A stretch of DNA of 64,000 nt, taken from NCBI RefSeq assembly GCF_947493595.1, contig NZ_CANLRL010000001.1:124001-188000 (forward strand), read 5' to 3'. The first letter of the stretch is position 1; each line of letters begins with the position of its first letter. The notes beneath the pieces were generated by a model. That model searched no databases and was not told the DNA's origin. It was given only the letters and a program-made list of their open reading frames with translations. The DNA comes from an uncultured Shimia sp. (GTDB lineage Bacteria > Pseudomonadota > Alphaproteobacteria > Rhodobacterales > Rhodobacteraceae). Made by a program: the position numbers and the translations under genes. This document shows positions 1-64,000 of this stretch, piece after piece.

Positions 1-262
1 CCGTGTGAATAAATTCAACGGTTGCCGCGAGGTGCACGTGGTAGGGGCCGTCATAGCCACATAATTTGGCGGCTGCCAAAGTCAGCATCGGGCGTAGGCG
101 TTTGCCACCGGCACCAACTAGATGCGCGGTCACTTCTGGAATGCGCGGCGCATGTTTGGAGGCCATACGCTCTTCGATCAGGGCATTTACCGCTTCCATG
201 TCGTCGCGCAGCAGGACTGCGAGGGCTTCGTGCGGCTTGCTTGCGGCGTGATCGAGACTCAT
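1..262 (-). CDS. Polyprenyl diphosphate synthase, N-terminal part (cut by window edge)
   Basis: Only the first 87 codons are inside the window; the gene runs off the left edge. The frame opens at ATG 262 and reads MSLDHAASKPHEALAVLL, then contains GGKRLRPMLTLAAAKL, the conserved substrate-binding GGKR(L/I)RP segment of trans-isoprenyl diphosphate synthases, followed by HLAATVEFIHT just before the first aspartate-rich motif would start. The family makes the long prenyl side chain of ubiquinone from farnesyl and isopentenyl diphosphate. In an alphaproteobacterium the product is probably C50 (Q10), but chain length cannot be read from this piece. It is divergent from the DUF2007 gene with a 59-bp gap. 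Confidence 0.85.
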   Translation of the reverse strand, partial: MSLDHAASKPHEALAVLLRDDMEAVNALIEERMASKHAPRIPEVTAHLVGAGGKRLRPMLTLAAAKLCGYDGPYHVHLAATVEFIHT

Positions 263-321
263 TTTGGACTTCCTGTCGTGAGGGGTCGACATTGGCCGCT
301 CCCTAACCTTAGATCGTTATT

Positions 322-543
322 ATGAAAGAGCTTTTGCGTAGCACAGATCCGACCACCATCGCCTTTGCCACAGCCCTGCTTCAGGGGGAGGGTATAGACT
401 GCTTTGAAATGGACGTAAACATGAGCGTCCTTGAGGGCAGCATTGGCATATTGCCGCGCCGGTTGATGGTACGGTCACAAGATTTGCAGCAAGCTGAACG
501 GGTTATGCTCGACAATGAGATCGCATTGGGGCGGGCGCTGTGA
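322..543 (+). CDS. DUF2007 family small protein
   Basis: A 73-residue protein, MKELLRSTDPTTIAFATALL..., with the usual DUF2007 layout: a short beta strand, a helix that scans for position in sequence (ALLQGEGIDCFEMD) and a second half ending VMLDNEIALG. The family is annotated as putative signal-transducing protein, but no biochemical role is established. Its stop overlaps the GTG start of the following methyltransferase by 4 bp (GTGA), so the two are probably translationally coupled. The gene is divergent from the polyprenyl synthase. Confidence 0.8.
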   Translation: MKELLRSTDPTTIAFATALLQGEGIDCFEMDVNMSVLEGSIGILPRRLMVRSQDLQQAERVMLDNEIALGRAL

Positions 544-1292
544 GTGCAGAGCTTACCCAGAACGATTTTTTGAATGGGCGCGTGACCCTATGGCAACCCA
601 AGGATGGCTATCGTGCCGGGGTTGATCCAGTTTTGCTGGCCGCGACGATTCCTGCAAAGCCGGGGGATCGGGTGTTGGAGCTTGGCAGCGGCGTCGGTGC
701 GGCATTTCTTTGCCTGTCTGCACGTGTGCCAAAGCTAACCGTGCATGCCGTCGAGCTGCAGCCAGAGTACGCCGCATTGGCGCATCGCAATGCCAAGGAG
801 AACGGCGCGGAAGCGACGATCTGGGAGGCCGATTTGGCCATGTTGCCCATGGAGTTGCGGCAGATGCAGTTTGGGCATGTGTTTGCCAACCCGCCTTATT
901 TCGATCGGACTGCGAGCACAGCAGCGCAGGATGCGGGCAGAGATGTGGCGATGGGGGAAGACACGCCACTTGGCAAATGGGTTGAGGTGGCCGCCAAGCG
1001 CCTTGCCCCCAAAGGCACCGCAACCTTCGTGCATCGTGCAGAACGGTTGCCGGACTTGTTGAGTGCAATGCATGGTGCATTGGGGTCCATACAAGTGATG
1101 CCTTTGCAGGCACGCGTGGGGCGGGACGCCAATTTGGTGCTTGTTCACGGTGTCAAAAACGGGCGCGCTGCGTTTCGTCTTCATGCGCCTGTGCGCATGC
1201 ATGAAGGGGACAGCCACACGCATGATGGCGACAGTTACACGGATCAAATTCGCGGGGTTTTGCGCGATGGAGCGGCGCTGCCTTTCCCTTAA
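540..1292 (+). CDS. tRNA1(Val)-type adenine N6-methyltransferase family protein
   Basis: A 250-residue class I SAM-dependent methyltransferase. Motif I is VLELGSGVGAAFLCLS, the acidic SAM-ribose residue lies in HAVELQPEYAALA, and the NPPYF tetrad (about residues 119-123) is the (N/D)PPY signature of amino-methyltransferases acting on adenine. The closest characterised relative by layout is TrmN6/YfiC, which methylates A37 of tRNA-Val; the actual RNA target here is inferred. The start is GTG 540, overlapping the DUF2007 stop. The C-terminal tail contains a short His-rich near-repeat (HEGDSHTHDGDSYTD). A repeat array (1338-1389) follows the stop. Confidence 0.78.
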   Translation: MSAELTQNDFLNGRVTLWQPKDGYRAGVDPVLLAATIPAKPGDRVLELGSGVGAAFLCLSARVPKLTVHAVELQPEYAALAHRNAKENGAEATIWEADLAMLPMELRQMQFGHVFANPPYFDRTASTAAQDAGRDVAMGEDTPLGKWVEVAAKRLAPKGTATFVHRAERLPDLLSAMHGALGSIQVMPLQARVGRDANLVLVHGVKNGRAAFRLHAPVRMHEGDSHTHDGDSYTDQIRGVLRDGAALPFP

Positions 1293-1337
1293 TGGGTTAC
1301 CGCAACGCTCGGGTCATTAAGCCTGACCGATTCGGCT

Positions 1338-1389
1338 CAAAACCACGTCGGTATCGCGTCGGTATTACGACTGTTTTACGACAGCGTCG
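1338..1389 (+). repeat. Extragenic array of 11-bp units, copy A
   Basis: After AAAACC come successive 11-bp units: ACGTCGGTATC, GCGTCGGTATT, ACGACTGTTTT, ACGACAGCGTC. Bases 1338-1374 match 46870-46906 at 34 of 37 positions, including an 18-bp identical run. A shorter relative lies at 21268-21300. Copy A starts 45 bp after the methyltransferase stop. The function is unknown; the unit is close to one helical turn. Confidence 0.7.
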
Positions 1390-1494
1390 GCGGAAATTTT
1401 CCAGTGTTAAGAATATGTCACAAGTCGCACGTGACAGGCGGCAAAAACTGTGCTGCACTGTTGGGACTACATATTGTTTGCATAGGAGAACATG

Positions 1495-1659
1495 ATGAGC
1501 GTAAGCGCACACCTCGAAGAGCTGAAACGCAAACACGAAGCCCTCTCTGACCAAGTCGAACAAGAACAACGCGCCCCTGGCAGCAGTGATCTTGATGTCG
1601 CAGAACTCAAGAAGCAGAAACTCCGCCTCAAAGAAGAAATCACGCGATTATCCGCATAA
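1495..1659 (+). CDS. YdcH-like DUF465 small protein
   Basis: A 54-residue all-helical protein, MSVSAHLEELKRKHEALSDQ..., with the DUF465 pattern: heptad-like HLEELKRKHEAL, a gap, then an ELKKQKLRLKEEI repeat ending near the C terminus. Family members are small coiled-coil hairpins of unknown function. Two ATGs are adjacent (1492 and 1495). ATG 1495 has the better spacing (6 nt) from the AGGAGA ribosome site at 1484-1489. It is convergent with the DMT exporter, with 3 bp between stops, so the two 3' ends probably share termination. Confidence 0.82.
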   Translation: MSVSAHLEELKRKHEALSDQVEQEQRAPGSSDLDVAELKKQKLRLKEEITRLSA

Positions 1660-1662
1660 CGC

Positions 1663-2529
1663 TCAGCCAGATTTCAAGCTGGCGCGTGCGGCAAGCACCG
1701 CGCCGCCAGTGATCAGCAAAGCCGCCGCGCCCAGGTGTATCGTGGGCTCGGCAAACCCAACCCCCACCAGAGCCAATGTCGACAACAGCGGGGCCGCGTA
1801 AGAGGCGGTGCCCAAAAGTTGGATGTCGCCACGCTTGACCCCCACATCCCAGACATAGAACGCCAGACCAACCGGGCCGAGGCCGAGAGCGAAGACGGAC
1901 ACCCAAGTAAGCGCGTCGGCGGGCCAAATTGTTTCCTCAAGCGCGAGGTGCAGCAAGGTGGAGAGCGCGGCGGTGGCGAGGCAGAACACCACCACGGAGA
2001 CCGTGGGGATGTCGCCAAGGCGACGGGAGAGCAGCGAATAGCTGGACCATGTGAAAGCGCAGGCAAGGGCAAGGCCATAGCCGGGCAGATGGGCCGGGTT
2101 AAAGCCAAGGCCGCCTCCGCCGATGATTAGGGCCGCGCCCAAGAAGCCAAGGCAGGCGCCAAACAGGTGGCCTGCGCGCAGGCGTTCACCGGGCAGGAGG
2201 CCGGACATCAATACAATCAGAAGAGGCCATAGGTAGGCGATCAGCCCGGCTTCAGCTGCGGGCGCGAGGCGCAGGGCGGAGAAGTAAAGCGCGTGATAGC
2301 CAAACAGGCTGAGGCTGCCAAAGAGGTAGACTTTGAGGGGGATGGTGCGCAGGGCGCGCCACTCGCCGGTGACTATCGCCCAGATGACGCCAAGCGTGCC
2401 GCCGACAGTGAAACACAGGGCGTTGAGCAGAAGCGGAGGTGTTGGGGCGCTGCCAACCGTGAAGAGGGCGAGCAGGGCCCAGAGCAGCACAGCGATAAAG
2501 CCAACTGCGGTGGCTTTGGTGCGGGTCAT
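1663..2529 (-). CDS. DMT superfamily (EamA) transporter, YddG-like
   Basis: A 288-residue integral membrane protein with about ten hydrophobic segments, arranged as two EamA halves. The opening ATAVGFIAVLLWALLALFTV and the segment SLFGYHALYFSALRLAPAAE resemble the aromatic amino-acid exporter YddG. The substrate cannot be read from sequence; efflux of an amino acid or metabolite is the family expectation. Its ATG overlaps the stop of the upstream LysR gene by 4 bp (ATGA), so regulator and transporter form one transcription unit with the regulator first. Confidence 0.8.
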   Translation of the reverse strand: MTRTKATAVGFIAVLLWALLALFTVGSAPTPPLLLNALCFTVGGTLGVIWAIVTGEWRALRTIPLKVYLFGSLSLFGYHALYFSALRLAPAAEAGLIAYLWPLLIVLMSGLLPGERLRAGHLFGACLGFLGAALIIGGGGLGFNPAHLPGYGLALACAFTWSSYSLLSRRLGDIPTVSVVVFCLATAALSTLLHLALEETIWPADALTWVSVFALGLGPVGLAFYVWDVGVKRGDIQLLGTASYAAPLLSTLALVGVGFAEPTIHLGAAALLITGGAVLAARASLKSG

Positions 2530-3476
2530 GCGGGGGGAATCTCCTCGATCGGCGTGATGATCAAGTTTTCTGTCACTTCGGCGGTTTTGTCTATCTCTGC
2601 CATCATCCAGTCGCGCAGGGCAGCGATGTGGGGGCGGTCCTGGGTGCCGTCGCGACAGAGGAAGCGGAAGCGGGCCTGTAGCCAGATGGCGTGTTTGTAG
2701 GGCGCGACAAGGCGGCCTTCGTGGATGTCTTTCACCACTAAGGCGCGACGACCAAGGGCGATGCCTGCGCCAGCCAGGGCGGCGTCAATGCTGTGGTCCG
2801 CGCCGGTGAAGCGGGGGCCATGAGAGGTGTCGATGTCGAGCTGCATCAGGCGGCACCAGGCGGCCCAATCGGCCCGTGGGCGCAGGAAGTCGATGGATTC
2901 GTCGTGGATCAGCGTGGCGTTTTTCAGGCTTTCCGGGGTGGGGAATCGCTCCGCCATTTCCGGTGTCATCACTGGGCTGACCCATTCGCGGGCCATTGGG
3001 GCGGCCCAAAGGCCTGGGTCTTCATTGGCGATGCCAAAGCGGATGGCGACGTCGACTTCGTCGCGATTGAAGTCGAGGTTGCGCAGGGTGGCGGAGAAGC
3101 GCAGGTCTATCTCCGGATGGGCGCGGGCAAATTCGTAAAACCGCGGCGCAAACCATTTGGCGGTGAAGGCGGGGCCGGCGGTGACCATAAGCGTGGCGTC
3201 ATCCATCTGGCGCTGGGCGGCGCGCCAGGACGCGGACAGGGTTTGGAAGCCTTCCTGTATGCCGGGGGCGAGGGTCTCGCCAATTTCAGTCAGGGCCACG
3301 GCGCGGTTGAGGCGGTGGAAGAGTGGCGCGCCGAGGTGCTCTTCAAGCGATTTGATCTGATAGCTGAGCGCGGCGGGCGTGACGTGCAACTCGTCCGCGG
3401 CTTTGGCAAAGGACATATGGCGTTGTGCGGCATCAAAGGCCCGCAAGGCGGTGAGGGGAGGCAGGCGATCAGACAT
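2526..3476 (-). CDS. LysR-family transcriptional regulator, GcvA-like
   Basis: A 316-residue LysR protein. The N-terminal winged helix-turn-helix covers roughly residues 8-67 (LTALRAFDAAQRHMSFAKAA, then ELHVTPAALSYQIKSLEEHL). It is followed by a substrate-binding LysR domain from about residue 95. The P-L-x-A-L-R-A-F start and VTPAALSYQIK recognition helix are typical of the GcvA/AmpR branch. It is cotranscribed with the DMT exporter, which it probably controls. The 116-bp gap to the divergent 52-residue ORF carries an inverted repeat and two direct repeats that could be its operator. Confidence 0.88.
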   Translation of the reverse strand: MSDRLPPLTALRAFDAAQRHMSFAKAADELHVTPAALSYQIKSLEEHLGAPLFHRLNRAVALTEIGETLAPGIQEGFQTLSASWRAAQRQMDDATLMVTAGPAFTAKWFAPRFYEFARAHPEIDLRFSATLRNLDFNRDEVDVAIRFGIANEDPGLWAAPMAREWVSPVMTPEMAERFPTPESLKNATLIHDESIDFLRPRADWAAWCRLMQLDIDTSHGPRFTGADHSIDAALAGAGIALGRRALVVKDIHEGRLVAPYKHAIWLQARFRFLCRDGTQDRPHIAALRDWMMAEIDKTAEVTENLIITPIEEIPPA

Positions 3477-3480
3477 GTTG

Positions 3481-3562
3481 AGTTAAGTACAGCTTAAGTG
3501 AAGGTAGGGGAAGTCTCGTTTGTCGTGAAGGTACGTTAGCGCCATATTGGTCTCAGTTAAGT
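3481..3562. promoter_or_regulatory. Candidate LysR operator in divergent spacer
   Basis: Just upstream of the LysR start is TTAAG-TACAG-CTTAA (3483-3497), a perfect 5-bp inverted repeat. The octamer AGTTAAGT occurs twice in the same orientation, at 3481-3488 and 3555-3562. LysR proteins typically bind dyads near their own divergent promoter, so an operator role is plausible but inferred. Confidence 0.4.
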
Positions 3563-3592
3563 TTTCCATCGTCAAACAGAAGAGAGGCTAAC

Positions 3593-3751
3593 ATGATCGA
3601 GACTGCACCCAACGCCCGCACTCAGCAAGCCTACCAGGACGCGCACGCCGCCCGTAGCGCTGCCTTTGTTGGGTTTTTCAAAGCTCTGTTTGGTGGCAAA
3701 TCCGTTCCGCTGAACCGCGTTGTTCTTACGGAACCGTCCCGCTGCGCCTGA
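3593..3751 (+). CDS. Small protein of unknown function (52 aa)
   Basis: An ATG at 3593 opens a 52-codon frame, MIETAPNARTQQAYQDAHAA..., behind a purine-rich AGAGAGG ribosome site 6-8 nt upstream, and it ends immediately before a strong terminator (3777-3802). The product has a polar N-terminal helix, a short hydrophobic patch (AAFVGFFKALFGG) and a basic-polar tail ending in Cys-Ala. I do not recognise a family. The divergent position next to a LysR regulator, clear ribosome site and terminator support a real gene; no function is assigned. Confidence 0.6.
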   Translation: MIETAPNARTQQAYQDAHAARSAAFVGFFKALFGGKSVPLNRVVLTEPSRCA

Positions 3752-3776
3752 GGCAGGCACTTACGGGGCAAAAGAG

Positions 3777-3804
3777 AAGGGCCGGTCAGATGACCGGCCC
3801 TTTT
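3777..3804. terminator. Bidirectional rho-independent terminator
   Basis: AAGGGCCGGT (3777-3786) pairs perfectly with ACCGGCCCTT (3793-3802) across a 6-nt loop, with TTTT on the plus side and A/T-rich sequence on the other. It lies between the convergent 52-aa ORF and phaB. Confidence 0.85.
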
Positions 3805-3825
3805 GGTTTGTATTGTCTGTGCAGA

Positions 3826-4548
3826 TCAGACGAAGAACTGGCCACCGTTGGCGGAGATGGTGGAGCCGTTGATGAAGCCTGCGTCGTCAGAAGCGAGGAA
3901 CGTCACACAACGCGCGATTTCTTCTGGCTCACCAAGGCGGCCGGTTGGGATCTGACCAATGATCGAGTCGCGGACCTTTTCAGGCACGGCCATGACCATC
4001 TCGGTGGCAATGTAGCCAGGACAGATGGCGTTGGCGGTGATGCCCGCGCGGGCACCTTCCTGAGCCAGGGACTTCACGATGCCAAGGTCACCGGCTTTGG
4101 TGGCGGCGTAGTTGACCTGCGCAAACTGACCTTTCTGACCGTTGATCGAAGAGATCACGATGATGCGACCAAATTTGCGCTCGCGCATGCCGGTCCAGAC
4201 AGGATGCACAGTGTTGAACACGCCGGTCAGGTTGGTGTCGACAACTTCGTGCCACTGCTCCGGGGTCATTTTGTGAAACGGAGCGTCGCGGGTGATGCCG
4301 GCGTTGGCCACAATCACGTCGATCGGGCCAAGGTCGGCTTCGACCTGTGCCAGACCTGCTTTGGAGGCCTCGTAGTCGGCCACATTCCATTTGTAGGTCT
4401 TGATGCCGGTGGCTTCGGTGAAGGCCGCAGCCTTCTCGTCGTTGCCAGCATAGGTGGCTGCAACTTCATAGCCTTCGGCCTTCAGTGCTTTTGAGATGGC
4501 TTCACCGATACCGCGGCTGCCGCCGGTGACGAGTGCTACTCTTGCCAT
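3826..4548 (-). CDS. phaB: Acetoacetyl-CoA reductase
   Basis: A 240-residue short-chain dehydrogenase that reduces acetoacetyl-CoA to (R)-3-hydroxybutyryl-CoA with NADPH, the second step of PHB synthesis and also the entry into the ethylmalonyl-CoA pathway. The NADPH fold motif is TGGSRGIG (8-15), NAG is at 82-84, catalytic Ser is in VISSING, and Tyr147/Lys151 form YAATK. Its length and C terminus (GSTISANGGQFFV) match PhaB. Although phaA is just upstream, a terminator separates them and a 190-bp leader with candidate operators precedes phaB, so it has its own promoter. Downstream is the shared terminator at 3777. Confidence 0.95.
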   Translation of the reverse strand: MARVALVTGGSRGIGEAISKALKAEGYEVAATYAGNDEKAAAFTEATGIKTYKWNVADYEASKAGLAQVEADLGPIDVIVANAGITRDAPFHKMTPEQWHEVVDTNLTGVFNTVHPVWTGMRERKFGRIIVISSINGQKGQFAQVNYAATKAGDLGIVKSLAQEGARAGITANAICPGYIATEMVMAVPEKVRDSIIGQIPTGRLGEPEEIARCVTFLASDDAGFINGSTISANGGQFFV

Positions 4549-4603
4549 GATGGTCCTCCAAGTGAGTAAATGTGTTGGTAACTCTGTTACGTTTTTAAAT
4601 CAC

Positions 4604-4643
4604 GTTGCGCAACATAATTACGTGATGAATTGCCGCACTGCAG
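4604..4643. promoter_or_regulatory. phaB upstream region with two candidate operators
   Basis: GTTGCGCAAC (4604-4613) is a perfect 10-bp palindrome within TGCGCAACATAATT (4606-4619), a 14-mer repeated exactly upstream of mcl2 (34044-34057). Next, TTGCCGCACTGC (4630-4641) repeats the left two thirds of the palindrome upstream of phaA. Both lie 56-93 bp before the phaB start, the range expected for regulator sites. Confidence 0.5.
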
Positions 4644-4684
4644 ATATTTTTTGCTGCTTGTGCGAAAAATGACCTCCCGAAACC

Positions 4685-4711
4685 AAAAAAGGGCGCCCAA
4701 TGGACGCCCCT
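4685..4711 (-). terminator. phaA terminator
   Basis: Read on the minus strand, GGGCGTCC-ATT-GGGCGCCC forms an 8-bp stem with one G-T pair, followed by six T residues (4685-4690 complement). It begins about 30 bp after the phaA stop and separates phaA from phaB. Confidence 0.75.
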
Positions 4712-4740
4712 TTCCTTTTTAAATGCAAAGGGGCGCAGTC

Positions 4741-5919
4741 TTATGGGCGCTCAAGGCACATGGCCACACCCATACCGCCGCCGATGCACAGGGTTGCGAG
4801 ACCTTTTTTGGCGTCGCGACGCTTCATTTCAAACAGCAGTGTGTTCAGGATTCGCGCACCAGACGCGCCAATTGGGTGACCAATGGCGATGGCGCCGCCG
4901 TTTACGTTCACAATCTCAGGGTTCCAGCCCATGTCCTTGTTCACGGCGCAGGCCTGTGCGGCGAAGGCTTCGTTGGCTTCAACCAGATCCAGTTCCTCAG
5001 CGGACCAGCCTGCTTTGTCCAGCGCCTTGCGGGAGGCGTAAATCGGGCCAACACCCATGATGGATGGGTCCAGGCCGGCTGTGGCATAAGACGCGATGCG
5101 GGCCAGAGGTTCGATGCCGCGCTTCTCCGCTTCGTCTGCGGACATCAGCAGGGCGCCAGCCGCGCCGTCGTTGATGCCGGATGCGTTGGCCGCGGTTACG
5201 GTGCCGCCGTCGCGTACGAAGGCCGGACGTAGCTTTTGCATCGCTTCCATGGTGGCGCCGTGGCGGATGTATTCGTCGGCATCCACAACGATGTCGCCCT
5301 TGCGGGTCTTCACGGTGAACGGCACAATTTCATCGGCAAATTTGCCAGCCTTTTGAGCAGCTTCAGCTTTGTTTTGCGAGGCCACAGCAAAGGTATCTTG
5401 GTCATCGCGGCTGATCTGCCACTTCTCTGCCACGTTTTCGGCGGTCTGGCCCATGTGGTAGCCGTTGAACGCATCCCACAGGCCGTCACGGATCATGGAA
5501 TCGATGTACTTCACGTCGCCCATTTTGGTGCCCGCGCGCAGGTGCGCCACGTGTGGGGACAGCGACATGTTTTCTTGACCACCCGCGGCGACGATGGACG
5601 CGTCACCCAATTGGATGTGCTGCGCGGCCAGTGCTACGGCGCGCAGGCCTGACCCACACACCTGATTGATGCCCCAAGCGGCGCTTTCGATTGGCAGGCC
5701 AGCGTTGACGTGTGCCTGGCGGGCCGGGTTTTGACCTTGGCCACCGGTCAGAACCTGACCGAGAATGGTTTCAGAGACGTCCGCCTTGTCGATGCCGGCA
5801 CGCTCTACCAGTGCTTGCAGCACGGTGGCGCCGAGATCATGTGCGGGGGTGTTGGCGAACGAGCCGCTGAAGCTACCCACGGCGGTCCGTGCCGCGGAAG
5901 CAATCACTACGTTGGTCAT
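4741..5919 (-). CDS. phaA: Acetyl-CoA C-acetyltransferase (beta-ketothiolase)
   Basis: A 392-residue biosynthetic thiolase condensing two acetyl-CoA to acetoacetyl-CoA. The nucleophile Cys88 sits in NQVCGSGL. The second active-site block is [14 protein letters not shown], and the C-terminal Cys is in [11 protein letters not shown]. The ATG at 5919 is chosen because AGGA lies 7 nt upstream; an in-frame TTG two codons earlier is less likely. Together with phaB it supplies 3-hydroxybutyryl-CoA both for PHB storage and for carbon entry into the ethylmalonyl-CoA route encoded elsewhere in the window. A 17-bp palindrome (6016-6032) lies about 100 bp upstream. Confidence 0.95.
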
Positions 5920-6015
5920 ATGCAAATCCTCTACAAAATGCTGAACAAAGCATGTGCGGGACCGCCCCCCTCAGGCAACCCGCAGAACTCCGTTTCCGTG
6001 GCGTCAATAGCGTAT

Positions 6016-6032
6016 TTGCCGCACTGCGGCAA
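6016..6032. promoter_or_regulatory. Palindromic candidate operator upstream of phaA
   Basis: TTGCCGCA-C-TGCGGCAA is a perfect 8-bp inverted repeat around one base, 97-113 bp before the phaA start. The left part recurs upstream of phaB (4630-4641). The TGCGGCAA half recurs upstream of mcl2 and ecm. The GC-rich TGC/GCA composition recalls binding sites reported for the PHB regulator PhaR, but that match is only suggestive. Confidence 0.55.
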
Positions 6033-6121
6033 CGGTCAGGCTGTCACAGGCCTAAAGTCGCACGCGAGAAAGCGCCCATTGTGCGTGGACGCTGTGGCGT
6101 TGGTTGGATCTGGATGGGGTT

Positions 6122-7015
6122 TTAGGCGGCGTCGCTTTTGCGTTGTTTCCACGGCGGCGAGATCGTCGGCGCGCCAAAGGCGAAGCCTTGCAGGCAGTCA
6201 AACCCAAGATCCGCCATCATTTGGGCATCCGCCGGGCTTTCGATACGGCTAGCGACAGAGTGCATGTCAAACCGTTCACAAATCGCAGCGACCGCGGAGG
6301 CCAATACCTGATTGCTGCCATCCTGGGAAATATTGCGGCTGAAGCTGCCATGTAATTTGATTATGTCAAAATCAAAATCGCGGAACACGGTCAGCGTGGT
6401 CAGGCCGGCGCCGTAATCATCCAAGGCAAAAGACATGCCTTTGACTTGCAATTCTTCCATAAAGCCCTGGACAATCTCAGGGACTTGCACAACCGATTTT
6501 TCGGAAATTTCGAAAATCAACCGTTCGGGAATGGTGGCAGCACGGGTGAGGCCGCGTTGTAAACAATCCATCCATGGGGCATAGCCAATTGAGCGGGCCG
6601 ACATGTTGATAGACAAGCGCAGGCCGGGCTGTTCGGCCAGTGCTTGCAGGCCAAGCTCGAGCGCCAAGACATCCAACTGGCGGCCCAGCTCGGTGTCTTC
6701 GACGGCCCCCATGAAATCTTTGGCAGGGATAATGCGGCCGGTTTCGTCCAGAACCCGCACCAGACCTTCGTAGAATGCGGGGCGCTTGGTGTTGGAGGCC
6801 TGAACAACCGGTTGGTAGGCGAGCATCACCTGTTTGTGCGTAATTGCCTCGCGGACCATATCCAGCGTGGAGGAATCCCGTGTGTCCAGGGCGTAAGCCA
6901 GCGGGCTGCGATGCTCTTGCTTCGCGCCAGCCTTGCGTTTCTTTTTCCTTGGGCGATCCATAGCAGGCTTCCCATCATCCCATTTAGCAGCGTGCCCATT
7001 TAAGAACACAGACAT
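6122..7015 (-). CDS. EAL-domain protein, probably catalytically inactive
   Basis: A 297-residue cytosolic protein with a basic N-terminal tail (RPRKKKRK, residues 21-28) and one EAL domain from about residue 55. Conserved positions present: E83 (YEGLVR, in place of EAL), N137 (NMSARS), E169 (FEISE), D199-D200 (DDYGAG), K220, E259 and Q276 (QGF). Two positions usually needed for c-di-GMP hydrolysis appear changed: the Asp after the IK motif is His222 (IKLHG) and the first Glu of the EGVE loop is Ser256 (VASRIES). I infer a non-hydrolytic c-di-GMP sensor or an adaptor. No GGDEF, PAS or membrane segment is present. It is a single-gene unit. Confidence 0.85.
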   Translation of the reverse strand: MSVFLNGHAAKWDDGKPAMDRPRKKKRKAGAKQEHRSPLAYALDTRDSSTLDMVREAITHKQVMLAYQPVVQASNTKRPAFYEGLVRVLDETGRIIPAKDFMGAVEDTELGRQLDVLALELGLQALAEQPGLRLSINMSARSIGYAPWMDCLQRGLTRAATIPERLIFEISEKSVVQVPEIVQGFMEELQVKGMSFALDDYGAGLTTLTVFRDFDFDIIKLHGSFSRNISQDGSNQVLASAVAAICERFDMHSVASRIESPADAQMMADLGFDCLQGFAFGAPTISPPWKQRKSDAA

Positions 7016-7154
7016 GAACCATGTCTTAAAATGACGATTTGATGGGGCTCTGAACAGGGGTGTTTTAGCCCTGTTTTTAACTAACTTAAGGCGAATAGAG
7101 GGCGATGAGCCCGCATTGCGTCACAGGGCTTAAGAAGCGGTTTTCAGAGCAAAG

Positions 7155-7772
7155 TCAGTGGGAAATGTGCACGATATGGCATGTTTGACGCGCCGGGCTC
7201 GACAACAGCGGCAGGAGGTCCTGTGGAGCGTCTCGCAGCAGTTTCACCGAGGCTTTGGCGCAACGATGTAGTGCTTGTTCGCGGGCCACCACTGGAGACG
7301 CTTCGGCCCAAGAATAGCCAAACGCCCCGTTGTCCGCGACGGCAAAGGCACCGGAGCGTTTTTTGTTTTGCAGCTTTTTGTATTCGCGAAAGTCTTTGTT
7401 GGCGGCGTGGGACAGGGTCACGCCAAAGGCGGTGCGATCAAAGTCCTTAGGCACGCTGCGGGCGTAAAGGACACAGTAATCGGGGTTGCGCGATTGTTGA
7501 TGGCACAGGGTTTTCGCGTAAGCTTCGGCGAGCCAGAGTGAGTTGGCGTTGGCGTGCACGCCGGCGTGCCGTTCGGGGCGATTGATGTAGATCGCGCCGA
7601 AGTAGTCGGATTTGCGTTTGAACTGGCGGAAGGCGGCGCGGGCGTCGCCGCGCAGCTCAAATCGTTTCACCATCTCGATCTTAGTGTGCCTGCCGTGCTG
7701 CTGGACGTCTTGTGCGGCAAGATGGGCGGGGGCGCCCAACAGGAGAAAGAAAGCCAAGGCGTGGCGGATCAT
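7155..7772 (-). CDS. Secreted protein of unknown function
   Basis: A 205-residue protein with a clear Sec signal peptide (MIRHALAFFLLLGAPAHLAAQ, cleavage near residue 20-21) and a basic, Tyr-rich mature part. Four cysteines (in KTLCHQQ, DYCVLY, LHRCAK and QTCHIV) could form two disulfides in the periplasm. The segment GAFAVADNGAFGYSWAEASP, followed by AREQALHRC, resembles the aromatic/cysteine repeat of DUF4189-like periplasmic proteins, but I cannot assign it firmly. The gene precedes the EAL gene by 139 bp and follows the TlpA gene by 44 bp on the same strand. Confidence 0.65.
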   Translation of the reverse strand: MIRHALAFFLLLGAPAHLAAQDVQQHGRHTKIEMVKRFELRGDARAAFRQFKRKSDYFGAIYINRPERHAGVHANANSLWLAEAYAKTLCHQQSRNPDYCVLYARSVPKDFDRTAFGVTLSHAANKDFREYKKLQNKKRSGAFAVADNGAFGYSWAEASPVVAREQALHRCAKASVKLLRDAPQDLLPLLSSPARQTCHIVHISH

Positions 7773-7816
7773 GTGCGTCTCTTCTTATGTGCCAGTCGTC
7801 AGAGCCTTGGGGCGGA

Positions 7817-8419
7817 TCAGGAGTTTCCCATGGCGATAACAGCGGAGAGGATAGCACGGGCGTTTTCGCTCGACCAGTCTGCATCCCCTTGTAAACGCGC
7901 GATTTCCTTGCCGTCACGGTCCATTATGATGGTCGCGGGCAAGCCAAAGACCGCCATTTCCCGTGCAACGGCCTGCTTGGGGTCGCGGTGCAAAGGCAGG
8001 TTGTCGACGCCGATCTCGTCAAAGAACTTTTGCATGGCCGGCACCATGTTACGGCCGGTGGCCAGGGTCACCACCTCAAAGTCTGCGCCGCTGAGCTCGG
8101 ATTGCAATTCAGACAGCATCGGCATTTCGTGGCGGCAGGGGGCGCACCAGGTGGCCCAGAAGTTGAGGAGTACCACTTTGCCTTTGTAGTCGCCCAAGGT
8201 GGCTTCGCCGCCGTCCTCGGTGATGAAGCTGTTTTGCGAAACTTCTTTGGGAGCGGAGTGGAAGTTGAGCTTGCGCATATCGCCGTCGCGCATGTCGACC
8301 ACGGCGGAAAAGTCGCGGGTTTCGGCGGTTGCTGTTGGTTTCAGGGCAACAAAGGAGAGGGCGGCAATTGCGATTGCTGCCAAGCCTGTATACACCAGCG
8401 CGGACCCATTTACTTTCAT
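7817..8419 (-). CDS. TlpA/ResA-like thiol:disulfide oxidoreductase
   Basis: A 200-residue membrane-anchored periplasmic thioredoxin. An N-terminal uncleaved signal/anchor (residues 7-26) is followed by a thioredoxin fold with the active site [13 protein letters not shown] (C92, C95) and the cis-Pro loop [13 protein letters not shown] 8419 is supported by GGAGGG 6 nt upstream; a longer reading frame exists but would overlap argH. Such proteins keep periplasmic cysteines reduced, often for cytochrome c maturation; the partner is unknown here. It is divergent from argH with only 22 bp between start codons. Confidence 0.88.
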
Positions 8420-8441
8420 CTTCCCTCCAAAAGGGCTTCTC

Positions 8442-9836
8442 ATGACCAAAGATACCTCAAACCAGATGTGGGGTGGCCGTTTTGCCGCCGGACCGGACGC
8501 CATTATGGAAGCGATCAACGCTTCTATTGGCTACGATCAACGTATGGCGGCGCAGGACATTGCTGGCTCTCGGGCCCATGCGGCGATGCTCGCCAAGACA
8601 GGCATCCTGACAGATAGCGATGCTGAAGCCATTCGGGAAGGGCTTCTCACAGTCTTGTCAGAGATTGAGGGCGGCACGTTTCAATTTTCCACGGCGCTGG
8701 AAGACATTCACATGAATGTGGAAGCGCGCCTGAAAGAGATCATTGGTGAGCCTGCAGGGCGTTTGCACACAGGCCGGAGCCGGAATGACCAGGTAGCGAC
8801 GGATTTCAAACTTTGGGTGCGCGACCAGATTGATGCGGCGATTGCTGGGATCGAAGCGCTGATCCGTGCGTTTGTGTCGCAGGCTGAAGCGGGCGCGGAT
8901 TGGGTGATGCCGGGCTTCACCCATCTGCAGACTGCGCAGCCGGTGACATGGGGCCATCATATGATGGCTTATGTGGAGATGTTTGGCCGCGATTTGAGCC
9001 GGTTCAAAGACGCGCGGGAACGGATGAATGAATCCCCGCTGGGCGCGGCTGCCCTCGCAGGGACCTCTTTCCCGATTGACCGTGAGATGACCGCCAAGGC
9101 TTTGGGCTTTGACCGTCCGGCGGCAAACTCTCTGGACGCGGTGGCAGATCGAGACTTTGCGCTGGAATTCCTGTCGGCCTCCAGCATCTGTGCCATGCAC
9201 CTGAGCCGCTTTGCTGAGGAGTTGGTGATTTGGTCCTCTGCACAGTTCCGCTTTGTGACGCTCTCTGATCGCTTCTCCACCGGCAGCTCGATAATGCCGC
9301 AGAAGAAGAACCCGGATGCTGCAGAGCTGATCCGCGCAAAAATTGGCCGGATTTTTGGGGCCAACACTGCGTTGCTGATGGTCATGAAAGGCCTGCCGCT
9401 GACCTATTCCAAAGACATGCAGGAAGACAAAGAGCAGGTCTTTGATGCGGCGGACAACCTGATGCTGGCGCTGGCGGCGATGGAAGGCATGGTCAAGGAT
9501 ATGAATGCCAACCAGGACAGTCTGGAAGCGGCGGCTGGCAGTGGTTTCTCTACCGCAACCGATCTGGCCGACTGGCTGGTGCGGGCACTGAACATGCCGT
9601 TCCGCGATGCGCACCACGTGACCGGGTCTTTGGTGGCAATGGCGGAAAGCAAAGATTGCGACCTGCCGGACCTGACTCTGGAAGACATGCAGTCTGTGCA
9701 TGCGGCGATCACCGAAGACGTGTTTGGCGTGCTGGGCGTGCACAACTCCGTGTCCTCACGCATGTCTTACGGTGGCACCGCTCCAACCCGAGTGCGTGAG
9801 CAGATTGCTGCTTGGAAAGCTAAGCTGGACGACTAA
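8442..9836 (+). CDS. argH: Argininosuccinate lyase
   Basis: A 464-residue cytosolic lyase that splits argininosuccinate to arginine and fumarate, the last step of arginine synthesis. The fumarase/aspartase superfamily signature [11 protein letters not shown] is at about residues 282-292; [12 protein letters not shown] and [13 protein letters not shown] are substrate-binding blocks. ATG 8442 gives the standard [14 protein letters not shown] start behind AAAAGGG; upstream in-frame codons belong to sequence antisense to tlpA. The promoter must lie inside the tlpA 5' coding region because the divergent gap is 22 bp. A lipoprotein, a DUF2834 gene and lysA follow on the same strand. Confidence 0.97.
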
Positions 9837-9976
9837 CCCCTTGGGGAGATGATGCCGGAGGGCAGTGTTTCCCCTTTTCAATCCTAGCTGTTTTTCCGTA
9901 TGGTGGACGCGTCGACGGTATTTGCACCGGGGGGTGCAATTGGTCCTGTTGACGCTGCTGCCATGGGAGACCCCAC

Positions 9977-10174
9977 ATGTTCCGCGTTGTTTTTGCCTGT
10001 TTGAGTTTGGCTGTTGTTTCCGCTTGTGGCGTGGATGGAGAGCCCTGGACGCCCCGTGCCAACGCCAATATCGGAATTGGCTCTGACGGGGTGCACACAT
10101 CCGGCAGCGTGGGTGTGACCAACGGTACCGTGAGCATTTCAATTGGCGGTGGCTGTCGCTGGTATGGCTGCTAA
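9977..10174 (+). CDS. Small lipoprotein, unknown function
   Basis: A 65-residue precursor with an N-terminal signal (MFRVVFACLSLAVVSAC) ending in the lipobox VSAC, so Cys17 would be lipidated. The mature part is Gly/Ser/Val-rich (NANIGIGSDGVHTSGSVGVT), suggesting a short beta-rich or flexible tail, and ends GGGCRWYGC. It lies between argH and lysA. I recognise no domain. The start follows GGAGACCCCAC, with GGAG 7-8 nt upstream. Confidence 0.7.
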   Translation: MFRVVFACLSLAVVSACGVDGEPWTPRANANIGIGSDGVHTSGSVGVTNGTVSISIGGGCRWYGC

Positions 10175-10278
10175 GGGCTTAGCCCCTTGAAAGCACGTCC
10201 CTAATCAGGACATTCTGATCCGAAGCAAAGGCGGCGCCGTACCTGTGGTGCCGCTTACTTTTTGGGATTGGGGAACAC

Positions 10279-10596
10279 ATGTCACTTTTGCGCTGGGTAT
10301 TTCTGGGATTGGCCATTTGGGGCGCGATCCATCCGATGATGTATTTTGGGCCCTGGATTGCCGAGAACGGCTTGGACCTTCAGGCTATGGTCGCGCTGTG
10401 GAAAGCGAACAATGCGGTGACTGGACTGTATTGGGACTTAGTGATCTCCGCCATCACGCTAAACGTTTGGATTTTGGTAGAGGTGTGGGTGCGGCGTAAT
10501 TGGATTGCGCTTTTGGCGATTCCGGCAACTTGGATGATTGGTGTGAGCTGCGGTTTGCCGCTTTATCTGTTCCTGCGGGCAAAACCGGTGAAGTAA
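10279..10596 (+). CDS. DUF2834 membrane protein
   Basis: A 105-residue protein with three hydrophobic segments (about residues 5-23, 49-69 and 76-96), matching DUF2834, a small inner-membrane family of unknown role. GGGGAACAC precedes the ATG. It sits 85 bp before lysA on the same strand. Nothing in it suggests a link to lysine synthesis beyond position. Confidence 0.75.
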   Translation: MSLLRWVFLGLAIWGAIHPMMYFGPWIAENGLDLQAMVALWKANNAVTGLYWDLVISAITLNVWILVEVWVRRNWIALLAIPATWMIGVSCGLPLYLFLRAKPVK

Positions 10597-10680
10597 GTCA
10601 GCTTAGGAGCATTGATCGGCGCTGTGCCGCGGCGTATGAGGGAGACCGAACTACGCTAGCGGCACGCAGGAGACGGCACT

Positions 10681-11961
10681 ATGGATCATTTTCTTTATCG
10701 CGACGGGGAGTTGTTTGCCGAAGATGTGCCGGTGAAGGAAATTGCCGCGCAAGTTGGGACGCCGTTCTACTGTTATTCTACTGCGACGTTTGAGCGTCAC
10801 TTCCGTCTGTTTGATGAGGCGCTGGAAGGCACGGATCACCTGGTGTGCTACGCGATGAAGGCGGCCTCCAATCAGGCGATCCTGAAAACTCTGGCCGCGC
10901 TGGGCGCGGGCATGGATGTGGTGTCGGGCGGCGAATATGCACGCGCCAAGGCCGCGGGTGTGCCGGGCGACAAGATTGTGTTCTCCGGTGTCGGCAAAAC
11001 CGAAGACGAAATCGAGCTGGCGCTGACTGGTGGTATTCGCCAGTTCAACGTGGAGAGTGAGCCGGAAATGGCGGCCATCAGCGCCGTTGCAAGCCGTTTG
11101 GGTCTTGAAGCCCCGATCACCATTCGGGTGAATCCGGATGTGGATGCCAAAACCCACGCCAAAATTGCAACCGGCAAATCCGAGAATAAATTTGGGATTC
11201 CCATTAGCCGCGCCAAAGAGGTTTACGCGTTGGCGGCGTCTTTACCGGGCCTGAAGGTCATTGGCATTGATGTGCACATTGGTAGCCAGCTGACCCAGCT
11301 GGAGCCGTTTGAAGCGGCCTACAAAAAAGTGGCCGAGTTGACCGAGCAGTTGCGGGCCGAAGGGCACGACATCAAGCGGCTGGATCTGGGCGGTGGCTTG
11401 GGCATTCCCTATGAACGCTCCAACTCTGCGCCGCCGTTGCCGGTGGAATATGGCGCGATGGTGAAGCGCGTGCTGGGCCATCTGAACTGTGAGATCGAGA
11501 TTGAACCGGGCCGTTTGATCGCAGGCAACGCGGGTATCATGGTTTGCAAGGTGATTTACGTGAAGTCCGGTGAGGATCGTGAGTTCCTGATTGTCGACGG
11601 GGCGATGAACGACCTGATCCGTCCGGCGATGTATGAGGCGCACCATGATATTGTGCCGGTTGTTGAGGCAGAACCAGGGCAGGAGCCTGCGCAATACGAC
11701 ATCGTGGGGCCGGTTTGTGAATCTGGCGACACCTTTGCCAAGGGACGTAACATGGCGCAGCTTGAGGACGGTGATTTGATCGCTTTCCGCAGTGCCGGGG
11801 CTTATGGCGCGGTCATGGCGAGCGAGTACAATACGCGGCCACTGATCCCCGAAGTGCTGGTGAAAGATGATCAATTTGCGGTTATCCGCCGACGTCCAAC
11901 CTATGAAGAGATGATAAACCGCGATAGCATCCCGGAGTGGCTGGACGAAACCAGCGACTAA
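10681..11961 (+). CDS. lysA: Diaminopimelate decarboxylase
   Basis: A 426-residue fold-III PLP enzyme converting meso-diaminopimelate to lysine. Lys60 in YAMKAASN binds PLP. GGGLGIPY binds the phosphate, EPGRLIAGNAG contacts substrate, and CESGDTFAK contributes the partner active-site Cys of the dimer. AGGAGAC lies 6 nt before the ATG. The TIGR02302 gene follows after 21 bp and is probably cotranscribed. The frame is intact and of normal length. Confidence 0.97.
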   Translation: MDHFLYRDGELFAEDVPVKEIAAQVGTPFYCYSTATFERHFRLFDEALEGTDHLVCYAMKAASNQAILKTLAALGAGMDVVSGGEYARAKAAGVPGDKIVFSGVGKTEDEIELALTGGIRQFNVESEPEMAAISAVASRLGLEAPITIRVNPDVDAKTHAKIATGKSENKFGIPISRAKEVYALAASLPGLKVIGIDVHIGSQLTQLEPFEAAYKKVAELTEQLRAEGHDIKRLDLGGGLGIPYERSNSAPPLPVEYGAMVKRVLGHLNCEIEIEPGRLIAGNAGIMVCKVIYVKSGEDREFLIVDGAMNDLIRPAMYEAHHDIVPVVEAEPGQEPAQYDIVGPVCESGDTFAKGRNMAQLEDGDLIAFRSAGAYGAVMASEYNTRPLIPEVLVKDDQFAVIRRRPTYEEMINRDSIPEWLDETSD

Positions 11962-11982
11962 GAGATAACCGATAGGAGCGCC

Positions 11983-14556
11983 GTGACCCGTCAAACCTCT
12001 TCAGATGCAGCCTTGTTGCACCTTCGGTGGGTCATTGGCCTGACCCGTTTGGGTCTGTTTGCAGAATCATTCACGCGTGCGTTTTGGCCGGTGTGGACCA
12101 TCGCCTTTGTGGTGCTGGCCGCACTCATGGTGGGCGTGCAGGATCATCTGCCGTTGGAAATGATCTGGATTTGCGGCTTTTTGGCAGCGGCGGGGATGTT
12201 TGTGTTTGTAGCGCGCGGGGCGCGGCAGTTGGTGTTGCCGTCCCGAGACATGGCAATTGCGCGGCTGGATGCGACATTGCCTGGACGGCCTATTGCCGCA
12301 CTTCAGGATGTGCCGGCGGTGGGCAAAGATGATGTGGCGTCACAGGCCCTGTGGGCGGCACACCAGAAACGCATGGCAGCGCGCACCCAAGGGGCCAAAG
12401 CGGTGCAGCCGGATTTGCGCATTTCGCGGTTAGACCCGTTTGGGCTGCGCTATACGGCGATCCTTTTGCTGATGATTGCCTTTGTCGGCGGGTCATTTTC
12501 CAATCTGGCGTCGGTGCGGGAGTTGGGGCCGGGAGGCGGGGCTGCTTTGGCGAGCGGACCAACTTGGGAAGGTTGGATTGAGCCGCCGAGCTACACCGGC
12601 AAACCAGCGCTCTATTTGAACGATCAGCCTGCGGGCAAGCTGGTGTTGCCGGAGGGCAGCCGGGTTTTGCTGCGGCTTTACGGCGAAGTGGGGGCGTTGA
12701 CCGTGGCGGAGACTGTGTCCGGTCGGGTTGGGGCGATTGAGAGCGCGGCGCAGCCGGAACAGAGTTTTGATGTACGCCAGACCGGGGATTTGGAAATTGC
12801 CGGGCCGGGTGGGGCGGCGTGGAATATTGTGATGCAGGACGACCGCGCGCCGAAAGTGTTTTTGAGCGGGCAGGTTGAGGCTTCCGGTCGTGGTGAGATG
12901 ACCCTGCCGTTTCATGCGTCAGATGATTATGGCGTGGTTGGCGGCACAGCGGTTGTGGAGTTGGATCTGGACGGTGTGTCTCGGCAGTACGGATTGCGGA
13001 TCGATCCTGAGCCGCGCGAGGCGGTGGTGGTCGAGTTGCCTTTGCCGATCTCTGGCGACCGGGCGTCGTTTGAAGAGACCTTGATTGAGGACTTTTCCGA
13101 GCATCCATGGGCGCATTTGCCGGTCAAGGTTACCTTGACCGTTGAGGATGACGCAGGGCTTGAAGGGCAATCCGGAGATTTGCGGTTTGAGCTGCCTGCG
13201 CGGCGGTTTTTTGATCCGTTGGCGGCGGCAGTGATTGAGATGCGGCGGGATTTGCTGTGGTCGCGGGAGAATGGAAAACGCGTGGCGCAGTTGATGCGGG
13301 CGGTGTCGCACCGGCCCGAAGATGGCGTGTTCCGGCGGGAGACGGATTACCTGCGGTTCCGGACCATCCTGCGGCGGTTGGAAGTGAACGTGCGCCACGG
13401 GCTGTCCGAAGAGAAGCGTGAAGAACTGGCCGAGGCGCTGTGGCAATTGGCGCTGAATTTGGAAGATGGTGACCTTGGCAGCGCGGCGGAGCGGTTGCGA
13501 CAGGCGCAGGAGCGGTTGTCGGAAGCGATGAAGAATGGCGCAAGTGATGCCGAGATTGCGCGACTGATGCAGGAGCTGCGAGAGGCTACAGAGGACTACA
13601 TGCGCGAGTTGGCACGACGCCAGCAGGAGAATGGTGAGCAGGGTGAGGATCAGCAAAATGCTGAGAACTCCATGCAGATGTCCCAAGATGATCTCCAGCG
13701 CATGATGGATCGCATTCAGGAGCTGATGGAAGAAGGCCGCATGGCTGAGGCGCAACAGGCGCTGGAAGAGTTGCAGCAACTGATGGAGAACATGCGCGTC
13801 ACCCAAGGGCAGGGGCAACAGAACCAAGGTGAGCAGGCCATGGAAGGGTTGGCGGATACGCTCCGGAACCAGCAAGGGCTATCGGACGAAGCTTTCCGTG
13901 AGTTGCAGGAGCAATTCAACCCGGGTGCTCAAAGTGGTCAGTCGCAAGAGAACCAAGGCTATAGCGGTGGCGAAGGGCGTGGTCAGGCGCATGATGGCAC
14001 CGGTGGGGAAGGCGACGGTGATGGTGAGGGCGACGGGGAGACCGGTCAATCCAGTGGGGATCAGCAGAGCCCGCAAGGGTCACTTGAAGATCGCCAGCAG
14101 GCCTTGCGACAGGAATTGAACCGCCAGATGCAGAACTTGCCCGGGCAGGGTACGCCCGAAGGGGATGCGGCGCGGGAAGCTTTGGGCAATGCCGAGGGCG
14201 CGATGGAAGGTGCAGAGGAAGCCCTGCGCGAAGATGATCTGGCCACAGCGATTGATCGGCAGGCAGAAGCCATGGATGCGCTGCGCGAAGGGTTGCGCAA
14301 CCTTGGCGAAGCCATGGCGCAGCAACAGCAGCAGGGGCAGCAAGGCACAGCGGAAGCACAGGGCCAATCTCAAGACCCGCTTGGCCGCAGCCAAGGCAAT
14401 CGCGGGGCGGCGGGAACCGATGAGGGGCTGCTGCAGGGTGAGGATGTGTATCGGCAGGCGCGACGTTTGTTGGATGAAATCCGCCGTCGCGCCGGGGATG
14501 CAGAGCGCTCCGAGTCAGAGCGCAATTATTTGGAACGTCTGCTCGAGCGTTTCTAA
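11983..14556 (+). CDS. TIGR02302 (DUF4175-type) membrane protein with long coiled coil
   Basis: An 857-residue protein with a GTG start behind GATAGGAG. The N terminus has two adjacent membrane segments (about residues 31-68) and a third near residues 150-170. A beta-rich periplasmic-type region with Ig-like strands spans about 190-400. A long Glu/Gln-rich helical region (about 480-645), a Gly/Asp/Glu low-complexity linker (about 650-692) and a second coiled coil follow to the C terminus. The family is conserved next to lysA in alphaproteobacteria but has no proven function. The architecture suggests an envelope scaffold or mechanosensing role; this is inference. Confidence 0.85.
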   Translation: MTRQTSSDAALLHLRWVIGLTRLGLFAESFTRAFWPVWTIAFVVLAALMVGVQDHLPLEMIWICGFLAAAGMFVFVARGARQLVLPSRDMAIARLDATLPGRPIAALQDVPAVGKDDVASQALWAAHQKRMAARTQGAKAVQPDLRISRLDPFGLRYTAILLLMIAFVGGSFSNLASVRELGPGGGAALASGPTWEGWIEPPSYTGKPALYLNDQPAGKLVLPEGSRVLLRLYGEVGALTVAETVSGRVGAIESAAQPEQSFDVRQTGDLEIAGPGGAAWNIVMQDDRAPKVFLSGQVEASGRGEMTLPFHASDDYGVVGGTAVVELDLDGVSRQYGLRIDPEPREAVVVELPLPISGDRASFEETLIEDFSEHPWAHLPVKVTLTVEDDAGLEGQSGDLRFELPARRFFDPLAAAVIEMRRDLLWSRENGKRVAQLMRAVSHRPEDGVFRRETDYLRFRTILRRLEVNVRHGLSEEKREELAEALWQLALNLEDGDLGSAAERLRQAQERLSEAMKNGASDAEIARLMQELREATEDYMRELARRQQENGEQGEDQQNAENSMQMSQDDLQRMMDRIQELMEEGRMAEAQQALEELQQLMENMRVTQGQGQQNQGEQAMEGLADTLRNQQGLSDEAFRELQEQFNPGAQSGQSQENQGYSGGEGRGQAHDGTGGEGDGDGEGDGETGQSSGDQQSPQGSLEDRQQALRQELNRQMQNLPGQGTPEGDAAREALGNAEGAMEGAEEALREDDLATAIDRQAEAMDALREGLRNLGEAMAQQQQQGQQGTAEAQGQSQDPLGRSQGNRGAAGTDEGLLQGEDVYRQARRLLDEIRRRAGDAERSESERNYLERLLERF

Positions 14557-14576
14557 GCGCCGCGAAGGACAGTCGG

Positions 14577-15758
14577 TTAGGACTGTCCAGTTAACGCGTT
14601 GAGTTTCAAAAACAGACCGGTGACTTGATCGTCCAACCAAATACGTGCGCCGTTTGCGGAGCTCATAAAGCTGTCGATGTAAGGCGCGGCCTGTGGGTAA
14701 TTCTGGCTGAGACTGGCGTGTGAGCTGTACACAAACACCGCCGCTCCCGCGATCAGGAGTACCAGCGCAAAACCCAACCGAAAACCGCGGGCTCGGCTGG
14801 CCTTGTTTGCCGACTTTTGTCCCAAATCCGGATTGCGTGGCGAGTCACCGGTGGTGCGCAGGGTGGAGTTGATTTCCTCAATGTCGGGCAACAAATCGCG
14901 CCGGGTGTCTTTGCTGCTGCGCACGGTGGCAGCCACAGCCGCTGCAGTGGCGTTGTCGTCCTCACCACGCAATCGGCGCAAACGTGCAGCCGCTTCACCA
15001 GTTCGGCGGTCTGTTTCAGCGGGACGATCTTCGCCTTGATCCAAGCCAAGATCGCCTTGTGTCTCTAAGCTTTGAGGTTGCTCGGCAGCGCGTGCCTGGG
15101 TTTCGTACTCCACCTCTTCGCGCAAGATATCCTTGACGGTGTCGTCCAGACCGCGGGGCTTGGGAGCTGGAGCTGGCGCTTCCTCCAAAGCTTCCTCGGC
15201 GGTCTCTGGTTCCTGTTCTGGTTCAACCTCAGGTTCAGACGCAGCAACGGGCTCCGGTTCGACGGCGGATCCCGCGTCCTCTTCGGCAGAGTCCGCCTCA
15301 GGGTCCGGCTCGGATGTGTCGCCCGCGACCTCGGCCGCGTCATCTATGGGCTCAAGTGTTTCTGTGGCTTCGTCGGTGTCGGATTCCGCCCAGCTGTCGT
15401 CTGTTTCCAAATCCCAATCGTCACCGCCAAGATCCAGATCGTCGGCGTTTTCCTCTTCTTCCTGGGGCGTGAAGAAATCCTGCTCTTCATCAGGAGCCGC
15501 CTCAATGGAGAGTTCAGGAGGTTCGACCTCTTCAAAATCCGTTGCTTCAGGTGCGGCGGGCGCTTGTTCGGTCTCTTCCGGTGTCTCAGCAACGACATCA
15601 GCGACGGCCTCTTCTACCGGGACTTCCGCCTGCATGTCGGCATGGACCTGAAACCACGTGTTGCCACAGTTGGAACACTGCACATCCCGTCCGCCTGTTG
15701 GGATGATGTCGTCCGGCACCTCATATTGGGCGCCGCAATTTGGGCAAGTTAGCCGCAT
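14577..15758 (-). CDS. MJ0042-type zinc-ribbon protein with acidic linker and C-terminal membrane segment
   Basis: A 393-residue protein. Residues 5-40 form a zinc ribbon (CPNC ... CSNC, with TWFQV after it). Residues about 45-200 are an extremely acidic, Pro/Ala-rich low-complexity stretch. Residues about 310-340 contain a single membrane helix (LGFALVLLIAGAAVFVYSS) after a basic RARGFR stop-transfer, and the last 50 residues are outside. This ribbon-linker-helix layout is common beside ftsE/ftsX in Rhodobacteraceae; its role is unknown. It is divergent from ftsE. Confidence 0.8.
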   Translation of the reverse strand: MRLTCPNCGAQYEVPDDIIPTGGRDVQCSNCGNTWFQVHADMQAEVPVEEAVADVVAETPEETEQAPAAPEATDFEEVEPPELSIEAAPDEEQDFFTPQEEEENADDLDLGGDDWDLETDDSWAESDTDEATETLEPIDDAAEVAGDTSEPDPEADSAEEDAGSAVEPEPVAASEPEVEPEQEPETAEEALEEAPAPAPKPRGLDDTVKDILREEVEYETQARAAEQPQSLETQGDLGLDQGEDRPAETDRRTGEAAARLRRLRGEDDNATAAAVAATVRSSKDTRRDLLPDIEEINSTLRTTGDSPRNPDLGQKSANKASRARGFRLGFALVLLIAGAAVFVYSSHASLSQNYPQAAPYIDSFMSSANGARIWLDDQVTGLFLKLNALTGQS

Positions 15759-15902
15759 ACTCGTCCCCTGCTGTCGAAGTTCTTGCTTTTATTCAGGAAC
15801 CATATTCTGAAACATCGCTTGGTGAAAGTGCAAAGGCTGCGTGGAACAGATTGCAACCAAGGCGATGCTCGTGCACAACAATCGGGACAAATGAGGTCTC
15901 AG

Positions 15903-16580
15903 GTGATCGAACTAGACAATATTGCGTATAGCTATGGCGGCGGTGAGCTGTTGAGCGAGGTGTCCTTGAAGCTGGCACCCGGATCCTTCCATTTTTTGAC
16001 CGGTCCATCGGGGTCCGGAAAGACCACGTTTTTAAAGCTGTGTTACGGTGCATTGAGCCCCACGGCCGGACAGGTGCAACTGTTTGGCAAAGATGTGCGG
16101 GAAATGGATCGGGAAGATCACGCAATGACCCGTCGCCAGATTGGTGTGGTGCATCAGGATTGCCAGTTTCTGGACCATCTCTCGGTGCGCGAGAATGTGG
16201 CGTTGCCGCTCACGGTGTCTGATCGTGACTCCCTTGAGCAGCACTCTAACCTGAAAGAACTGCTGACTTGGGTGGGCCTTGGGCACCGGGCCAGCGCTTT
16301 GCCGCCGGAGCTGTCGGGCGGGGAGCGCCAGCGCGCAGCATTGGCGCGCGCCGTGATCATGTCGCCAGATGTCGTCCTTGCAGATGAGCCAACTGGCAAC
16401 GTGGATTGGGAAATGTCGCAGCGGTTGCTGCAGCTTCTGGTGGAGCTGAATAAGATGGGGAAGACCATCCTGATTGCGACCCATGATCTGAACCTGATCC
16501 GCTCTGCCAAGCATCATGTGCAGGCGCGGGTGCTGCGGATTTCGGGGCGCAAGTTGCAACTGGCTGGGGCGGATCTATGA
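15903..16580 (+). CDS. ftsE: Cell-division ATP-binding protein FtsE
   Basis: A 225-residue ABC ATPase. Walker A is GPSGSGKTTFL, the Q-loop is VHQDCQFL, the signature is LSGGERQRAALARAV, Walker B is VVLADEPTGN and the switch His is in ATHD. With FtsX it transmits ATP hydrolysis across the membrane to peptidoglycan hydrolase activators at the septum. GTG 15903 is preferred because TGAGG is 6 nt upstream and gives the usual VIELDNIAYSYGGGELL start; ATG 15891 is an in-frame alternative. The stop overlaps ftsX by 4 bp (ATGA). Confidence 0.92.
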   Translation: MIELDNIAYSYGGGELLSEVSLKLAPGSFHFLTGPSGSGKTTFLKLCYGALSPTAGQVQLFGKDVREMDREDHAMTRRQIGVVHQDCQFLDHLSVRENVALPLTVSDRDSLEQHSNLKELLTWVGLGHRASALPPELSGGERQRAALARAVIMSPDVVLADEPTGNVDWEMSQRLLQLLVELNKMGKTILIATHDLNLIRSAKHHVQARVLRISGRKLQLAGADL

Positions 16581-17479
16581 GCAAAGGTCTGCAATTGTCC
16601 AAGTTGATCGTCGGGGACGCGCAGGCGGACCGAGTGGTGCCGCCCACTGGGTTTACGGCCCGCTTGACGTTGTTTGCCGCTGGCGCAATGGCGTTTCTGA
16701 CGGTGTTTGCTTTGGCTTTGTCGCTGGCTTCGGGCCGATTGGCGACGCGGTGGGGCGATGAGTTGGCACAGAGTTCGACTTTGCGCATATCCGCGCCGGA
16801 AGAACAGATGGCGGCGCAGACGGCTGCGGTCTTGACCGTGCTGGAGAGCACTCCGGGGATTGCTTCGGCGCGGGCCTTGAGTGTGGATGAGCAACGCAGC
16901 CTGTTGGCGCCTTGGTTTGGACCGGACTTGCCGCTTGATAGCCTACCAGTGCCGCAACTCATTGAGATTGTGGAGAGCGAGGAGGGCTATGACGGCGCGG
17001 GGTTGCGGCTGCGGCTACAAGCTGAAGTGCCAGGTGCGGTGTTAGATGACCATACACGCTGGCGCAAACCGCTTGAGCGCGCAGCTGGGCGGCTGCGTCT
17101 GCTTGGTTGGGTGTCCATTGGTCTGATTGGGGCGGCAACGGCAGCGATGATCACTTTGGCGGCCAATGCAGCATTGGCGGCCAATGCGCAGGTGATTTCT
17201 GTGCTGCGTTTGATTGGCGCACGGGACAGTTACATTGCGCGGGCCTTTGTGCGCCGCTTTACCCTGCGTGCCTTGCTGGGCGCGGCTGTGGGCACGGCGC
17301 TTGGGGCTTTGGCGGTGTTCCTGTTGCCGGCGACACAAGAGAGCGGTGGCTTTTTGACCGGCCTGGGCTTTCAAGGGTTTGGCTGGGCGCTGCTGGGGCT
17401 GATCCCAGTCCTTGCCGCCGTGGTGGCTTATGTGGCGACCGGTGCGGCGGCACGACGTACACTAGGGGAGTTGACCTGA
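16577..17479 (+). CDS. ftsX: Cell-division ABC permease FtsX
   Basis: A 300-residue inner-membrane protein with the FtsX layout: a first membrane helix (about residues 30-52), a periplasmic domain to about residue 170, then three helices (about 175-200, 222-250 and 265-292). It couples FtsE ATPase cycles to periplasmic amidase regulation. It overlaps ftsE at ATGA and its TGA overlaps the next ATG by one base, so ftsE-ftsX-plsC are one operon. Confidence 0.9.
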   Translation: MSKGLQLSKLIVGDAQADRVVPPTGFTARLTLFAAGAMAFLTVFALALSLASGRLATRWGDELAQSSTLRISAPEEQMAAQTAAVLTVLESTPGIASARALSVDEQRSLLAPWFGPDLPLDSLPVPQLIEIVESEEGYDGAGLRLRLQAEVPGAVLDDHTRWRKPLERAAGRLRLLGWVSIGLIGAATAAMITLAANAALAANAQVISVLRLIGARDSYIARAFVRRFTLRALLGAAVGTALGALAVFLLPATQESGGFLTGLGFQGFGWALLGLIPVLAAVVAYVATGAAARRTLGELT

Positions 17480-18222
17480 TGCGCTTGGCGTTTCAATGGG
17501 TGATGTCGATCATCTATGTGGTTCAGAATGCGGTTGTGATGCTGGCGATGGGGATTGTTTTCTTTCCCTGGGCCTTGCTGTCTTCCAAAGGAGCCATGGC
17601 GGCGTGTAACACCTATGCCAGTTGGGCGATCTGGTCGGCGCGCTGGCTGGTGGGCATTCGGTCTGAGGTGCGTGGCGAGGTGCCCAGTGGTGCGGTTTTG
17701 GTGCCTGCGAAGCACCAGTCCTTTCTTGATATCATGATGATCTTCAAAGCGGTGCCGCAGCCGCGCTTCATCATGAAATACGAGTTGCTGTTCACGCCCA
17801 TTATCGGGGTCTACGCGTGGCGACTGGGCTGTGTGCCTGTGCGTCGTGGTAAGCGCGGCGCGGCGATCAAGGCGATGCTGGCAGATGTGGAAAGCGGCCG
17901 GGTGCCGCCAGGCCAATTGGTGATCTATCCGCAGGGCACGCGGGTGCCTGTTGGCGAACATGTGCCTTATAAGGTTGGCCCTTACGTACTCTATAAAGAG
18001 ACTGGGCAGACGGCGGTGCCAGTGGCGACCAATGCGGGTATGTTCTGGCCGAAAGGCACGATGCTGCGCAAGCCGGGGCTGGCCGTGGTGGAGTTTCTGG
18101 ACCCAATTGAGCAGGGTGCGGATCAGAAAGAGTTCATGGCGCGGTTGGAAGAGGTGATTGAGACCAAGTCCAACGCGTTGATGGTGGAAGCGGGGTTTGA
18201 GCCGGATGCAGTACGTCAGTGA
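17479..18222 (+). CDS. 1-acyl-sn-glycerol-3-phosphate acyltransferase (PlsC family)
   Basis: A 247-residue membrane acyltransferase that would make phosphatidic acid from lysophosphatidic acid. Motif I is KHQSFLD (HxxxxD, with Lys in place of the usual Asn), motif II is FIMKYEL...GCVPVRRG, and motif III is YPQGTR, where the family normally has EGTR. A hydrophobic N terminus (about 8-32) anchors it. ATG 17479 shares a base with the ftsX stop. The Glu-to-Gln change in motif III is common in this subfamily and need not abolish activity. Confidence 0.88.
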   Translation: MRLAFQWVMSIIYVVQNAVVMLAMGIVFFPWALLSSKGAMAACNTYASWAIWSARWLVGIRSEVRGEVPSGAVLVPAKHQSFLDIMMIFKAVPQPRFIMKYELLFTPIIGVYAWRLGCVPVRRGKRGAAIKAMLADVESGRVPPGQLVIYPQGTRVPVGEHVPYKVGPYVLYKETGQTAVPVATNAGMFWPKGTMLRKPGLAVVEFLDPIEQGADQKEFMARLEEVIETKSNALMVEAGFEPDAVRQ

Positions 18223-18811
18223 TCTTTCCGAATTAGAAGAGATTTACGGACAGCCAGCTTCGGCATCGGTCAATAAGGTGGCGCAGAAGATGACGCCGCT
18301 TTATCGCAAGTGGATCATGGCGTCGCGGTTCTGTGTGGTGTCGACGGTGGGGCCGGAGGGCACCGATGGCAGCCCGCGCGGGGACGATGGCCCTGTGGTG
18401 CGCGAGCTGGATGACCACACGCTGGCGATGCCGGATTGGCGCGGGAACAACCGGATCGATACGCTGCGCAACATCGTGGCGGATGGGCGCATATCGCTGA
18501 TGTTCATGGTGCCGGGCTCCAACAATGTGGTGCGAGTCAATGGGCTTGCCAAGGTGACAACGGATACGGTGCTTTGTGAGAGCTTTGAGGTGCAGGGCAA
18601 ACATCCGCGCGCGGTGATTGTGATCAAAATTGGCGAGATATACACGCAATGTGCGCGGGCAGTGATGCGGGCGGGATTGTGGACGTCTGAGCATGAGAGT
18701 GCTGACCTGCCCACCGTGGGGCAGATATTGGCCGAGCAGACCGATGGGGCCGAGGGCGGCACGCCCTACGACGAGGGCTGGGCGGCGCGCGCGGCGAAGA
18801 CAATGTGGTGA
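18206..18811 (+). CDS. PPOX-type FMN flavoprotein (MSMEG_1061-like)
   Basis: A 201-residue split-barrel protein of the pyridoxamine 5'-phosphate oxidase superfamily. RFCVVSTVGPEGTDGSPRGD forms the FMN-phosphate strand, and the motif block with WRGNNRIDTLRNI and GRISLMFMVPG matches the MSMEG_1061 group. Substrate is unknown; the branch includes flavin and F420-type reductases. The reading frame begins inside the end of plsC: ATG 18206 overlaps it by 17 bp and a TTG three codons earlier is possible. It is the last gene of the ftsE operon. Confidence 0.8.
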   Translation: MQYVSDLSELEEIYGQPASASVNKVAQKMTPLYRKWIMASRFCVVSTVGPEGTDGSPRGDDGPVVRELDDHTLAMPDWRGNNRIDTLRNIVADGRISLMFMVPGSNNVVRVNGLAKVTTDTVLCESFEVQGKHPRAVIVIKIGEIYTQCARAVMRAGLWTSEHESADLPTVGQILAEQTDGAEGGTPYDEGWAARAAKTMW

Positions 18812-18812
18812 G

Positions 18813-19340
18813 TTATAGAGGCTCACCTTGCGGCGCGACGAGAAACAAGGTGCTGCCAGCGCTTTCTTGCCAATCTGGATAGGCGAAAAAGAACACTCCC
18901 CAGCGGCTTGGATGTGCAGGAGGACCCTTGGCCCCCCCCTTGTGCACAGATCCCATCTGCGCATTGGGATCGTACGTGAGTTCCGGGAAACGTCGTTTTA
19001 CAATCGCCTCCAGTAGGCGAAGTAATTCTCTTGCCTGAGTTTCGCTGAGCGCTAAAGGGGCGAGGGTATCCAGCCCACATCTGCGCGGTTCGAGTTTAAG
19101 AAAAGTGGCTGTAAATGGATGCACCCACAGGGGGGAGCCATCCGTGTCTTTCACCGCTTCAAACCCCCAAGCCGCCAGCGATTCGGTTGGTTGTGCGTAG
19201 TGATTTGAAATGCAGATTTCTTCAAAGAACTCGGCAATCTGCGCAGCCCTTGATTTCGGTATCAGCGCTATTGCCGAAATTAAGAGGCCAGTCACCAATC
19301 CGCCCAAGACGACTCCCGTCAGCTTCTCGCGATCTATCAA
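18813..19340 (-). CDS. Membrane-anchored protein of unknown function
   Basis: A protein of about 175 residues with one N-terminal membrane helix (LTGVVLGGLVTGLLISAIAL) and a soluble domain of mixed composition with conserved-looking WGFEAV and WGVFFFAYPDWQ segments. No ATG start is available. TTG 19340 lies 8 nt after AGAGGA and is preferred over TTG 19358. I recognise no family. It is convergent with the PPOX gene (1 bp between stops) and is preceded by the lpdA terminator. Confidence 0.55.
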   Translation of the reverse strand: MIDREKLTGVVLGGLVTGLLISAIALIPKSRAAQIAEFFEEICISNHYAQPTESLAAWGFEAVKDTDGSPLWVHPFTATFLKLEPRRCGLDTLAPLALSETQARELLRLLEAIVKRRFPELTYDPNAQMGSVHKGGAKGPPAHPSRWGVFFFAYPDWQESAGSTLFLVAPQGEPL

Positions 19341-19356
19341 AAGCTGTGTTCCTCTC

Positions 19357-19387
19357 AAAATAAAGAGCGCCCTGAAAGGCGCCCTTT
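19357..19387 (-). terminator. lpdA terminator
   Basis: GCGCC (19367-19371) pairs with GGCGC (19378-19382), extended by AAAG/CTTT around a mismatch. On the minus strand it is followed by TTTATTTT. It lies 20 bp after the lpdA stop and would end the TCA-block transcript. Confidence 0.65.
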
Positions 19388-19406
19388 GTTGTTCTGGGTG
19401 AACAGC

Positions 19407-20801
19407 TTAGCTGTGGATTGCGCCGTCGCCGCAAGCCAGTGCGGCTTCGCGGACCGCTTCGGAGTAGGTTGGGTGCGCGTGGCAGGTCAGGGCGATGTCC
19501 TGAGCAGAGGCGCCAAACTCCATGGCCACGCAGAGCTCGTGGATCATGTCGCCGGCTGCCGGGCCAATGATGGCTGCGCCAAGCACGCGGTCGGTTTCTT
19601 TGTCGACGATGATTTTCACAAAGCCTTCGCCCTGATGCACGGCTTTGGCGCGGGCGTTGCCCATGAACATGAACTTGCCAACCTTGATCTTGCGACCTTC
19701 GGCTTTCAGTGCGGCCTCGGTGGCGCCGACGGTGGCCACTTCTGGGGTGGTGTAGACCACGCCCGGGATCACGCCGTAGTTCACGTGGCCGTGCTTGCCA
19801 GCCAGCACTTCGGCAACCGCCATGCCTTCGTCTTCGGCTTTGTGGGCCAGCATCGGGCCTTCGATCACGTCGCCAATGGCGTAGATGCCCGGCACGTTGG
19901 TGGCCCATTTGCCGTCCACGGCGATCTGGCCGCGTTCGGTCATTTTCACGCCAAGCGCGTCCAGACCCAGACCTTCGGCGAAAGGTTTACGGCCGGTGGC
20001 AACCAGCACCACGTCCGCGTCCACAACCTCTTCGTCACCGCCTTTCTTAGGCAGGTAGCGCACTTTGGCTTTGGTTTTGGTGGCGTCCACGCCCTGCACA
20101 GCCGCGCCCATGATGAACTTAAGGCCTTGTTTTTCAAGGATACGCTTGAAGGTGCGTTGCACGTCGGCGTCCATGCCCGGGCAGACCGCGTCCATGTATT
20201 CCACCACGGTCACTTCCGCGCCGAGGCGGGCATACACAGACCCGAGTTCCAGGCCGATCACGCCCGCGCCGATCACGGTCATTTTCTTTGGTACCTTTGG
20301 CAGGTCCAATGCGCCGGTGCTGTCGACCACAATGCCTTTGTCGTTGTCGACTTCAACACCTGGCAGGGAAGACGGTACGGAGCCGGACGCGATCACGATG
20401 TTCTTGGCTTCATGCACATCGTCGCCAACTTTGACCTGACCGGCGGCTGGAATAGACGCCCAGCCTTTGAGCCAATCGATCTTGTTCTTCTTCATCAAGA
20501 ACTCGATGCCACCGGTGTTTTGTCCAACAACATCAGTCTTGTAAGCCTTCATCTGCGTCCAATCCACAGACGGGCTTTTGCCCTTCAGGCCCATGTCGGC
20601 AAAATTGTGCTCGGCCTCATGCAGCATGTGGGTCGCGTGCAGCAGCGCCTTGGACGGGATACAGCCCACGTTCAGGCAGGTGCCGCCCAGCGTTTCGCGG
20701 CCTTCCACGATGGCGGTTTTCAGACCCAGCTGTGCACAGCGGATTGCAGACACATAGCCGCCAGGGCCTGCGCCGATGATGATGACGTCGTATTGAGCCA
20801 T
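19407..20801 (-). CDS. lpdA: Dihydrolipoyl dehydrogenase (E3)
   Basis: A 464-residue FAD disulfide oxidoreductase that reoxidises dihydrolipoamide of 2-oxoacid dehydrogenase complexes with NAD+. The FAD motif is [11 protein letters not shown] (10-20), the redox disulfide is C42/C47 in [15 protein letters not shown] binding is at [17 protein letters not shown], and the active-site His-Glu pair is in HAHPTYSE near the C terminus. Position 3' of sucB/sucA marks it as the E3 of the 2-oxoglutarate complex, though E3 is often shared with other complexes. Confidence 0.97.
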
Positions 20802-20885
20802 AGGTGTGTTTCCTTGGTCTATTGCAGGGGCGTGATGCCCCGTGTTGTAGAAAATCTCACTACAAGAGATTGATATGGTTGGTCT

Positions 20886-21155
20886 TTATTCGGGTTTCAA
20901 CAGTTTAACAGTGACGTTGGTGATGCCGTCGCGCTCCATGTGCATGGCCAGTTCCTCGCTCTCAAAAAAGGCGCGGGCCTGGTCTTTGTCAATGATGGCA
21001 AAGAGGGCGATGGCGTGGTTTTCACGGTCGGGATCGGACCAGACGTTGAGGTCCACAATCCCGGCGGCTTTGCGGTTGGCGGCGTCCTGTCGGAAGACGG
21101 TGAGCCAGGCGTCAAAATCGGCAACATCAGCTTGCCAGAGCACATGGGTGGGCAT
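20886..21155 (-). CDS. Small alpha/beta protein, possible dimeric ferredoxin-like (ABM-like) fold
   Basis: An 89-residue protein, MPTHVLWQADVADFDAWLTV..., with a beta-alpha-beta-beta-alpha-beta pattern: a strand (HVLWQADV), a helix (FDAWLTVFRQDA), strands (IVDLNVWSD, HAIALFAIID), a helix (DQARAFFESEELA) and a final strand (ITNVTVKLL). That order fits small dimeric alpha-beta barrel proteins such as antibiotic-biosynthesis monooxygenase-like domains, but no catalytic residue identifies it. It sits between lpdA and a repeat-rich spacer inside the TCA block. Confidence 0.65.
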   Translation of the reverse strand: MPTHVLWQADVADFDAWLTVFRQDAANRKAAGIVDLNVWSDPDRENHAIALFAIIDKDQARAFFESEELAMHMERDGITNVTVKLLKPE

Positions 21156-21267
21156 GGTCTATCCTCCTATGTCCTGCATCTCGCGCGGCGCGGGGCCAGC
21201 GGCGGGCAGGGGAAATGCGCGTCTCTCCAATAGGGGCAGTTTGGGCGATTTTTGCACGTCTGCATAG

Positions 21268-21300
21268 CGTCGGTATTGCGTCTGTATCGCGGAGGTGGGG
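21268..21300 (+). repeat. Extragenic array of 11-bp units, copy C
   Basis: GCGTCGGTATT, GCGTCTGTATC and GCGGAGGTGGG form three 11-bp units. They match units 2-4 of copy B near 46888-46920 (CTGTCGGTATC, ACGACTGTATC, GCGAAGGTGCG). It is shorter and more diverged than copies A and B, and lies in the 255-bp spacer 21156-21410. Confidence 0.55.
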
Positions 21301-21317
21301 ATTTGGGTGGCGAAGTG

Positions 21318-21386
21318 AGGGAAGGGGCGCTGCCCCTGAGGCATCTGTGATGCCTCTACCCCGGGATATTTGGGGCAAGAAGAAGT
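21318..21386. repeat. Structured extragenic element with CCCCGGGATATTTGGGGC
   Basis: Three features in a row: GGGGC-GCT-GCCCC (21324-21336), GAGGCAT-CTGTG-ATGCCTC (21338-21356, perfect 7-bp arms) and ACCCCGGGATATTTGGGGCA followed by AGAAGAAG (to 21386). The last block resembles a short CCCCGGGATATTT...AGAAGAAG sequence that I recall as recurrent in Rhodobacteraceae intergenic DNA; only one copy is in this window. It starts 25 bp after the stop of the membrane protein at 21411. Confidence 0.55.
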
Positions 21387-21410
21387 CGATCGGCCAATGG
21401 AGTTCGACAT

Positions 21411-21815
21411 TCAGCAATTCTCCTGAGCCGAGGCATTTGTCCGTTTCTCAAGATAGATTGCGATGCTCAAAAGCACTGCAGCAACAGCGAAGCAAGTGCC
21501 CCAAAACAAGTCATTTAGCTGGTAGCTTTTGCTGAGGTCGATCCCGTATACGATTGCGTCGTGCAGCCCGGCGATTGCAAACATGGCTGACACTGTCGCG
21601 ACGATAGTTTTTGACCATCGGAGAATGACAAGCAGGACGATCATAGTCAGTACCGCAAAGTGAGCGCCTTGTCGGTCAACAAGCGCCAAGTATCCTTCCA
21701 GGGAGTTGCTGACCGTCGCCAAGTAAAAGTATGGCCATAGGCGCTCAAGCAAGATGGCGATTAAGAACAATCGCGCCACAACAACGAGTATTTGGGAGGT
21801 TTGGACTGATTTCAT
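21411..21815 (-). CDS. Four-helix membrane protein of unknown function
   Basis: A 134-residue inner-membrane protein with hydrophobic segments at about residues 7-26, 49-66, 71-90 and 105-124. ATG 21815 is chosen because GGAGGG lies 5 nt upstream; a longer in-frame extension has no ribosome site. I recognise no family. It lies inside the TCA block between sucB and the ABM-like gene and is flanked on both sides by extragenic repeat elements (21268-21386 and 21847-21911), which makes a late insertion plausible. Confidence 0.6.
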   Translation of the reverse strand: MKSVQTSQILVVVARLFLIAILLERLWPYFYLATVSNSLEGYLALVDRQGAHFAVLTMIVLLVILRWSKTIVATVSAMFAIAGLHDAIVYGIDLSKSYQLNDLFWGTCFAVAAVLLSIAIYLEKRTNASAQENC

Positions 21816-21846
21816 CTCATCCCTCCGCTCGGACCACGTGTGGCAC

Positions 21847-21911
21847 GGGCAGCGCCCGACCGTCCCCATGGGCGGGCGCTTTTAGCACCCACCCGCGGTC
21901 AGGCGTTGCCC
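21847..21911. repeat. Long imperfect palindrome 3' of sucB, copy 1
   Basis: GGGCAGCGCCCGACCG (left arm) pairs with CGGTCAGGCGTTGCCC (right arm) at 14 of 16 positions. The inner part GGGCGGGCGC...ACCCACCCGC can pair further. It ends 27 bp from the sucB stop. Its arm and flank GGTCAGGCGTTGCCCTATG recur, with few changes, in the element 3' of sucD. Confidence 0.65.
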
Positions 21912-21938
21912 TATGTTGGGGGCGGTCGGTCACGATTT

Positions 21939-23438
21939 TTACAGATCCATCAGCAGGCGGCGTGGGTCTTCCAGCGCTTCTTTCACGCGTACGAGGAAGG
22001 TCACGGCGCCTTTGCCGTCTACGATGCGGTGATCGTAGGACAGGGCCAGATACATCATCGGACGGATCACAACCTGACCGTTGATTGCCATCGGACGGTC
22101 CTGAATTTTGTGCATGCCGAGGATACCGGACTGCGGTGGGTTCAGGATCGGGGAGGACATCAGGGAGCCGTAGACACCGCCGTTAGACAGCGTGAAGGTG
22201 CCGCCCTGCATTTCCGCCATGGAAAGCTTGCCGTCACGGGCACGTTTGCCTTTTTCGGAGATGGCTTTTTCGATCTCGGCAAAAGACATGCTGTCGGCAT
22301 CGCGGATCACAGGCACAACCAGACCGGTTGGGGTCCCAGCGGCCACACCCATGTGCACGAAGTTTTTATACACGATGTCGGTGCCGTCGATTTCTGCGTT
22401 CACCTCTGGCACTTCTTTCAGCGCGTGGCAGCAGGCTTTGGTGAAGAAAGACATGAAGCCCAGACGCACGCCGTGCTTTTTCTCAAAGGCATCTTTGTAC
22501 TCTTTGCGCAGATCCATCACCGCGCCCATGTCGACCTCGTTGTAGGTGGTCAGCATCGCGGCGGTGTTCTGACTTTCCTTCAGACGCTTGGCGATGGTCT
22601 GACGCAGACGGGTCATTTTCACGCGCTCTTCGCGGGAGGCGTCGTCAGCAGAGACCGGAGCGCGAGGTGCAGCAGCTGGGGCTGGTGCCGGTGCGGCAGG
22701 GGCCGGGGCCAGAGCGGCTTTCATGACGTCTTCTTTCATGATGCGGCCGTCGCGGCCTGTGCCAGTGACAGAAGCTGCGGCAATGCCTTTTTCCGCCATC
22801 AGTTTGTTGGCGGAGGGAGCGTTCTCCACATCTGCGGACGCCGCAGGAGCGGCAGCAGTTGCAGGCGCAGCTGCCGGGGCGGCGCTTGCGGAGGCAGATG
22901 CGCCACCAATCACGGCCAGTTTGGCGGAAGCATCTACGGTGGTGCCTTCCGGTGCAACGATTTCAGACAGAACACCAGCAGCCGGCGCTGGGACTTCTAC
23001 GGAGACCTTGTCGGTTTCCAGCTCACAGAGCATTTCGTCCTGAGCCACGGTGTCGCCCACAGCTTTGAACCATGTGGAGACGGTGGCTTCGGTTACGGAC
23101 TCGCCCAGTGTTGGGACCATCACGTCAACCGCGTCACCACCACCGGATGCTGGGGCTGCGGCGGCAGGAGCAGCGGCAGCGGCGGGCGCAGGTGCGGCAC
23201 CTTCGCCGGCAGTGATGTTGGCCAGCAGCGCGTCAACACCCACGGTGTCGCCTTCGGCAGCCACGATCTCACCCAGAACACCCGCAGCAGGGGCTGGCAC
23301 TTCGACGGTCACTTTGTCGGTTTCCAGCTCGCAGAGCATTTCGTCCACGGCAACCGCATCACCCGGCTTTTTGAACCAGGTGGCCACGGTGGCTTCGGTG
23401 ACGGATTCGCCAAGGGTAGGGACTCGAACTTCGGTCAT
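21939..23438 (-). CDS. sucB: 2-oxoglutarate dehydrogenase E2 (dihydrolipoyl succinyltransferase), two lipoyl domains
   Basis: A 499-residue E2. Two lipoyl domains occur in tandem: Lys42 and Lys144, each in the motif ELETDKV(T/S)VEV, joined by Ala/Pro-rich linkers. A peripheral-subunit-binding domain follows at about 213-245 ([12 protein letters not shown] ... GRIMKEDV), then the acyltransferase domain with catalytic His470 and Asp474 in SYDHRIVDG. Most characterised SucB proteins carry one lipoyl domain, so this is the longer form. It transfers the succinyl group to CoA. The gene starts 3 bp after the sucA stop, so sucA-sucB are coupled. Confidence 0.97.
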
Positions 23439-23441
23439 GGA

Positions 23442-26402
23442 TCAATTTCCTTCCATGGAGAGCGCGGCATCCACCAGCGCTGCTTGTTGGGCTTTGTGTT
23501 GGCTTGCCAGTCCGGTGGCAGGGGAGGCGGAGGCCGGGCGGCCTGCGTATACCGGACGGGTGTGTTTGGCTTTGATGCGGGTCAGGGCCCATTCGATGTT
23601 GGGCTCGATGAACGACCAGGCACCTTGGTTCTTGGGCTCTTCCTGACACCAGACCATTTCCGCATCTTTGAAGCGCTCAAGCTCCTTGATCAGCGAGTGG
23701 GCCGGGAACGGATAGTATTGCTCAATCCGCATCAGGTAGACATCGTCGATGCCACGGGCGTCGCGTTCTTCGAGCAGGTCGTAGTAGACTTTGCCTGAGC
23801 ACATGACGACGCGTTTGACGTCTTTGTCTTTGGCCAGCGTGGTGTCGGAGTTGCCTTTTTGGGCGTCATCCCAGAGCACGCGGTGGAACGAAGAGCCATC
23901 GGTGAAATCTTCTGCTTCGGAAATGGCCAGCTTGTGACGCAGCAGGGACTTTGGTGTCATCAGGATCAGCGGCTTGCGGAAGGTGCGGTGCAGCTGACGG
24001 CGCAGGATGTGGAAGTAGTTGGCTGGCGTGGTACAGTTCGCCACAATCCAGTTGTCACCCCCACACATCTGCAGGAAGCGCTCAAGGCGGGCAGAGGAGT
24101 GCTCTGGGCCCTGGCCTTCAAAACCGTGCGGCAACAGAACGGTCAGACCGGACATGCGCAGCCATTTGCTTTCGCCGGAGCTGATGAACTGGTCAAACAT
24201 GATCTGCGCGCCGTTGGCGAAGTCACCAAACTGGGCTTCCCAGAGCGTCAGCGCGTTTGGTTCTGCCAGCGAGTAGCCGTACTCAAAACCAAGTACCGCG
24301 TACTCAGACAGGGCGGAGTCGATGACTTCGTACTGGCTTTGACCGGCGCGGATGTTGTTGAGCGGGTAGTAGCGCTCTTCGGTGTCCTGGTTGATGATGC
24401 CGGAGTGACGCTGGGAGAAGGTGCCACGGGTGGCGTCCTGACCTGCGAGGCGGACCGGATAGCCTTCGGTCAGCAGTGAGCCAAAGGCCATGGCTTCGGC
24501 GGTGGCCCAGTCAAAGCCTTTGCCGCTTTCAAACATCTTGCCACGGGTGTCCAAGAGACGGCCCACGGTTTTGTGCACGGGGAAGCCTTCAGGAACGGAG
24601 GACAGAGACCTGCCGATTTCAGCCATGGTTTCTGGCTTGATCGAGGTCTGGCCGCGCTCATAGTCTTCGCCGCGCTTGTCCAGATGGGACCAACGGCCAT
24701 CGAGCCAATCTGCCTTGTTGGGCTTGTACTCTTTGCCGGTCTCGAACTCTTCGTTCAGATGGGCCTGGAAGGAGGCTTTCATGTCCTCGATCTCGCCCTC
24801 TGGAATGAGGCCGTCTTTTACCAGACGTTCGGTGTAGAGCGTCAGGGTGGTTTTGTGCTTTTTGATGCGCTTGTACATCACCGGGTTGGTGAACATGGGC
24901 TCGTCGCCCTCGTTGTGACCAAAGCGGCGGTAGCAGAACATGTCGATGACGACGTCTTTCTGGAACTTCTGACGGAATTCCGTCGCCACTTTTGCTGCGT
25001 GTACAACCGCCTCTGGATCGTCGCCGTTCACGTGGAAAATCGGGGCTTCCACAACCAGCGCGTTGTCGGTTGGGTATGGCGAGGAGCGGGAGAAGTGTGG
25101 CGCGGTGGTGAAGCCGATCTGGTTGTTCACCACGATGTGCATGGTGCCGCCTGTTTTGTGGCCTTTCAGGCCGGACAGGGCAAAACACTCAGCCACAACA
25201 CCTTGGCCGGCAAAAGCCGCGTCGCCGTGCAGCAGGATCGGCATCACAGAGGTGCGCGCATCGTCATTGCGTTGGTCCTGCTTGGCGCGAACCTTGCCCA
25301 AGACAACCGGGTTCACCGCCTCAAGGTGAGAGGGGTTGGCGGTCAAGGAGAGGTGCACGGCGTTGCCGTTGAACTCACGGTCAGACGAAGCACCGAGGTG
25401 GTATTTCACGTCACCGGAGCCGTCGACATCCTCTGGTTTAAAGCTGCCGCCCTGGAATTCGTTGAAGATCGCGCGGTATGGCTTGGCCATCACGTTGGCC
25501 AATACGGACAGGCGGCCACGGTGTGGCATACCGATGACAATTTCTTCGACACCCAAGCTGCCGCCGCGTTTGATCACCTGCTCCATGGCGGGGATCAGGC
25601 TTTCGCCACCGTCCAGGCCAAAGCGCTTGGTGCCCATGTATTTCACATGCAGGAACTTCTCAAAGCCCTCGGCCTCGACCAGCTTGTTCAGGATCGCCTT
25701 GCGGCCCTCACGGGTGAAGGTGATTTCCTTGTCGTACCCTTCGATGCGCTCTTTGAGCCAGCTCGCCTCTTCGGGGTTGGAAATGTGCATGTATTGCAGC
25801 GCGAAGGTGCCACAGTAGGTGCGCTTCACGATGTCCATGATCTGGCGCATCGTGGCGATGTCGAGACCGAGTACCTTGTCGATGAAGATCGGGCGATCCA
25901 TGTCGGCGTCAGAGAAGCCGTAGGATTTTGGATCAAGCTCCGGATGCGGGGTCTGATTCCGCATGCCCAGCGGGTCGATGTCTGCAATCAGGTGGCCACG
26001 AATACGGTAGGCGCGGATGATCATCAGGGCGCGGATGGAATCCAGCACCGCGCGCTTGATGGCTTCGTCAGAGACCTCAACGCCTTTCTCGGCGGCTTTC
26101 TCTTTGATCTTTTTGCCAGCGGCCTTGGCTTCAACCTGTTCCGGCCATTCGCCGGTCAGGGAAGACGTCAGGTCATCATTTGGCTGTGGGGGCCAGTCAT
26201 TACGCGCCCAAGACGGGCCAGCGGCCTCTGCCTTGACGTCCAGCTCGGCATCACCAAGCTGGCGGAAAAACTCCTGCCAGACTTCGTCAACCGCAGCGGG
26301 GTCGGCGGCGTAGCGGGCGTACATCTGTTCGAGGTATTCCGCATTGTGCCCCTGCATAAAGGAGGAGGCGTGGAAGATGTCGTTTGGCGACTGTTCGGTC
26401 AT
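23442..26402 (-). CDS. sucA: 2-oxoglutarate dehydrogenase E1
   Basis: A 986-residue thiamine-diphosphate enzyme that decarboxylates 2-oxoglutarate and succinylates the E2 lipoyl group. The N-terminal FMQGHNAEYLEQMYARYAAD helix is the E2-binding segment of proteobacterial E1o. GMPHRGRLSVLANV and GDAAFAGQGVVAE lead into the TPP/Mg site, and NNQIGFTT closes it. The C-terminal HGFEGQGPEHSSARLERFLQ is also diagnostic. GAGGTG precedes the ATG. The 249-bp gap from sucD contains a palindromic repeat and a possible own promoter. Confidence 0.97.
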   Translation of the reverse strand: MTEQSPNDIFHASSFMQGHNAEYLEQMYARYAADPAAVDEVWQEFFRQLGDAELDVKAEAAGPSWARNDWPPQPNDDLTSSLTGEWPEQVEAKAAGKKIKEKAAEKGVEVSDEAIKRAVLDSIRALMIIRAYRIRGHLIADIDPLGMRNQTPHPELDPKSYGFSDADMDRPIFIDKVLGLDIATMRQIMDIVKRTYCGTFALQYMHISNPEEASWLKERIEGYDKEITFTREGRKAILNKLVEAEGFEKFLHVKYMGTKRFGLDGGESLIPAMEQVIKRGGSLGVEEIVIGMPHRGRLSVLANVMAKPYRAIFNEFQGGSFKPEDVDGSGDVKYHLGASSDREFNGNAVHLSLTANPSHLEAVNPVVLGKVRAKQDQRNDDARTSVMPILLHGDAAFAGQGVVAECFALSGLKGHKTGGTMHIVVNNQIGFTTAPHFSRSSPYPTDNALVVEAPIFHVNGDDPEAVVHAAKVATEFRQKFQKDVVIDMFCYRRFGHNEGDEPMFTNPVMYKRIKKHKTTLTLYTERLVKDGLIPEGEIEDMKASFQAHLNEEFETGKEYKPNKADWLDGRWSHLDKRGEDYERGQTSIKPETMAEIGRSLSSVPEGFPVHKTVGRLLDTRGKMFESGKGFDWATAEAMAFGSLLTEGYPVRLAGQDATRGTFSQRHSGIINQDTEERYYPLNNIRAGQSQYEVIDSALSEYAVLGFEYGYSLAEPNALTLWEAQFGDFANGAQIMFDQFISSGESKWLRMSGLTVLLPHGFEGQGPEHSSARLERFLQMCGGDNWIVANCTTPANYFHILRRQLHRTFRKPLILMTPKSLLRHKLAISEAEDFTDGSSFHRVLWDDAQKGNSDTTLAKDKDVKRVVMCSGKVYYDLLEERDARGIDDVYLMRIEQYYPFPAHSLIKELERFKDAEMVWCQEEPKNQGAWSFIEPNIEWALTRIKAKHTRPVYAGRPASASPATGLASQHKAQQAALVDAALSMEGN

Positions 26403-26562
26403 GATGGCACCTCGTGAAGGATGGGACCGGATTTATGTTGGCCCCACATAGGGCTGGCTTGGGGTAGATGAACGCGGGAATGTTTCAAAAGACTTAGCGC
26501 AGGTTGCGCAGAAACATAATTTTTCGCGTTCACCTTTGGGTTATGAGCTCGGCAAATTTGTT
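26403..26562 (-). promoter_or_regulatory. Possible sucA promoter region
   Basis: The non-coding stretch before sucA contains TGCGCA-GA-AACATAATT (26505-26521), a spaced version of the TGCGCAACATAATT box found upstream of phaB and mcl2. No clear -35/-10 pair is identifiable by eye. The region could let sucAB be transcribed apart from sucCD. Confidence 0.3.
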
Positions 26563-26623
26563 GGCAGCGCCGTTCCCTCCCCGTAGGAGGACACGGAACG
26601 TCCTCCCTGGGTCAGGCGCTGCC
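26563..26623. repeat. Long imperfect palindrome 3' of sucD, copy 2
   Basis: GGCAGCGCC (26563-26571) pairs with GGCGCTGCC (26615-26623). Inside, GTTCC/GGAAC and GGAGGA/TCCTCC can form further stems. It ends 28 bp from the sucD stop, the same offset as copy 1 from sucB. The right arm plus flank matches copy 1 at about 19 of 22 positions. Confidence 0.65.
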
Positions 26624-26651
26624 TTGTGTTGATATGCCGGACGGCAGGCAT

Positions 26652-27533
26652 TTAGCCGATCGCTTTAAGCACAGCTTCGCCGAGGCCGGCTGGGCTGTCT
26701 GCCACAACGATGCCAGCTTCCTGCATCGCGGCGATCTTGTCTTCGGCACCACCTTTGCCACCGGCAACAATCGCACCGGCGTGACCCATGCGACGGCCGG
26801 GAGGCGCTGTGCGGCCTGCGATGAAACCTGCGGTTGGCTTCCAGCGACCTTTCTTGCGCTCGTTGGCGAGGAATTCTGCGGCTTCTTCTTCCGCGGAACC
26901 ACCGATCTCACCGATCATGATGATGGACTGGGTCTCGTCATCGCTGAGGAACATGTCCAGCACGTCGATGTGCTCGGTGCCTTTGATGGGGTCGCCGCCG
27001 ATGCCCACAGCTGTGGACTGGCCCAGACCGATGTCTGCGGTCTGCTTTACCGCTTCGTAGGTCAGTGTGCCGGAGCGGGACACAACGCCCACGGAGCCAC
27101 GCTTGTGGATGTGGCCTGGCATGATGCCGATTTTGCAGGCGTCAGGCGTGATAACGCCCGGGCAGTTTGGACCGATCAGGCGGGAGGCAGAGCCTTCCAG
27201 TGCGCGCTGTACTTTCATCATGTCCAGCACTGGAATGCCTTCGGTGATGCAGATGATCAGTTCCATTTCCGCATCGATGGCTTCGAGGATCGAGTCGGCC
27301 GCGAAGGGCGGGGGCACATAGATCACAGAAGCGTTGGCTTCGGTCTTGGCCTTGGCGTCGTGTACCGAGTCAAAGACCGGCAGGCCGAGGTGTTCCATGC
27401 CACCTTTGCCCGGGGTCACGCCGCCGACCATTTTGGTGCCATACGCGATGGCTTGTTCAGAGTGGAAGGTGCCCTGAGAGCCGGTGAAGCCCTGACAGAT
27501 TACCTTGGTGTTTTCGTCTACGAGAATAGCCAT
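26652..27533 (-). CDS. sucD: Succinyl-CoA synthetase, alpha subunit
   Basis: A 293-residue subunit carrying the CoA-binding Rossmann domain ([17 protein letters not shown] near the N terminus) and the phosphorylated active-site His in [11 protein letters not shown]. It acts with SucC to make succinate, CoA and ATP from succinyl-CoA. GGAGACT lies upstream of the ATG. Unusually it is not adjacent to sucC: a 160-residue secreted-protein gene intervenes. Confidence 0.97.
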
Positions 27534-27615
27534 TTGGCAGTCTCCTTGGGGTTAGAACTTTGGCAAATCGACTCGTTCGCCATTGTTGCGAGGGGCACCT
27601 GGTGCCCTTCGGACT

Positions 27616-28098
27616 CTATCTTTGTCTTTCGAAAGTGACCTGGCTCGATCCGTATCCGCTCGAGACGAAACGCAAACTCACCTTTTGGGTGCCCAGTTGA
27701 AAGAATTGCTCCGAAACCGTGCTGTTTATTTTTCGAGATTTCCGAGTAAACCCTTTATCAACCAGCGACTTTCCAGCAATTTTGAAGGCTTCCTTGTGGT
27801 CAGAACGTGTCCAGATATTAACTGAAACGAAGCATTCTCTCTTGCCTTGGGTTCCAACGACAATTTCAGTTCGGGCAAGGGCATTGGGCCTTTTAACAGC
27901 AAACCGCATGTTCCCCATAAACCCTTTGAAGCCCAAGCTCTTGAGCGTCTTTGTACTGGTTCCCGAAGCCATGAAGGCCGCGCAAGCATCGCTGCCTTGA
28001 ATGACACGATTAGCAACCTCTTTTGGCAGTGAACTTGAAGCCACTGCCGCCTGAGGAAGGGAAAACGCCAACAACGAACTGATAAGGAAAGCTTTCAT
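27616..28098 (-). CDS. Secreted protein of unknown function inside sucC-sucD
   Basis: A 160-residue precursor with a Sec signal peptide (MKAFLISSLLAFSLPQAAVA, cleaved near residue 20) and a basic mature domain with two cysteines (DACAAF, RECFVS). ATG 28098 lies 7 nt after AAGG; an in-frame GTG immediately precedes it. The base composition looks less GC-rich than the neighbouring suc genes, with more A/T at third positions (for example the AAA/TTT-rich stretch 27700-27800), consistent with later insertion. No domain is recognised. Transcription must pass through it from sucC to sucD unless sucD has its own promoter. Confidence 0.65.
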   Translation of the reverse strand: MKAFLISSLLAFSLPQAAVASSSLPKEVANRVIQGSDACAAFMASGTSTKTLKSLGFKGFMGNMRFAVKRPNALARTEIVVGTQGKRECFVSVNIWTRSDHKEAFKIAGKSLVDKGFTRKSRKINSTVSEQFFQLGTQKVSLRFVSSGYGSSQVTFERQR

Positions 28099-28101
28099 CA
28101 C

Positions 28102-29295
28102 TTAGCCTTTAACCGCTTTCACGATTTTCTCGGCGCCGTCGGACAGGTTGTCCGCCGCGATCACATCAAGACCGGAGGTGTTGATGATCTCTTTGCCGGC
28201 TTCCACGTTGGTGCCTTCGAGACGCACAACCAGCGGCACCTGCAGGCCAACTTCTTTCACCGCGGCCACAACGCCCTCTGCGATCACGTCACAGCGCATG
28301 ATGCCGCCGAAGATGTTCACGAGGATGCCTTTGACGTTTGGATCAGAGGTGATGATCTTGAACGCTTCGGTCACTTTCTCTTTGGTTGCGCCGCCGCCCA
28401 CGTCGAGGAAGTTGGCAGGTTCTGCACCGTAGAGTTTGATGATGTCCATGGTGGCCATCGCGAGACCCGCGCCATTCACCATGCAGCCGATTTCACCGTC
28501 CAGAGCGATGTAGTTCAGGTCGTACTTGGACGCCTCAAGCTCTTTGGGGTCTTCTTCGGTGTCATCGCGCAGTTCGACGATGTCCGCGTGGCGGTAGAGG
28601 GCGTTGCCGTCAAAGCCAACTTTGGCGTCGAGCACTTTCAGGGACCCACCTGGCATGACGATCAGCGGGTTGATCTCCAGCTGCTCCATGTCTTTTTCCA
28701 TGAAGGCTTTGTAGAGAATGCCCATCAGCTTCACGCATTCTTTGACCTGTGCGCCTTTCAGGCCCAAGGAGAAGGCAACGCGACGGCCGTGGTATGGCTG
28801 GTAGCCAGTGGCCGGGTCCACAGAGAAAGACAGGATTTTCTCAGGGGTGGCTTCGGCCACTTCTTCGATGTCCATGCCGCCTTCGGTGGAGCACACAAAG
28901 GACACGCGGGAGGTCTGACGATCCACCAGCAGAGCCAGATACAGCTCACGTTCGATGTCGGAGCCGTCTTCGATGTAGATGCGGTTGACCTGTTTGCCCG
29001 CTGGACCGGTCTGGTGGGTCACAAGGGTGCGGCCCAGCATCTTTTTGGCTTCTTCGGCGGCTTCTTCGACCGATTTGGCGAGGCGGACACCGCCTTTTTC
29101 ACCTGCGTCGGCTTCTTTGAAAGAGCCTTTGCCGCGCCCACCTGCGTGGATTTGCGCCTTCACAACCCAAAGGGGGCCGTCAAGTTCGCCAGCGGCGGAT
29201 TTTGCGTCTTCTGCTTTGAGAACGGCGCGGCCTTCGGACACCGGGGCGCCGTAGGAGCGAAGCAGGGCTTTCGCCTGATATTCGTGGATGTTCAT
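28102..29295 (-). CDS. sucC: Succinyl-CoA synthetase, beta subunit (ADP-forming)
   Basis: A 397-residue ATP-grasp protein. [19 protein letters not shown] opens the ATP-grasp domain, [13 protein letters not shown] binds nucleotide phosphate, and the CoA-ligase domain near residues 320-330 has [15 protein letters not shown]. It is the first gene of the sucC-x-sucD-sucA-sucB run and is preceded by paired TGTGATCACA palindromes 96-126 bp upstream. Confidence 0.97.
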
Positions 29296-29714
29296 GGAAC
29301 TGTCCCATCTTGCTGCGATTGGAGCAGTTCTGGCACAGTCCTGTCGAGCCGATAAGCAAATTCGACAGGAATGGTGGATTTTTTCTCATTTGTGATCACA
29401 GTCTCAAAACGTGTGATCACAAAATGTAGCTGCTCGGCGGAAAGCCGCACAAGTTATTTAAAATGTCTGTGAAATAAGGCGATGCGCGTGCGACTCGGAC
29501 TGCGGCGTCGCGTTACCGCCAACGGTTTGGCGCCCGCAAACTGTGATGCGCCCGCTTTGTGGTATTGGATTTGACGTGACATAAGACCAAATCACCCGGA
29601 GGGCATTGGCGTGACAGCCTCGTCACCAATAGCGCGGGCGGGTAATTGCAAGGGGCGCGCGCCTTTGTGGCTAAGCGCCGCAGTTGGTGGTGCCGTGACC
29701 TGCGAGGGGGCGGG
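29296..29714. other. Non-coding spacer upstream of sucC
   Basis: About 420 bp without a convincing gene. It holds the sucC leader and the paired TGTGATCACA operators (29391-29421). The inverted repeat CCTGTCGA (29340-29347)/TCGACAGG (29372-29379) also lies here. A short GTG-initiated frame at 29611 with a GGAGGG upstream overlaps the lipoprotein gene antisense and is not accepted. Confidence 0.6.
29391..29421 (-). promoter_or_regulatory. Paired TGTGATCACA operator upstream of sucC
   Basis: Two perfect 10-bp palindromes TGTGATCACA at 29391-29400 and 29412-29421, centres 21 bp apart, two helical turns. The same pair with a 20-bp spacing precedes sdhC. The bound protein is unknown; dimeric regulators binding the same face of DNA are expected from the spacing. 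Confidence 0.7.
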
Positions 29715-29972
29715 CTACGTTGGCATACAAGACGTAACGCCACCCGGGGTGCTCATCAGGGTTGTCCCCTGTGGGCACGCTGCAACGGGGTAGGAAGCTG
29801 CGGTTGCTGGATATCCCTGTGTCGGGACCTGGCTGTTGGGACCCGGGGAAACAGGCGGCTCACTTTGAGGGCCGGCGCGCACAGTTCGATCTGACGTTGT
29901 TTGGTGATTTCCGCAGGCCGTGAGGGTTGCGAAAGACATCAGGACGACTGGCAGAACTAGGCGATGGAACAT
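29715..29972 (-). CDS. Small Pro/Ser-rich lipoprotein
   Basis: An 85-residue precursor. The signal MFHRLVLPVVLMSFATLTAC ends in the lipobox LTAC, placing the lipidated Cys at residue 20. The mature part is low-complexity (Pro, Ser, Thr, Gly) with two further cysteines. ATG 29972 follows GAGG by 6 nt; the longer upstream extension has no ribosome site. No family recognised. It is divergent from the glycosyltransferase-like gene. Confidence 0.6.
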   Translation of the reverse strand: MFHRLVLPVVLMSFATLTACGNHQTTSDRTVRAGPQSEPPVSPGPNSQVPTQGYPATAASYPVAACPQGTTLMSTPGGVTSCMPT

Positions 29973-30171
29973 GGGGGCCTCAATCAGATTGTTAAAAAGA
30001 ATTGGCGGCGGCAAAGCGCATACATGGAGAAAGTGTAGGCAGTTTGCGGGCCAGCGCAACCAAAACGAAGTGATTGACAGTCCGGCGCGCATTGTTGTTT
30101 TACAGGCCACGCTGTCTCCACATTTTTGGAGACGGTAAATAGGCCGATTGGCATTTATTTGGAGAAGTTGT

Positions 30172-31170
30172 TTGCGTTGGGATATTGTGACGACGGCCTT
30201 TGAGCCAACTGCGGTGACTTTGGGGTTTCTGGCGCATCATGTGGATTTAGGCGTTAACAAGATTTGGCTGCATTTGGACGCGCCGAACTCTGAGCTGGAA
30301 TCGCTTGTTGGAGATCATCCCCAAATTCAGATCATCAATTGCAATGCCGCCTATTGGGCGGCAAGTTCCAATGGCGAGCGGCCGTGGGATTTCCGGATCC
30401 GCCAAACCATCAATGCGGATGCGGCTATGGCGCAAAGCTCGGCTGATTGGATCGCCCACATTGATGCCGACGAATATGTCACCAATGAGAGTGCTCTGTT
30501 TGCCTTTCTTCAGAAGCAACCGGATGAGGTGTTGACCGTGGTGGTGCCGAACGGAGAGAGGGTGCACCGCCGGGGAGGTAGGCAGCCGCATATTTTCACC
30601 GGCACATTTCGGTTGCCGTTTCCGCCGCGCATTCACCGAGCTTTGCCATTGTTGTATGGAAAACATGCCAAGTACCTGCAAAAAGGCCTGGCGGGGTATT
30701 GGCACGGGAAAGCCTTTACACGCGTGTCGTCCGGACTGCCGTTGGCCTTGCACCGCGCGAAACTGCCCGAGGGCATGAAAGTTCATGAGGGGCAACGCGA
30801 GTTTTCTGAGCAGGCGATTTTGCATTTTGACGGCATGACCAAGGCGCATTGGCTGGACAAAATGCGCAAGAAGGCGCCGGGAGGCAAAGTGCTGAAGCCC
30901 CATAACCCTGCACGTATTCGCCAGGCACAGGATGTTTGGGACAACCGCGACAACGGACCGTATCTCGATCACCTTTATCAGCACGTCAAAGAGATCAACG
31001 GGGCGCAACAGATATTGCTAAACTTGCTTGGGCGGGGAAAGGCGTTTGATGTGGACGTGCCCGCCAAGATCAAAGCGGTGTTTCCACATGCAAATGTGGA
31101 TCTGACGCCAGAAGCGGTGGATGCGGCGCTCAAAGACATTCAGGACGGGCGGGTGCCCACCGCGTTCTAA
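30172..31170 (+). CDS. Glycosyltransferase family 2-type protein
   Basis: A protein of about 332 residues with a GT-A-like N-terminal half: RWDIVTTAFEPTAVTLGFLA, a nucleotide-sugar-type strand, and a DxD motif in HIDADEYV (about residues 100-107). This matches the Glyco_tranf_2_4 group that adds sugars to surface glycans; acceptor and donor are unknown. TTG 30172 is preferred, 7 nt after GGAGAAG; an earlier in-frame TTG at 30148 lies before that ribosome site. No other polysaccharide genes are nearby, so it is an isolated gene convergent with mdh. Confidence 0.72.
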   Translation: MRWDIVTTAFEPTAVTLGFLAHHVDLGVNKIWLHLDAPNSELESLVGDHPQIQIINCNAAYWAASSNGERPWDFRIRQTINADAAMAQSSADWIAHIDADEYVTNESALFAFLQKQPDEVLTVVVPNGERVHRRGGRQPHIFTGTFRLPFPPRIHRALPLLYGKHAKYLQKGLAGYWHGKAFTRVSSGLPLALHRAKLPEGMKVHEGQREFSEQAILHFDGMTKAHWLDKMRKKAPGGKVLKPHNPARIRQAQDVWDNRDNGPYLDHLYQHVKEINGAQQILLNLLGRGKAFDVDVPAKIKAVFPHANVDLTPEAVDAALKDIQDGRVPTAF

Positions 31171-31177
31171 GCACAAA

Positions 31178-31205
31178 AAAGGCGCCGCAGAGGGCGCCTT
31201 TTTCA
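31178..31205. terminator. Bidirectional terminator between glycosyltransferase and mdh
   Basis: AAAGGCGCC (31178-31186) pairs perfectly with GGCGCCTTT (31193-31201) over a 6-nt loop, with T runs on both strands. Confidence 0.88.
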
Positions 31206-31223
31206 ATTCAGTGCAAGCGTGGC

Positions 31224-32210
<987 letters not shown>

Positions 32211-32343
32211 TTATCGGGGGGTGGCTTAAGTCGAAATGCGCGTTGACGCAAGTGTTTGAAGCTGAAGCTTCACGAGTAGGCGGAGAGCTGAACAGGGATA
32301 AGGAGCAAAATTTCTTGCGCAATTTGTATGGTTTGGCGCGCTT

Positions 32344-32358
32344 GATTTGCGGCAAATC
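32344..32358. promoter_or_regulatory. Palindrome between mdh and a small lipoprotein gene
   Basis: GATTTGC-G-GCAAATC is a perfect 7-bp inverted repeat around one base, 52-66 bp upstream of the lipoprotein start. It contains the octamer TGCGGCAA also found upstream of phaA, phaB, mcl2 and ecm. Confidence 0.4.
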
Positions 32359-32409
32359 CTGTGAGTAGATGGCGGGCATAAATCACAGGCTTCTTTGAGG
32401 ACCAATAAA

Positions 32410-32613
32410 ATGAAAACAACCATGAAAACCCTGATGGCACTGACGTTGGTGGCCATGACAGTGTCCGCGTGTGGCGGTGGCAATGCGACAACAAACGTAC
32501 AAGCCGTAAGCGTTGGCGACCAGCTTGCTTCCTTGGAGAAAGCCTATGCAGAAGGTCTGGTGACAGACAAAGAATACAAAGATCAGCGCAAGAAGATTCT
32601 TGACGGGAAGTGA
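32410..32613 (+). CDS. Small lipoprotein with SHOCT-like C terminus
   Basis: A 67-residue precursor. The signal peptide ends in the lipobox VSAC. After a short linker, the C-terminal 32 residues (QLASLEKAYAEGLVTDKEYK, then DQRKKILDG) match the short SHOCT helix pair, a module found at the ends of many unrelated bacterial proteins and thought to mediate oligomerisation. ATG 32410 lies 9 nt after GAGG; a TTG upstream in frame is less likely. Function unknown. Confidence 0.75.
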   Translation: MKTTMKTLMALTLVAMTVSACGGGNATTNVQAVSVGDQLASLEKAYAEGLVTDKEYKDQRKKILDGK

Positions 32614-32688
32614 TCGCACTTTCGCTGCTTTGCAGCATGAGTGGCCACAAATTTCGGCAGGCGCGGCATCGGCTGCGCCTGTTTTTCT

Positions 32689-33429
32689 ATGACTGATTCT
32701 CTCACATTCTGGATGCTGGCACCAATTGCGGTGTTGTTTGCCGGGGTGTCCAAAGCTGGTTTTGGCTCTGGTGCGGCTTTTGCCAGCGCGGCGGTGCTGG
32801 CGCTCATCCTGCCGCCTGCGCAGGCGTTGGGGCTGATGTTGCCCGTGTTGATGGTGATCGATCTCGCGACGCTGCGGCCTTATTGGGGCAAATGGCACTG
32901 GCCGGAGGCGCGGGTGTTGATCCTCGGCGGCATTCCAGGTGTGGTCGGGGGTGTTGCGCTGTTTCGCGTGGCCAATGACGATGTGTTGCGTCTTTTGATG
33001 GGCGCAGTCTCTCTTGGCTTTGTGATTTGGCAGCTGTGGCCGCGCGCGGCGACACGTCAAAAAATGCCTGTGCGCTTGGGGGGCTTGGCCGGAGCTTTGG
33101 CGGGGTTCACCAGCTTTGTTAGCCATGCGGGAGGCCCGCCAGCGGCCGTGTATCTATTGTCTCGAGGGCTGGGCAAGACCGCCTATCAAGCCACCACGGT
33201 TTTGGTGTTTTGGGTGATTAATATTGCAAAATTTGTGCCCTATGCGTTCCTCGGGGTGTTTACCGCCGAGACCCTGCGCGCGGGTGTGGTTTTGGCACCA
33301 TTCGCGCTGCTGGGAGCCTGGATAGGTGTGAGGCTGCATCACGCCGTATCAGAGCGGGTCTTCTTTGCGTTGACCTATACGCTCCTGTCGATCACCGGCG
33401 TGACACTGATTTGTAACGCGCTTTTCTAA
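32689..33429 (+). CDS. TauE/SafE-family sulfite/organosulfonate exporter-like permease
   Basis: A 246-residue membrane protein with about eight hydrophobic helices in two repeats. GVSKAGFGSGAAFASAAVLA near the N terminus and SFVSHAGGPPAAVYLLSRGL in the second half are the paired signature loops of TauE/SafE. The family exports sulfite, sulfoacetate or similar anions; substrate unknown here. The ATG at 32689 gives a normal start although no strong ribosome site is visible. Confidence 0.82.
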   Translation: MTDSLTFWMLAPIAVLFAGVSKAGFGSGAAFASAAVLALILPPAQALGLMLPVLMVIDLATLRPYWGKWHWPEARVLILGGIPGVVGGVALFRVANDDVLRLLMGAVSLGFVIWQLWPRAATRQKMPVRLGGLAGALAGFTSFVSHAGGPPAAVYLLSRGLGKTAYQATTVLVFWVINIAKFVPYAFLGVFTAETLRAGVVLAPFALLGAWIGVRLHHAVSERVFFALTYTLLSITGVTLICNALF

Positions 33430-33441
33430 AGGCGTGTGACA

Positions 33442-33759
33442 TCAAGCGTCGTCACCTTTGGCCGGCAGAGCTTCGGCAAGCTTTTCATAGGATTGGCCGG
33501 TCGCCATCAGGCATGTGGAGCCGTTTGGCATGGTGACGGTGATGGTCCAGCTGCCGGAATCTTCGGAGGCAAAAATCTCCACCATGGAGCCCTGTGTGCC
33601 AAGACCAAGCGCCTGACGGGATTCCCCGTACTTCTGGGCCAGACGTTCCACAACCAGGTCGCGGGTGGCGCAATGTTGCATGTTCTGTGCCTGGGCGATT
33701 GAGGTGGCGCAGATCGAAAGGCCAAGACCGGCCGTCAGGGTCAAAAAAGTGCGTTTCAT
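33442..33759 (-). CDS. Small secreted protein of unknown function
   Basis: A 105-residue precursor with a Sec signal (MKRTFLTLTAGLGLSICATS, cleaved after AQA) and a mature domain of about 80 residues with two cysteines (MQHCAT, STCLMA) and strands SWTITVTMPNGSTCLMA. GAGGAAA lies 4-5 nt before ATG 33759. I recognise no family. It is convergent with the TauE gene (12 bp between stops) and divergent from mcl2. Confidence 0.7.
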   Translation of the reverse strand: MKRTFLTLTAGLGLSICATSIAQAQNMQHCATRDLVVERLAQKYGESRQALGLGTQGSMVEIFASEDSGSWTITVTMPNGSTCLMATGQSYEKLAEALPAKGDDA

Positions 33760-33991
33760 GTGGTTTCCTCTCATTAAGAAGGCATGTGCGCGCCTTTTGC
33801 ACGCCATGGATTTCAAAGCTCTCGCCTCTTCTTATGATCGCGGTCCTTTTGAACCGTCTTTGCGTTCCTCCCACAGGAAGCGATGGGGTGAGTGTGCGCA
33901 GGTTGGGGCTTAAAAATGGTTAACGTAACGATTTCATTGTTTCCAAAACCGCGACATTTGGCGCATCCGCTTGAGTTAGCGTGAGACTTTT

Positions 33992-34065
33992 CTGCGATGC
34001 GGCAAAAACGCCCTTGAAGTTTTCTGAGAAAAATGCACCTCTCTGCGCAACATAATTGCGGAGAG
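33992..34065 (+). promoter_or_regulatory. mcl2 upstream region with three candidate operator elements
   Basis: The 310-bp gap 33760-34069 has no gene. CTGCGATGCGGCAAAA (33992-34007) matches CTGCGTTGCGGCAAAA upstream of ecm at 15 of 16 positions. TGCGCAACATAATT (34044-34057) is identical to a 14-mer upstream of phaB and lies in an inverted repeat CTCTGCGCAA-N5-TTGCGGAGAG (34041-34065, 9 of 10 pairs) that covers the ribosome site of mcl2. Confidence 0.5.
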
Positions 34066-34069
34066 AGTC

Positions 34070-34924
34070 ATGGATCAGCGCGCACGCCCCTTTCGGTCGG
34101 TTCTTTACATTCCTGGGTCCAAGGACCGTGCATTGGAAAAAGCACGTGGTTTGCCGGTGGATGCCATCATCTTTGATCTCGAAGATGCGGTGGCACCGGA
34201 CGAAAAGGAAAACGCCCGTGCCACATTGGCGGATGCGTTGACACAGGGCGGATATGGAAGCCGGATGCGCATTGTTCGGATCAATGGTCTGGACACACAA
34301 TGGGGCGAGGCGGATGCCAAGGCCGCGGCGGGTATGGATTGTGATGCAGTGCTGCTGCCAAAGGTGGAAAACGCCGCGCAGGTCGATGCGCTAGCCGCGT
34401 TGATTGGCGATAAGCCGATTTGGGCAATGATGGAAACACCGCGCGGCATGCTGAATGCAGCAGAGATTGCGGCGCATCCACAGTTGACTGGCTTTGTGAT
34501 GGGCACCAATGACCTTGCCAAAGAGCTGCAAACCCGTTTCCGCCCAGATCGGTTGCCAATGATGGCGGGGTTGGGTCTGTGTCTGCTGGCTGCCAAGGCC
34601 GAGGGCATTGTGATTGTTGATGGCGTGTACAATGCGTTCAAAGATGCCGAAGGCCTGAAGGTGGAATGTGATCAGGGCCGTGACATGGGCTTTGATGGCA
34701 AAACGCTGATCCACCCGGCGCAGGTAGATGTGGCCAATGCGGCCTTTGCGCCAAGTGAGGCTGAGATCGATCTGGCGAAGCGTCAGATTGCGGCGTTTGA
34801 AGAGTGCGAAGCCAGCGGGCAGGGCGTGGCCGTGGTGGATGGCAAGATTGTCGAAAACCTGCACATTGTCACCGCGCGTGAAATTTTGGCAAAGGCGGAT
34901 GCAATCGCCGCGCTGGAAGGTTAA
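34070..34924 (+). CDS. mcl2: CitE-like CoA-ester lyase/thioesterase, probable (3S)-malyl-CoA thioesterase
   Basis: A 284-residue HpcH/HpaI-aldolase-type TIM barrel. FRSVLYIPGSKDRALEKARG opens the barrel, the metal and acid residues lie in IFDLEDAVAPDEK, and MMETPRGMLNAAEIA and GFVMGTNDLAKEL follow. It is shorter than Mcl1 lyases (about 318 aa) and resembles the Rhodobacter Mcl2 group, which hydrolyses (3S)-malyl-CoA to malate in the last step of the ethylmalonyl-CoA pathway. The position before nnrU and mch and near sdh supports this choice over lyase activity; the sequence alone does not prove it. Confidence 0.8.
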   Translation: MDQRARPFRSVLYIPGSKDRALEKARGLPVDAIIFDLEDAVAPDEKENARATLADALTQGGYGSRMRIVRINGLDTQWGEADAKAAAGMDCDAVLLPKVENAAQVDALAALIGDKPIWAMMETPRGMLNAAEIAAHPQLTGFVMGTNDLAKELQTRFRPDRLPMMAGLGLCLLAAKAEGIVIVDGVYNAFKDAEGLKVECDQGRDMGFDGKTLIHPAQVDVANAAFAPSEAEIDLAKRQIAAFEECEASGQGVAVVDGKIVENLHIVTAREILAKADAIAALEG

Positions 34925-34963
34925 CTCTTACCCCACAACCAAATAATCCAGCGAGGGAGCGAG

Positions 34964-35515
34964 ATGACGTTATTGGTTCTTGGGGTGCTACTTTGGGCCG
35001 GGGCCCATTTTTTCAAGCGGGTCCTGCCCGGTGTGCGGGAGCCTATGGGCGACAAAGGCAAAGGGCTTGTGGCGATCGCGCTTGTTGCCTCGATTGTGCT
35101 CATGGTGATTGGCTTTCAGGCAGCACCGGTTGAGGACGTTTTGTGGGTGGCACCAAGTTTTGCCAAGCACATCAACAATTTGGCGGTTCTGTTTGCCATT
35201 TTCCTGATGAGCCCCGCGCCGCGCAAAGGCAAACTGTTCAATGGGATGCGTCACCCGATGCTGATTGGGTTTGCTTTGTGGGCGTGTGCGCACCTTTGGG
35301 TCAACGGCGATATGCCGTCACTGGTCCTGTTTGGCGGCCTGTTGGTTTGGGCGCTTGCCGAGATTGTGGTGATCAACAAAGCCGAAGGGCCTTGGACGCC
35401 AACAGAGACCGGCAGTATTGCCAAAGATGGCATGTTTTTTGTCGCGTCCATCATTCTGATGGGTGTGATCGGATATATTCACGGGCTTGTCGGCCCAAGC
35501 CCATTTGGAGGGTAA
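34964..35515 (+). CDS. NnrU-family membrane protein
   Basis: A 183-residue inner-membrane protein with six hydrophobic segments; HFFKRVLPGVREPMGDKGKG, RHPMLIGFALWACAHLWVNG and the C-terminal GLVGPSPFGG match NnrU. In denitrifiers NnrU is required for nitrite/nitric-oxide reductase expression, but relatives occur widely without denitrification genes, as here. GAGGGAGCGAG precedes the ATG. It lies 39 bp after mcl2 and 4 bp before the DUF1737 gene. Confidence 0.85.
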   Translation: MTLLVLGVLLWAGAHFFKRVLPGVREPMGDKGKGLVAIALVASIVLMVIGFQAAPVEDVLWVAPSFAKHINNLAVLFAIFLMSPAPRKGKLFNGMRHPMLIGFALWACAHLWVNGDMPSLVLFGGLLVWALAEIVVINKAEGPWTPTETGSIAKDGMFFVASIILMGVIGYIHGLVGPSPFGG

Positions 35516-35519
35516 GCAC

Positions 35520-35723
35520 ATGAAACTCTACCGTTTTCTCTCCGAAGAGGACACATCGGCGTTTTGTCACAAGGTGACAGACGCGCTTAACAAGGGGTGG
35601 GAGCTGTATGGCTCCCCGACACAGACCTTTTGCCACAAGACCGGCGTGATGCGTTGCGGTCAATCCGTGGTGAAGGAAGTGGAGGGCACTTACACCCCGG
35701 AGACCAAACTGGGAGAACACTGA
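35520..35723 (+). CDS. DUF1737 small protein
   Basis: A 67-residue protein, MKLYRFLSEEDTSAFCHKVT..., matching DUF1737: an N-terminal strand, a helix, then GWELYGSPTQTF and a short beta hairpin. No function is known. ATG 35520 follows GGAGGG by 7 nt. Its TGA overlaps the mch ATG by one base, so expression is coupled to mesaconyl-CoA hydratase. Confidence 0.8.
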   Translation: MKLYRFLSEEDTSAFCHKVTDALNKGWELYGSPTQTFCHKTGVMRCGQSVVKEVEGTYTPETKLGEH

Positions 35724-36754
35724 TGGCCAAGACCAATCCGGGCCGGTTTTTTGAAGATTACACACTCGGTCAAGTGATCGAGCATGCGGTGCCACGCACC
35801 GTGGGGGCAGGGGAACGGGCGCTGTATCATGCGCTTTATCCTGCGCGTCATGCTCTGTATTCAAGCGATGAATTTGCGCGCACCTCCGGGCTGCCGCAAT
35901 CGCCGCTGGATGATCTGGCGGCGTTTCACGTGGTCTTTGGCAAAACGGTTCCGGATGTGTCGCTCAACGCGGTGGCAAACCTCGGCTATGCCGAGGGGCG
36001 CTGGCTGAAGCCGGTTTATGCTGGCGATACGTTGCGCAGCACGTCCGAAGTGATTGGTCTGAAGCAGAACTCCAATGGCAAAACCGGTGTGGTTTATGTG
36101 CGTACGCGCGGTATGAATCAACGCGACGAGGTGGTCATGGAGTATGTGCGCTGGGTCATGGTGCGCAAGCGGGATGCGGAGGCACCGGCACCTGAGACTG
36201 TGGTGCCGGAGCTGTCCAAGGTGATTGATCCAGCTGATTTGGTGATTCCAGAGGGGTTGAACTTCACTGGCTATGATTTTGCCCATGCGGGCGAAGCCCA
36301 TCGCTGGGGTGACTATGAGGTGGGTGAAACCATTGATCACGTGGATGGTGTGACGCTGGAAGAAGCGGAGCACATGATGGCGACGCGCCTGTGGCAGAAC
36401 ACCGCCAAAGTACATTTTGACGCCACCTTCCGCCCGGACGGGCAGCGCCTGATCTATGGTGGACATATCATTTCCTTGGCACGGGCTTTGTCCTTCAACG
36501 GTCTGGCCAACGCGCAGATGATTGTGGGGCTGAATGGCGGCGCACATGTAAATCCGGCGTTCTCTGGTCTGACGGTCAAAGCGTGGTCTGAGGTATTGGA
36601 CAAAGCGGAGACCTCCGCACCGGGTGTGGGCGCGATCCGCCTGCGACTGGTCGCGACCAAAGGTGGGGAGCCGTTTACGCTGAAAAGCGATGATGGAAAA
36701 TACCAGCCCGACGTGCTGCTTGATCTTGACTACTGGGCGCTGATGCCGATGTGA
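35723..36754 (+). CDS. mch: Mesaconyl-CoA hydratase
   Basis: A 343-residue double hot-dog (MaoC-like) hydratase. KTNPGRFFEDYTLGQVIEHA and VGAGERALYHALYPARHALY open the first half, and GEAHRWGDYEVGETIDHVDG with RLIYGGHIISLARAL form the second. Length and N terminus match Mch of Rhodobacter, which hydrates mesaconyl-CoA to beta-methylmalyl-CoA in the ethylmalonyl-CoA pathway. It starts one base inside the DUF1737 stop and overlaps the next gene by GTGA, forming a tight mcl2-nnrU-DUF1737-mch operon. Confidence 0.92.
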   Translation: MAKTNPGRFFEDYTLGQVIEHAVPRTVGAGERALYHALYPARHALYSSDEFARTSGLPQSPLDDLAAFHVVFGKTVPDVSLNAVANLGYAEGRWLKPVYAGDTLRSTSEVIGLKQNSNGKTGVVYVRTRGMNQRDEVVMEYVRWVMVRKRDAEAPAPETVVPELSKVIDPADLVIPEGLNFTGYDFAHAGEAHRWGDYEVGETIDHVDGVTLEEAEHMMATRLWQNTAKVHFDATFRPDGQRLIYGGHIISLARALSFNGLANAQMIVGLNGGAHVNPAFSGLTVKAWSEVLDKAETSAPGVGAIRLRLVATKGGEPFTLKSDDGKYQPDVLLDLDYWALMPM

Positions 36755-37509
36755 TTGGTCTCATGTTGAGACCACTTTGCACCGCCGCCGCATTTGCTCT
36801 GGCCTGTCCTGCGCAGGCCGAGCTTTCCTTTGCCACCACAAGCGATGACACCATTGCCTATGTCGAAAGCAACCTGCTTGGGATTTTCTATCACGAGCTC
36901 GGGCATGCGTTGATCGATATCCTTGGTTTGCCGATTTTTGGGCAGGAAGAAGATGCGGCGGATGTGCTGTCGATCTTTTTGATCGATGCTTTTTACGAAG
37001 AAGAAAGTGCAGTGCAGCTGGCTTATGATGCGGCCTTTGGCTTCCTTGGGGAAGCTGACGCCAATTCTGAGATTGCGTTCTGGGATGTGCACGGGCCGGA
37101 CTTGCAGCGCTACTACAATACGGTGTGCCTGTTTTACGGCGCCAATCCGGAGGAGCGTGATGATGTTGCCGAGGATCTGGGTTTGCCGGAAGAGCGGGCC
37201 GAATACTGTCCGGAAGAGTACGATCAGGCGGCACAAAGCTGGGGCGGTGCGTTGGATGAGATCGTACATGACAAAGGCGGAAAAACGCTGACGCTTGGTA
37301 ACTTTGAGGTGGGTAGCGATGGCGGCGCACTGACGGCGGAAGTTGTGCGGGCGGAGGTTGAGGCGCTGAATCAAGAGTTCCGGCTGCCAGAGGATTTGTT
37401 GATTTCAGTGGTCCCCTGTGGGGAGGCCAATGCCTTTTATGATCCGCAGCGCGTTGAGATTGTGATGTGCACCGAATTTGCCGATGCGTTGGTGGAAATG
37501 GCGCCATAG
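36751..37509 (+). CDS. Secreted DUF4344-type zinc metallopeptidase
   Basis: A 252-residue precursor with a signal peptide (cleavage after AQA, about residue 23) and a zincin motif HELGH at residues 48-52 in LLGIFYHELGHALIDILG. Downstream Glu/Asp residues in EEDAADVLSIF could supply the third ligand. The rest is acidic with three cysteines. The DUF4344 family is predicted periplasmic metallopeptidase with no known substrate. GTG 36751 overlaps the mch stop (GTGA); an ATG at 36763 has no ribosome site. Confidence 0.82.
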   Translation: MIGLMLRPLCTAAAFALACPAQAELSFATTSDDTIAYVESNLLGIFYHELGHALIDILGLPIFGQEEDAADVLSIFLIDAFYEEESAVQLAYDAAFGFLGEADANSEIAFWDVHGPDLQRYYNTVCLFYGANPEERDDVAEDLGLPEERAEYCPEEYDQAAQSWGGALDEIVHDKGGKTLTLGNFEVGSDGGALTAEVVRAEVEALNQEFRLPEDLLISVVPCGEANAFYDPQRVEIVMCTEFADALVEMAP

Positions 37510-37567
37510 ATGTGAGCCACACAAGGACGTGACAGGATTTTTCCGCCACCTAGGGTAAGGTGGCTGT

Positions 37568-38233
37568 ATGATTGTGCGTCTTTGTTTCGTTGTTTTCCTT
37601 TGTGCTCAGGTGCCCATGGCGCGCGCCTGTGATCTGGCGCTTTTGTTGGCTGTGGATGTGTCCGGCAGTGTGGATGCCACGGAGTATGACATTCAGATGC
37701 AGGGGCTTTCCGCTGGCCTGCGTGATGGCGTTGTTGTTGAGGCTTTGATCAAAGCGGAGGCGGCGGTAGCTGTGATGCAGTGGACCGGAGCGGATCGGCA
37801 GGTGATGTCGGTGCCATGGATGCGTGTGCGCAATGGCGCGGAGGCCGAGGCCTTGGCAGCCGCGGTGGATACCACGCAGCGCGGGTGGCGCAGGTATTCG
37901 ACGGCGATCGGCGATGCATTGACCCGGGCAGCCGTGGAGTTTGAGGCGGGTCCTGCCTGTCGTCGGATGGTTCTGGACGTGTCGGGTGACGGACCATCAA
38001 ATGAGGGGAGCGCCCCTGAAGCTGGCAGAAAACGGCTGGGTCAGATGGGCGTGACGGTGAACGGCCTGGTCATCGAAACCGAAGATGATGATCTCACCGG
38101 ATACTACTGGGAAAATGTGATCACAGGGCCGGGAGCGTTTGTGGTGACCGCAAATGGGTTTGATGAATATCCCAAAAGGATTCGGCAAAAATTGATGCGG
38201 GAGGTCGCCCAACAGCTTTCGCAGCTTCGATGA
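37568..38233 (+). CDS. Secreted DUF1194 protein with von Willebrand A-like fold
   Basis: A 221-residue precursor with a signal peptide (cleavage after ARA, about residue 20). The mature protein starts CDLALLLAVDVSGSVDATEY; DVSGS (residues 30-34) is a metal-ion-dependent adhesion site, and VLDVSGDGPSNEG supplies a later conserved loop. DUF1194 function is unknown. A TGTGATCACA palindrome identical to the sdh/suc operators lies inside this gene at 38116-38125. Confidence 0.82.
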   Translation: MIVRLCFVVFLCAQVPMARACDLALLLAVDVSGSVDATEYDIQMQGLSAGLRDGVVVEALIKAEAAVAVMQWTGADRQVMSVPWMRVRNGAEAEALAAAVDTTQRGWRRYSTAIGDALTRAAVEFEAGPACRRMVLDVSGDGPSNEGSAPEAGRKRLGQMGVTVNGLVIETEDDDLTGYYWENVITGPGAFVVTANGFDEYPKRIRQKLMREVAQQLSQLR

Positions 38234-38346
38234 GACACGGTCAGGCATGCCTATCTGTGAGCGCAAACATCTTTTGGGGGTGTGCAGCTTGAGGATTCAT
38301 TGTGATTGACGGAAATTTTTCCGACAAAAAGACTCTTTGGCGGATG

Positions 38347-38376
38347 TGTGATCACAACTAAAAGAGCGTGATCACA
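38347..38376 (+). promoter_or_regulatory. Paired TGTGATCACA-type operator upstream of sdhC
   Basis: TGTGATCACA (38347-38356) and CGTGATCACA (38367-38376), centres 20 bp apart, 116-145 bp before sdhC. They match the pair upstream of sucC in sequence, number and spacing, which argues for shared control of succinyl-CoA synthetase/2-oxoglutarate dehydrogenase and succinate dehydrogenase. Confidence 0.7.
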
Positions 38377-38491
38377 AAAGTGGAGGAATCCATGGCATTG
38401 CACCAAAAAACCATGACATTTAGGGTATTGAAACCGTGACAAGGTGCAAAAAAGCGGTAAAACGATTTCAGCTAACCTGAAAGGAGCCACT

Positions 38492-38875
38492 ATGGCCGAT
38501 GTCAATCGGGGCAACCGCCCGCTTTCGCCTCATTTGAGTATTTACCGTCCGCAGATGACCTCCGCGTCGTCCATCATGGTTCGCATCAGTGGTATCGGCG
38601 TGCTGGGTGTGGCCCTCTTTGTTGTTTGGTGGCTTCTGGCCGCAGCAACCTCTGAGAGTGCTTTTGCCGGTATCGACGGTTTCATGCGCAGCTGGTTTGG
38701 CGGACTTCTGCTTACTGCCGGGGCTTGGGGCCTTTGGTACCACACGCTCGGCCGTCTGCGTCACGTGATCTGGGACCTCGGATACTGCATGGACGTGCAA
38801 ACGTCCGAGCGTATGGGGCTGGGCATGTTTGTCGGCGCAACTGTGCTGACCGTCATCACTGTGATTGCGGTGTAA
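38492..38875 (+). CDS. sdhC: Succinate dehydrogenase cytochrome b556 subunit
   Basis: A 127-residue membrane anchor with three helices (about 30-50, 63-83 and 103-126). NRPLSPHLSIYRPQMTSASS is the conserved quinone-side start, and HTLGRLRHVIWDLG carries the haem-ligand His. It forms the membrane part of complex II with SdhD. AAAGGAG lies 5 nt before ATG 38492; a longer frame upstream has no support. Confidence 0.95.
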   Translation: MADVNRGNRPLSPHLSIYRPQMTSASSIMVRISGIGVLGVALFVVWWLLAAATSESAFAGIDGFMRSWFGGLLLTAGAWGLWYHTLGRLRHVIWDLGYCMDVQTSERMGLGMFVGATVLTVITVIAV

Positions 38876-38886
38876 GGAGAGACAAG

Positions 38887-39258
38887 ATGCGATATCTGAC
38901 TGACCGCAAACGCGCAGTGGGCCTTGGCTCTGGCCGCAACGGCACGGCCGCCCATTGGCAGATGATGGTGCGTTCTGTGATTATGGGTGTTCTGGCACCT
39001 TTGTTCATCTTCACCGTAGGGTGCGGCATTGGCGGCTCTTATGAAGAGGTGATCGCCTACTTCAGTCGCCCATTCCCAGCGATTGTAACCGGCCTTGGCC
39101 TGGTTGTGGGGCTGATCCACCTGATGAACGAAGCGCAGGAAGCGATTGAAGACTATGTGCATGGCACAGCAGGCAAACTGTTGCTGGTGGCAAATAAGGC
39201 GTTTTGCTTTGCGTTGATCGCGGCAAGCTTGTTTGCGCTTGTGAAGCTCGCCCTGTGA
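38887..39258 (+). CDS. sdhD: Succinate dehydrogenase hydrophobic anchor subunit
   Basis: A 123-residue three-helix anchor. The start MRYLTDRKRAVGLGSGRNGT and the segment LIHLMNEAQEAIEDYVHG match alphaproteobacterial SdhD, whose second His/Asp region lines the quinone and haem pocket. ATG 38887 is behind AGGAGAG, 11 bp after sdhC. Confidence 0.93.
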   Translation: MRYLTDRKRAVGLGSGRNGTAAHWQMMVRSVIMGVLAPLFIFTVGCGIGGSYEEVIAYFSRPFPAIVTGLGLVVGLIHLMNEAQEAIEDYVHGTAGKLLLVANKAFCFALIAASLFALVKLAL

Positions 39259-39281
39259 CCCCTGCGTGAGGATCTAAGAAG

Positions 39282-41090
39282 ATGACTGCAGCATACGAAT
39301 ATGAAACCCACGAATATGATGTCGTGGTAATTGGCGCCGGCGGCGCGGGTCTGCGTGCGACGCTGGGCATGGCTGAGCAAGGCCTGCGCACCGCCTGTGT
39401 GACCAAAGTTTTCCCAACCCGCTCGCACACTGTTGCGGCGCAGGGTGGTATCGCGGCGTCCTTGTCCAACATGGGCCCGGACAACTGGCAGTGGCATATG
39501 TATGACACTGTGAAAGGCTCCGACTGGCTGGGTGACACCGATGCGATGGAATACCTCGCACGCGAAGCACCCAAAGCGGTCTATGAGCTGGAACACTACG
39601 GTGTGCCATTCTCGCGCACCGAAGAAGGCAAGATCTACCAGCGTCCGTTTGGCGGCCACACCACCGAGTTTGGTGAAGGCCCTGCGGTACAGCGGACCTG
39701 TGCGGCAGCGGACCGGACCGGCCACGCGATCCTGCACACGCTTTATGGCCAGTCGGTCAAGAACAACGCCGAGTTCTACATCGAGTATTTCGCGCTTGAT
39801 CTGATCATGTCTGAGGACGGTCAATGTCAGGGTGTGGTGTGCTGGAAGCTCGACGATGGCACCATGCATGTCTTCAATGCGAAGATGGTTGTGCTGGCGA
39901 CCGGCGGTTATGGCCGGGCGTATTTCTCTGCAACCTCCGCGCACACCTGTACCGGTGATGGTGGCGGTATGGTTGCCCGTGCGGGTCTGCCGCTGCAGGA
40001 TATGGAGTTTGTTCAGTTTCACCCAACCGGCATCTATGGCTCCGGCTGTCTGATCACTGAGGGCGCACGTGGCGAAGGTGGCTATCTGACCAACTCCGAA
40101 GGCGAGCGCTTTATGGAGCGTTATGCGCCGCAGTATAAAGACCTCGCACCTCGGGACTACGTGTCGCGCTCCATGACTATGGAGATCCGTGAAGGTCGTG
40201 GTGTGGGTGAGAATGGCGATCACATTCACCTGAACCTCAGCCATTTGCCAGCCGAAGCGCTGGCGGAGCGTCTGCCGGGTATCTCTGAATCTGCAAAAGT
40301 CTTTGCGGGGGTGGATGTGAACAAAGAACCAATCCCGGTTCTGCCAACGGTGCACTACAACATGGGCGGCATTCCAACCAACTATTGGGGTGAAGTTCTG
40401 AACCCGACCGCGGAAGATCCAACTGCGGTTGTGCCGGGTCTGATGGCTGTGGGCGAAGCGGGCTGTGCCTCTGTGCACGGTGCAAACCGCCTGGGGTCCA
40501 ACTCGCTGATCGACCTTGTGGTGTTTGGCCGTGCGTCAGCCATTCGCGCCGGTAAGGTTGTGGACGCGGACGCGCCCAATCCTGTGCTGAACCAAGCCTC
40601 TGTGGACAAAGCGTTTGATCGCCTCGACACCGTACGCAACGCCAAAGGCGGCGCGCCAACGGCTGAGCTGCGTCTTGAGATGCAGCGCACCATGCAGGCG
40701 GATGCGGCGGTGTTCCGGACCGACAAGACGCTGAAAGAAGGCGTTGAGAAGATGACGGACATTGCGGCGAAGATCGACGATCTGCACGTGACCGACACCT
40801 CTCTGGTTTGGAACAGCGACCTGATGGAAACGCTGGAACTGACCAACCTGATGCCAAATGCTCTGGCGACGATCCACGGTGCGGAAGCCCGTAAGGAAAG
40901 CCGTGGCGCACATGCGCATGAGGACTATTCCGAGCGGGACGATGAGAACTGGCGTGTGCACACTGTGAGCCGTGTGGATGGCAACAAGGTGGACCTGACG
41001 TATCGTCCGGTGATCAAAGATCCTCTGACCACCGAGGATGAAGGCGGTATCAGCCTGAAGAAGATCGCTCCAAAAGCGCGGACCTTCTGA
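39282..41090 (+). CDS. sdhA: Succinate dehydrogenase flavoprotein subunit
   Basis: A 602-residue flavoprotein with covalently bound FAD on His49 ([12 protein letters not shown]). Active-site blocks: [30 protein letters not shown] and [12 protein letters not shown] for the dinucleotide fold. It oxidises succinate to fumarate and passes electrons to SdhB. The gene ends in TGATG overlap with a secreted-protein gene rather than with sdhB. Confidence 0.97.
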
Positions 41091-41644
41091 TGAAAGCGCT
41101 GGGTTTTGGATTTTGTATGGTTGTTGCCGGCCTGGCGACACAGGTTTCGGCAGAGACCTCGGTTGTTGTTGATCAGGTTCAATCCTGCATGTCCAAAACC
41201 CGTGCGCCTGGCAGCTATCTGGTGGCAGTGCACAAAGAGGTGCCTACTGTCATGGCGGCCACAGGCGGCACGGAGACTGGCGTTGTGAAAATCAACGACT
41301 GCCTGGCAGACATCTATGATGTGCAGTTCAGCGCGGCGCTGTCCACGAGCAATGAAGCAAGCAAAGAGCTGGTGGCGCAATGCCATCGCAAAGGCAACGC
41401 GCATTTGATCGTGGGCACCATTGTCACGGCTGCGACATTTGCCGCCGTGGGCACCGCGAACGAGTTCTGGTTGCTGTTTGGTGCCGGTGTTGGTGGGGCG
41501 TCTATTGGCCGGGGGATCAAGTACAAGATGTCCTGTAACCAGCTGGCGGATCCGAATTATCGGAGCGGCAAGCAGATTGATGTCGCGACCGGCTGTCCCA
41601 AACATGCGGACGTGATGCACGGTGGGAGCCGCTATTGCCGGTAA
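41090..41644 (+). CDS. Secreted/membrane protein of unknown function inside the sdh operon
   Basis: A 184-residue precursor with a Sec signal ([20 protein letters not shown], cleaved after VSA). The mature part has five cysteines and one hydrophobic segment (about 105-135) with a glycine-rich GAGVGGASIGRG. Its ATG overlaps the sdhA TGA by one base, so translation is coupled to sdhA. No family recognised. Placement between sdhA and sdhB could mean a role in complex II assembly, but this is only positional. Confidence 0.7.
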   Translation: MKALGFGFCMVVAGLATQVSAETSVVVDQVQSCMSKTRAPGSYLVAVHKEVPTVMAATGGTETGVVKINDCLADIYDVQFSAALSTSNEASKELVAQCHRKGNAHLIVGTIVTAATFAAVGTANEFWLLFGAGVGGASIGRGIKYKMSCNQLADPNYRSGKQIDVATGCPKHADVMHGGSRYCR

Positions 41645-41690
41645 GCTGTTTGGCATATGATCTGCGCGCTGTGCTGCGGGAGGGCCTGTG

Positions 41691-42509
41691 ATGTCCTCGC
41701 GTCGCGTGATCGTGCATATTGGTGCACAGAAGACCGGCTCCACCTCGCTGCACCGCTTTCTGGCGCGCAACCGAGACGTCTTGGCCGAACGGTTGGACAT
41801 TCGTGTCCCGTCCAAAGGCTCGCTGACGCGGGAGTTGGGGCGGACCTGCACGCTTTACAGCATGCGGCCTGCGAAACATGAGGCGGACCTTGTTGCGCTG
41901 ATTTCACAGGTACGCGATGAGCTGGACGGTGACGATCGGGTCTGTGTCATTAGCCACGAAAACATCTGTGGTGCGATGATGGGACGGTCGGATGTGCGGG
42001 AGGTGTTCCCGCGTTTGTCTGACATCCTGCGCTTGTTTGAGCGGCATCTGGCGCCGTTTGAGCCGGACTATGTGCTGTACACCCGCGAGTTGCAGGGCTG
42101 GAAGCGCAGCGTGCACAATCAGGCTGTCAAATCTGATGGCTATGCGGGCACGCTGGAGGATTTCCTGGCGGAGACCGCAGACAGCCGTGGCTGGGACGCC
42201 GTGCAGGTTGAGATGGAAGGTCTGGTGGGGGCGGACCGCGTGCGTGTGTTTGCGCTGGAAGACGAGACCACGCCAGAACGTCCAGGGCGGCAGCTGTTGC
42301 GCTTTGCCGGATTGACCGATGCCGAGATCGATACGCTAGAGCCGCTGGCCGGGCGGTCCAATCAGAGCCTCAACCCCGGGGCTTTAGAGTTTATGCGTCA
42401 GCTCAATGAGTTGGCGCTCGCGCAGCCCGCCCGCAAACAGGTGGCCGAGCTGATTAAGAACAATCAAACGCTTTTTGCCGATGGTCCGATGCCATCACAG
42501 AAGGCCTGA
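41691..42509 (+). CDS. Sulfotransferase-like protein inside the sdh operon
   Basis: A 272-residue protein whose N terminus RRVIVHIGAQKTGSTSLHRF is the 5'-phosphosulfate-binding loop of PAPS-dependent sulfotransferases (P-loop-like GxxKxGSTS). YVLYTRELQGWKRSVHNQA supplies the 3'-phosphate-binding Arg and Ser. The acceptor is unknown. ATG 41691 lies 6 nt after GGAGGG; a GTG just before is an alternative. Transcription from sdhA to sdhB must pass through it, so it is coexpressed with complex II. Confidence 0.75.
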   Translation: MSSRRVIVHIGAQKTGSTSLHRFLARNRDVLAERLDIRVPSKGSLTRELGRTCTLYSMRPAKHEADLVALISQVRDELDGDDRVCVISHENICGAMMGRSDVREVFPRLSDILRLFERHLAPFEPDYVLYTRELQGWKRSVHNQAVKSDGYAGTLEDFLAETADSRGWDAVQVEMEGLVGADRVRVFALEDETTPERPGRQLLRFAGLTDAEIDTLEPLAGRSNQSLNPGALEFMRQLNELALAQPARKQVAELIKNNQTLFADGPMPSQKA

Positions 42510-42561
42510 ACAGAACGAAGGTATGCGCATCGCGCGCGCCCACGTATAGGAAGGAAAGACC

Positions 42562-43341
42562 ATGGTCGAATTTGCCCTCCCCAAGAACAGTCGGATTGTG
42601 ACCGGCAAGACCTGGCCAAAGCCAGAAGGTGCGACCAACGTGCGCAAGTTCCAGATTTATCGCTGGAACCCGGACGACGGTAAAAACCCGCAGATCGACA
42701 CATATTTCCTCGATATGGACAAATGTGGCCCGATGATTTTGGACGCGCTGATCAAGATCAAAAACGAGATTGATCCAACGCTGACCTTCCGCCGCTCTTG
42801 CCGCGAAGGAATCTGTGGCTCCTGCGCGATGAACGTGGACGGGATCAACACGTTGGCCTGTATCTATGGCCTGGACGAAGTTAAGGGTGACGTGAAAATC
42901 TACCCGCTGCCGCATATGTCAGTGGTGAAAGACCTGATCCCGGATCTGACCCATTTCTATGCTCAACACGCGTCGATCATGCCGTGGCTGGAAACCAAGA
43001 CCAACCGACCGGCCAAAGAATGGCGCCAGTCGATTGATGACCGCAAGAAGCTTGATGGTCTGTATGAGTGTGTGATGTGCGCGTCCTGCTCTACATCCTG
43101 CCCAAGCTACTGGTGGAACGGCGACAAATACCTCGGCCCAGCCGCGCTGTTGCACGCCTATCGCTGGATCATCGATAGCCGGGATGAGGCGACAGGTGAG
43201 CGCTTGGATGAGCTGGAAGATTCCTTCAAGCTGTATCGCTGCCACACCATCATGAACTGTGCCAAAACCTGCCCAAAGGGTTTGAACCCGGCGAAAGCGA
43301 TTGGCGAGATCAAGAAGATGCTGATTGAGCGTCACGTCTAA
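42562..43341 (+). CDS. sdhB: Succinate dehydrogenase iron-sulfur subunit
   Basis: A 259-residue iron-sulfur protein. The [2Fe-2S] cysteines are in [16 protein letters not shown] plus the following loop; the [4Fe-4S] and [3Fe-4S] ligands are in [15 protein letters not shown] and [11 protein letters not shown]. It transfers electrons from SdhA to quinone at the SdhC/D interface. AGGAAGG lies upstream of the ATG. The operon ends with a strong terminator 21 bp after the stop. Confidence 0.97.
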
Positions 43342-43362
43342 AACGACGTTTCAGAGATTTGG

Positions 43363-43392
43363 AAAGCCCGTCTGTTTCAGGCGGGCTTTTGC
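43363..43392 (+). terminator. sdh operon terminator
   Basis: AAAGCCCGTCTG pairs with CAGGCGGGCTTT (one G-T pair) around a TTT loop, followed by TTGC. It lies 21 bp after the sdhB stop. Confidence 0.85.
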
Positions 43393-43529
43393 TTTGGGCA
43401 AAGGTGTATCCCACGGCATACATTTGCAATTTTTGCATAGCGTCGTTGCAGGATCGGCGGTTTACGTAAGCGTTATCTGACCTAAATATGCGGGCGAGGG
43501 AGGACACCGGATTTACATGGAGTACACCA

Positions 43530-43682
43530 ATGTCCGCGTCTAAAAATGAGAGCCCTGAAGATTTTGCCGTCCGCGCGCAGGAAGTTCTGGAACAGGCCTA
43601 TGCCTATTACACCCAGCCACCGCGCATCGCAGAGGTGAAACCGTCTAGCGAAACTTACTACGAGTATGTGAAAGCGGCGTAA
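43530..43682 (+). CDS. Small protein of unknown function (50 aa)
   Basis: A 50-residue protein, MSASKNESPEDFAVRAQEVL..., with a helix (EDFAVRAQEVLEQAYAYYTQ) and a Pro/Tyr-rich tail (PPRIAEVKPSSETYYEYVKA). ATG 43530 has GGAG about 9 nt upstream and the gene carries its own terminator 24 bp after the stop. I do not recognise the family. A real gene is supported by the ribosome site, clean stop and terminator. Confidence 0.6.
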   Translation: MSASKNESPEDFAVRAQEVLEQAYAYYTQPPRIAEVKPSSETYYEYVKAA

Positions 43683-43705
43683 GCCAGACATACACATGAC
43701 GACCA

Positions 43706-43733
43706 GCGCTCCGAGGTTTCGGGGCGCTTTTTG
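43706..43733 (+). terminator. Terminator of the 50-aa gene
   Basis: AGCGCTCCGA pairs with TCGGGGCGCT (one G-T pair) over a GGTT loop and is followed by TTTTG. Confidence 0.85.
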
Positions 43734-43817
43734 TTTGCCGCAATGCGCTGACGTTAGGTCTGGCTTGGCGGTGTGCGGTGCTGGGGCTAGCCTTTTGGGA
43801 TCAGGGGAGGATGTGCC

Positions 43818-45458
43818 ATGACCGATGTGATTATTGTTGGGGGCGGCTTGGCAGGGCTTGTGGCGGCCAATGAAGCGGCAAGCCGCGGGCGCAAGGTGCT
43901 GCTGATGGATCAAGAAGGCGAGCAGAGTCTGGGGGGGCAGGCGTTCTGGTCGTTGGGTGGCTTGTTCATGGTGGATACGCCCGAACAACGTCGTATGGGC
44001 ATCAAGGACAGTCCGGAATTGGCGCTTGCCGATTGGATGGGCTCGGCGCAGTTTGATCGGCCTGAAGATGCCAATCCCCGCAAGGTCGCGGAAGCCTATT
44101 TGGAGTTTGCGTCGGGGGAGATGCGTAGCTGGCTGCAAAATATCGGTATGCGCTGGTTTCCGATTGTGGGCTGGGCTGAGCGCGGTGGGGAGATGGCGCA
44201 TGGGCATGGAAACTCGGTGCCGCGGTTTCACATCACTTGGGGTACTGGGCCGGGCGTGGTTGCGCCGTTTCAGCGGCTGGTGCGGGAGCATGTGTCCGGT
44301 GGACGTGTTGAACTGGCGTTCCGGCGTAAAGTCACTGATCTGATTGTGGAAAATGATGTTGTGAAAGGCGTGCGCGGGCAGGTGCTTTCCGAAGATGGAG
44401 CGGAGCGCGGGAGGTCGACATCTCGCGAAGTGGTTGGAGACTTTGAACATCGTGCAGAGGCGGTGGTGATCACCTCCGGCGGGATTGGCGGGGACCATGA
44501 TATAGTGCGGCGCTATTGGCCGGAGGAGCGGCTGGGCACGGCGCCAAAGCGCATGGTGGCAGGGGTGCCAGACTATGTAGATGGTCAGATGCAGCGGGTG
44601 GCTGAGGGGGCCGGGGCGGGGATCATCAACGGCGACCGCATGTGGCACTACACAGAAGGCTTGGCGAACTGGGACCCGATTTGGCCCAACCACGGCATTC
44701 GCATTCTGCCGGGGCCAAGCTCAATGTGGTTTGACGCCTTGGGTGACCGTATGGAAGCGCCATATCTACCGGGATTTGACAGTTTGGGGACGCTCAAGCG
44801 GATACTGTCGACCGGGCACGAGCACAGCTGGTTCATTCTGACCCAGAAGATCATCGAGAAAGAGTTTGCTTTGTCGGGCTCTGAGCAGAACCCGGACCTG
44901 ACCTCGGGCAAGTGGTCGGAGGTGCTCAAACGTCGGGTGATGACCAAAGGCGCGCCGGGGCCGGTGGAGGCCTTCAAAGAACACGGTGAAGATTTTGTGG
45001 TGGCCAACTCGCTGGAAGAGTTGGTTGCAGGCATGAACAAGATCACGCCGGATGTGCCTGTGACACTTGAGAAAATTCGATCTCAAATCGAAGCCCGGGA
45101 TGGGCAAATCGATAACGAGTATTGCAAGGACGCGCAGGTGACTGCCATTCGCGGGGCACGCAATTATCGGGGGGATCGGTTGATCCGTACGGCGAAGCCT
45201 CATCGCATTTTGGACCCCAAAAACGGTCCGTTGATTGCGGTGCGATTGAACATCCTCACGCGGAAGTCTCTTGGCGGGTTGCATACGGATGTGACAGGGC
45301 TGGTGCTGCGGCCGGATGGCAGCGCGTTTGAGGGGCTATTTGCCGCCGGAGAAGTCGCGGGTTTTGGCGGTGGTGGATATCACGGCTACAACGCCTTGGA
45401 AGGGACATTCCTTGGCGGGTGCATCTTCTCGGGCAGGGCTGTTGGGCGGAGCGTCTAG
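43818..45458 (+). CDS. FAD-binding dehydrogenase (fumarate reductase/ketosteroid dehydrogenase-type)
   Basis: A 546-residue flavoenzyme. The FAD motif GGGLAGLVAANEAASRG opens the protein, and a C-terminal FAD loop GEVAGFGGGGYHGYNALEGT closes it. The middle carries VITSGGIGGDHDIVRRYWP. This matches the COG3573 group of FAD-dependent dehydrogenases related to 3-ketosteroid-delta1-dehydrogenase and flavocytochrome c. Substrate unknown. GGGAGG precedes the ATG. TTGCCGCAATGCGC (43736-43749) upstream resembles the phaA palindrome but is imperfect. Confidence 0.85.
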   Translation: MTDVIIVGGGLAGLVAANEAASRGRKVLLMDQEGEQSLGGQAFWSLGGLFMVDTPEQRRMGIKDSPELALADWMGSAQFDRPEDANPRKVAEAYLEFASGEMRSWLQNIGMRWFPIVGWAERGGEMAHGHGNSVPRFHITWGTGPGVVAPFQRLVREHVSGGRVELAFRRKVTDLIVENDVVKGVRGQVLSEDGAERGRSTSREVVGDFEHRAEAVVITSGGIGGDHDIVRRYWPEERLGTAPKRMVAGVPDYVDGQMQRVAEGAGAGIINGDRMWHYTEGLANWDPIWPNHGIRILPGPSSMWFDALGDRMEAPYLPGFDSLGTLKRILSTGHEHSWFILTQKIIEKEFALSGSEQNPDLTSGKWSEVLKRRVMTKGAPGPVEAFKEHGEDFVVANSLEELVAGMNKITPDVPVTLEKIRSQIEARDGQIDNEYCKDAQVTAIRGARNYRGDRLIRTAKPHRILDPKNGPLIAVRLNILTRKSLGGLHTDVTGLVLRPDGSAFEGLFAAGEVAGFGGGGYHGYNALEGTFLGGCIFSGRAVGRSV

Positions 45459-45516
45459 ACCGGCATTTGATCTGTGTTATCCTTTTGGCATTGTTAAAAA
45501 GTTGGGAGGAAACGTT

Positions 45517-45951
45517 ATGAAGAAACTGGTAGCCGCACTGGCAATTATGCTGAGTTCTCAGGCTTTTGCAGGGGAAACGCCGTCGCCGGACGGGGCGACG
45601 GTGTATTTCATCAACCTCAGTGATGGCGATTCTGTCGAGGCACCGTTTGTGGTGAATTTTGGTTTGTCTGGCATGGGGGTTGCGCCTGCTGGGACGGAGA
45701 AAGAGAATACCGGCCACCATCATATTTTTATCAACCGTCCGCCGCTTGGCGAAGGGGCCGATGATGCGGAGTTGATGGAGAACGGGGTGCCAACGGATGA
45801 CAATCACAAGCATTTTGGCGGTGGTCAGACAGAGGTGACATTGGATTTACCTGCCGGGACACACACGTTGCAGCTTGTTCTGGGAGATGAATTTCACGTG
45901 CCCCACAACCCACCAGTGGTGTCTGAGGTGATCACCATCACTGTGAAATAG
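45517..45951 (+). CDS. Secreted DUF4399 protein
   Basis: A 144-residue precursor with a signal peptide (MKKLVAALAIMLSSQAFA). The mature domain has repeated His-rich blocks: ENTGHHHIFINRPP, NHKHFGGGQTEV and HTLQLVLGDEFHVPHNPP, the DUF4399 layout. The conserved histidines suggest metal binding (copper or similar) in the periplasm; this is inference. GGGAGGAAACGTT precedes ATG 45517. Confidence 0.85.
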   Translation: MKKLVAALAIMLSSQAFAGETPSPDGATVYFINLSDGDSVEAPFVVNFGLSGMGVAPAGTEKENTGHHHIFINRPPLGEGADDAELMENGVPTDDNHKHFGGGQTEVTLDLPAGTHTLQLVLGDEFHVPHNPPVVSEVITITVK

Positions 45952-46000
45952 CACGGTCTTTTGCATTGCAAGACCGCCTGGTCGGGGGCAGGATCGGGGC

Positions 46001-46864
46001 ATGACAGACATGCCTTTTCCCCCCCCCGCCGATGCAGACGACCGCCGAGCCATCAAGCCGGTGATCTGCTACCCAAATGAGACGCTGCCGGAGGCGCCAA
46101 TGGCGCTTTACAAGGCGGCGCGTGAGACTGCCACAAAGGTTGATGAGGTGCTGATACCGGCGCGGGATGCGCGGTGTTTTGAGGTGCCAGCGGGGCAGTT
46201 TTTTCGGATTTCTTCTGTGGAAGGCCCACAAGTTGGAGATCTGAATCTGTGGAATTCAAAAAACCTGAATGAACGGTTTTTCTCTGGAAAAACAAGAGCT
46301 TTGCACGGCACTCATATCTCAACTGGAGAGCGGATGTGGACCAGTCTACCGAGCTTGCGGCCGATGGCGACCATCGTGGAGGACACGTTGGGCTGGTACG
46401 GGATTGATGCCTATGGAGGCTCGGTGCATGACGTGATTGGCACGCGCTGTGATCCTTATACCGGCAACCTGTTGGCGGGGGATCATTATCACTATTGCTG
46501 TCACTCCAATCTGACACGTGCGCTGGCTGCACACACGGGCATTTCGCTGCGGGAGGCAGAGCCCTATGTGCATGATGTTCTTAATGTTTTTATGTGCACA
46601 GGCTTCACGCGCGACACCGGGCAATACTTCATGAAAGCCAGTCCGGTGCGACCGGGGGACTATCTGGAGTTCTTTGCCGAGATTGATCTCTTGGGGGCGC
46701 TGAGTGCCTGTCCCGGGGGCGATTGTTCGAGTGAACACAGCTCCGACACGGCAGCGTGTTACCCGATGTTGGTGGAGGTGTTTGCGCCGGAAGAAGGCGC
46801 CTTGGGGGACTGGAAGTCGCCTGCGGTTAACGGCTACGACAGAAGCCATGGAGTGCCACGTTAA
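46001..46864 (+). CDS. DUF1989 (urea carboxylase-associated) family protein
   Basis: A 287-residue protein with the DUF1989 core: FFRISSVEGPQVGDLNLWNS, RALHGTHISTGERMWTSLPS and GGSVHDVIGTRCDPYTGNLL, then two Cys/His-rich segments (HYHYCCHSNLTRAL, CPGGDCSSEHSS) that could bind metal. Family members accompany urea carboxylase/allophanate genes, but none are nearby, so the substrate is open. An 11-bp repeat array starts 6 bp after the stop. Confidence 0.82.
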   Translation: MTDMPFPPPADADDRRAIKPVICYPNETLPEAPMALYKAARETATKVDEVLIPARDARCFEVPAGQFFRISSVEGPQVGDLNLWNSKNLNERFFSGKTRALHGTHISTGERMWTSLPSLRPMATIVEDTLGWYGIDAYGGSVHDVIGTRCDPYTGNLLAGDHYHYCCHSNLTRALAAHTGISLREAEPYVHDVLNVFMCTGFTRDTGQYFMKASPVRPGDYLEFFAEIDLLGALSACPGGDCSSEHSSDTAACYPMLVEVFAPEEGALGDWKSPAVNGYDRSHGVPR

Positions 46865-46869
46865 CCGTC

Positions 46870-46920
46870 CAAAACCACGTCGGTATCCTGTCGGTATCAC
46901 GACTGTATCGCGAAGGTGCG
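46870..46920 (+). repeat. Extragenic array of 11-bp units, copy B
   Basis: After CAAAACC come ACGTCGGTATC, CTGTCGGTATC, ACGACTGTATC and GCGAAGGTGCG. It is 34/37 identical to copy A (1338-1374) and related to copy C (21268-21300). It begins 6 bp after the DUF1989 stop and runs towards the convergent HNH gene. Confidence 0.7.
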
Positions 46921-46964
46921 AAATTTTGGGCGCAAAGGTGCGTTAACCCTTCTCACGGAATGTG

Positions 46965-47549
46965 TCAGGCGTCGAGTTCCGCGTCCCAATAAAGGTAGTC
47001 CATCCAGCTGTCGTGCAGGAAGTTGGGCGGGAACTTTCGCCCAATATTGCGCAGCTCTTCTGATCCGGGCTGGCGCGGCGGTTTGCGCAGGCTCATGCGG
47101 GCCTGCCGGAGGCTCTTGGAGCCTTTTTTGAGATTACAGGGGGAGCAGGCCGCAACCACATTCTCCCAGCTGGTGATCCCGCCTGCGGCGCGAGGGATCA
47201 CGTGGTCGAACGTCAAGTCGCCCCGTGAGCCACAATACTGGCAACAAAAACCATCCCGCAGAAAAAGATTAAAGCGCGTGAAGGCCACGCGCTTTTGCAG
47301 TTTTACATAGTCTTTGAGCACCACAACGGAGGGGATCCGTATCTCTGTAGAGGGGCTGCGCACCACATGATCGTATTCGGCCACGATGTCGACCCGATCC
47401 ATGTAAGCGGCTTTTATGGCGTCCTGCCAAGGCCATAGCGACAGCGGGTAGTAGGAGAGGGGGCGGTAGTCTGCATTGAGCACCAATGCCGGATGATGCT
47501 TCAATCCGCCGGGATGTCGCGTGAATTCGGTCCTAAAGTCGCCGTCCAT
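46965..47549 (-). CDS. HNH endonuclease-domain protein
   Basis: A 194-residue protein with a zinc-type HNH nuclease domain: CQYCGSRGDLTFDHVIPRAA, then NVVAACSPCNLKKGSK supplies the second Cys pair and the Asn/His core. The N-terminal half (LVLNADYRPLSYYPLSLWPW) is the conserved prefix of this family, common in Rhodobacteraceae. It is probably a DNA repair or housekeeping nuclease, not a phage enzyme; no recombination genes are nearby. ATG 47549 is used; a longer frame has no ribosome site. Confidence 0.85.
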   Translation of the reverse strand: MDGDFRTEFTRHPGGLKHHPALVLNADYRPLSYYPLSLWPWQDAIKAAYMDRVDIVAEYDHVVRSPSTEIRIPSVVVLKDYVKLQKRVAFTRFNLFLRDGFCCQYCGSRGDLTFDHVIPRAAGGITSWENVVAACSPCNLKKGSKSLRQARMSLRKPPRQPGSEELRNIGRKFPPNFLHDSWMDYLYWDAELDA

Positions 47550-47723
47550 AGGGGTGCTCCCTCGCTGCGTTCGTGCCGCAGTGGCACGAGGCCTATATCC
47601 ACTATATCTCGTGGTCTTGTTCTGACAAGCCTCACGATATGCGTTTATCGCATTTGTGAGGTGCAAGTGCAGCATGACATGGCTGGGTGACGGATTTGTG
47701 ACGCGAGATGCCTAAAACGAAGT

Positions 47724-47750
47724 CACCCCACCTGTTTTACGGGCGGGGTG
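47724..47750 (-). terminator. Probable terminator of the outer-membrane protein gene
   Basis: Read on the minus strand, CACCCCGCC pairs with GGTGGGGTG (one G-T pair) around CGTAAAACA, followed by ACTTCGTTTTAG. It is about 30 bp after the stop at 47781. Confidence 0.6.
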
Positions 47751-47780
47751 GGGGATTGGTTTAGGTTGTGACGACTGGTG

Positions 47781-49472
47781 TTACCAGAATTTGGCTCCGG
47801 TGATGTCAAAGGTTTTGGACAGTGTTAGGGCGTAACGGATGTCGTCCTGAGCAATCATGCTGCCAATGCCGTGGCGGCCAATCGCGTTGGTTGCTTGCGC
47901 ATCCACGGAAAATCCTGAGTTGCCAAGATGGTAGCGCGCGCCAGCGGCCCAGGTCGTTTTGCTGCCATCACGGCCGATGGGGGTGGTCTCTGCCATCAGC
48001 TCCAGACCATTTCCGAAGCTATAACCGATGCCCATGCCCAAACCGACAAGCTCTTTGCTTCCCCAAGCGGCAATCTTTGGACTTGCGGTGAAAGAGAACC
48101 CGTTGCGGGTTTTGTAGTTGGCGCTCAGATCTGTGAAGAACACACCAACCTTTTGCGAGGAGGAGCTGATTTGGCGCCCGTAGAGCATCCGCCCTGCCAG
48201 CGAGAACGGGTTGCCGTTATTTTGATCCATCAGGCGCAGCTTTGGCCCAATCATGTAGCGCACATGGGTGGTGGGCACCAAGCTGGAGTCGGCGGTTGGG
48301 TTGTCTGAGAACTGTTCAAAAATGAACTGCAGTTCGATATCGCGATCCGGGCTGAAGTTGATTGAGGCACCGGCGTTGTTGTCGCTGCCGTACCAGAGGT
48401 CGGTGCGCATCAAGCCCGGATCCAGCGTGGCGGCAGAGCCGAGGGTGAAGCCGTCCTGCTGGGCGTTTAATTGCGGCCGCGTCGTGGGTAGCGACAGGGT
48501 GCGGTAGCTTTCATCTCGCGTGACGCCCGGCGTGTAGATAAGGCGGCCGCCAACCATCACGTGATCGCCGTCTGGCCAAAAGGTCCAGGCGCTGGTGGCC
48601 GGAGAGACACCAAATCCGTTGGTCACATAGCCTTCAAAGGCAATGCGGGGTGTTACGTTGTACCGACCCCCGGCGGACCACACAGGCTCGGTCACCCATT
48701 GGCCGGTGCTGGCGATGGTGTTGGGGCTGCCTACGGAGGACTCGATGGTGCCAAACAGGGACAGTCGGGGGTGGGCCTTGTAAGACACACCGGCGCCCAT
48801 GGTGACCATGTTGCCGTAGAATTGACCGCCGTCGATTTCATCCGGCCCAAGTGTGATGCCCGGGGTGAAATGCACCTGCAGTTTTGGATTGACTGTGTAG
48901 GAGATGGGCATCTTCAACGCGCCGATGGCGACGTTGGATTGCGGTCGGCGCCAGCTGCCCCAGAGGTCAGTCTGCATTTTGGTGAAGACCTCAGCAGAGC
49001 CAAGTGCGGCAATTGCCCACCGGTCATCTTTGTAGAGCTGGTATTTGCCCCAGAGAGCAATTTGGTTGGTTTCCAATTGTGGAATGCGATCTGGGCCAAC
49101 GCCAGGGAAGCCGTTGATCGGGCCGCCCACCGGGTCGATGTAGTTTTGCAGCTCCAGGCCGAGGTTGAAGCGGTCGGAGAAGGCGTAGACGCCGCCGCCG
49201 TGATAATTCTGGTTGCCGGTGCCCGCGCGGTCGCTTGGGCTGGTTTGACGTGCGCCGACCGTCAGTTCCAGCGTGCCTTTTGGGTAAAGGTTGCCGGTTT
49301 CAAGCGAAACGATGCGGGTTGGGCCGTTGTCCAGTGGATTGACGCTTTGGGCCAAAGTCGTCGCCGGGATTAATGCGGTGGCGCAAAGAAAACCGGCAAG
49401 CTTGGCGCGGCCAAAGGTCAGGCGGAGTTCGGGCGTTTTGGGGCTGTCAGAGTGCAACACGGTGAAATCCAA
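47781..49472 (-). CDS. Predicted outer-membrane beta-barrel protein
   Basis: A protein of about 563 residues with a signal sequence (AKLAGFLCATALIPATTLAQ, cleavage near residue 42) and alternating hydrophobic strands throughout: GTLELTVGARQTS, RFNLGLELQNYID, VTMGAGVSYKAHPRLSLFGT, YALTLSKTFDITGAKFW. The C-terminal Trp and aromatic pattern match the BAM recognition signature. There is no ATG start; TTG 49472 or GTG 49460 are candidates without a strong ribosome site. I cannot name a family. Confidence 0.7.
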   Translation of the reverse strand: MDFTVLHSDSPKTPELRLTFGRAKLAGFLCATALIPATTLAQSVNPLDNGPTRIVSLETGNLYPKGTLELTVGARQTSPSDRAGTGNQNYHGGGVYAFSDRFNLGLELQNYIDPVGGPINGFPGVGPDRIPQLETNQIALWGKYQLYKDDRWAIAALGSAEVFTKMQTDLWGSWRRPQSNVAIGALKMPISYTVNPKLQVHFTPGITLGPDEIDGGQFYGNMVTMGAGVSYKAHPRLSLFGTIESSVGSPNTIASTGQWVTEPVWSAGGRYNVTPRIAFEGYVTNGFGVSPATSAWTFWPDGDHVMVGGRLIYTPGVTRDESYRTLSLPTTRPQLNAQQDGFTLGSAATLDPGLMRTDLWYGSDNNAGASINFSPDRDIELQFIFEQFSDNPTADSSLVPTTHVRYMIGPKLRLMDQNNGNPFSLAGRMLYGRQISSSSQKVGVFFTDLSANYKTRNGFSFTASPKIAAWGSKELVGLGMGIGYSFGNGLELMAETTPIGRDGSKTTWAAGARYHLGNSGFSVDAQATNAIGRHGIGSMIAQDDIRYALTLSKTFDITGAKFW

Positions 49473-49573
49473 TACATCAAATCTTAGGTTTTCTTACCGC
49501 AGAGCGCCGAGGGCGCAAAAGGCTTTTGCGCTATCGGGGATGCGATTGCTGCGAATATGTGCAGGCCGTGGCC

Positions 49574-50239
49574 TTAAAGGCCCAGTTTGTCGCGCATAAA
49601 GGCAAGCGCCACACTCAGGCCATCCGGCGCGATGCCGTGGGCGGTGCCTTTCATAATGTGGGCGTAGACATCGCTGAAGCCCGCCTCTTGCAGAGCTTCT
49701 GCGGCTTCGGGCAAGGACTGGGGCGGCACCACATCATCTTGGTCGCCATGGATCAGCAGAATCGCTGGTTTGCTGATCGCTTCGTCCTTGAGCAGGTCTG
49801 GCTGTAGCAGACGCCCGGAGAAGGCGACGATGCCAGCCAAGGCGTCTTCGCGGCGCGGTGCGACATGAAGGCTCATCATGGTGCCTTGGGAGAAGCCAAA
49901 CAGCACCACCTGTTCCGGTAAGAGGTCTTCGTCGACCATCACCGCATCCAGAAAGGCGTTGAGATCTTCGACGGCGGCCATCATGCCGCGTTCGCTTTCT
50001 TCCTCAGACGAGCCGTCAATCCAAGGGATCGGGAACCATTGGCGGCCCATGGGCATGCCGGGGATTTCTTCTGGCGCGTCAGGCGCGAGGAAGAGCGTGT
50101 CTGGCAGGTGTTCGGCCAGTGGATCGGCCAAGCCCATCAGGTCCGCGCCGTTGGCGCCGTAGCCGTGCAGGAAAATCACCGCAGAGCGGGTTTCGCCGGA
50201 AACCGGTTCCTTGCGTTGAGCTTGCAATACACGTGTCAT
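49574..50239 (-). CDS. Alpha/beta-hydrolase, carboxylesterase/phospholipase type
   Basis: A 221-residue hydrolase. The oxyanion hole is VIFLHGYGANGADL, the nucleophile Ser is in LFGFSQGTMMSL (GxSxG), Asp is in IHGDQDDVVP and the catalytic His is in GTAHGIAPDG. This is the small carboxylesterase/phospholipase family acting on short acyl esters or acyl-protein thioesters. Natural substrate unknown. It lies upstream of deoD on the same strand with 110 bp between. Confidence 0.85.
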   Translation of the reverse strand: MTRVLQAQRKEPVSGETRSAVIFLHGYGANGADLMGLADPLAEHLPDTLFLAPDAPEEIPGMPMGRQWFPIPWIDGSSEEESERGMMAAVEDLNAFLDAVMVDEDLLPEQVVLFGFSQGTMMSLHVAPRREDALAGIVAFSGRLLQPDLLKDEAISKPAILLIHGDQDDVVPPQSLPEAAEALQEAGFSDVYAHIMKGTAHGIAPDGLSVALAFMRDKLGL

Positions 50240-50349
50240 GGAGGGCCCCTTGTCTGTGGTGGCTGCAGCTGCAGCGGTTGGGGCGTGTGTGGCATGTCAG
50301 GCGGCCTGTCGCAAGATGTGCGTGGCCGCCTGACGGGATGTGTTGCCGA

Positions 50350-51054
50350 TCAGGCGAAAGCGGCTTCGAGCGCGATTTCAACCATGTCGCCAAAGGTTTT
50401 TTCACGGTCTTCAGACGGCAGAGCTTCGCCGGTCAGCAGGTGGTCAGACACAGTCAGGACTGCCAGCGCGCGACGGCCGTGGCGGGCGGCCAGGTTGTAG
50501 AGCTCGGCGGCTTCCATTTCGACACCAAGGATACCGTGGCGGGTCATTTGCTCAGTCAGGTCCGGGCGTTCGTCATAGAATACGTCGGAGCTGTAGATGC
50601 CGCCGACGTGGGTGGCGGTTCCTTTGGCTTGGGCTGCGTCGGCGGCTGCACGGAGCAGGCCGTAGTCGGCGCATGGGGCGAAGTTCATTTCTTTGAAGAT
50701 GCCGCGCGATGGTGTGGAAAGTGTGGTGGCGGTCATGGCGACAATCACGTCGCGGACCTTCACGCTGTCCTGCATGCCGCCACAGGAGCCGATGCGGATC
50801 AGGGTTTTGGCACCGTAGTCCTTGATCAGCTCGTTTACGTAGATCGACAGGGACGGCATGCCCATGCCGGAGCCGTGGATGGTGACGCGGTTGCCCTTCC
50901 ACATGCCGGTGAAACCGAGCATGCCGCGTACTTCGTTCACCAGTTTCACGTCGGTGAGAAATGTGTCTGCTGCCCATTTGGCGCGGTAGGGATCGCCTGG
51001 GAGAAGAACGGTTTCTGCGATGTCTCCGGGTTGGGCTCCGATGTGAACTGTCAT
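50350..51054 (-). CDS. deoD: Purine-nucleoside phosphorylase, DeoD type
   Basis: A 234-residue hexameric-type phosphorylase that splits purine (deoxy)nucleosides with phosphate. [20 protein letters not shown], the phosphate site [17 protein letters not shown] and the base/ribose site [13 protein letters not shown], as well as [12 protein letters not shown], match DeoD. It serves nucleoside salvage. Following the esterase gene in the opposite order of transcription, deoD is transcribed first only if read from 51054; the two may be separately promoted. Confidence 0.93.
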
Positions 51055-51180
51055 GGCAATTCCTTTTTATGTCTATGTTAGGGCGACGGCGTTTGCGAGC
51101 CGCGCAAACGTTTAAGAGTGAATCACTTGCTCAGAATGGTATCGCGAAACAAGTCGAAAATCCGAGAAACATCTCCTGAG

Positions 51181-51221
51181 AAAAACGAAAGCCGAAGCGT
51201 CGGATTTGACCGCGCTCCGGC
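51181..51221 (-). terminator. H-NS-like gene terminator
   Basis: On the minus strand GCCGGAGCG pairs with CGCTTCGGC (one mismatch/G-T) and is followed by TTTCGTTTTT. It lies 29 bp after the stop at 51250. Confidence 0.7.
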
Positions 51222-51249
51222 TTGCATATGTGGCGCTCTTTAAAGGCGC

Positions 51250-51564
51250 TTAGATTTCCATCGCGTCAGGCGTGATGCCTGCTGCCAGGGCCTCGTCAAA
51301 CCATTTGGGTTTGCGGCCTTTGCCGGTCCAGGTTTTGGTTTTGTCTTCTGGATGGGCGTATTTAGGCACGCCTTTCATCAATCCGCCGCGTTTTTTTCCT
51401 GTCACGCTGGCCAGTTCCTCCAGAGAGAAGCCGTATTTTTCGGCCGCTTCTTCGATGGCTTTCAGCGCGTCAGTTTTGCGCTGGGCTTCGCGTTTTTCCA
51501 GCTGGATATCGATCTGCGCGCGCAGGTCAATCAACGCTTCGCGGCTCATTTCTTCCAATTTCAT
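51250..51564 (-). CDS. H-NS-family nucleoid protein
   Basis: A 104-residue protein with an N-terminal coiled-coil oligomerisation region (MSREALIDLRAQIDIQLEKR) and the C-terminal DNA-binding block YAHPEDKTKTWTGKGRKPKW, the H-NS motif that inserts into AT-rich minor grooves. It silences horizontally acquired or AT-rich genes. ATG 51564 is chosen; an earlier in-frame start adds residues that do not match the family. A 12-bp hairpin (51679-51706) lies in its upstream region. Confidence 0.9.
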   Translation of the reverse strand: MKLEEMSREALIDLRAQIDIQLEKREAQRKTDALKAIEEAAEKYGFSLEELASVTGKKRGGLMKGVPKYAHPEDKTKTWTGKGRKPKWFDEALAAGITPDAMEI

Positions 51565-51678
51565 TTGGAGTATCCATTCGCTTATTCTGTCCGAGCGACA
51601 TAATCGCAGCCGCAAATGGGGATATGCAAGGCGGAAGACTATTTTTACGTGATAGGCGTTGAATTTAGCAACCCAAGA

Positions 51679-51706
51679 TTGCGGGTAGGGTTTTCCCTAC
51701 CCGCAA
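51679..51706. other. Strong 12-bp hairpin between ecm and the H-NS gene
   Basis: TTGCGGGTAGGG (51679-51690) pairs perfectly with CCCTACCCGCAA (51695-51706) around TTTT. It lies 50 bp after the ecm stop and about 115 bp before the H-NS start, both on the minus strand, but no T run follows on the minus strand. It may end or protect the ecm message. Confidence 0.55.
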
Positions 51707-51757
51707 GATCTGCACTGCTGGCCTGTCTTGGCGTCAAACAGGAGGGCTTGGCCGGTG

Positions 51758-53752
51758 TTATTGCGCGGCCACGGAGGTGGGATTCGCAAGCGTGACAATG
51801 TCGCCCATAATGGTGTTCAGCTCAAAGTCCTTTGGCGTGTACACACGTGCCACACCCATAGCGCGTAGGCGCTCGGCATCTTCATCTGGAATGATGCCGC
51901 CGACAATAACGGGTGTGTCGGCCAAACCTGCATCGCGCATACGTTGCATGAGGTCCTCGACCAATGGGATGTGTGACCCGGAGAGGATCGAAAGGCCAAC
52001 CACGTGGGCTTTGTCCTCCATTGCCTTGGTCACAATCTCTTCTGGTGTGAGGCGGATGCCGTCGTAGGTGATGTCCATGCCACAGTCGCGTGCCCGGAAG
52101 GCAATCTGCTCCGCGCCATTGGAGTGGCCGTCAAGTCCCGGTTTGCCAATGACAAATTTCAGACGGCGGCCAAGTCTATCGGACACCATGTCCACGGCAT
52201 TGCGCAGGTCGTCCAGCCCTTCGGTTTTGTTCGATGGCGCGCCGGACACGCCGGTCGGGCCGCGGTATTCGCCGTGCACGACGCGCATTTGTGCAGCCCA
52301 TTCGCCAGTTGTGACACCGGCCTTGGCGGCGGCAATGGAGGCGGGCATGACGTTTTCGCCATTGGACGCGGCGGCACGCAGGTCCGCGAGGGCTTTTTCG
52401 ACAGCTGCGGTGTCGCGCTGGTTGCGCCACTCCGCGAGGCGGGAGATTTGCTCCTGTTCCACGGCAGGGTCGACAACCATGATTCCGCCATCGCCCGTCA
52501 TCAGCGGGGAGGGCTCGCCTTTTTGGAATTTGTTCACGCCGACCACCACGGTCTCACCGGCTTCGATACGGTTGAGGCGTTCGGCGTTGCTGTCCACCAA
52601 GCGGGATTTCATATAATCGATCGCGCCAATCGCGCCGCCCATGCTTTCCAAATTGGCCAATTCACGGCGCGCGCCGTCTTTTAGCTCTTCGACTTTTGAA
52701 TCCACCGCCGGGTTTCCGTCAAACAGATCATCGTATTCCAGAAGGTCGGTTTCAAAGGCCATGATTTGCTGCATACGCATGGACCATTGCTGATCCCATG
52801 GGCGCGGCAAGCCAAGCGCCTCGTTCCAGGCGGGCAATTGCACCGCGCGGGCGCGGGCCTTTTTAGATAGGGTGACAGCCAGCATTTCGATGAGAATACG
52901 GTAGACGTTATTTTCCGGCTGTTGTTCGGTCAGGCCCAAAGAGTTGACCTGCACGCCATAGCGGAAGCGGCGAGATTTGGGATCTGTCACGCCGTAGCGC
53001 TCCACCAGGATTTCATCCCATAGGTCCACAAAGGCGCGCATTTTGCACATCTCCGTGACAAAGCGGATGCCCGCGTTCACAAAGAAGGAGATACGGCCAC
53101 AGAGGCGTGGGAAGTCTTCTTCCGCCACGCGTGGCTTCAGCGCGTCGAGCACGGCAATGGCGGTGGCCAAGGCAAAGGCCAGTTCCTGTTCCGGCGTCGC
53201 GCCCGCCTCTTGCAGGTGGTAGGAACAGACGTTCATCGGGTTCCATTTCGGCACGTTGGTGTAGCAGTATTCGGCCACATCCGCGATCATCTTCAGGCTG
53301 GGTTCCGGCGGGCAGATGTAAGTGCCGCGCGAAAGGTACTCTTTGATCAGGTCGTTTTGCACCGTGCCTTGCAGCTTGGTGACATCTGCGCCTTGCTCCT
53401 CGGCCGTGGCGATATAAAGGGCCAGCAACCAAGGCGCGGTGGCGTTGATCGTCATGGAGGTGTTCATCTGCTCCAGTGGGATCTGGTCAAACAGGGTGCG
53501 CATGTCGCCCAGGTGACAGACCGGCACGCCCACTTTGCCCACTTCGCCGCGCGCCAGAATGTGGTCGCTGTCATAGCCGGTCTGGGTGGGCAGGTCGAAG
53601 GCCACTGAGAGGCCGGTTTGACCTTTTTCCAGGTTGGAGCGGTACAGTGCGTTGGAGGCGCTGGCAGTGGAGTGGCCAGCGTAGGTTCGAATCAACCACG
53701 GACGATCCTTGGCAGGTTTATCGGCGGGCTGGTTTTTCTGCGTCTGCGACAT
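51758..53752 (-). CDS. ecm: Ethylmalonyl-CoA mutase (coenzyme B12-dependent)
   Basis: A 664-residue acyl-CoA mutase. The N-terminal TIM-barrel carries RPWLIRTYAGHSTASASNAL, the substrate/B12 face is in PTQTGYDSDHI, and SYHLQEAGATPEQE follows. The C-terminal B12-binding domain has GLDGHSNGAEQIAFRARD with the DxHxxG lower ligand and VGLSILSGSHIPL. The YxGHSTA start and length match Ecm rather than methylmalonyl-CoA mutase. It interconverts (2R)-ethylmalonyl-CoA and (2S)-methylsuccinyl-CoA. It is divergent from a PlsB-like gene with 193 bp between starts. Confidence 0.93.
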   Translation of the reverse strand: MSQTQKNQPADKPAKDRPWLIRTYAGHSTASASNALYRSNLEKGQTGLSVAFDLPTQTGYDSDHILARGEVGKVGVPVCHLGDMRTLFDQIPLEQMNTSMTINATAPWLLALYIATAEEQGADVTKLQGTVQNDLIKEYLSRGTYICPPEPSLKMIADVAEYCYTNVPKWNPMNVCSYHLQEAGATPEQELAFALATAIAVLDALKPRVAEEDFPRLCGRISFFVNAGIRFVTEMCKMRAFVDLWDEILVERYGVTDPKSRRFRYGVQVNSLGLTEQQPENNVYRILIEMLAVTLSKKARARAVQLPAWNEALGLPRPWDQQWSMRMQQIMAFETDLLEYDDLFDGNPAVDSKVEELKDGARRELANLESMGGAIGAIDYMKSRLVDSNAERLNRIEAGETVVVGVNKFQKGEPSPLMTGDGGIMVVDPAVEQEQISRLAEWRNQRDTAAVEKALADLRAAASNGENVMPASIAAAKAGVTTGEWAAQMRVVHGEYRGPTGVSGAPSNKTEGLDDLRNAVDMVSDRLGRRLKFVIGKPGLDGHSNGAEQIAFRARDCGMDITYDGIRLTPEEIVTKAMEDKAHVVGLSILSGSHIPLVEDLMQRMRDAGLADTPVIVGGIIPDEDAERLRAMGVARVYTPKDFELNTIMGDIVTLANPTSVAAQ

Positions 53753-53844
53753 GTTACGTTCCTCTGCTGGGGGCTCTAAGTGGGCCTAGCAATAATCTTT
53801 CGTTTGAGGGTATGTACGCGAAACATCGTTTGCAAGTCAATTCG

Positions 53845-53860
53845 CTGCGTTGCGGCAAAA
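53845..53860. promoter_or_regulatory. Candidate operator between ecm and the acyltransferase gene
   Basis: CTGCGTTGCGGCAAAA differs at one position from CTGCGATGCGGCAAAA upstream of mcl2, and its TGCGGCAA core is the half-site of the phaA palindrome. It is 93-108 bp upstream of ecm and 86-101 bp upstream of the divergent gene. Confidence 0.5.
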
Positions 53861-53945
53861 TCCTCTCGTCACCACCAGAGCACATTGGGGGAGAGTTGCG
53901 CGAAGTCTATTGCACCCACGGGCATGCTGTTGTCAGAGTCGGTTT

Positions 53946-55304
53946 ATGACTTCGACTATTGAGCTTCCTCTCTGGCTGTTTGTGTTGATCCTGCTGTTTG
54001 CGGTGGTCACAGCGGCCAGCCATTTGCTGTTTCCTTCAGTGCGTTGGTTTTTTCGGCGGCGGATGGAGCGGGTTGTCGCGCGGCTAAATGAGCGTCTGGA
54101 GCGCCCCATAGAACCGTTCAAGCTGGCACAGCGCCACGATATGATAGAGCGGCTGATCTACCAGCCGGATGTGACGCGGGCAGTGGCGGAACATGCGGCG
54201 GAGGAAGGGATACCCGAAGCGGTGGCCTTTGAGACCGCCAAGCGCTACGCGGGGGAAATTGTGCCGTCGTTTTCGGCGACCATGTATTTTGGCGTCGCCA
54301 TCAAGATTGCGCGGTTTCTAAGCCGAGCGTTTTACCGCGTGCGATTGACCCATGTGGATGAGGCGGCGCTGGATGCGATCCCGCAGGAGAGCACGGTTGT
54401 TTATGTGATCAATCACAAGAGCAACATGGATTACGTGCTGGTGACCTATCTGGCCGCGCGGCGTGGGGCGTTGTCCTATGCGGTGGGCGAATGGGCGCGG
54501 GTTTGGCCGCTCAGCCGGTTGATCCGGGCGATGGGGGCTTACTTTATCCGGCGCAAGTCGCGCAATGACCTCTATCGCAAGGTGTTGGCGGGGTATGTGC
54601 GCTTGGCAACCGAGGCAGGTGTGGCGCAGGCGATGTTTCCGGAGGGGCGCTTGTCGCTGACTGGGGCGCCACAGGACCCGAAGCTGGGGCTGATCAAATA
54701 CATCACGGATGCCTACCAGCCGGAGGGGCGCGACGTGGTGTTTGTGCCAGTGGCGATCAATTACGACCGGGTACTGGAAGACCGGATCCTTTTGGAATCG
54801 GCGGCGCGGGGCGGCAAAGGATTTCGCGCGCGGATTTCGGTGATTGTAGGGTTCTTCTTTAAGCAGCTGCTGTTGCGGCTGCGCGGGAAGGTGCATCGCT
54901 TTGGCAATGCCACGGTGCGCTTTGGGCGGCCTGTGTCGCTCACGGAGTTCTCTCAAGACGTGACCGGGGAAGTGGCCAAACCGCTGGGTGTGGAACTGAT
55001 GCGGCGCATCAACGGGGTTGTGCCAATCCTGCCTGTGCCGCTGATGGCGTGTATTTTTGAGCAGGCCGCGGGGTCATTGTCGCAAAAGGATGTGAAAGAC
55101 GCCTTTGCAGCGCGGCTGGCGGCGCTGCCGCAGTCTCGGGCGCGATTTATGCGGGAGGCGCCGGAGGAGGCGATAGACGGCGCGCTGAAGACTCTGGTGG
55201 GGCGGCGGGTGCTGTTGGAAGCTGACGGAACGTTTTCTGTGAACAAGGAGCAGTCGGATATCCTTACGTTTTACGCCAACTCCATAAGGCATTTGCTTGA
55301 GTAG
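53946..55304 (+). CDS. Glycerol-3-phosphate/lysophosphatidate acyltransferase-like protein (PlsB-type)
   Basis: A 452-residue membrane protein. The N-terminal membrane helix is at about residues 8-28, and the acyltransferase core contains NHKSNMDYVLVTYLAARRGA (motif I HxxxxD), GAYFIRRKSRND (motif II) and AMFPEGRLSLTG (motif III). The size and motifs fit the PlsB/PlsC superfamily, probably acylating glycerol-3-phosphate. ATG 53946 is used although an upstream extension exists. It is followed by ccr 151 bp later but its relation to the ethylmalonyl-CoA pathway is only positional. Confidence 0.82.
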   Translation: MTSTIELPLWLFVLILLFAVVTAASHLLFPSVRWFFRRRMERVVARLNERLERPIEPFKLAQRHDMIERLIYQPDVTRAVAEHAAEEGIPEAVAFETAKRYAGEIVPSFSATMYFGVAIKIARFLSRAFYRVRLTHVDEAALDAIPQESTVVYVINHKSNMDYVLVTYLAARRGALSYAVGEWARVWPLSRLIRAMGAYFIRRKSRNDLYRKVLAGYVRLATEAGVAQAMFPEGRLSLTGAPQDPKLGLIKYITDAYQPEGRDVVFVPVAINYDRVLEDRILLESAARGGKGFRARISVIVGFFFKQLLLRLRGKVHRFGNATVRFGRPVSLTEFSQDVTGEVAKPLGVELMRRINGVVPILPVPLMACIFEQAAGSLSQKDVKDAFAARLAALPQSRARFMREAPEEAIDGALKTLVGRRVLLEADGTFSVNKEQSDILTFYANSIRHLLE

Positions 55305-55314
55305 CTGTGCATGT

Positions 55315-55331
55315 GCAGCAATTTATGCTGC
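55315..55331. promoter_or_regulatory. Inverted repeat upstream of ccr
   Basis: GCAGCA-ATTTA-TGCTGC is a perfect 6-bp inverted repeat with a 5-bp spacer, 125-141 bp before the ccr start and 10 bp after the upstream stop. ccr genes are known to be substrate-regulated in other alphaproteobacteria; this is a candidate site only. Confidence 0.45.
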
Positions 55332-55455
55332 GACTGCTGGGTCATAAAATTACAAAAAATGCAGCTTGAAGGTTGCAATGTTACCTCACCGCCAATATCA
55401 CGGTGGCAGGAACGCGATTCTGCATCGCGGCGAAACGACCACTCAGGAGGCGAAA

Positions 55456-56742
55456 ATGGCTCTGGATACTGAAAACGGCATTGCGACCTACGACGCACCA
55501 CAAAAAGACCTGTACGAAGTGGGCGAAATGCCTCCGATGGGGTATGTCCCAAAACAGATGTACGCGTGGGCGATCCGCCGCGAGCGCCAGGGTGAGCCAA
55601 ACAAGGCGATGTTGCAGGAAGTTGTCGACGTGCCAACGCTCGACAGTCACGAAGTGCTGGTTCTGGTGATGGCAGCGGGCGTGAACTACAACGGCGTTTG
55701 GGCCGGTCTTGGCGTGCCGGTGTCCATGTTCGATGTGCACAAGCAGCCGTACCACATTGCTGGTTCTGACGCTGCTGGCATCGTTTGGGCCGTGGGTGAC
55801 AAGGTGAAGCGCTGGAAGGTGGGCGATGAAGTTGTGATCCACTGCAACCAGGATGACGGTGACGATGAGCACTGCAACGGCGGCGATCCGATGTTCTCCG
55901 ACAGCCAACGCATCTGGGGTTATGAAACCCCTGACGGCTCGTTCTCTCAGTTCACCCGAGTGCAGGCGCAACAGCTGATGCCACGCCCGAAGCACCTGAC
56001 CTGGGAAGAGAGCGCATGCTACACGCTGACACTGGCAACCGCCTACCGGATGCTGTTTGGCCACGAGCCACATGATCTTAAGCCGGGCCAGAACGTACTG
56101 GTTTGGGGCGCGTCCGGTGGTCTGGGCTCTTATGCGATCCAGCTGATTAACACCGCCGGTGCCAATGCGATTGGCGTGATTTCGGACGAGAGCAAGCGTG
56201 ACTTTGTCATGGGGCTGGGCGCGAAAGGCGTGATCAACCGCAACGACTTCAACTGCTGGGGTCAACTGCCGACTGTGAACACGCCGGAATACAACGACTG
56301 GCTGAAAGAAGCGCGCAAATTTGGCAAGGCGATCTGGGAGATCACTGGCAAAGGCGTGAACGTGGACATGGTGTTTGAGCACCCCGGTCAGGCGACTTTC
56401 CCGGTGTCCACGCTTGTGGTGAAAAAAGGCGGCATGGTTGTGATTTGCGCCGGCACCTCCGGTTTCAACTGTACCTTCGACGTGCGCTATATGTGGATGC
56501 ACCAGAAGCGTTTGCAGGGCTCTCACTTTGCCCATCTGAAGCAGGCCGCAGCCGCCAACCAGCTTATGGTGGAACGTCGTCTGGACCCATGTATGTCTGA
56601 GGTGTTCCCTTGGGCAGAGCTGCCGGATGCGCACATGAAAATGCTGCGCAATGAGCACAAGCCGGGCAATATGTCGGTGCTGGTGCAGGCGCCAAAGACC
56701 GGCCTGCGCACGCTGGAAGATGTGCTCGACGCGGGCAAGTAA
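55456..56742 (+). CDS. ccr: Crotonyl-CoA carboxylase/reductase
   Basis: A 428-residue MDR-family enzyme that reductively carboxylates crotonyl-CoA to (2S)-ethylmalonyl-CoA with NADPH and CO2, the signature reaction of the ethylmalonyl-CoA pathway. NYNGVWAGLGVPVSMFDVHK, the nucleotide-binding VLVWGASGGLGSYAIQL and CFD-type FNCTFDVRYMWMHQKRLQGS are diagnostic of Ccr. GAGGCGAAA precedes ATG 55456. It ends at a strong terminator, so it is a single-gene unit. Confidence 0.96.
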   Translation: MALDTENGIATYDAPQKDLYEVGEMPPMGYVPKQMYAWAIRRERQGEPNKAMLQEVVDVPTLDSHEVLVLVMAAGVNYNGVWAGLGVPVSMFDVHKQPYHIAGSDAAGIVWAVGDKVKRWKVGDEVVIHCNQDDGDDEHCNGGDPMFSDSQRIWGYETPDGSFSQFTRVQAQQLMPRPKHLTWEESACYTLTLATAYRMLFGHEPHDLKPGQNVLVWGASGGLGSYAIQLINTAGANAIGVISDESKRDFVMGLGAKGVINRNDFNCWGQLPTVNTPEYNDWLKEARKFGKAIWEITGKGVNVDMVFEHPGQATFPVSTLVVKKGGMVVICAGTSGFNCTFDVRYMWMHQKRLQGSHFAHLKQAAAANQLMVERRLDPCMSEVFPWAELPDAHMKMLRNEHKPGNMSVLVQAPKTGLRTLEDVLDAGK

Positions 56743-56783
56743 CACTCACGGATCGAAAAACGGTTTCCCCCGTTTTCCTCCAG

Positions 56784-56818
56784 CCCCCGGAGCCGCGTGG
56801 CTTCGGGGGTCTTTTTTT
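56784..56818 (+). terminator. ccr terminator
   Basis: CCCCCGGAGCC pairs fully with GGCTTCGGGGG over a GCGT loop and is followed by TCTTTTTTT. Confidence 0.9.
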
Positions 56819-57009
56819 GGGCGTGCCTATAGGCACTTGATGAATTCATAGCTTCACTTGAGGTGTCTGTTCTTTGTTTGGCGCAATGGTACGCGCAGGG
56901 TCTTGCTCTCAGCTTTTGGCTGCCCAAATCATTTCTTGTTTCATCATTTCATTTTTTAGAAAGAACTCCCGCTTAGGCCTTTGGATTAGTCTTTTAGCGG
57001 AGTGTCAAA

Positions 57010-57708
57010 ATGAACATCAAAACCACCTTAACGGCGTGTGCTATTTCTGTAGTAGCTGCAACGTCTTCTATGGCCGAGACCCTTACTTTTGCAGCGGGCG
57101 AATGGGCGCCTTACATCGGCTCAGAGCTGCCGGAAAATGGCCTGCATACTCAGCGTGTGCGCGAAGTCATGAAGTCAGCGGGCTATGACATTGAGCTTGA
57201 GTATATGCCTTGGAAGCGATCCTTCGAGATGACCAAGAAAGGCGACTTTGTCGCGACATTTTCCTGGTCGCGCACGGACGAGCGCGTTGATGAGTTTTAC
57301 TACCCAGAAGTGCCGGTGGATGGTCAGACAGATGTGATTTTTTACAGCCGAACCAAATACCCGGACGGCCTGAATGTGACCTCAATTGACGACATTCAAG
57401 CGCAGGGTCTCTCTGTTATTGGCTATGCGGGCTATTGGTATGAAGCGGAATATCAAAAGCGCGGGATGGACATGCGGACCGTGACTTCAGCGGAAAGTGC
57501 TTGGAAGATGCTGCACTCTGGTCGCGCAGATGTACTGATTGAAAATCGCGTCGTTGGTGAGTTGTCTCTAAAAGAAGTTCTCGGTGATGCAGCGGGGGAC
57601 ATTGACAAGGCAGCCGAGGTGCGTTCTGCGCCAGTCTATGTTCTGTTTTCTCGCCAGCATCCAGATGGCGAAGCCTTGCGGGATGCTTGGGACGCCCACG
57701 CGAAGTAA
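57010..57708 (+). CDS. Periplasmic solute-binding protein (family 3)
   Basis: A 232-residue precursor with a signal peptide (cleaved after MA, about residue 22). AETLTFAAGEWAPYIGSELP and YDIELEYMPWKRSFEMTKKG start the two-lobe binding fold, and GLSVIGYAGYWYEAEYQKRG forms the hinge region. The ligand is unknown; family 3 members bind amino acids or other small solutes, but no permease genes are adjacent, so it may be a sensor-type or orphan binding protein. Confidence 0.85.
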   Translation: MNIKTTLTACAISVVAATSSMAETLTFAAGEWAPYIGSELPENGLHTQRVREVMKSAGYDIELEYMPWKRSFEMTKKGDFVATFSWSRTDERVDEFYYPEVPVDGQTDVIFYSRTKYPDGLNVTSIDDIQAQGLSVIGYAGYWYEAEYQKRGMDMRTVTSAESAWKMLHSGRADVLIENRVVGELSLKEVLGDAAGDIDKAAEVRSAPVYVLFSRQHPDGEALRDAWDAHAK

Positions 57709-57732
57709 GTTGACGCATTAGAACAATGAGTG

Positions 57733-57758
57733 CCTCCGGCTCTATGGCCGGAGGTTTT
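57733..57758 (+). terminator. Terminator of the solute-binding protein gene
   Basis: CCTCCGGC pairs with GCCGGAGG across TCTATG, followed by TTTT. It lies 24 bp after the stop. Confidence 0.85.
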
Positions 57759-57883
57759 GCCTTGATTGCTCGAAACTGGCTTCCTTGTGCGGTAGGACAG
57801 TGCTCGGCGGCCGCAGCTTGATTCACGGTCGAATTCGGCGAAACCGACTGGCCCCCAATCGCTGCCCGCTATAGGGTCGCGCC

Positions 57884-59416
57884 ATGAGCAGTACCTCCAT
57901 TACATTCAGCCACGATCAGGCCGAGGCCTTTGACAATATCTCCGCCCTGCTGAAGGGGCTGGGGGTGGATTTGGACGAGGGCCTGTTGACGCCTGCAATC
58001 GAAGGCAAACAGGCGATTGCTGCGGTGACCGGTAAGGCCGGGTCGGGTAAGACGTTGTTGCTGTCGGAGATGGTGAAGGCCTTGGAAGGGGCCGGGGTTG
58101 ATATTGTCTCCGGCGACTATGAAGGCAAGCGCAAGAAGGATCACCGGACGCTGGCGATTTTGGCGCCAACCAACAAGGCTGCAAGCGTGTTGCGCATGCG
58201 CGGCGTGCCAGCGACGACCATTCACCGGATTATCTACACGCCGGTCTATGACCCGGAATATGAGAAGATCGCGGAGTGGCTGGCCGATAAGGGAGAGCGA
58301 CCCGAGATTGAGGGGCTGACGGATGAGGCGCTGGATCGGGCGTTGGAGTTTTACAAGCTGCACAAGTCCATTCCGGGGGCATTGGCGGCGGCTGGGCTGC
58401 GGGGCAGTGATTTTATCACTGGCTGGAAGCGGCGGGATGATCCGCTGGACATCGGGTTCATCGACGAAAGCTCGATGCTGGATGACAAGCAGTTTGAGGA
58501 TTTGAAAGAGATTTTCAGCACGTTGGTGCTGTTTGGCGATCCGGCACAGTTGGCCCCGGTGAACCAGTCGGGCGCGATGGTGTTTGATAAGCTGCCAGCG
58601 CCGGCGGTTTACAATCTGGAGCGGATTCACCGGCAGGATGCGGACAACCCGATTTTGGATTTGGCCCATGCGTTGGCTGATCCGCAGCTGGGGTTTCAGG
58701 ATTTTGAGCGCATGGTTGAGGAGTCTGCGCGCAAGGATGATCGTGTGGTTCTGGCGCAGCGGGTTGAGGTGGATTTGATGGCGCGCTCACCGGTTTTGGT
58801 GTGGCGCAATGCCACGCGTATCCGGCTGATCAATGCGTTTCGACAGGTGCATGGCGCGCCGGAAGATGAGTTGCTGGAAGGCGAGCCGCTGATCTGTGAC
58901 GGGATTGAGCTTCCGATGAAACACCGCAAGAAGCGGCTGGATCTGGAGGCGCGGGGGCTCATTAAGGGCGCGCAGGTGATTTACCTTGGGCCGGGGCGTA
59001 AGCCCGGGTTTTCACGGCTGCATGTGATGGGTGCGGAAGATCCGCGTGTGTCGGCGGCGTCGATTGTGAAGATCGAGATGCCAGATGAAGAAGAGCCGTT
59101 TATTCCCTATGCGGCGCGCATGGGAGCGACGTTTCTGCATGGCGCGGCGGTGACCATTCACAAGGCGCAGGGCTCGCAGTGGGAAAACGTGCAGGTGTTT
59201 GCACCAGACCTGTTTGTGGCGGCGCGGATGAATAGGCAGGAGGCGGGGCAGCCGTTGTGGAAACGTCTGGCCTACGTGGCGATCACGCGGGCGAGTGAGC
59301 GGCTGCACTGGGTGGTGCGCAATCGGTTGGCAAAGCCGTCTGGGCCGCTGGATGTGAGTGATTTGACGGTGGCGCCTGCGCCGCTGGAGTTGATGGCGCA
59401 GGAGGAAAATGCGTGA
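57884..59416 (+). CDS. RecD-like/superfamily 1B DNA helicase
   Basis: A 510-residue ATPase. Walker A is TGKAGSGKTLLL (about 49-60), motif II is IGFIDESSMLD (DExx), motif III is LFGDPAQLAPV and the C-terminal UvrD_C_2 part has VTIHKAQGSQWENV and YVAITRASERLHWV. Single-gene RecD2/AAA_30-type helicases work in DNA repair without RecBC. The GTG start of the SDR gene overlaps its stop, so the two are coupled. Confidence 0.9.
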   Translation: MSSTSITFSHDQAEAFDNISALLKGLGVDLDEGLLTPAIEGKQAIAAVTGKAGSGKTLLLSEMVKALEGAGVDIVSGDYEGKRKKDHRTLAILAPTNKAASVLRMRGVPATTIHRIIYTPVYDPEYEKIAEWLADKGERPEIEGLTDEALDRALEFYKLHKSIPGALAAAGLRGSDFITGWKRRDDPLDIGFIDESSMLDDKQFEDLKEIFSTLVLFGDPAQLAPVNQSGAMVFDKLPAPAVYNLERIHRQDADNPILDLAHALADPQLGFQDFERMVEESARKDDRVVLAQRVEVDLMARSPVLVWRNATRIRLINAFRQVHGAPEDELLEGEPLICDGIELPMKHRKKRLDLEARGLIKGAQVIYLGPGRKPGFSRLHVMGAEDPRVSAASIVKIEMPDEEEPFIPYAARMGATFLHGAAVTIHKAQGSQWENVQVFAPDLFVAARMNRQEAGQPLWKRLAYVAITRASERLHWVVRNRLAKPSGPLDVSDLTVAPAPLELMAQEENA

Positions 59417-60141
59417 AGAGCATCATTGTGACCGGCGCGAGCCAAGGCATTGGCAAGGCCACCGCCGTGGCGTTTTTGGAAGCTGGTTGGCGCGTGGGCG
59501 TGTTGGCGCGCAGCGCAGAGAAGCTACAGGCGATTGCGGATGACTATGCGAACGCGGTGCCTTTGGTCGCGGATGTGACCGATGCGGCAGCGATGGAAAG
59601 CGCCTTTGCGCGGTTTGTGGCGCGGGCAGAGCGACTGGACGCATTGTTCAACAATGCGGGCATGTTTGGGCCTGCGGGGTCAATTGATGAGATTGATCTG
59701 GGTGGCTTTGATCAGGTGCTTGATGTGAATGTGCGCGGCATGTTTATCGCCGCCAAGCTGGCTTATGCGCAGATGCGGCGTCAGGTGCCGCAGGGCGGGC
59801 GGATTATCAACAACGGGTCACTGAGCGCGCATGTGCCACGCGAAGGGTCGGTGTGTTACACGCTCACAAAACATGCGGTGACGGGGCTGACACGGACGTT
59901 GTCGCTGGACGGGCGGCCGTATGACATTGCCTGTGGTCAGATCGACATTGGCAATGCGGAGACCGATATGGTCGCAGATTTGAACGCGCGTTTGCAAGCC
60001 GATGGCAAAGCGCCCAATCCCACGATGGATGTGCAGGACGCGGCGCGGTCTGTGTTGCATATGGCGGAGATGCCGCTGAGTGCGAATGTGCAGTTCATGA
60101 CAGTGATGGCGACCAAGATGCCTTACATTGGGCGCGGCTAA
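59413..60141 (+). CDS. Short-chain dehydrogenase/reductase
   Basis: A 242-residue SDR. The cofactor motif is TGASQGIGKATA, NNAG is at about residue 77, catalytic Ser is in NNGSLSAH and Tyr-Lys is CYTLTKHAVTG. The substrate is unknown; no pathway genes are beside it apart from the coupled helicase. The start codon is GTG, overlapping the helicase stop by GTGA. Confidence 0.87.
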   Translation: MKSIIVTGASQGIGKATAVAFLEAGWRVGVLARSAEKLQAIADDYANAVPLVADVTDAAAMESAFARFVARAERLDALFNNAGMFGPAGSIDEIDLGGFDQVLDVNVRGMFIAAKLAYAQMRRQVPQGGRIINNGSLSAHVPREGSVCYTLTKHAVTGLTRTLSLDGRPYDIACGQIDIGNAETDMVADLNARLQADGKAPNPTMDVQDAARSVLHMAEMPLSANVQFMTVMATKMPYIGRG

Positions 60142-60154
60142 GCATCTTTCGGCA

Positions 60155-60189
60155 AAAAGAATGCCCCCGACCAGGGGGTGGTCGAGGGC
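60155..60189 (-). terminator. PhoX-gene terminator
   Basis: On the minus strand GCCCTCGACC pairs fully with GGTCGGGGGC (one G-T) around ACCCCCT and is followed by ATTCTTTTT. It lies 65 bp after the phosphatase stop. Confidence 0.85.
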
Positions 60190-60254
60190 CAAAGAGTTGG
60201 TGCTAAAAAGTGGAATGTAAAAAGGTATTTAGGTAGTCAGAATTTGCGTCGTCG

Positions 60255-62153
60255 TTATCCGATTAGGCCGCCGTCTGTGCGACGTACCGCGAAAACCCCA
60301 GACCGTGGCACGGAGGTGCCGCCATCCGGGAAGTGGGAGTTGCCTTTTTCGCCCGGGTGCTGAATGCCGACAAACATGGTGCGGCGATCCGGGGACCAGC
60401 AAACTCCGGTGACTTCACATTCTTTGGGACCAACCAGGAAGCGGCGGATTTCACCGGTGACGGTGTCGCCCGCAAGCATCTGGTTGTTGCCCATGCCCGC
60501 AAAGTCGCCTTCGTTAGAATATTTGCCGTCGGTCTGGATCCACAACAGGCCGGTGTCGTCAAAGGCCATGCCATCCGGCGAGTTGAACATATTTCCGGCA
60601 TTGATGTTCTCACTGCCTGCATAGGCATCATCATGTACATCTGGGTTGCCTGCCAGCGCGAAGAGGTTCCAGCTAAACCCGTTTGCGCTGTGGTCTTCGT
60701 TGTCCGGCATCCAGCGGGCGATCTGGCCATAGTGGTTTTCAACGCGTGGGTTTGGCCCGTTGGCGGAGGTGTCATCGCCACCAGCGTTTGGCTTTTTGCC
60801 CCGGTTCTTGTTGTTGGTGAGCGCCACGTAGGCTTCTGCCTTGGTTGGGTTCACCGCCACCCATTCTGGGCGGTCCATCGTGGTTGCGCCAACTTTGGAC
60901 GCGGCCTGACGGGTATGGATGCGGATTTCCGCGTCGGACATGCCGGTGGTCTCTGGCGTCAGGGCCAGCCATTCGCCGCGCATGTCGTCGTGGAATTTGG
61001 CCACAAACAGGTCGCCACTTTCCAGAAGATCGCTGTTGTCGCCGGTGGCAGAGTAGGTGCCGTGGGAGACAAACCGGTAGAGGAACTCGCCGCGCTCATC
61101 GTCGCCGAGGTAGACAACGGCTTTGCCGTTTGGTGCCAGTACAACAGCAGCGTTTTCATGTTTGAAGCGGCCCAGAGCGGTGCGCTTCTTGGGCGTGGAG
61201 GTTGGATCAAATGGATCAATTTCGACCACATAGCCCGCGCGGTTTGGCTCATTTGGGTTTTTGGAGACATCAAAGCGGTCGTCCACTTTGGCCCAGCCGT
61301 AGCCCCAGTCTTTGGAAGACACACCGTAGCGCTTCAGCTCGGCGGAGACTTCGTGGGCTTCATTCTCGGCAGAGAAGTAGCCGTTGAAGTTTTCCTCGCA
61401 GGTCAGATAGGTGCCCCATGGGGTTTCGCCGTTGCCGCAGTTGTTCCAGGTGCCTTTGGTGGTGGTGCCGGTAGGATCTGCCTCGGTTTTCAGCAAGTCG
61501 TGGCCTGCTGCCGGGCCGGTCAAGTCCATGTCGGTTTGCGGCGTGATGCGGCGGTTCAGGTCGCTGTCGACCACAACCTGCCAGTTGCCGGCATCGTCGC
61601 GGGCCACTTCGAACACAGACACGCCGTGGGCGTTCATGCCCTTTTGCACGTCGTCGTCAGACACCCATTTACCATCCGGGTTGTTGCCCCAGAGGGTTTT
61701 TCGGTTGGTGTATTCGTTGTTGATGGCCATGACGGTGCGGCCGTCTTTGGTGAAGATCGACATCCCGTCGTTGTTGTCCCCAAAAGTGCGGGCCTGTGAC
61801 GCGGCGGTGCCACGGGTGGTTTCGTCAAACGCCGGGACGTCGGAGAAGAGCGGATCGCCCCAGGTCACAACCTGTTCCCACTCAAAGCCTTCAGGAACGG
61901 TGATTGTGTCCTCGGTGTTGGCCGCAACCTGGGTGAAGCCAAAACGATCGCCCGCAGCCACAGCTTCGCGAGTGAGAGCGGTGGTGCCAACCAGGAAGGA
62001 GCCGAGGCCGAAGGTCATCACACCGCCTAGGAAGCCACGGCGGGACAGGGCGGTGTCCACGACGCGGTCAAAGTCGGTTTCTTCCGCACGTGGCGAGATC
62101 AGCTCGTCAATTTCGTCAAATGACAGGTCGTCGATTTGGTGGTCAGAGGACAT
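60255..62153 (-). CDS. PhoX-type (DUF839) Tat-exported phosphatase
   Basis: A 632-residue protein with a twin-arginine signal (LSRRGFLGGVMTFGLGSFLV, RR at about residues 38-39). The mature domain has the PhoX/DUF839 layout: DGMSIFTKDGRTVMAINNEY, a WGTYLTCEENFNGYF block and RFKHENAAVVLAPNGKAVVY. Such enzymes are calcium-iron alkaline phosphatases. Tat export suggests cofactor loading in the cytoplasm. It is a single-gene unit with a terminator. No pho-box was sought computationally. Confidence 0.88.
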   Translation of the reverse strand: MSSDHQIDDLSFDEIDELISPRAEETDFDRVVDTALSRRGFLGGVMTFGLGSFLVGTTALTREAVAAGDRFGFTQVAANTEDTITVPEGFEWEQVVTWGDPLFSDVPAFDETTRGTAASQARTFGDNNDGMSIFTKDGRTVMAINNEYTNRKTLWGNNPDGKWVSDDDVQKGMNAHGVSVFEVARDDAGNWQVVVDSDLNRRITPQTDMDLTGPAAGHDLLKTEADPTGTTTKGTWNNCGNGETPWGTYLTCEENFNGYFSAENEAHEVSAELKRYGVSSKDWGYGWAKVDDRFDVSKNPNEPNRAGYVVEIDPFDPTSTPKKRTALGRFKHENAAVVLAPNGKAVVYLGDDERGEFLYRFVSHGTYSATGDNSDLLESGDLFVAKFHDDMRGEWLALTPETTGMSDAEIRIHTRQAASKVGATTMDRPEWVAVNPTKAEAYVALTNNKNRGKKPNAGGDDTSANGPNPRVENHYGQIARWMPDNEDHSANGFSWNLFALAGNPDVHDDAYAGSENINAGNMFNSPDGMAFDDTGLLWIQTDGKYSNEGDFAGMGNNQMLAGDTVTGEIRRFLVGPKECEVTGVCWSPDRRTMFVGIQHPGEKGNSHFPDGGTSVPRSGVFAVRRTDGGLIG

Positions 62154-62255
62154 TCCTGGCTCCGTAGGCTTGGATCGTTGGTTGATGCCAAGACTAGGAG
62201 GCCGCTGATTCAGATTCGTGACAAGCGGTTTGCAGTTTTGTGACGCTGGCCGGCG

Positions 62256-62741
62256 TTAGGCCGCCTCTGCGAGTAGCGCTTCGAGTTGCAAGGGGCGGCT
62301 GTACATTTGCAGACTGCCGTCACAGTGGCGCGGCCACTCAGCGGTGTGGCGGTCACGGTAGAGCTCAACCCCGTTGCCGTCAGGATCGTTGAAATAGATG
62401 GCTTCTGACACACCGTGATCGGAGGCGCCCAGAACAGGATAGCCCGCGTCAATGACCCGCCGCACGGCGGTGGCGAGGTCGGCGCGGGAGGGGTAGAGGA
62501 TGGCGGTGTGAAACAGGCCGGTGTGGTGCTCCGGCGCGGGGCCGCTGCCTTTGCTGCGCCAGGTGTTGAGGCCGATATGGTGGTGATAGCCGTCCGATCC
62601 GAGGAAGGCGGCGTCATTGCCGAGGCGGCTTTGGACCTCAAAGCCCAGGACATCGGCATAAAACACAATCGCGCGGTCAAGGTCTGCGACTTTCAGATGC
62701 ACATGGCCGATGCGGGCGGAGGGGGCGTAGGGCGCGGTCAT
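62256..62741 (-). CDS. VOC-superfamily protein (glyoxalase/dioxygenase type)
   Basis: A 161-residue protein with paired beta-alpha-beta-beta-beta modules: IGHVHLKVADLDRAIVFYAD and LGASDHGVSEAIYFNDPDGN with the metal-type His and Glu positions (H14, H68 region and E143 region) arranged as in extradiol dioxygenase-like VOC proteins. Substrate unknown. GGAGACC precedes the ATG. It lies upstream of the PhoX gene on the same strand. Confidence 0.85.
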   Translation of the reverse strand: MTAPYAPSARIGHVHLKVADLDRAIVFYADVLGFEVQSRLGNDAAFLGSDGYHHHIGLNTWRSKGSGPAPEHHTGLFHTAILYPSRADLATAVRRVIDAGYPVLGASDHGVSEAIYFNDPDGNGVELYRDRHTAEWPRHCDGSLQMYSRPLQLEALLAEAA

Positions 62742-62935
62742 GAGTGGTCTCCTTTGTTAGCAACAAAGGTAGGCGCGGGGCTGGGCGCTGAAAACTTGCG
62801 ATTTGGCGCGGATTATGTGCGGAAATGCGGAGACACATTGTTGTTGGTGGCGGCGACTTGGTGGCAAGAAAGGATTGCGTTTTGGGAAGGCGTTCTCAAG
62901 TCTAACTGACAGAGTTTGAGCGAAGGGCGGATACT

Positions 62936-63478
62936 ATGGCGCAGAAAGAAGTGCCGATTTTGGAGACCAATAGGCTGATCCTGCGAGGACATAAGCTGGC
63001 GGATTTTGAGGACAGTGCGGCGATGTGGGCGGATCCGGATGTGGTGGCACGGATTTCGGGTGTGCCGTCGACGGCAGCAGAGTCGTGGTCGCGACTGCTG
63101 CGCTACATCGGGCACTGGCAGGCGCTGGGCTATGGCTACTGGGTGCTGCAGAGCAAGGTGGATGGCGCGTTTGTGGGTGAGGCCGGGTTGGCGGATTATC
63201 ATCGAGACACAAAGCCCAGTGTGCATGGCAAGCCAGAAGCTGGTTGGGCGCTGAAGACCTCTGCGCAGGGGCAGGGTCTGGCGACGGAGGCCGTGAACGC
63301 AGTGATGGCCTGGGCGGATGATGTGCTGGCCAAGGAGTTTCCGATGGCCTGTGCGATTTTTGATCCAGAGCATGCGGGCTCTGTGCGGGTGGCGAAGAAG
63401 GTCGGGTTTGGCAATCCGGTGATGGGTAGGTTTGGAGATCAAGAGGCGTTGTTTTTGGAGCGTGCGTTGGGGACGTGA
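62936..63478 (+). CDS. GNAT-family N-acetyltransferase
   Basis: A 180-residue RimJ/RimL-type GNAT. ETNRLILRGHKLADFEDSAA opens it, the acetyl-CoA-binding pyrophosphate loop lies in KTSAQGQGLATEAVNAV (Q/R-x-x-G-x-A pattern), and EHAGSVRVAKKVGF is the following helix. Acceptor unknown. The start is 195 bp from the divergent VOC start and it ends 13 bp before the shared terminator. Confidence 0.88.
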   Translation: MAQKEVPILETNRLILRGHKLADFEDSAAMWADPDVVARISGVPSTAAESWSRLLRYIGHWQALGYGYWVLQSKVDGAFVGEAGLADYHRDTKPSVHGKPEAGWALKTSAQGQGLATEAVNAVMAWADDVLAKEFPMACAIFDPEHAGSVRVAKKVGFGNPVMGRFGDQEALFLERALGT

Positions 63479-63491
63479 CTGGTGCCCAACA

Positions 63492-63525
63492 AAAAAGCCC
63501 CGCCAGTGGCGGGGCTGATTGTTTT
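63492..63525. terminator. Bidirectional terminator between GNAT and trpS
   Basis: AGCCCCGCC pairs with GGCGGGGCT over AGT. On the minus strand TTTTTT follows; on the plus strand GATTGTTTTT follows. It ends 17 bp before the trpS stop. Confidence 0.85.
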
Positions 63526-63541
63526 TAGCGGTGTGGAAGGC

Positions 63542-64000
63542 TTAGGCGCCGACCATGCCGACAATCTCGTAGGTCTTTTTCAGGATCGGCGCGGCGATTT
63601 CGCGGGCCTGACCTGCGCCGTGGGCAAGGATTTTGTCGATCTCGTCCTGGTGCTCCATCAGGCGGGCCATTTCTGTGCTGATCGGGGACAGTTTGGACAC
63701 TGCGAGATCAGAGAGCATCGGTTTGAATTCGGAGAACTGTTTACCGCCAACATCGGCCAGAACCTGATCCACGGTCAGGCCAGACAGACCGGCGTAGATG
63801 TTGACCAGGTTGCGGGCCTCTGGGCGCTCTTCCAGACCTTTGGCTTCTGATGGCAGCGCCTCCGGATCGGTTTTGGCCTTGCGGATCTTCTTGGCGATGG
63901 TGTCCGCGTCGTCAGTCATGTTGATGCGGGAGGCATCAGACGGGTCGGATTTGGACATCTTTTTGGTGCCATCGCGGAAGGACATTACACGGGTGGCCGC
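63542..64000 (-). CDS. trpS: Tryptophanyl-tRNA synthetase, C-terminal part (cut by window edge)
   Basis: The last 152 codons or so of a class Ic aminoacyl-tRNA synthetase; the gene continues past the right edge. The KMSKS signature is in [20 protein letters not shown], which follows VMSF and ends the catalytic domain. The C-terminal helix bundle contains [20 protein letters not shown] and [20 protein letters not shown], as in TrpS. It charges tRNA-Trp. Confidence 0.93.

Follow-up and report, generated by a model that had tools for sequence, protein, structure and literature searches.

Paired palindromes upstream of sucC and sdhC in a Shimia genome as predicted operators of an AkgR ortholog

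Introduction

Which regulator, if any, ties together two tricarboxylic acid (TCA) cycle operons whose first genes, sucC and sdhC, are each preceded by a pair of short palindromes? The question arises from a contig of an uncultured Shimia sp., of which we analysed a stretch of 64,000 nucleotides, here called the window. A sequence-only reading had proposed that one unidentified dimeric regulator jointly controls succinyl-CoA synthetase/2-oxoglutarate dehydrogenase and succinate dehydrogenase. Here we examine the rarity of the pairs, their conservation in the family and the candidate proteins that may bind them. The positions, uniqueness and conservation of the sites and the presence of the regulator were computed, while the motif, the activator role and the target set come from published work, consulted as extracts.

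Results

The paired palindromes noticed upstream of sucC and sdhC, with spacings of 21 and 20 bp, are exact matches at the positions claimed (table 1). With at most one mismatch to TGTGATCACA, the window holds 6 matches versus 1.79 expected in shuffles, a number attained by 1 of 100 shuffles. In the whole genome (4.28 Mb, 23 contigs, 99.99% complete) the pattern GTGATCAC-N(10..14)-GTGATCAC occurs at only 2 places, the sucC and sdhC pairs, and hence not at unrelated loci, where frequent pairs would have told against the sequence-only reading; a reversed control of the pattern gave 0 matches. On its own the 10-mer shows mild enrichment only (8 exact copies of TGTGATCACA in the genome vs about 4 expected on a simple equal-composition estimate), whereas the pair, found at two places only, is exceptional. 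Outside open reading frames, exact TGTGATCACA is found only at sucC, sdhC and a GntR/FCD regulator gene; three other exact copies (L007, L008, and L009) were dropped from the regulon because they are located within open reading frames. The copy in the DUF1194 coding sequence, absent from the sequence-only reading, was considered and rejected as a third operator; its GTGATCAC core recurs in 2 of the 7 relatives listed, one of the same genus, and it is probably a chance occurrence.

Table 1. Genes, predicted operators and putative promoter in the window
Feature	Position	Strand	Remarks
sucA, 2-oxoglutarate dehydrogenase E1	23442..26402	-	E1_dh, 2-oxogl_dehyd_N, OxoGdeHyase_C
sucD, succinyl-CoA synthetase alpha subunit	26652..27533	-	CoA_binding, Ligase_CoA
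sucC, succinyl-CoA synthetase beta subunit	28102..29295	-	ATP-grasp_2, Ligase_CoA; first suc operon gene
Proximal sucC operator (predicted), TGTGATCACA	29391..29400	.	Exact match; start-to-start 21 bp
Distal sucC operator (predicted), TGTGATCACA	29412..29421	.	Exact match; pair kept in relatives
Extra TGTGATCACA in DUF1194 coding sequence	38116..38125	.	231 bp upstream of sdh pair
Distal sdhC operator (predicted), TGTGATCACA	38347..38356	.	Exact match
Proximal sdhC operator (predicted), CGTGATCACA	38367..38376	.	Start-to-start 20 bp
Putative sdhC core promoter, GTGACA-N16-TAAAAC	38436..38463	+	60 bp past GTGATCAC pair end
sdhC, succinate dehydrogenase cytochrome b subunit	38492..38875	+	ATG 38492; Sdh_cyt
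sdhA, flavoprotein subunit	39282..41090	+	FAD_binding_2, Succ_DH_flav_C
sdhB, iron-sulfur subunit	42562..43341	+	Fer2_3, 4Fe-4S domains

Relatives were scanned as the sequence-only reading had proposed, and the pair (gap 12-13) is present in 132 of 149 family genomes, as against 2 of 285 genomes outside the family. In a sample of at least 120 stretches the pairs before sucC and sdhC persist, with variable bases between the halves; the absence in relatives that would have told against that reading was not seen. One relative has a third pair at fumC. An ortholog of the GntR/FCD regulator (E <= 1e-50, a cut-off of our choosing) is present in 133 of the 149 genomes, and 129 hold both pair and ortholog; the pair, ortholog, paralog and control counts over these genomes were tallied by hand. 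Co-occurrence of pair and regulator partly reflects shared ancestry, since a correlation with the pair is likewise seen for a control FCD protein (Fisher p 2e-8, vs 7e-13 for the regulator). Among the discordant genomes, three carry the pair and lack the ortholog (G019, G096, and G114, the last listed as 100% complete), one with the ortholog and no exact pair (G040) shows, upstream of sucC, a pair with two mismatches, and three of 91, 76, and 73% completeness (G061, G122, and G147) have the ortholog and no pair at up to 3 mismatches and spacing 21 only. The 13 genomes devoid of both pair and ortholog yielded no pair at 3 mismatches and spacing 21. In 17 of the 40 genomes with listed pair positions, less than 20 kb separates the ortholog from a pair (4.9-17.5 kb), a proximity consistent with the nearby locus tags RSP_0974-6 and RSP_0981 of Rhodobacter sphaeroides.

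We take AkgR of R. sphaeroides to be RSP_0981, as matching targets and family agree. In the available text of PMC6365646, GTGATCAC stands among the binding sites of the activator AkgR, and the GntR regulator RSP_0981 has sucCD, sdh, and 2-oxoglutarate dehydrogenase as predicted targets in the part consulted of PMC4344238. Beyond PMC6365646, a literature search on the 10-mer and 8-mer returned nothing on the regulator, judged by titles and the start of abstracts. The Shimia genome encodes one clear candidate AkgR ortholog, a protein of 217 aa (G000:C5:183904-184554) with a GntR HTH and an FCD ligand domain, on another contig than the window. This assignment rests on family, on neighbourhood in relatives and on one NCBI name ("GntR family transcriptional regulator AgkR", given to P0040, a relative 85% identical to the C5 candidate); orthology with RSP_0981 itself is of candidate standing. 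No NCBIfam model scored above its cut-off for the C5 regulator, and the closest solved structure by sequence is McbR (PDB 4p9f, E 1.1e-20).

The C5 gene has one TGTGATCACA 8 bp upstream of its start codon, a predicted operator that would overlie its own -10 region. All 30 of the best-scoring orthologs (L145-L174) have the GTGATCAC core just 5' of the start codon, 29 of them as the full TGTGATCACA. Of the 33 orthologs examined, 32 have the core there, and 29 of these 32 show TTGAC at a fixed place 17 bp 5' of the site. For the ortholog L184, whose genome carries two pairs, GTGATCAC is missing from the gene start. At sdhC, promoter-like elements were ranked by a home-made score whose shuffles preserve single-base composition only; in 29 of 35 sequences the top-ranked element begins 50-69 bp past the pair, a geometry compatible with activation by the regulator. 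For sucC the same home-made score located no core promoter, its mean best value being 7.19 vs 7.05 in shuffles.

Discussion

Judged from sequence, the sucC and sdhC pairs are almost certainly AkgR binding sites, and they represent ordinary, well-conserved regulation. Given conserved and unique pairs, it is likely that one dimeric regulator controls suc/2-oxoglutarate dehydrogenase and sdh together, and this part of the original proposal stands; calling the regulator unidentified, by contrast, is wrong, since motif and targets match AkgR (RSP_0981) and the genome holds a candidate ortholog preceded by a predicted operator. We hold it very probable that the pairs are operators at which paired dimers of the AkgR ortholog activate suc and sdh, with the single copy serving self-repression. 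One dimer would occupy each palindrome, and two dimers, sharing one face of the DNA at a distance of two helical turns, would bind cooperatively upstream of sucC and upstream of the sdhC core promoter, such that sdh and succinyl-CoA synthetase/2-oxoglutarate dehydrogenase would be activated together; AkgR would also repress itself through the lone copy that covers the -10 region of the regulator gene.

Other explanations were weighed against AkgR activation. CRP/FNR sites have a spacer between half-sites, and none is present in this palindrome; that assignment was rejected. A reading of the pairs as chance palindromes or a structural element devoid of regulator might appeal to the roughly twofold excess of single TGTGATCACA over the simple genome-wide expectation, yet it is hardly credible when the exact pair is confined to two TCA promoters and is kept across the family while the bases between its halves change. 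Many GntR proteins are repressors, and the lone site before the regulator gene is placed where a blocker would act; nevertheless, that the pairs block sucC and sdhC transcription is improbable, as the position of the promoter-like element downstream of the sdhC pair suits activation over blocking, an argument confined to sdhC, and AkgR is termed an activator in the portion of PMC6365646 consulted. Slightly less probable still is recognition of the pairs, alone or alongside AkgR, by another GntR/FCD paralog, for instance one of 238 aa (C2:158375-159088, 39% identical). GntR/FCD relatives can share the palindrome, as the Pseudomonas simiae PS417_07240 cluster has GTGATCAC and PS417_07240 shares 32% identity with AkgR (PMC6365646, in extract), and in one outgroup genome (L175) a pair lies just upstream of a GntR-like gene. 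The C2 paralog gene, however, shows no GTGATCAC in its available upstream sequence, and the paralog is present in 73 of 149 genomes (E < 1e-50, hand count) and therefore absent from 60 of the 132 pair-bearing ones.

Assignment to AkgR places the sucC and sdhC sites under a known regulator, through which 2-oxoglutarate dehydrogenase, succinyl-CoA synthetase, and succinate dehydrogenase are likely coupled, a link conserved in most of the family; given the pair in 132 of 149 genomes, knowledge from R. sphaeroides would be transferable to marine roseobacters. In Paracoccus denitrificans, succinate dehydrogenase and 2-oxoglutarate dehydrogenase fall outside the CceR regulon, according to the text seen of PMC11323563. 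An AkgR ortholog with its own predicted operator is present there, making AkgR a candidate TCA cycle controller in that species; the Paracoccus record has no annotated feature in the stretch examined. What is added here is modest: pairs strictly spaced at 20-21 bp, which at sdhC lie some 60 bp in front of a promoter-like element, the single predicted operator at the regulator's own -10 region and the fumC pair of one relative. We put at somewhat under even the chance that AkgR acts in Rhodobacteraceae as a two-mode switch set by operator architecture, in which paired sites spaced 20-21 bp apart upstream of the core promoter activate and a single -10 site represses; equally tentative is its fuller form, a self-limiting TCA activator across the family, with two cooperating dimers at suc and sdh (and at fumC in some species) and an apparently leaderless promoter of its own.

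Among known regulators, McbR (YncC) of Escherichia coli is GntR-type like the C5 regulator and is not an ortholog; its targets differ from those described here. The AkgR regulon of Rhodobacter (Cereibacter) sphaeroides was reportedly the subject of Imam et al. 2015. In R. sphaeroides, sdh and mdh are predicted targets of the LacI family regulator CceR (RSP_1663), and sdh is also a predicted target of NtrC (PMC4344238, in the part consulted). The CceR motif given there, (A/G/T)GTT-N6-8-AAC(A/C/T), differs from the palindrome, and no exact match to it was found in window positions 29250-29600 or 38230-38500. For PS417_07240, the GntR-like protein of the P. simiae deoxyribonate cluster, the same GTGATCAC is proposed, yet the proposed target is a catabolic cluster with a single palindrome and not TCA operons (PMC6365646, available text). 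The closest likeness is to the AkgR regulon, as far as the extracts describe it: as in Shimia, target promoters hold the GTGATCAC palindrome (PMC6365646), the predicted targets are sucCD, sdh, and 2-oxoglutarate dehydrogenase (PMC4344238), and the regulator is of the GntR family, a GntR/FCD candidate ortholog being present in the Shimia genome. Beyond what those extracts describe, we report for Shimia a constant spacing within the pairs and a predicted operator at the regulator's own promoter.

Paired Palindromes before sucC and sdhC

The four palindromes that the sequence-only reading had placed upstream of sucC and sdhC were recovered by pattern search at the same positions, and the spaced GTGATCAC pair occurs at these two sites only in the 4.28-Mb genome, where the reversed control pattern has no match; the pairs are thus not frequent at unrelated loci. 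Their spacings, 21 bp at sucC and 20 bp at sdhC, are both known from relatives, and A+T makes up 0.58-0.59 of the 13-base gaps, whose bases differ from row to row among aligned relatives. The single 10-mer TGTGATCACA is found eight times in the genome: three copies belong to the two pairs, one, absent from the earlier reading, lies within a DUF1194 gene (38116-38125), three (L007, L008, and L009) fall within open reading frames, and one directly precedes a GntR gene on contig C5. Outside open reading frames, therefore, the 10-mer occurs only next to sucC, sdhC, and the GntR gene.

Paired palindromes and putative promoter in the window
Feature	Position and sequence	Basis
sucC pair	TGTGATCACA at 29391-29400 and 29412-29421	Pattern search of window
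sdhC pair	TGTGATCACA at 38347-38356, CGTGATCACA at 38367-38376	Pattern search of window
Putative sdhC core promoter	38436-38463	Best-scoring promoter-like element in window

The first pair is followed by sucC, sucD, and sucA, and the second by sdhC, sdhA, and sdhB, in names backed by Pfam. Three reading frames without a Pfam match lie on the operon strands, one of 161 aa between sucC and sucD (27616-28101) and two of 184 and 273 aa between sdhA and sdhB (41090-41644 and 41688-42509). With a home-made promoter score, judged against single-base shuffles, in 29 of 35 sequences the best-scoring promoter-like element at sdhC (often GTGACA-N16-TAAAAC-like) starts 50-69 bp past the pair, the mean best score being 7.84 versus 7.08 in shuffles; the pair is thus upstream of the putative core promoter, as for an activator. 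By the same score no promoter stands out at sucC (7.19 vs. 7.05). The stretch from the sdh operators to sdhC also holds a 15-codon reading frame, from ATG to TGA (38392-38439), with GGAGG 5 bases ahead.

Conservation in Relatives

Named genomes, scanned for pairs separated by 10 to 15 bases, gave at least 120 stretches with at least 132 pair instances. Among the matches listed, 43 of 132 instances precede sucC by 97-150 bp and 34 precede sdhC by 114-205 bp, so the pair does stand before these genes in relatives; three are at a locus edge, with mdh positioned as beside sucC, and 52 at other places. In this same set, the gap is 12 or 13 in all 80 TCA instances and scattered across the permitted range in the 52 others, two of which are in records labelled Rhodobacteraceae or Thioclava (L099 and L095). 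Four TCA loci stand under other record labels, as given ("Alphaproteobacteria," L011; "Proteobacteria," L075; "Maritalea mobilis," L096; "Robiginitomaculum," L107).

Among 149 family genomes (one per genus), 132 carry the pair, by our own count two copies in 106, one in 24, and three in 2; the reversed control gave 0 among the matches listed. A class-wide draw found the pair in 6 of 289 genomes, four of the same family, and five matches to the reversed control in one genome lacking the pair (G222). One of the two pairs outside the family (L176) is within an open reading frame. In an other-family genome (L175:992-1020) the same paired palindrome sits directly before another GntR-like gene, from which a TonB-receptor-like gene diverges (both named by eye).

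The Probable Regulator and Its Putative Operator

Only one of 14 FCD-domain matches in the window's genome, the C5 gene (C5:183904-184554, a different contig from the window), has an exact TGTGATCACA ahead of its start; two others have GTGATCAC, one intragenic and one approximately 200 bp beyond the gene end. The C5 product contains GntR and FCD domains, and one relative, P0040 (85% identical), bears the NCBI name AgkR. Many of its best-scoring named relatives come from Shimia and Ruegeria, which points to a Shimia-like source for the window. We take AkgR of Rhodobacter sphaeroides to be RSP_0981. RSP_0981, of the GntR family, is a predicted regulator of succinyl-CoA synthetase, succinate dehydrogenase, and 2-oxoglutarate dehydrogenase, with CceR and NtrC likewise predicted at sdh (PMC4344238). 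AkgR, described as an activator, is reported to have the palindrome among its binding sites and shares 32% identity with a GntR-like protein of P. simiae (PMC6365646).

We examined the best 30 of the orthologs found in 133 genomes at E <= 1e-50 (L145-L174, the closest relatives). The GTGATCAC core directly precedes the start codon in all 30, as full TGTGATCACA in 29 and as CGTGATCACG in L149; with three more orthologs it does so in 32 of 33, the sole exception (L184) coming from a genome with two pairs. TTGAC stands at one constant place, 17 bp ahead of the site, in 29 of 32. Across 30 aligned promoters (without L149, L162, and L184), the distance from the end of the site to the start codon is 8 bp in 19, 7 in 7, 9 in 2, 11 in 1, and 2 in 1. 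Relative to that codon, TTGAC thus falls near -35, and the operator covers the -10 region. In these closest relatives, the regulator mRNA would be leaderless and the protein would switch off its own promoter.

Counted by hand, pair and ortholog occur together in 129 of the 149 family genomes, the pair alone in 3 (G019, G096, and G114), the ortholog alone in 4 (G040, G061, G122, and G147), and neither in 13 (Fisher p 7e-13). Yet a control FCD protein of the window's genome also correlates (both 125, pair alone 7, protein alone 6, neither 11; p 2e-8), so this co-occurrence largely reflects shared ancestry and carries little weight. Two observations are more telling than the bare counts: in G040 a pair with two mismatches precedes sucC, and the 13 double-negative genomes have no pair even at three mismatches (spacing 21). 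A repeat search of the pair-only genomes gave no match to the AkgR ortholog above 36% identity; completeness is 91% and 77% in two of them and is given as 100% for G114. The C2 paralog, another GntR/FCD protein, occurs at E <= 1e-50 in 73 genomes, 72 with the pair, leaving 60 pair genomes without it. Among the matches listed, the ortholog lies 4.9-17.5 kb from a pair on the same contig in 17 of 40 genomes; in the other 23 it is 81-150 kb away on that contig (3), absent (2), or on a different contig (18).

Possible Reach of the Regulon

Two genomes, G042 and G135, have three pairs. In G042 the third GTGATCAC pair (L190:1494-1522) lies 125 bp ahead of a gene that Pfam identifies as encoding fumarase C; thus, the regulon can extend to the next TCA step. 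This pair sits directly after sspB. In Paracoccus denitrificans, the ortholog (71% identity) has one TGTGATCACA directly ahead of its start codon (L197:17972, a 1.73-Mb replicon of the plasmid collection), and a search within 18 kb of it turned up neither suc nor sdh genes. Since the CceR regulon of this species excludes sdh and 2-oxoglutarate dehydrogenase, according to PMC11323563, AkgR is a natural candidate for their regulation there.

Overall, the pairs are in all likelihood real, conserved, and functional. The sequence-only reading had left their regulator without a name; most probably it is one already described, acting in a further genome on targets known or predicted for it. Two features are potentially novel: the strict spacing within the pairs at these targets and the contrast with the single operator at the regulator's own gene.
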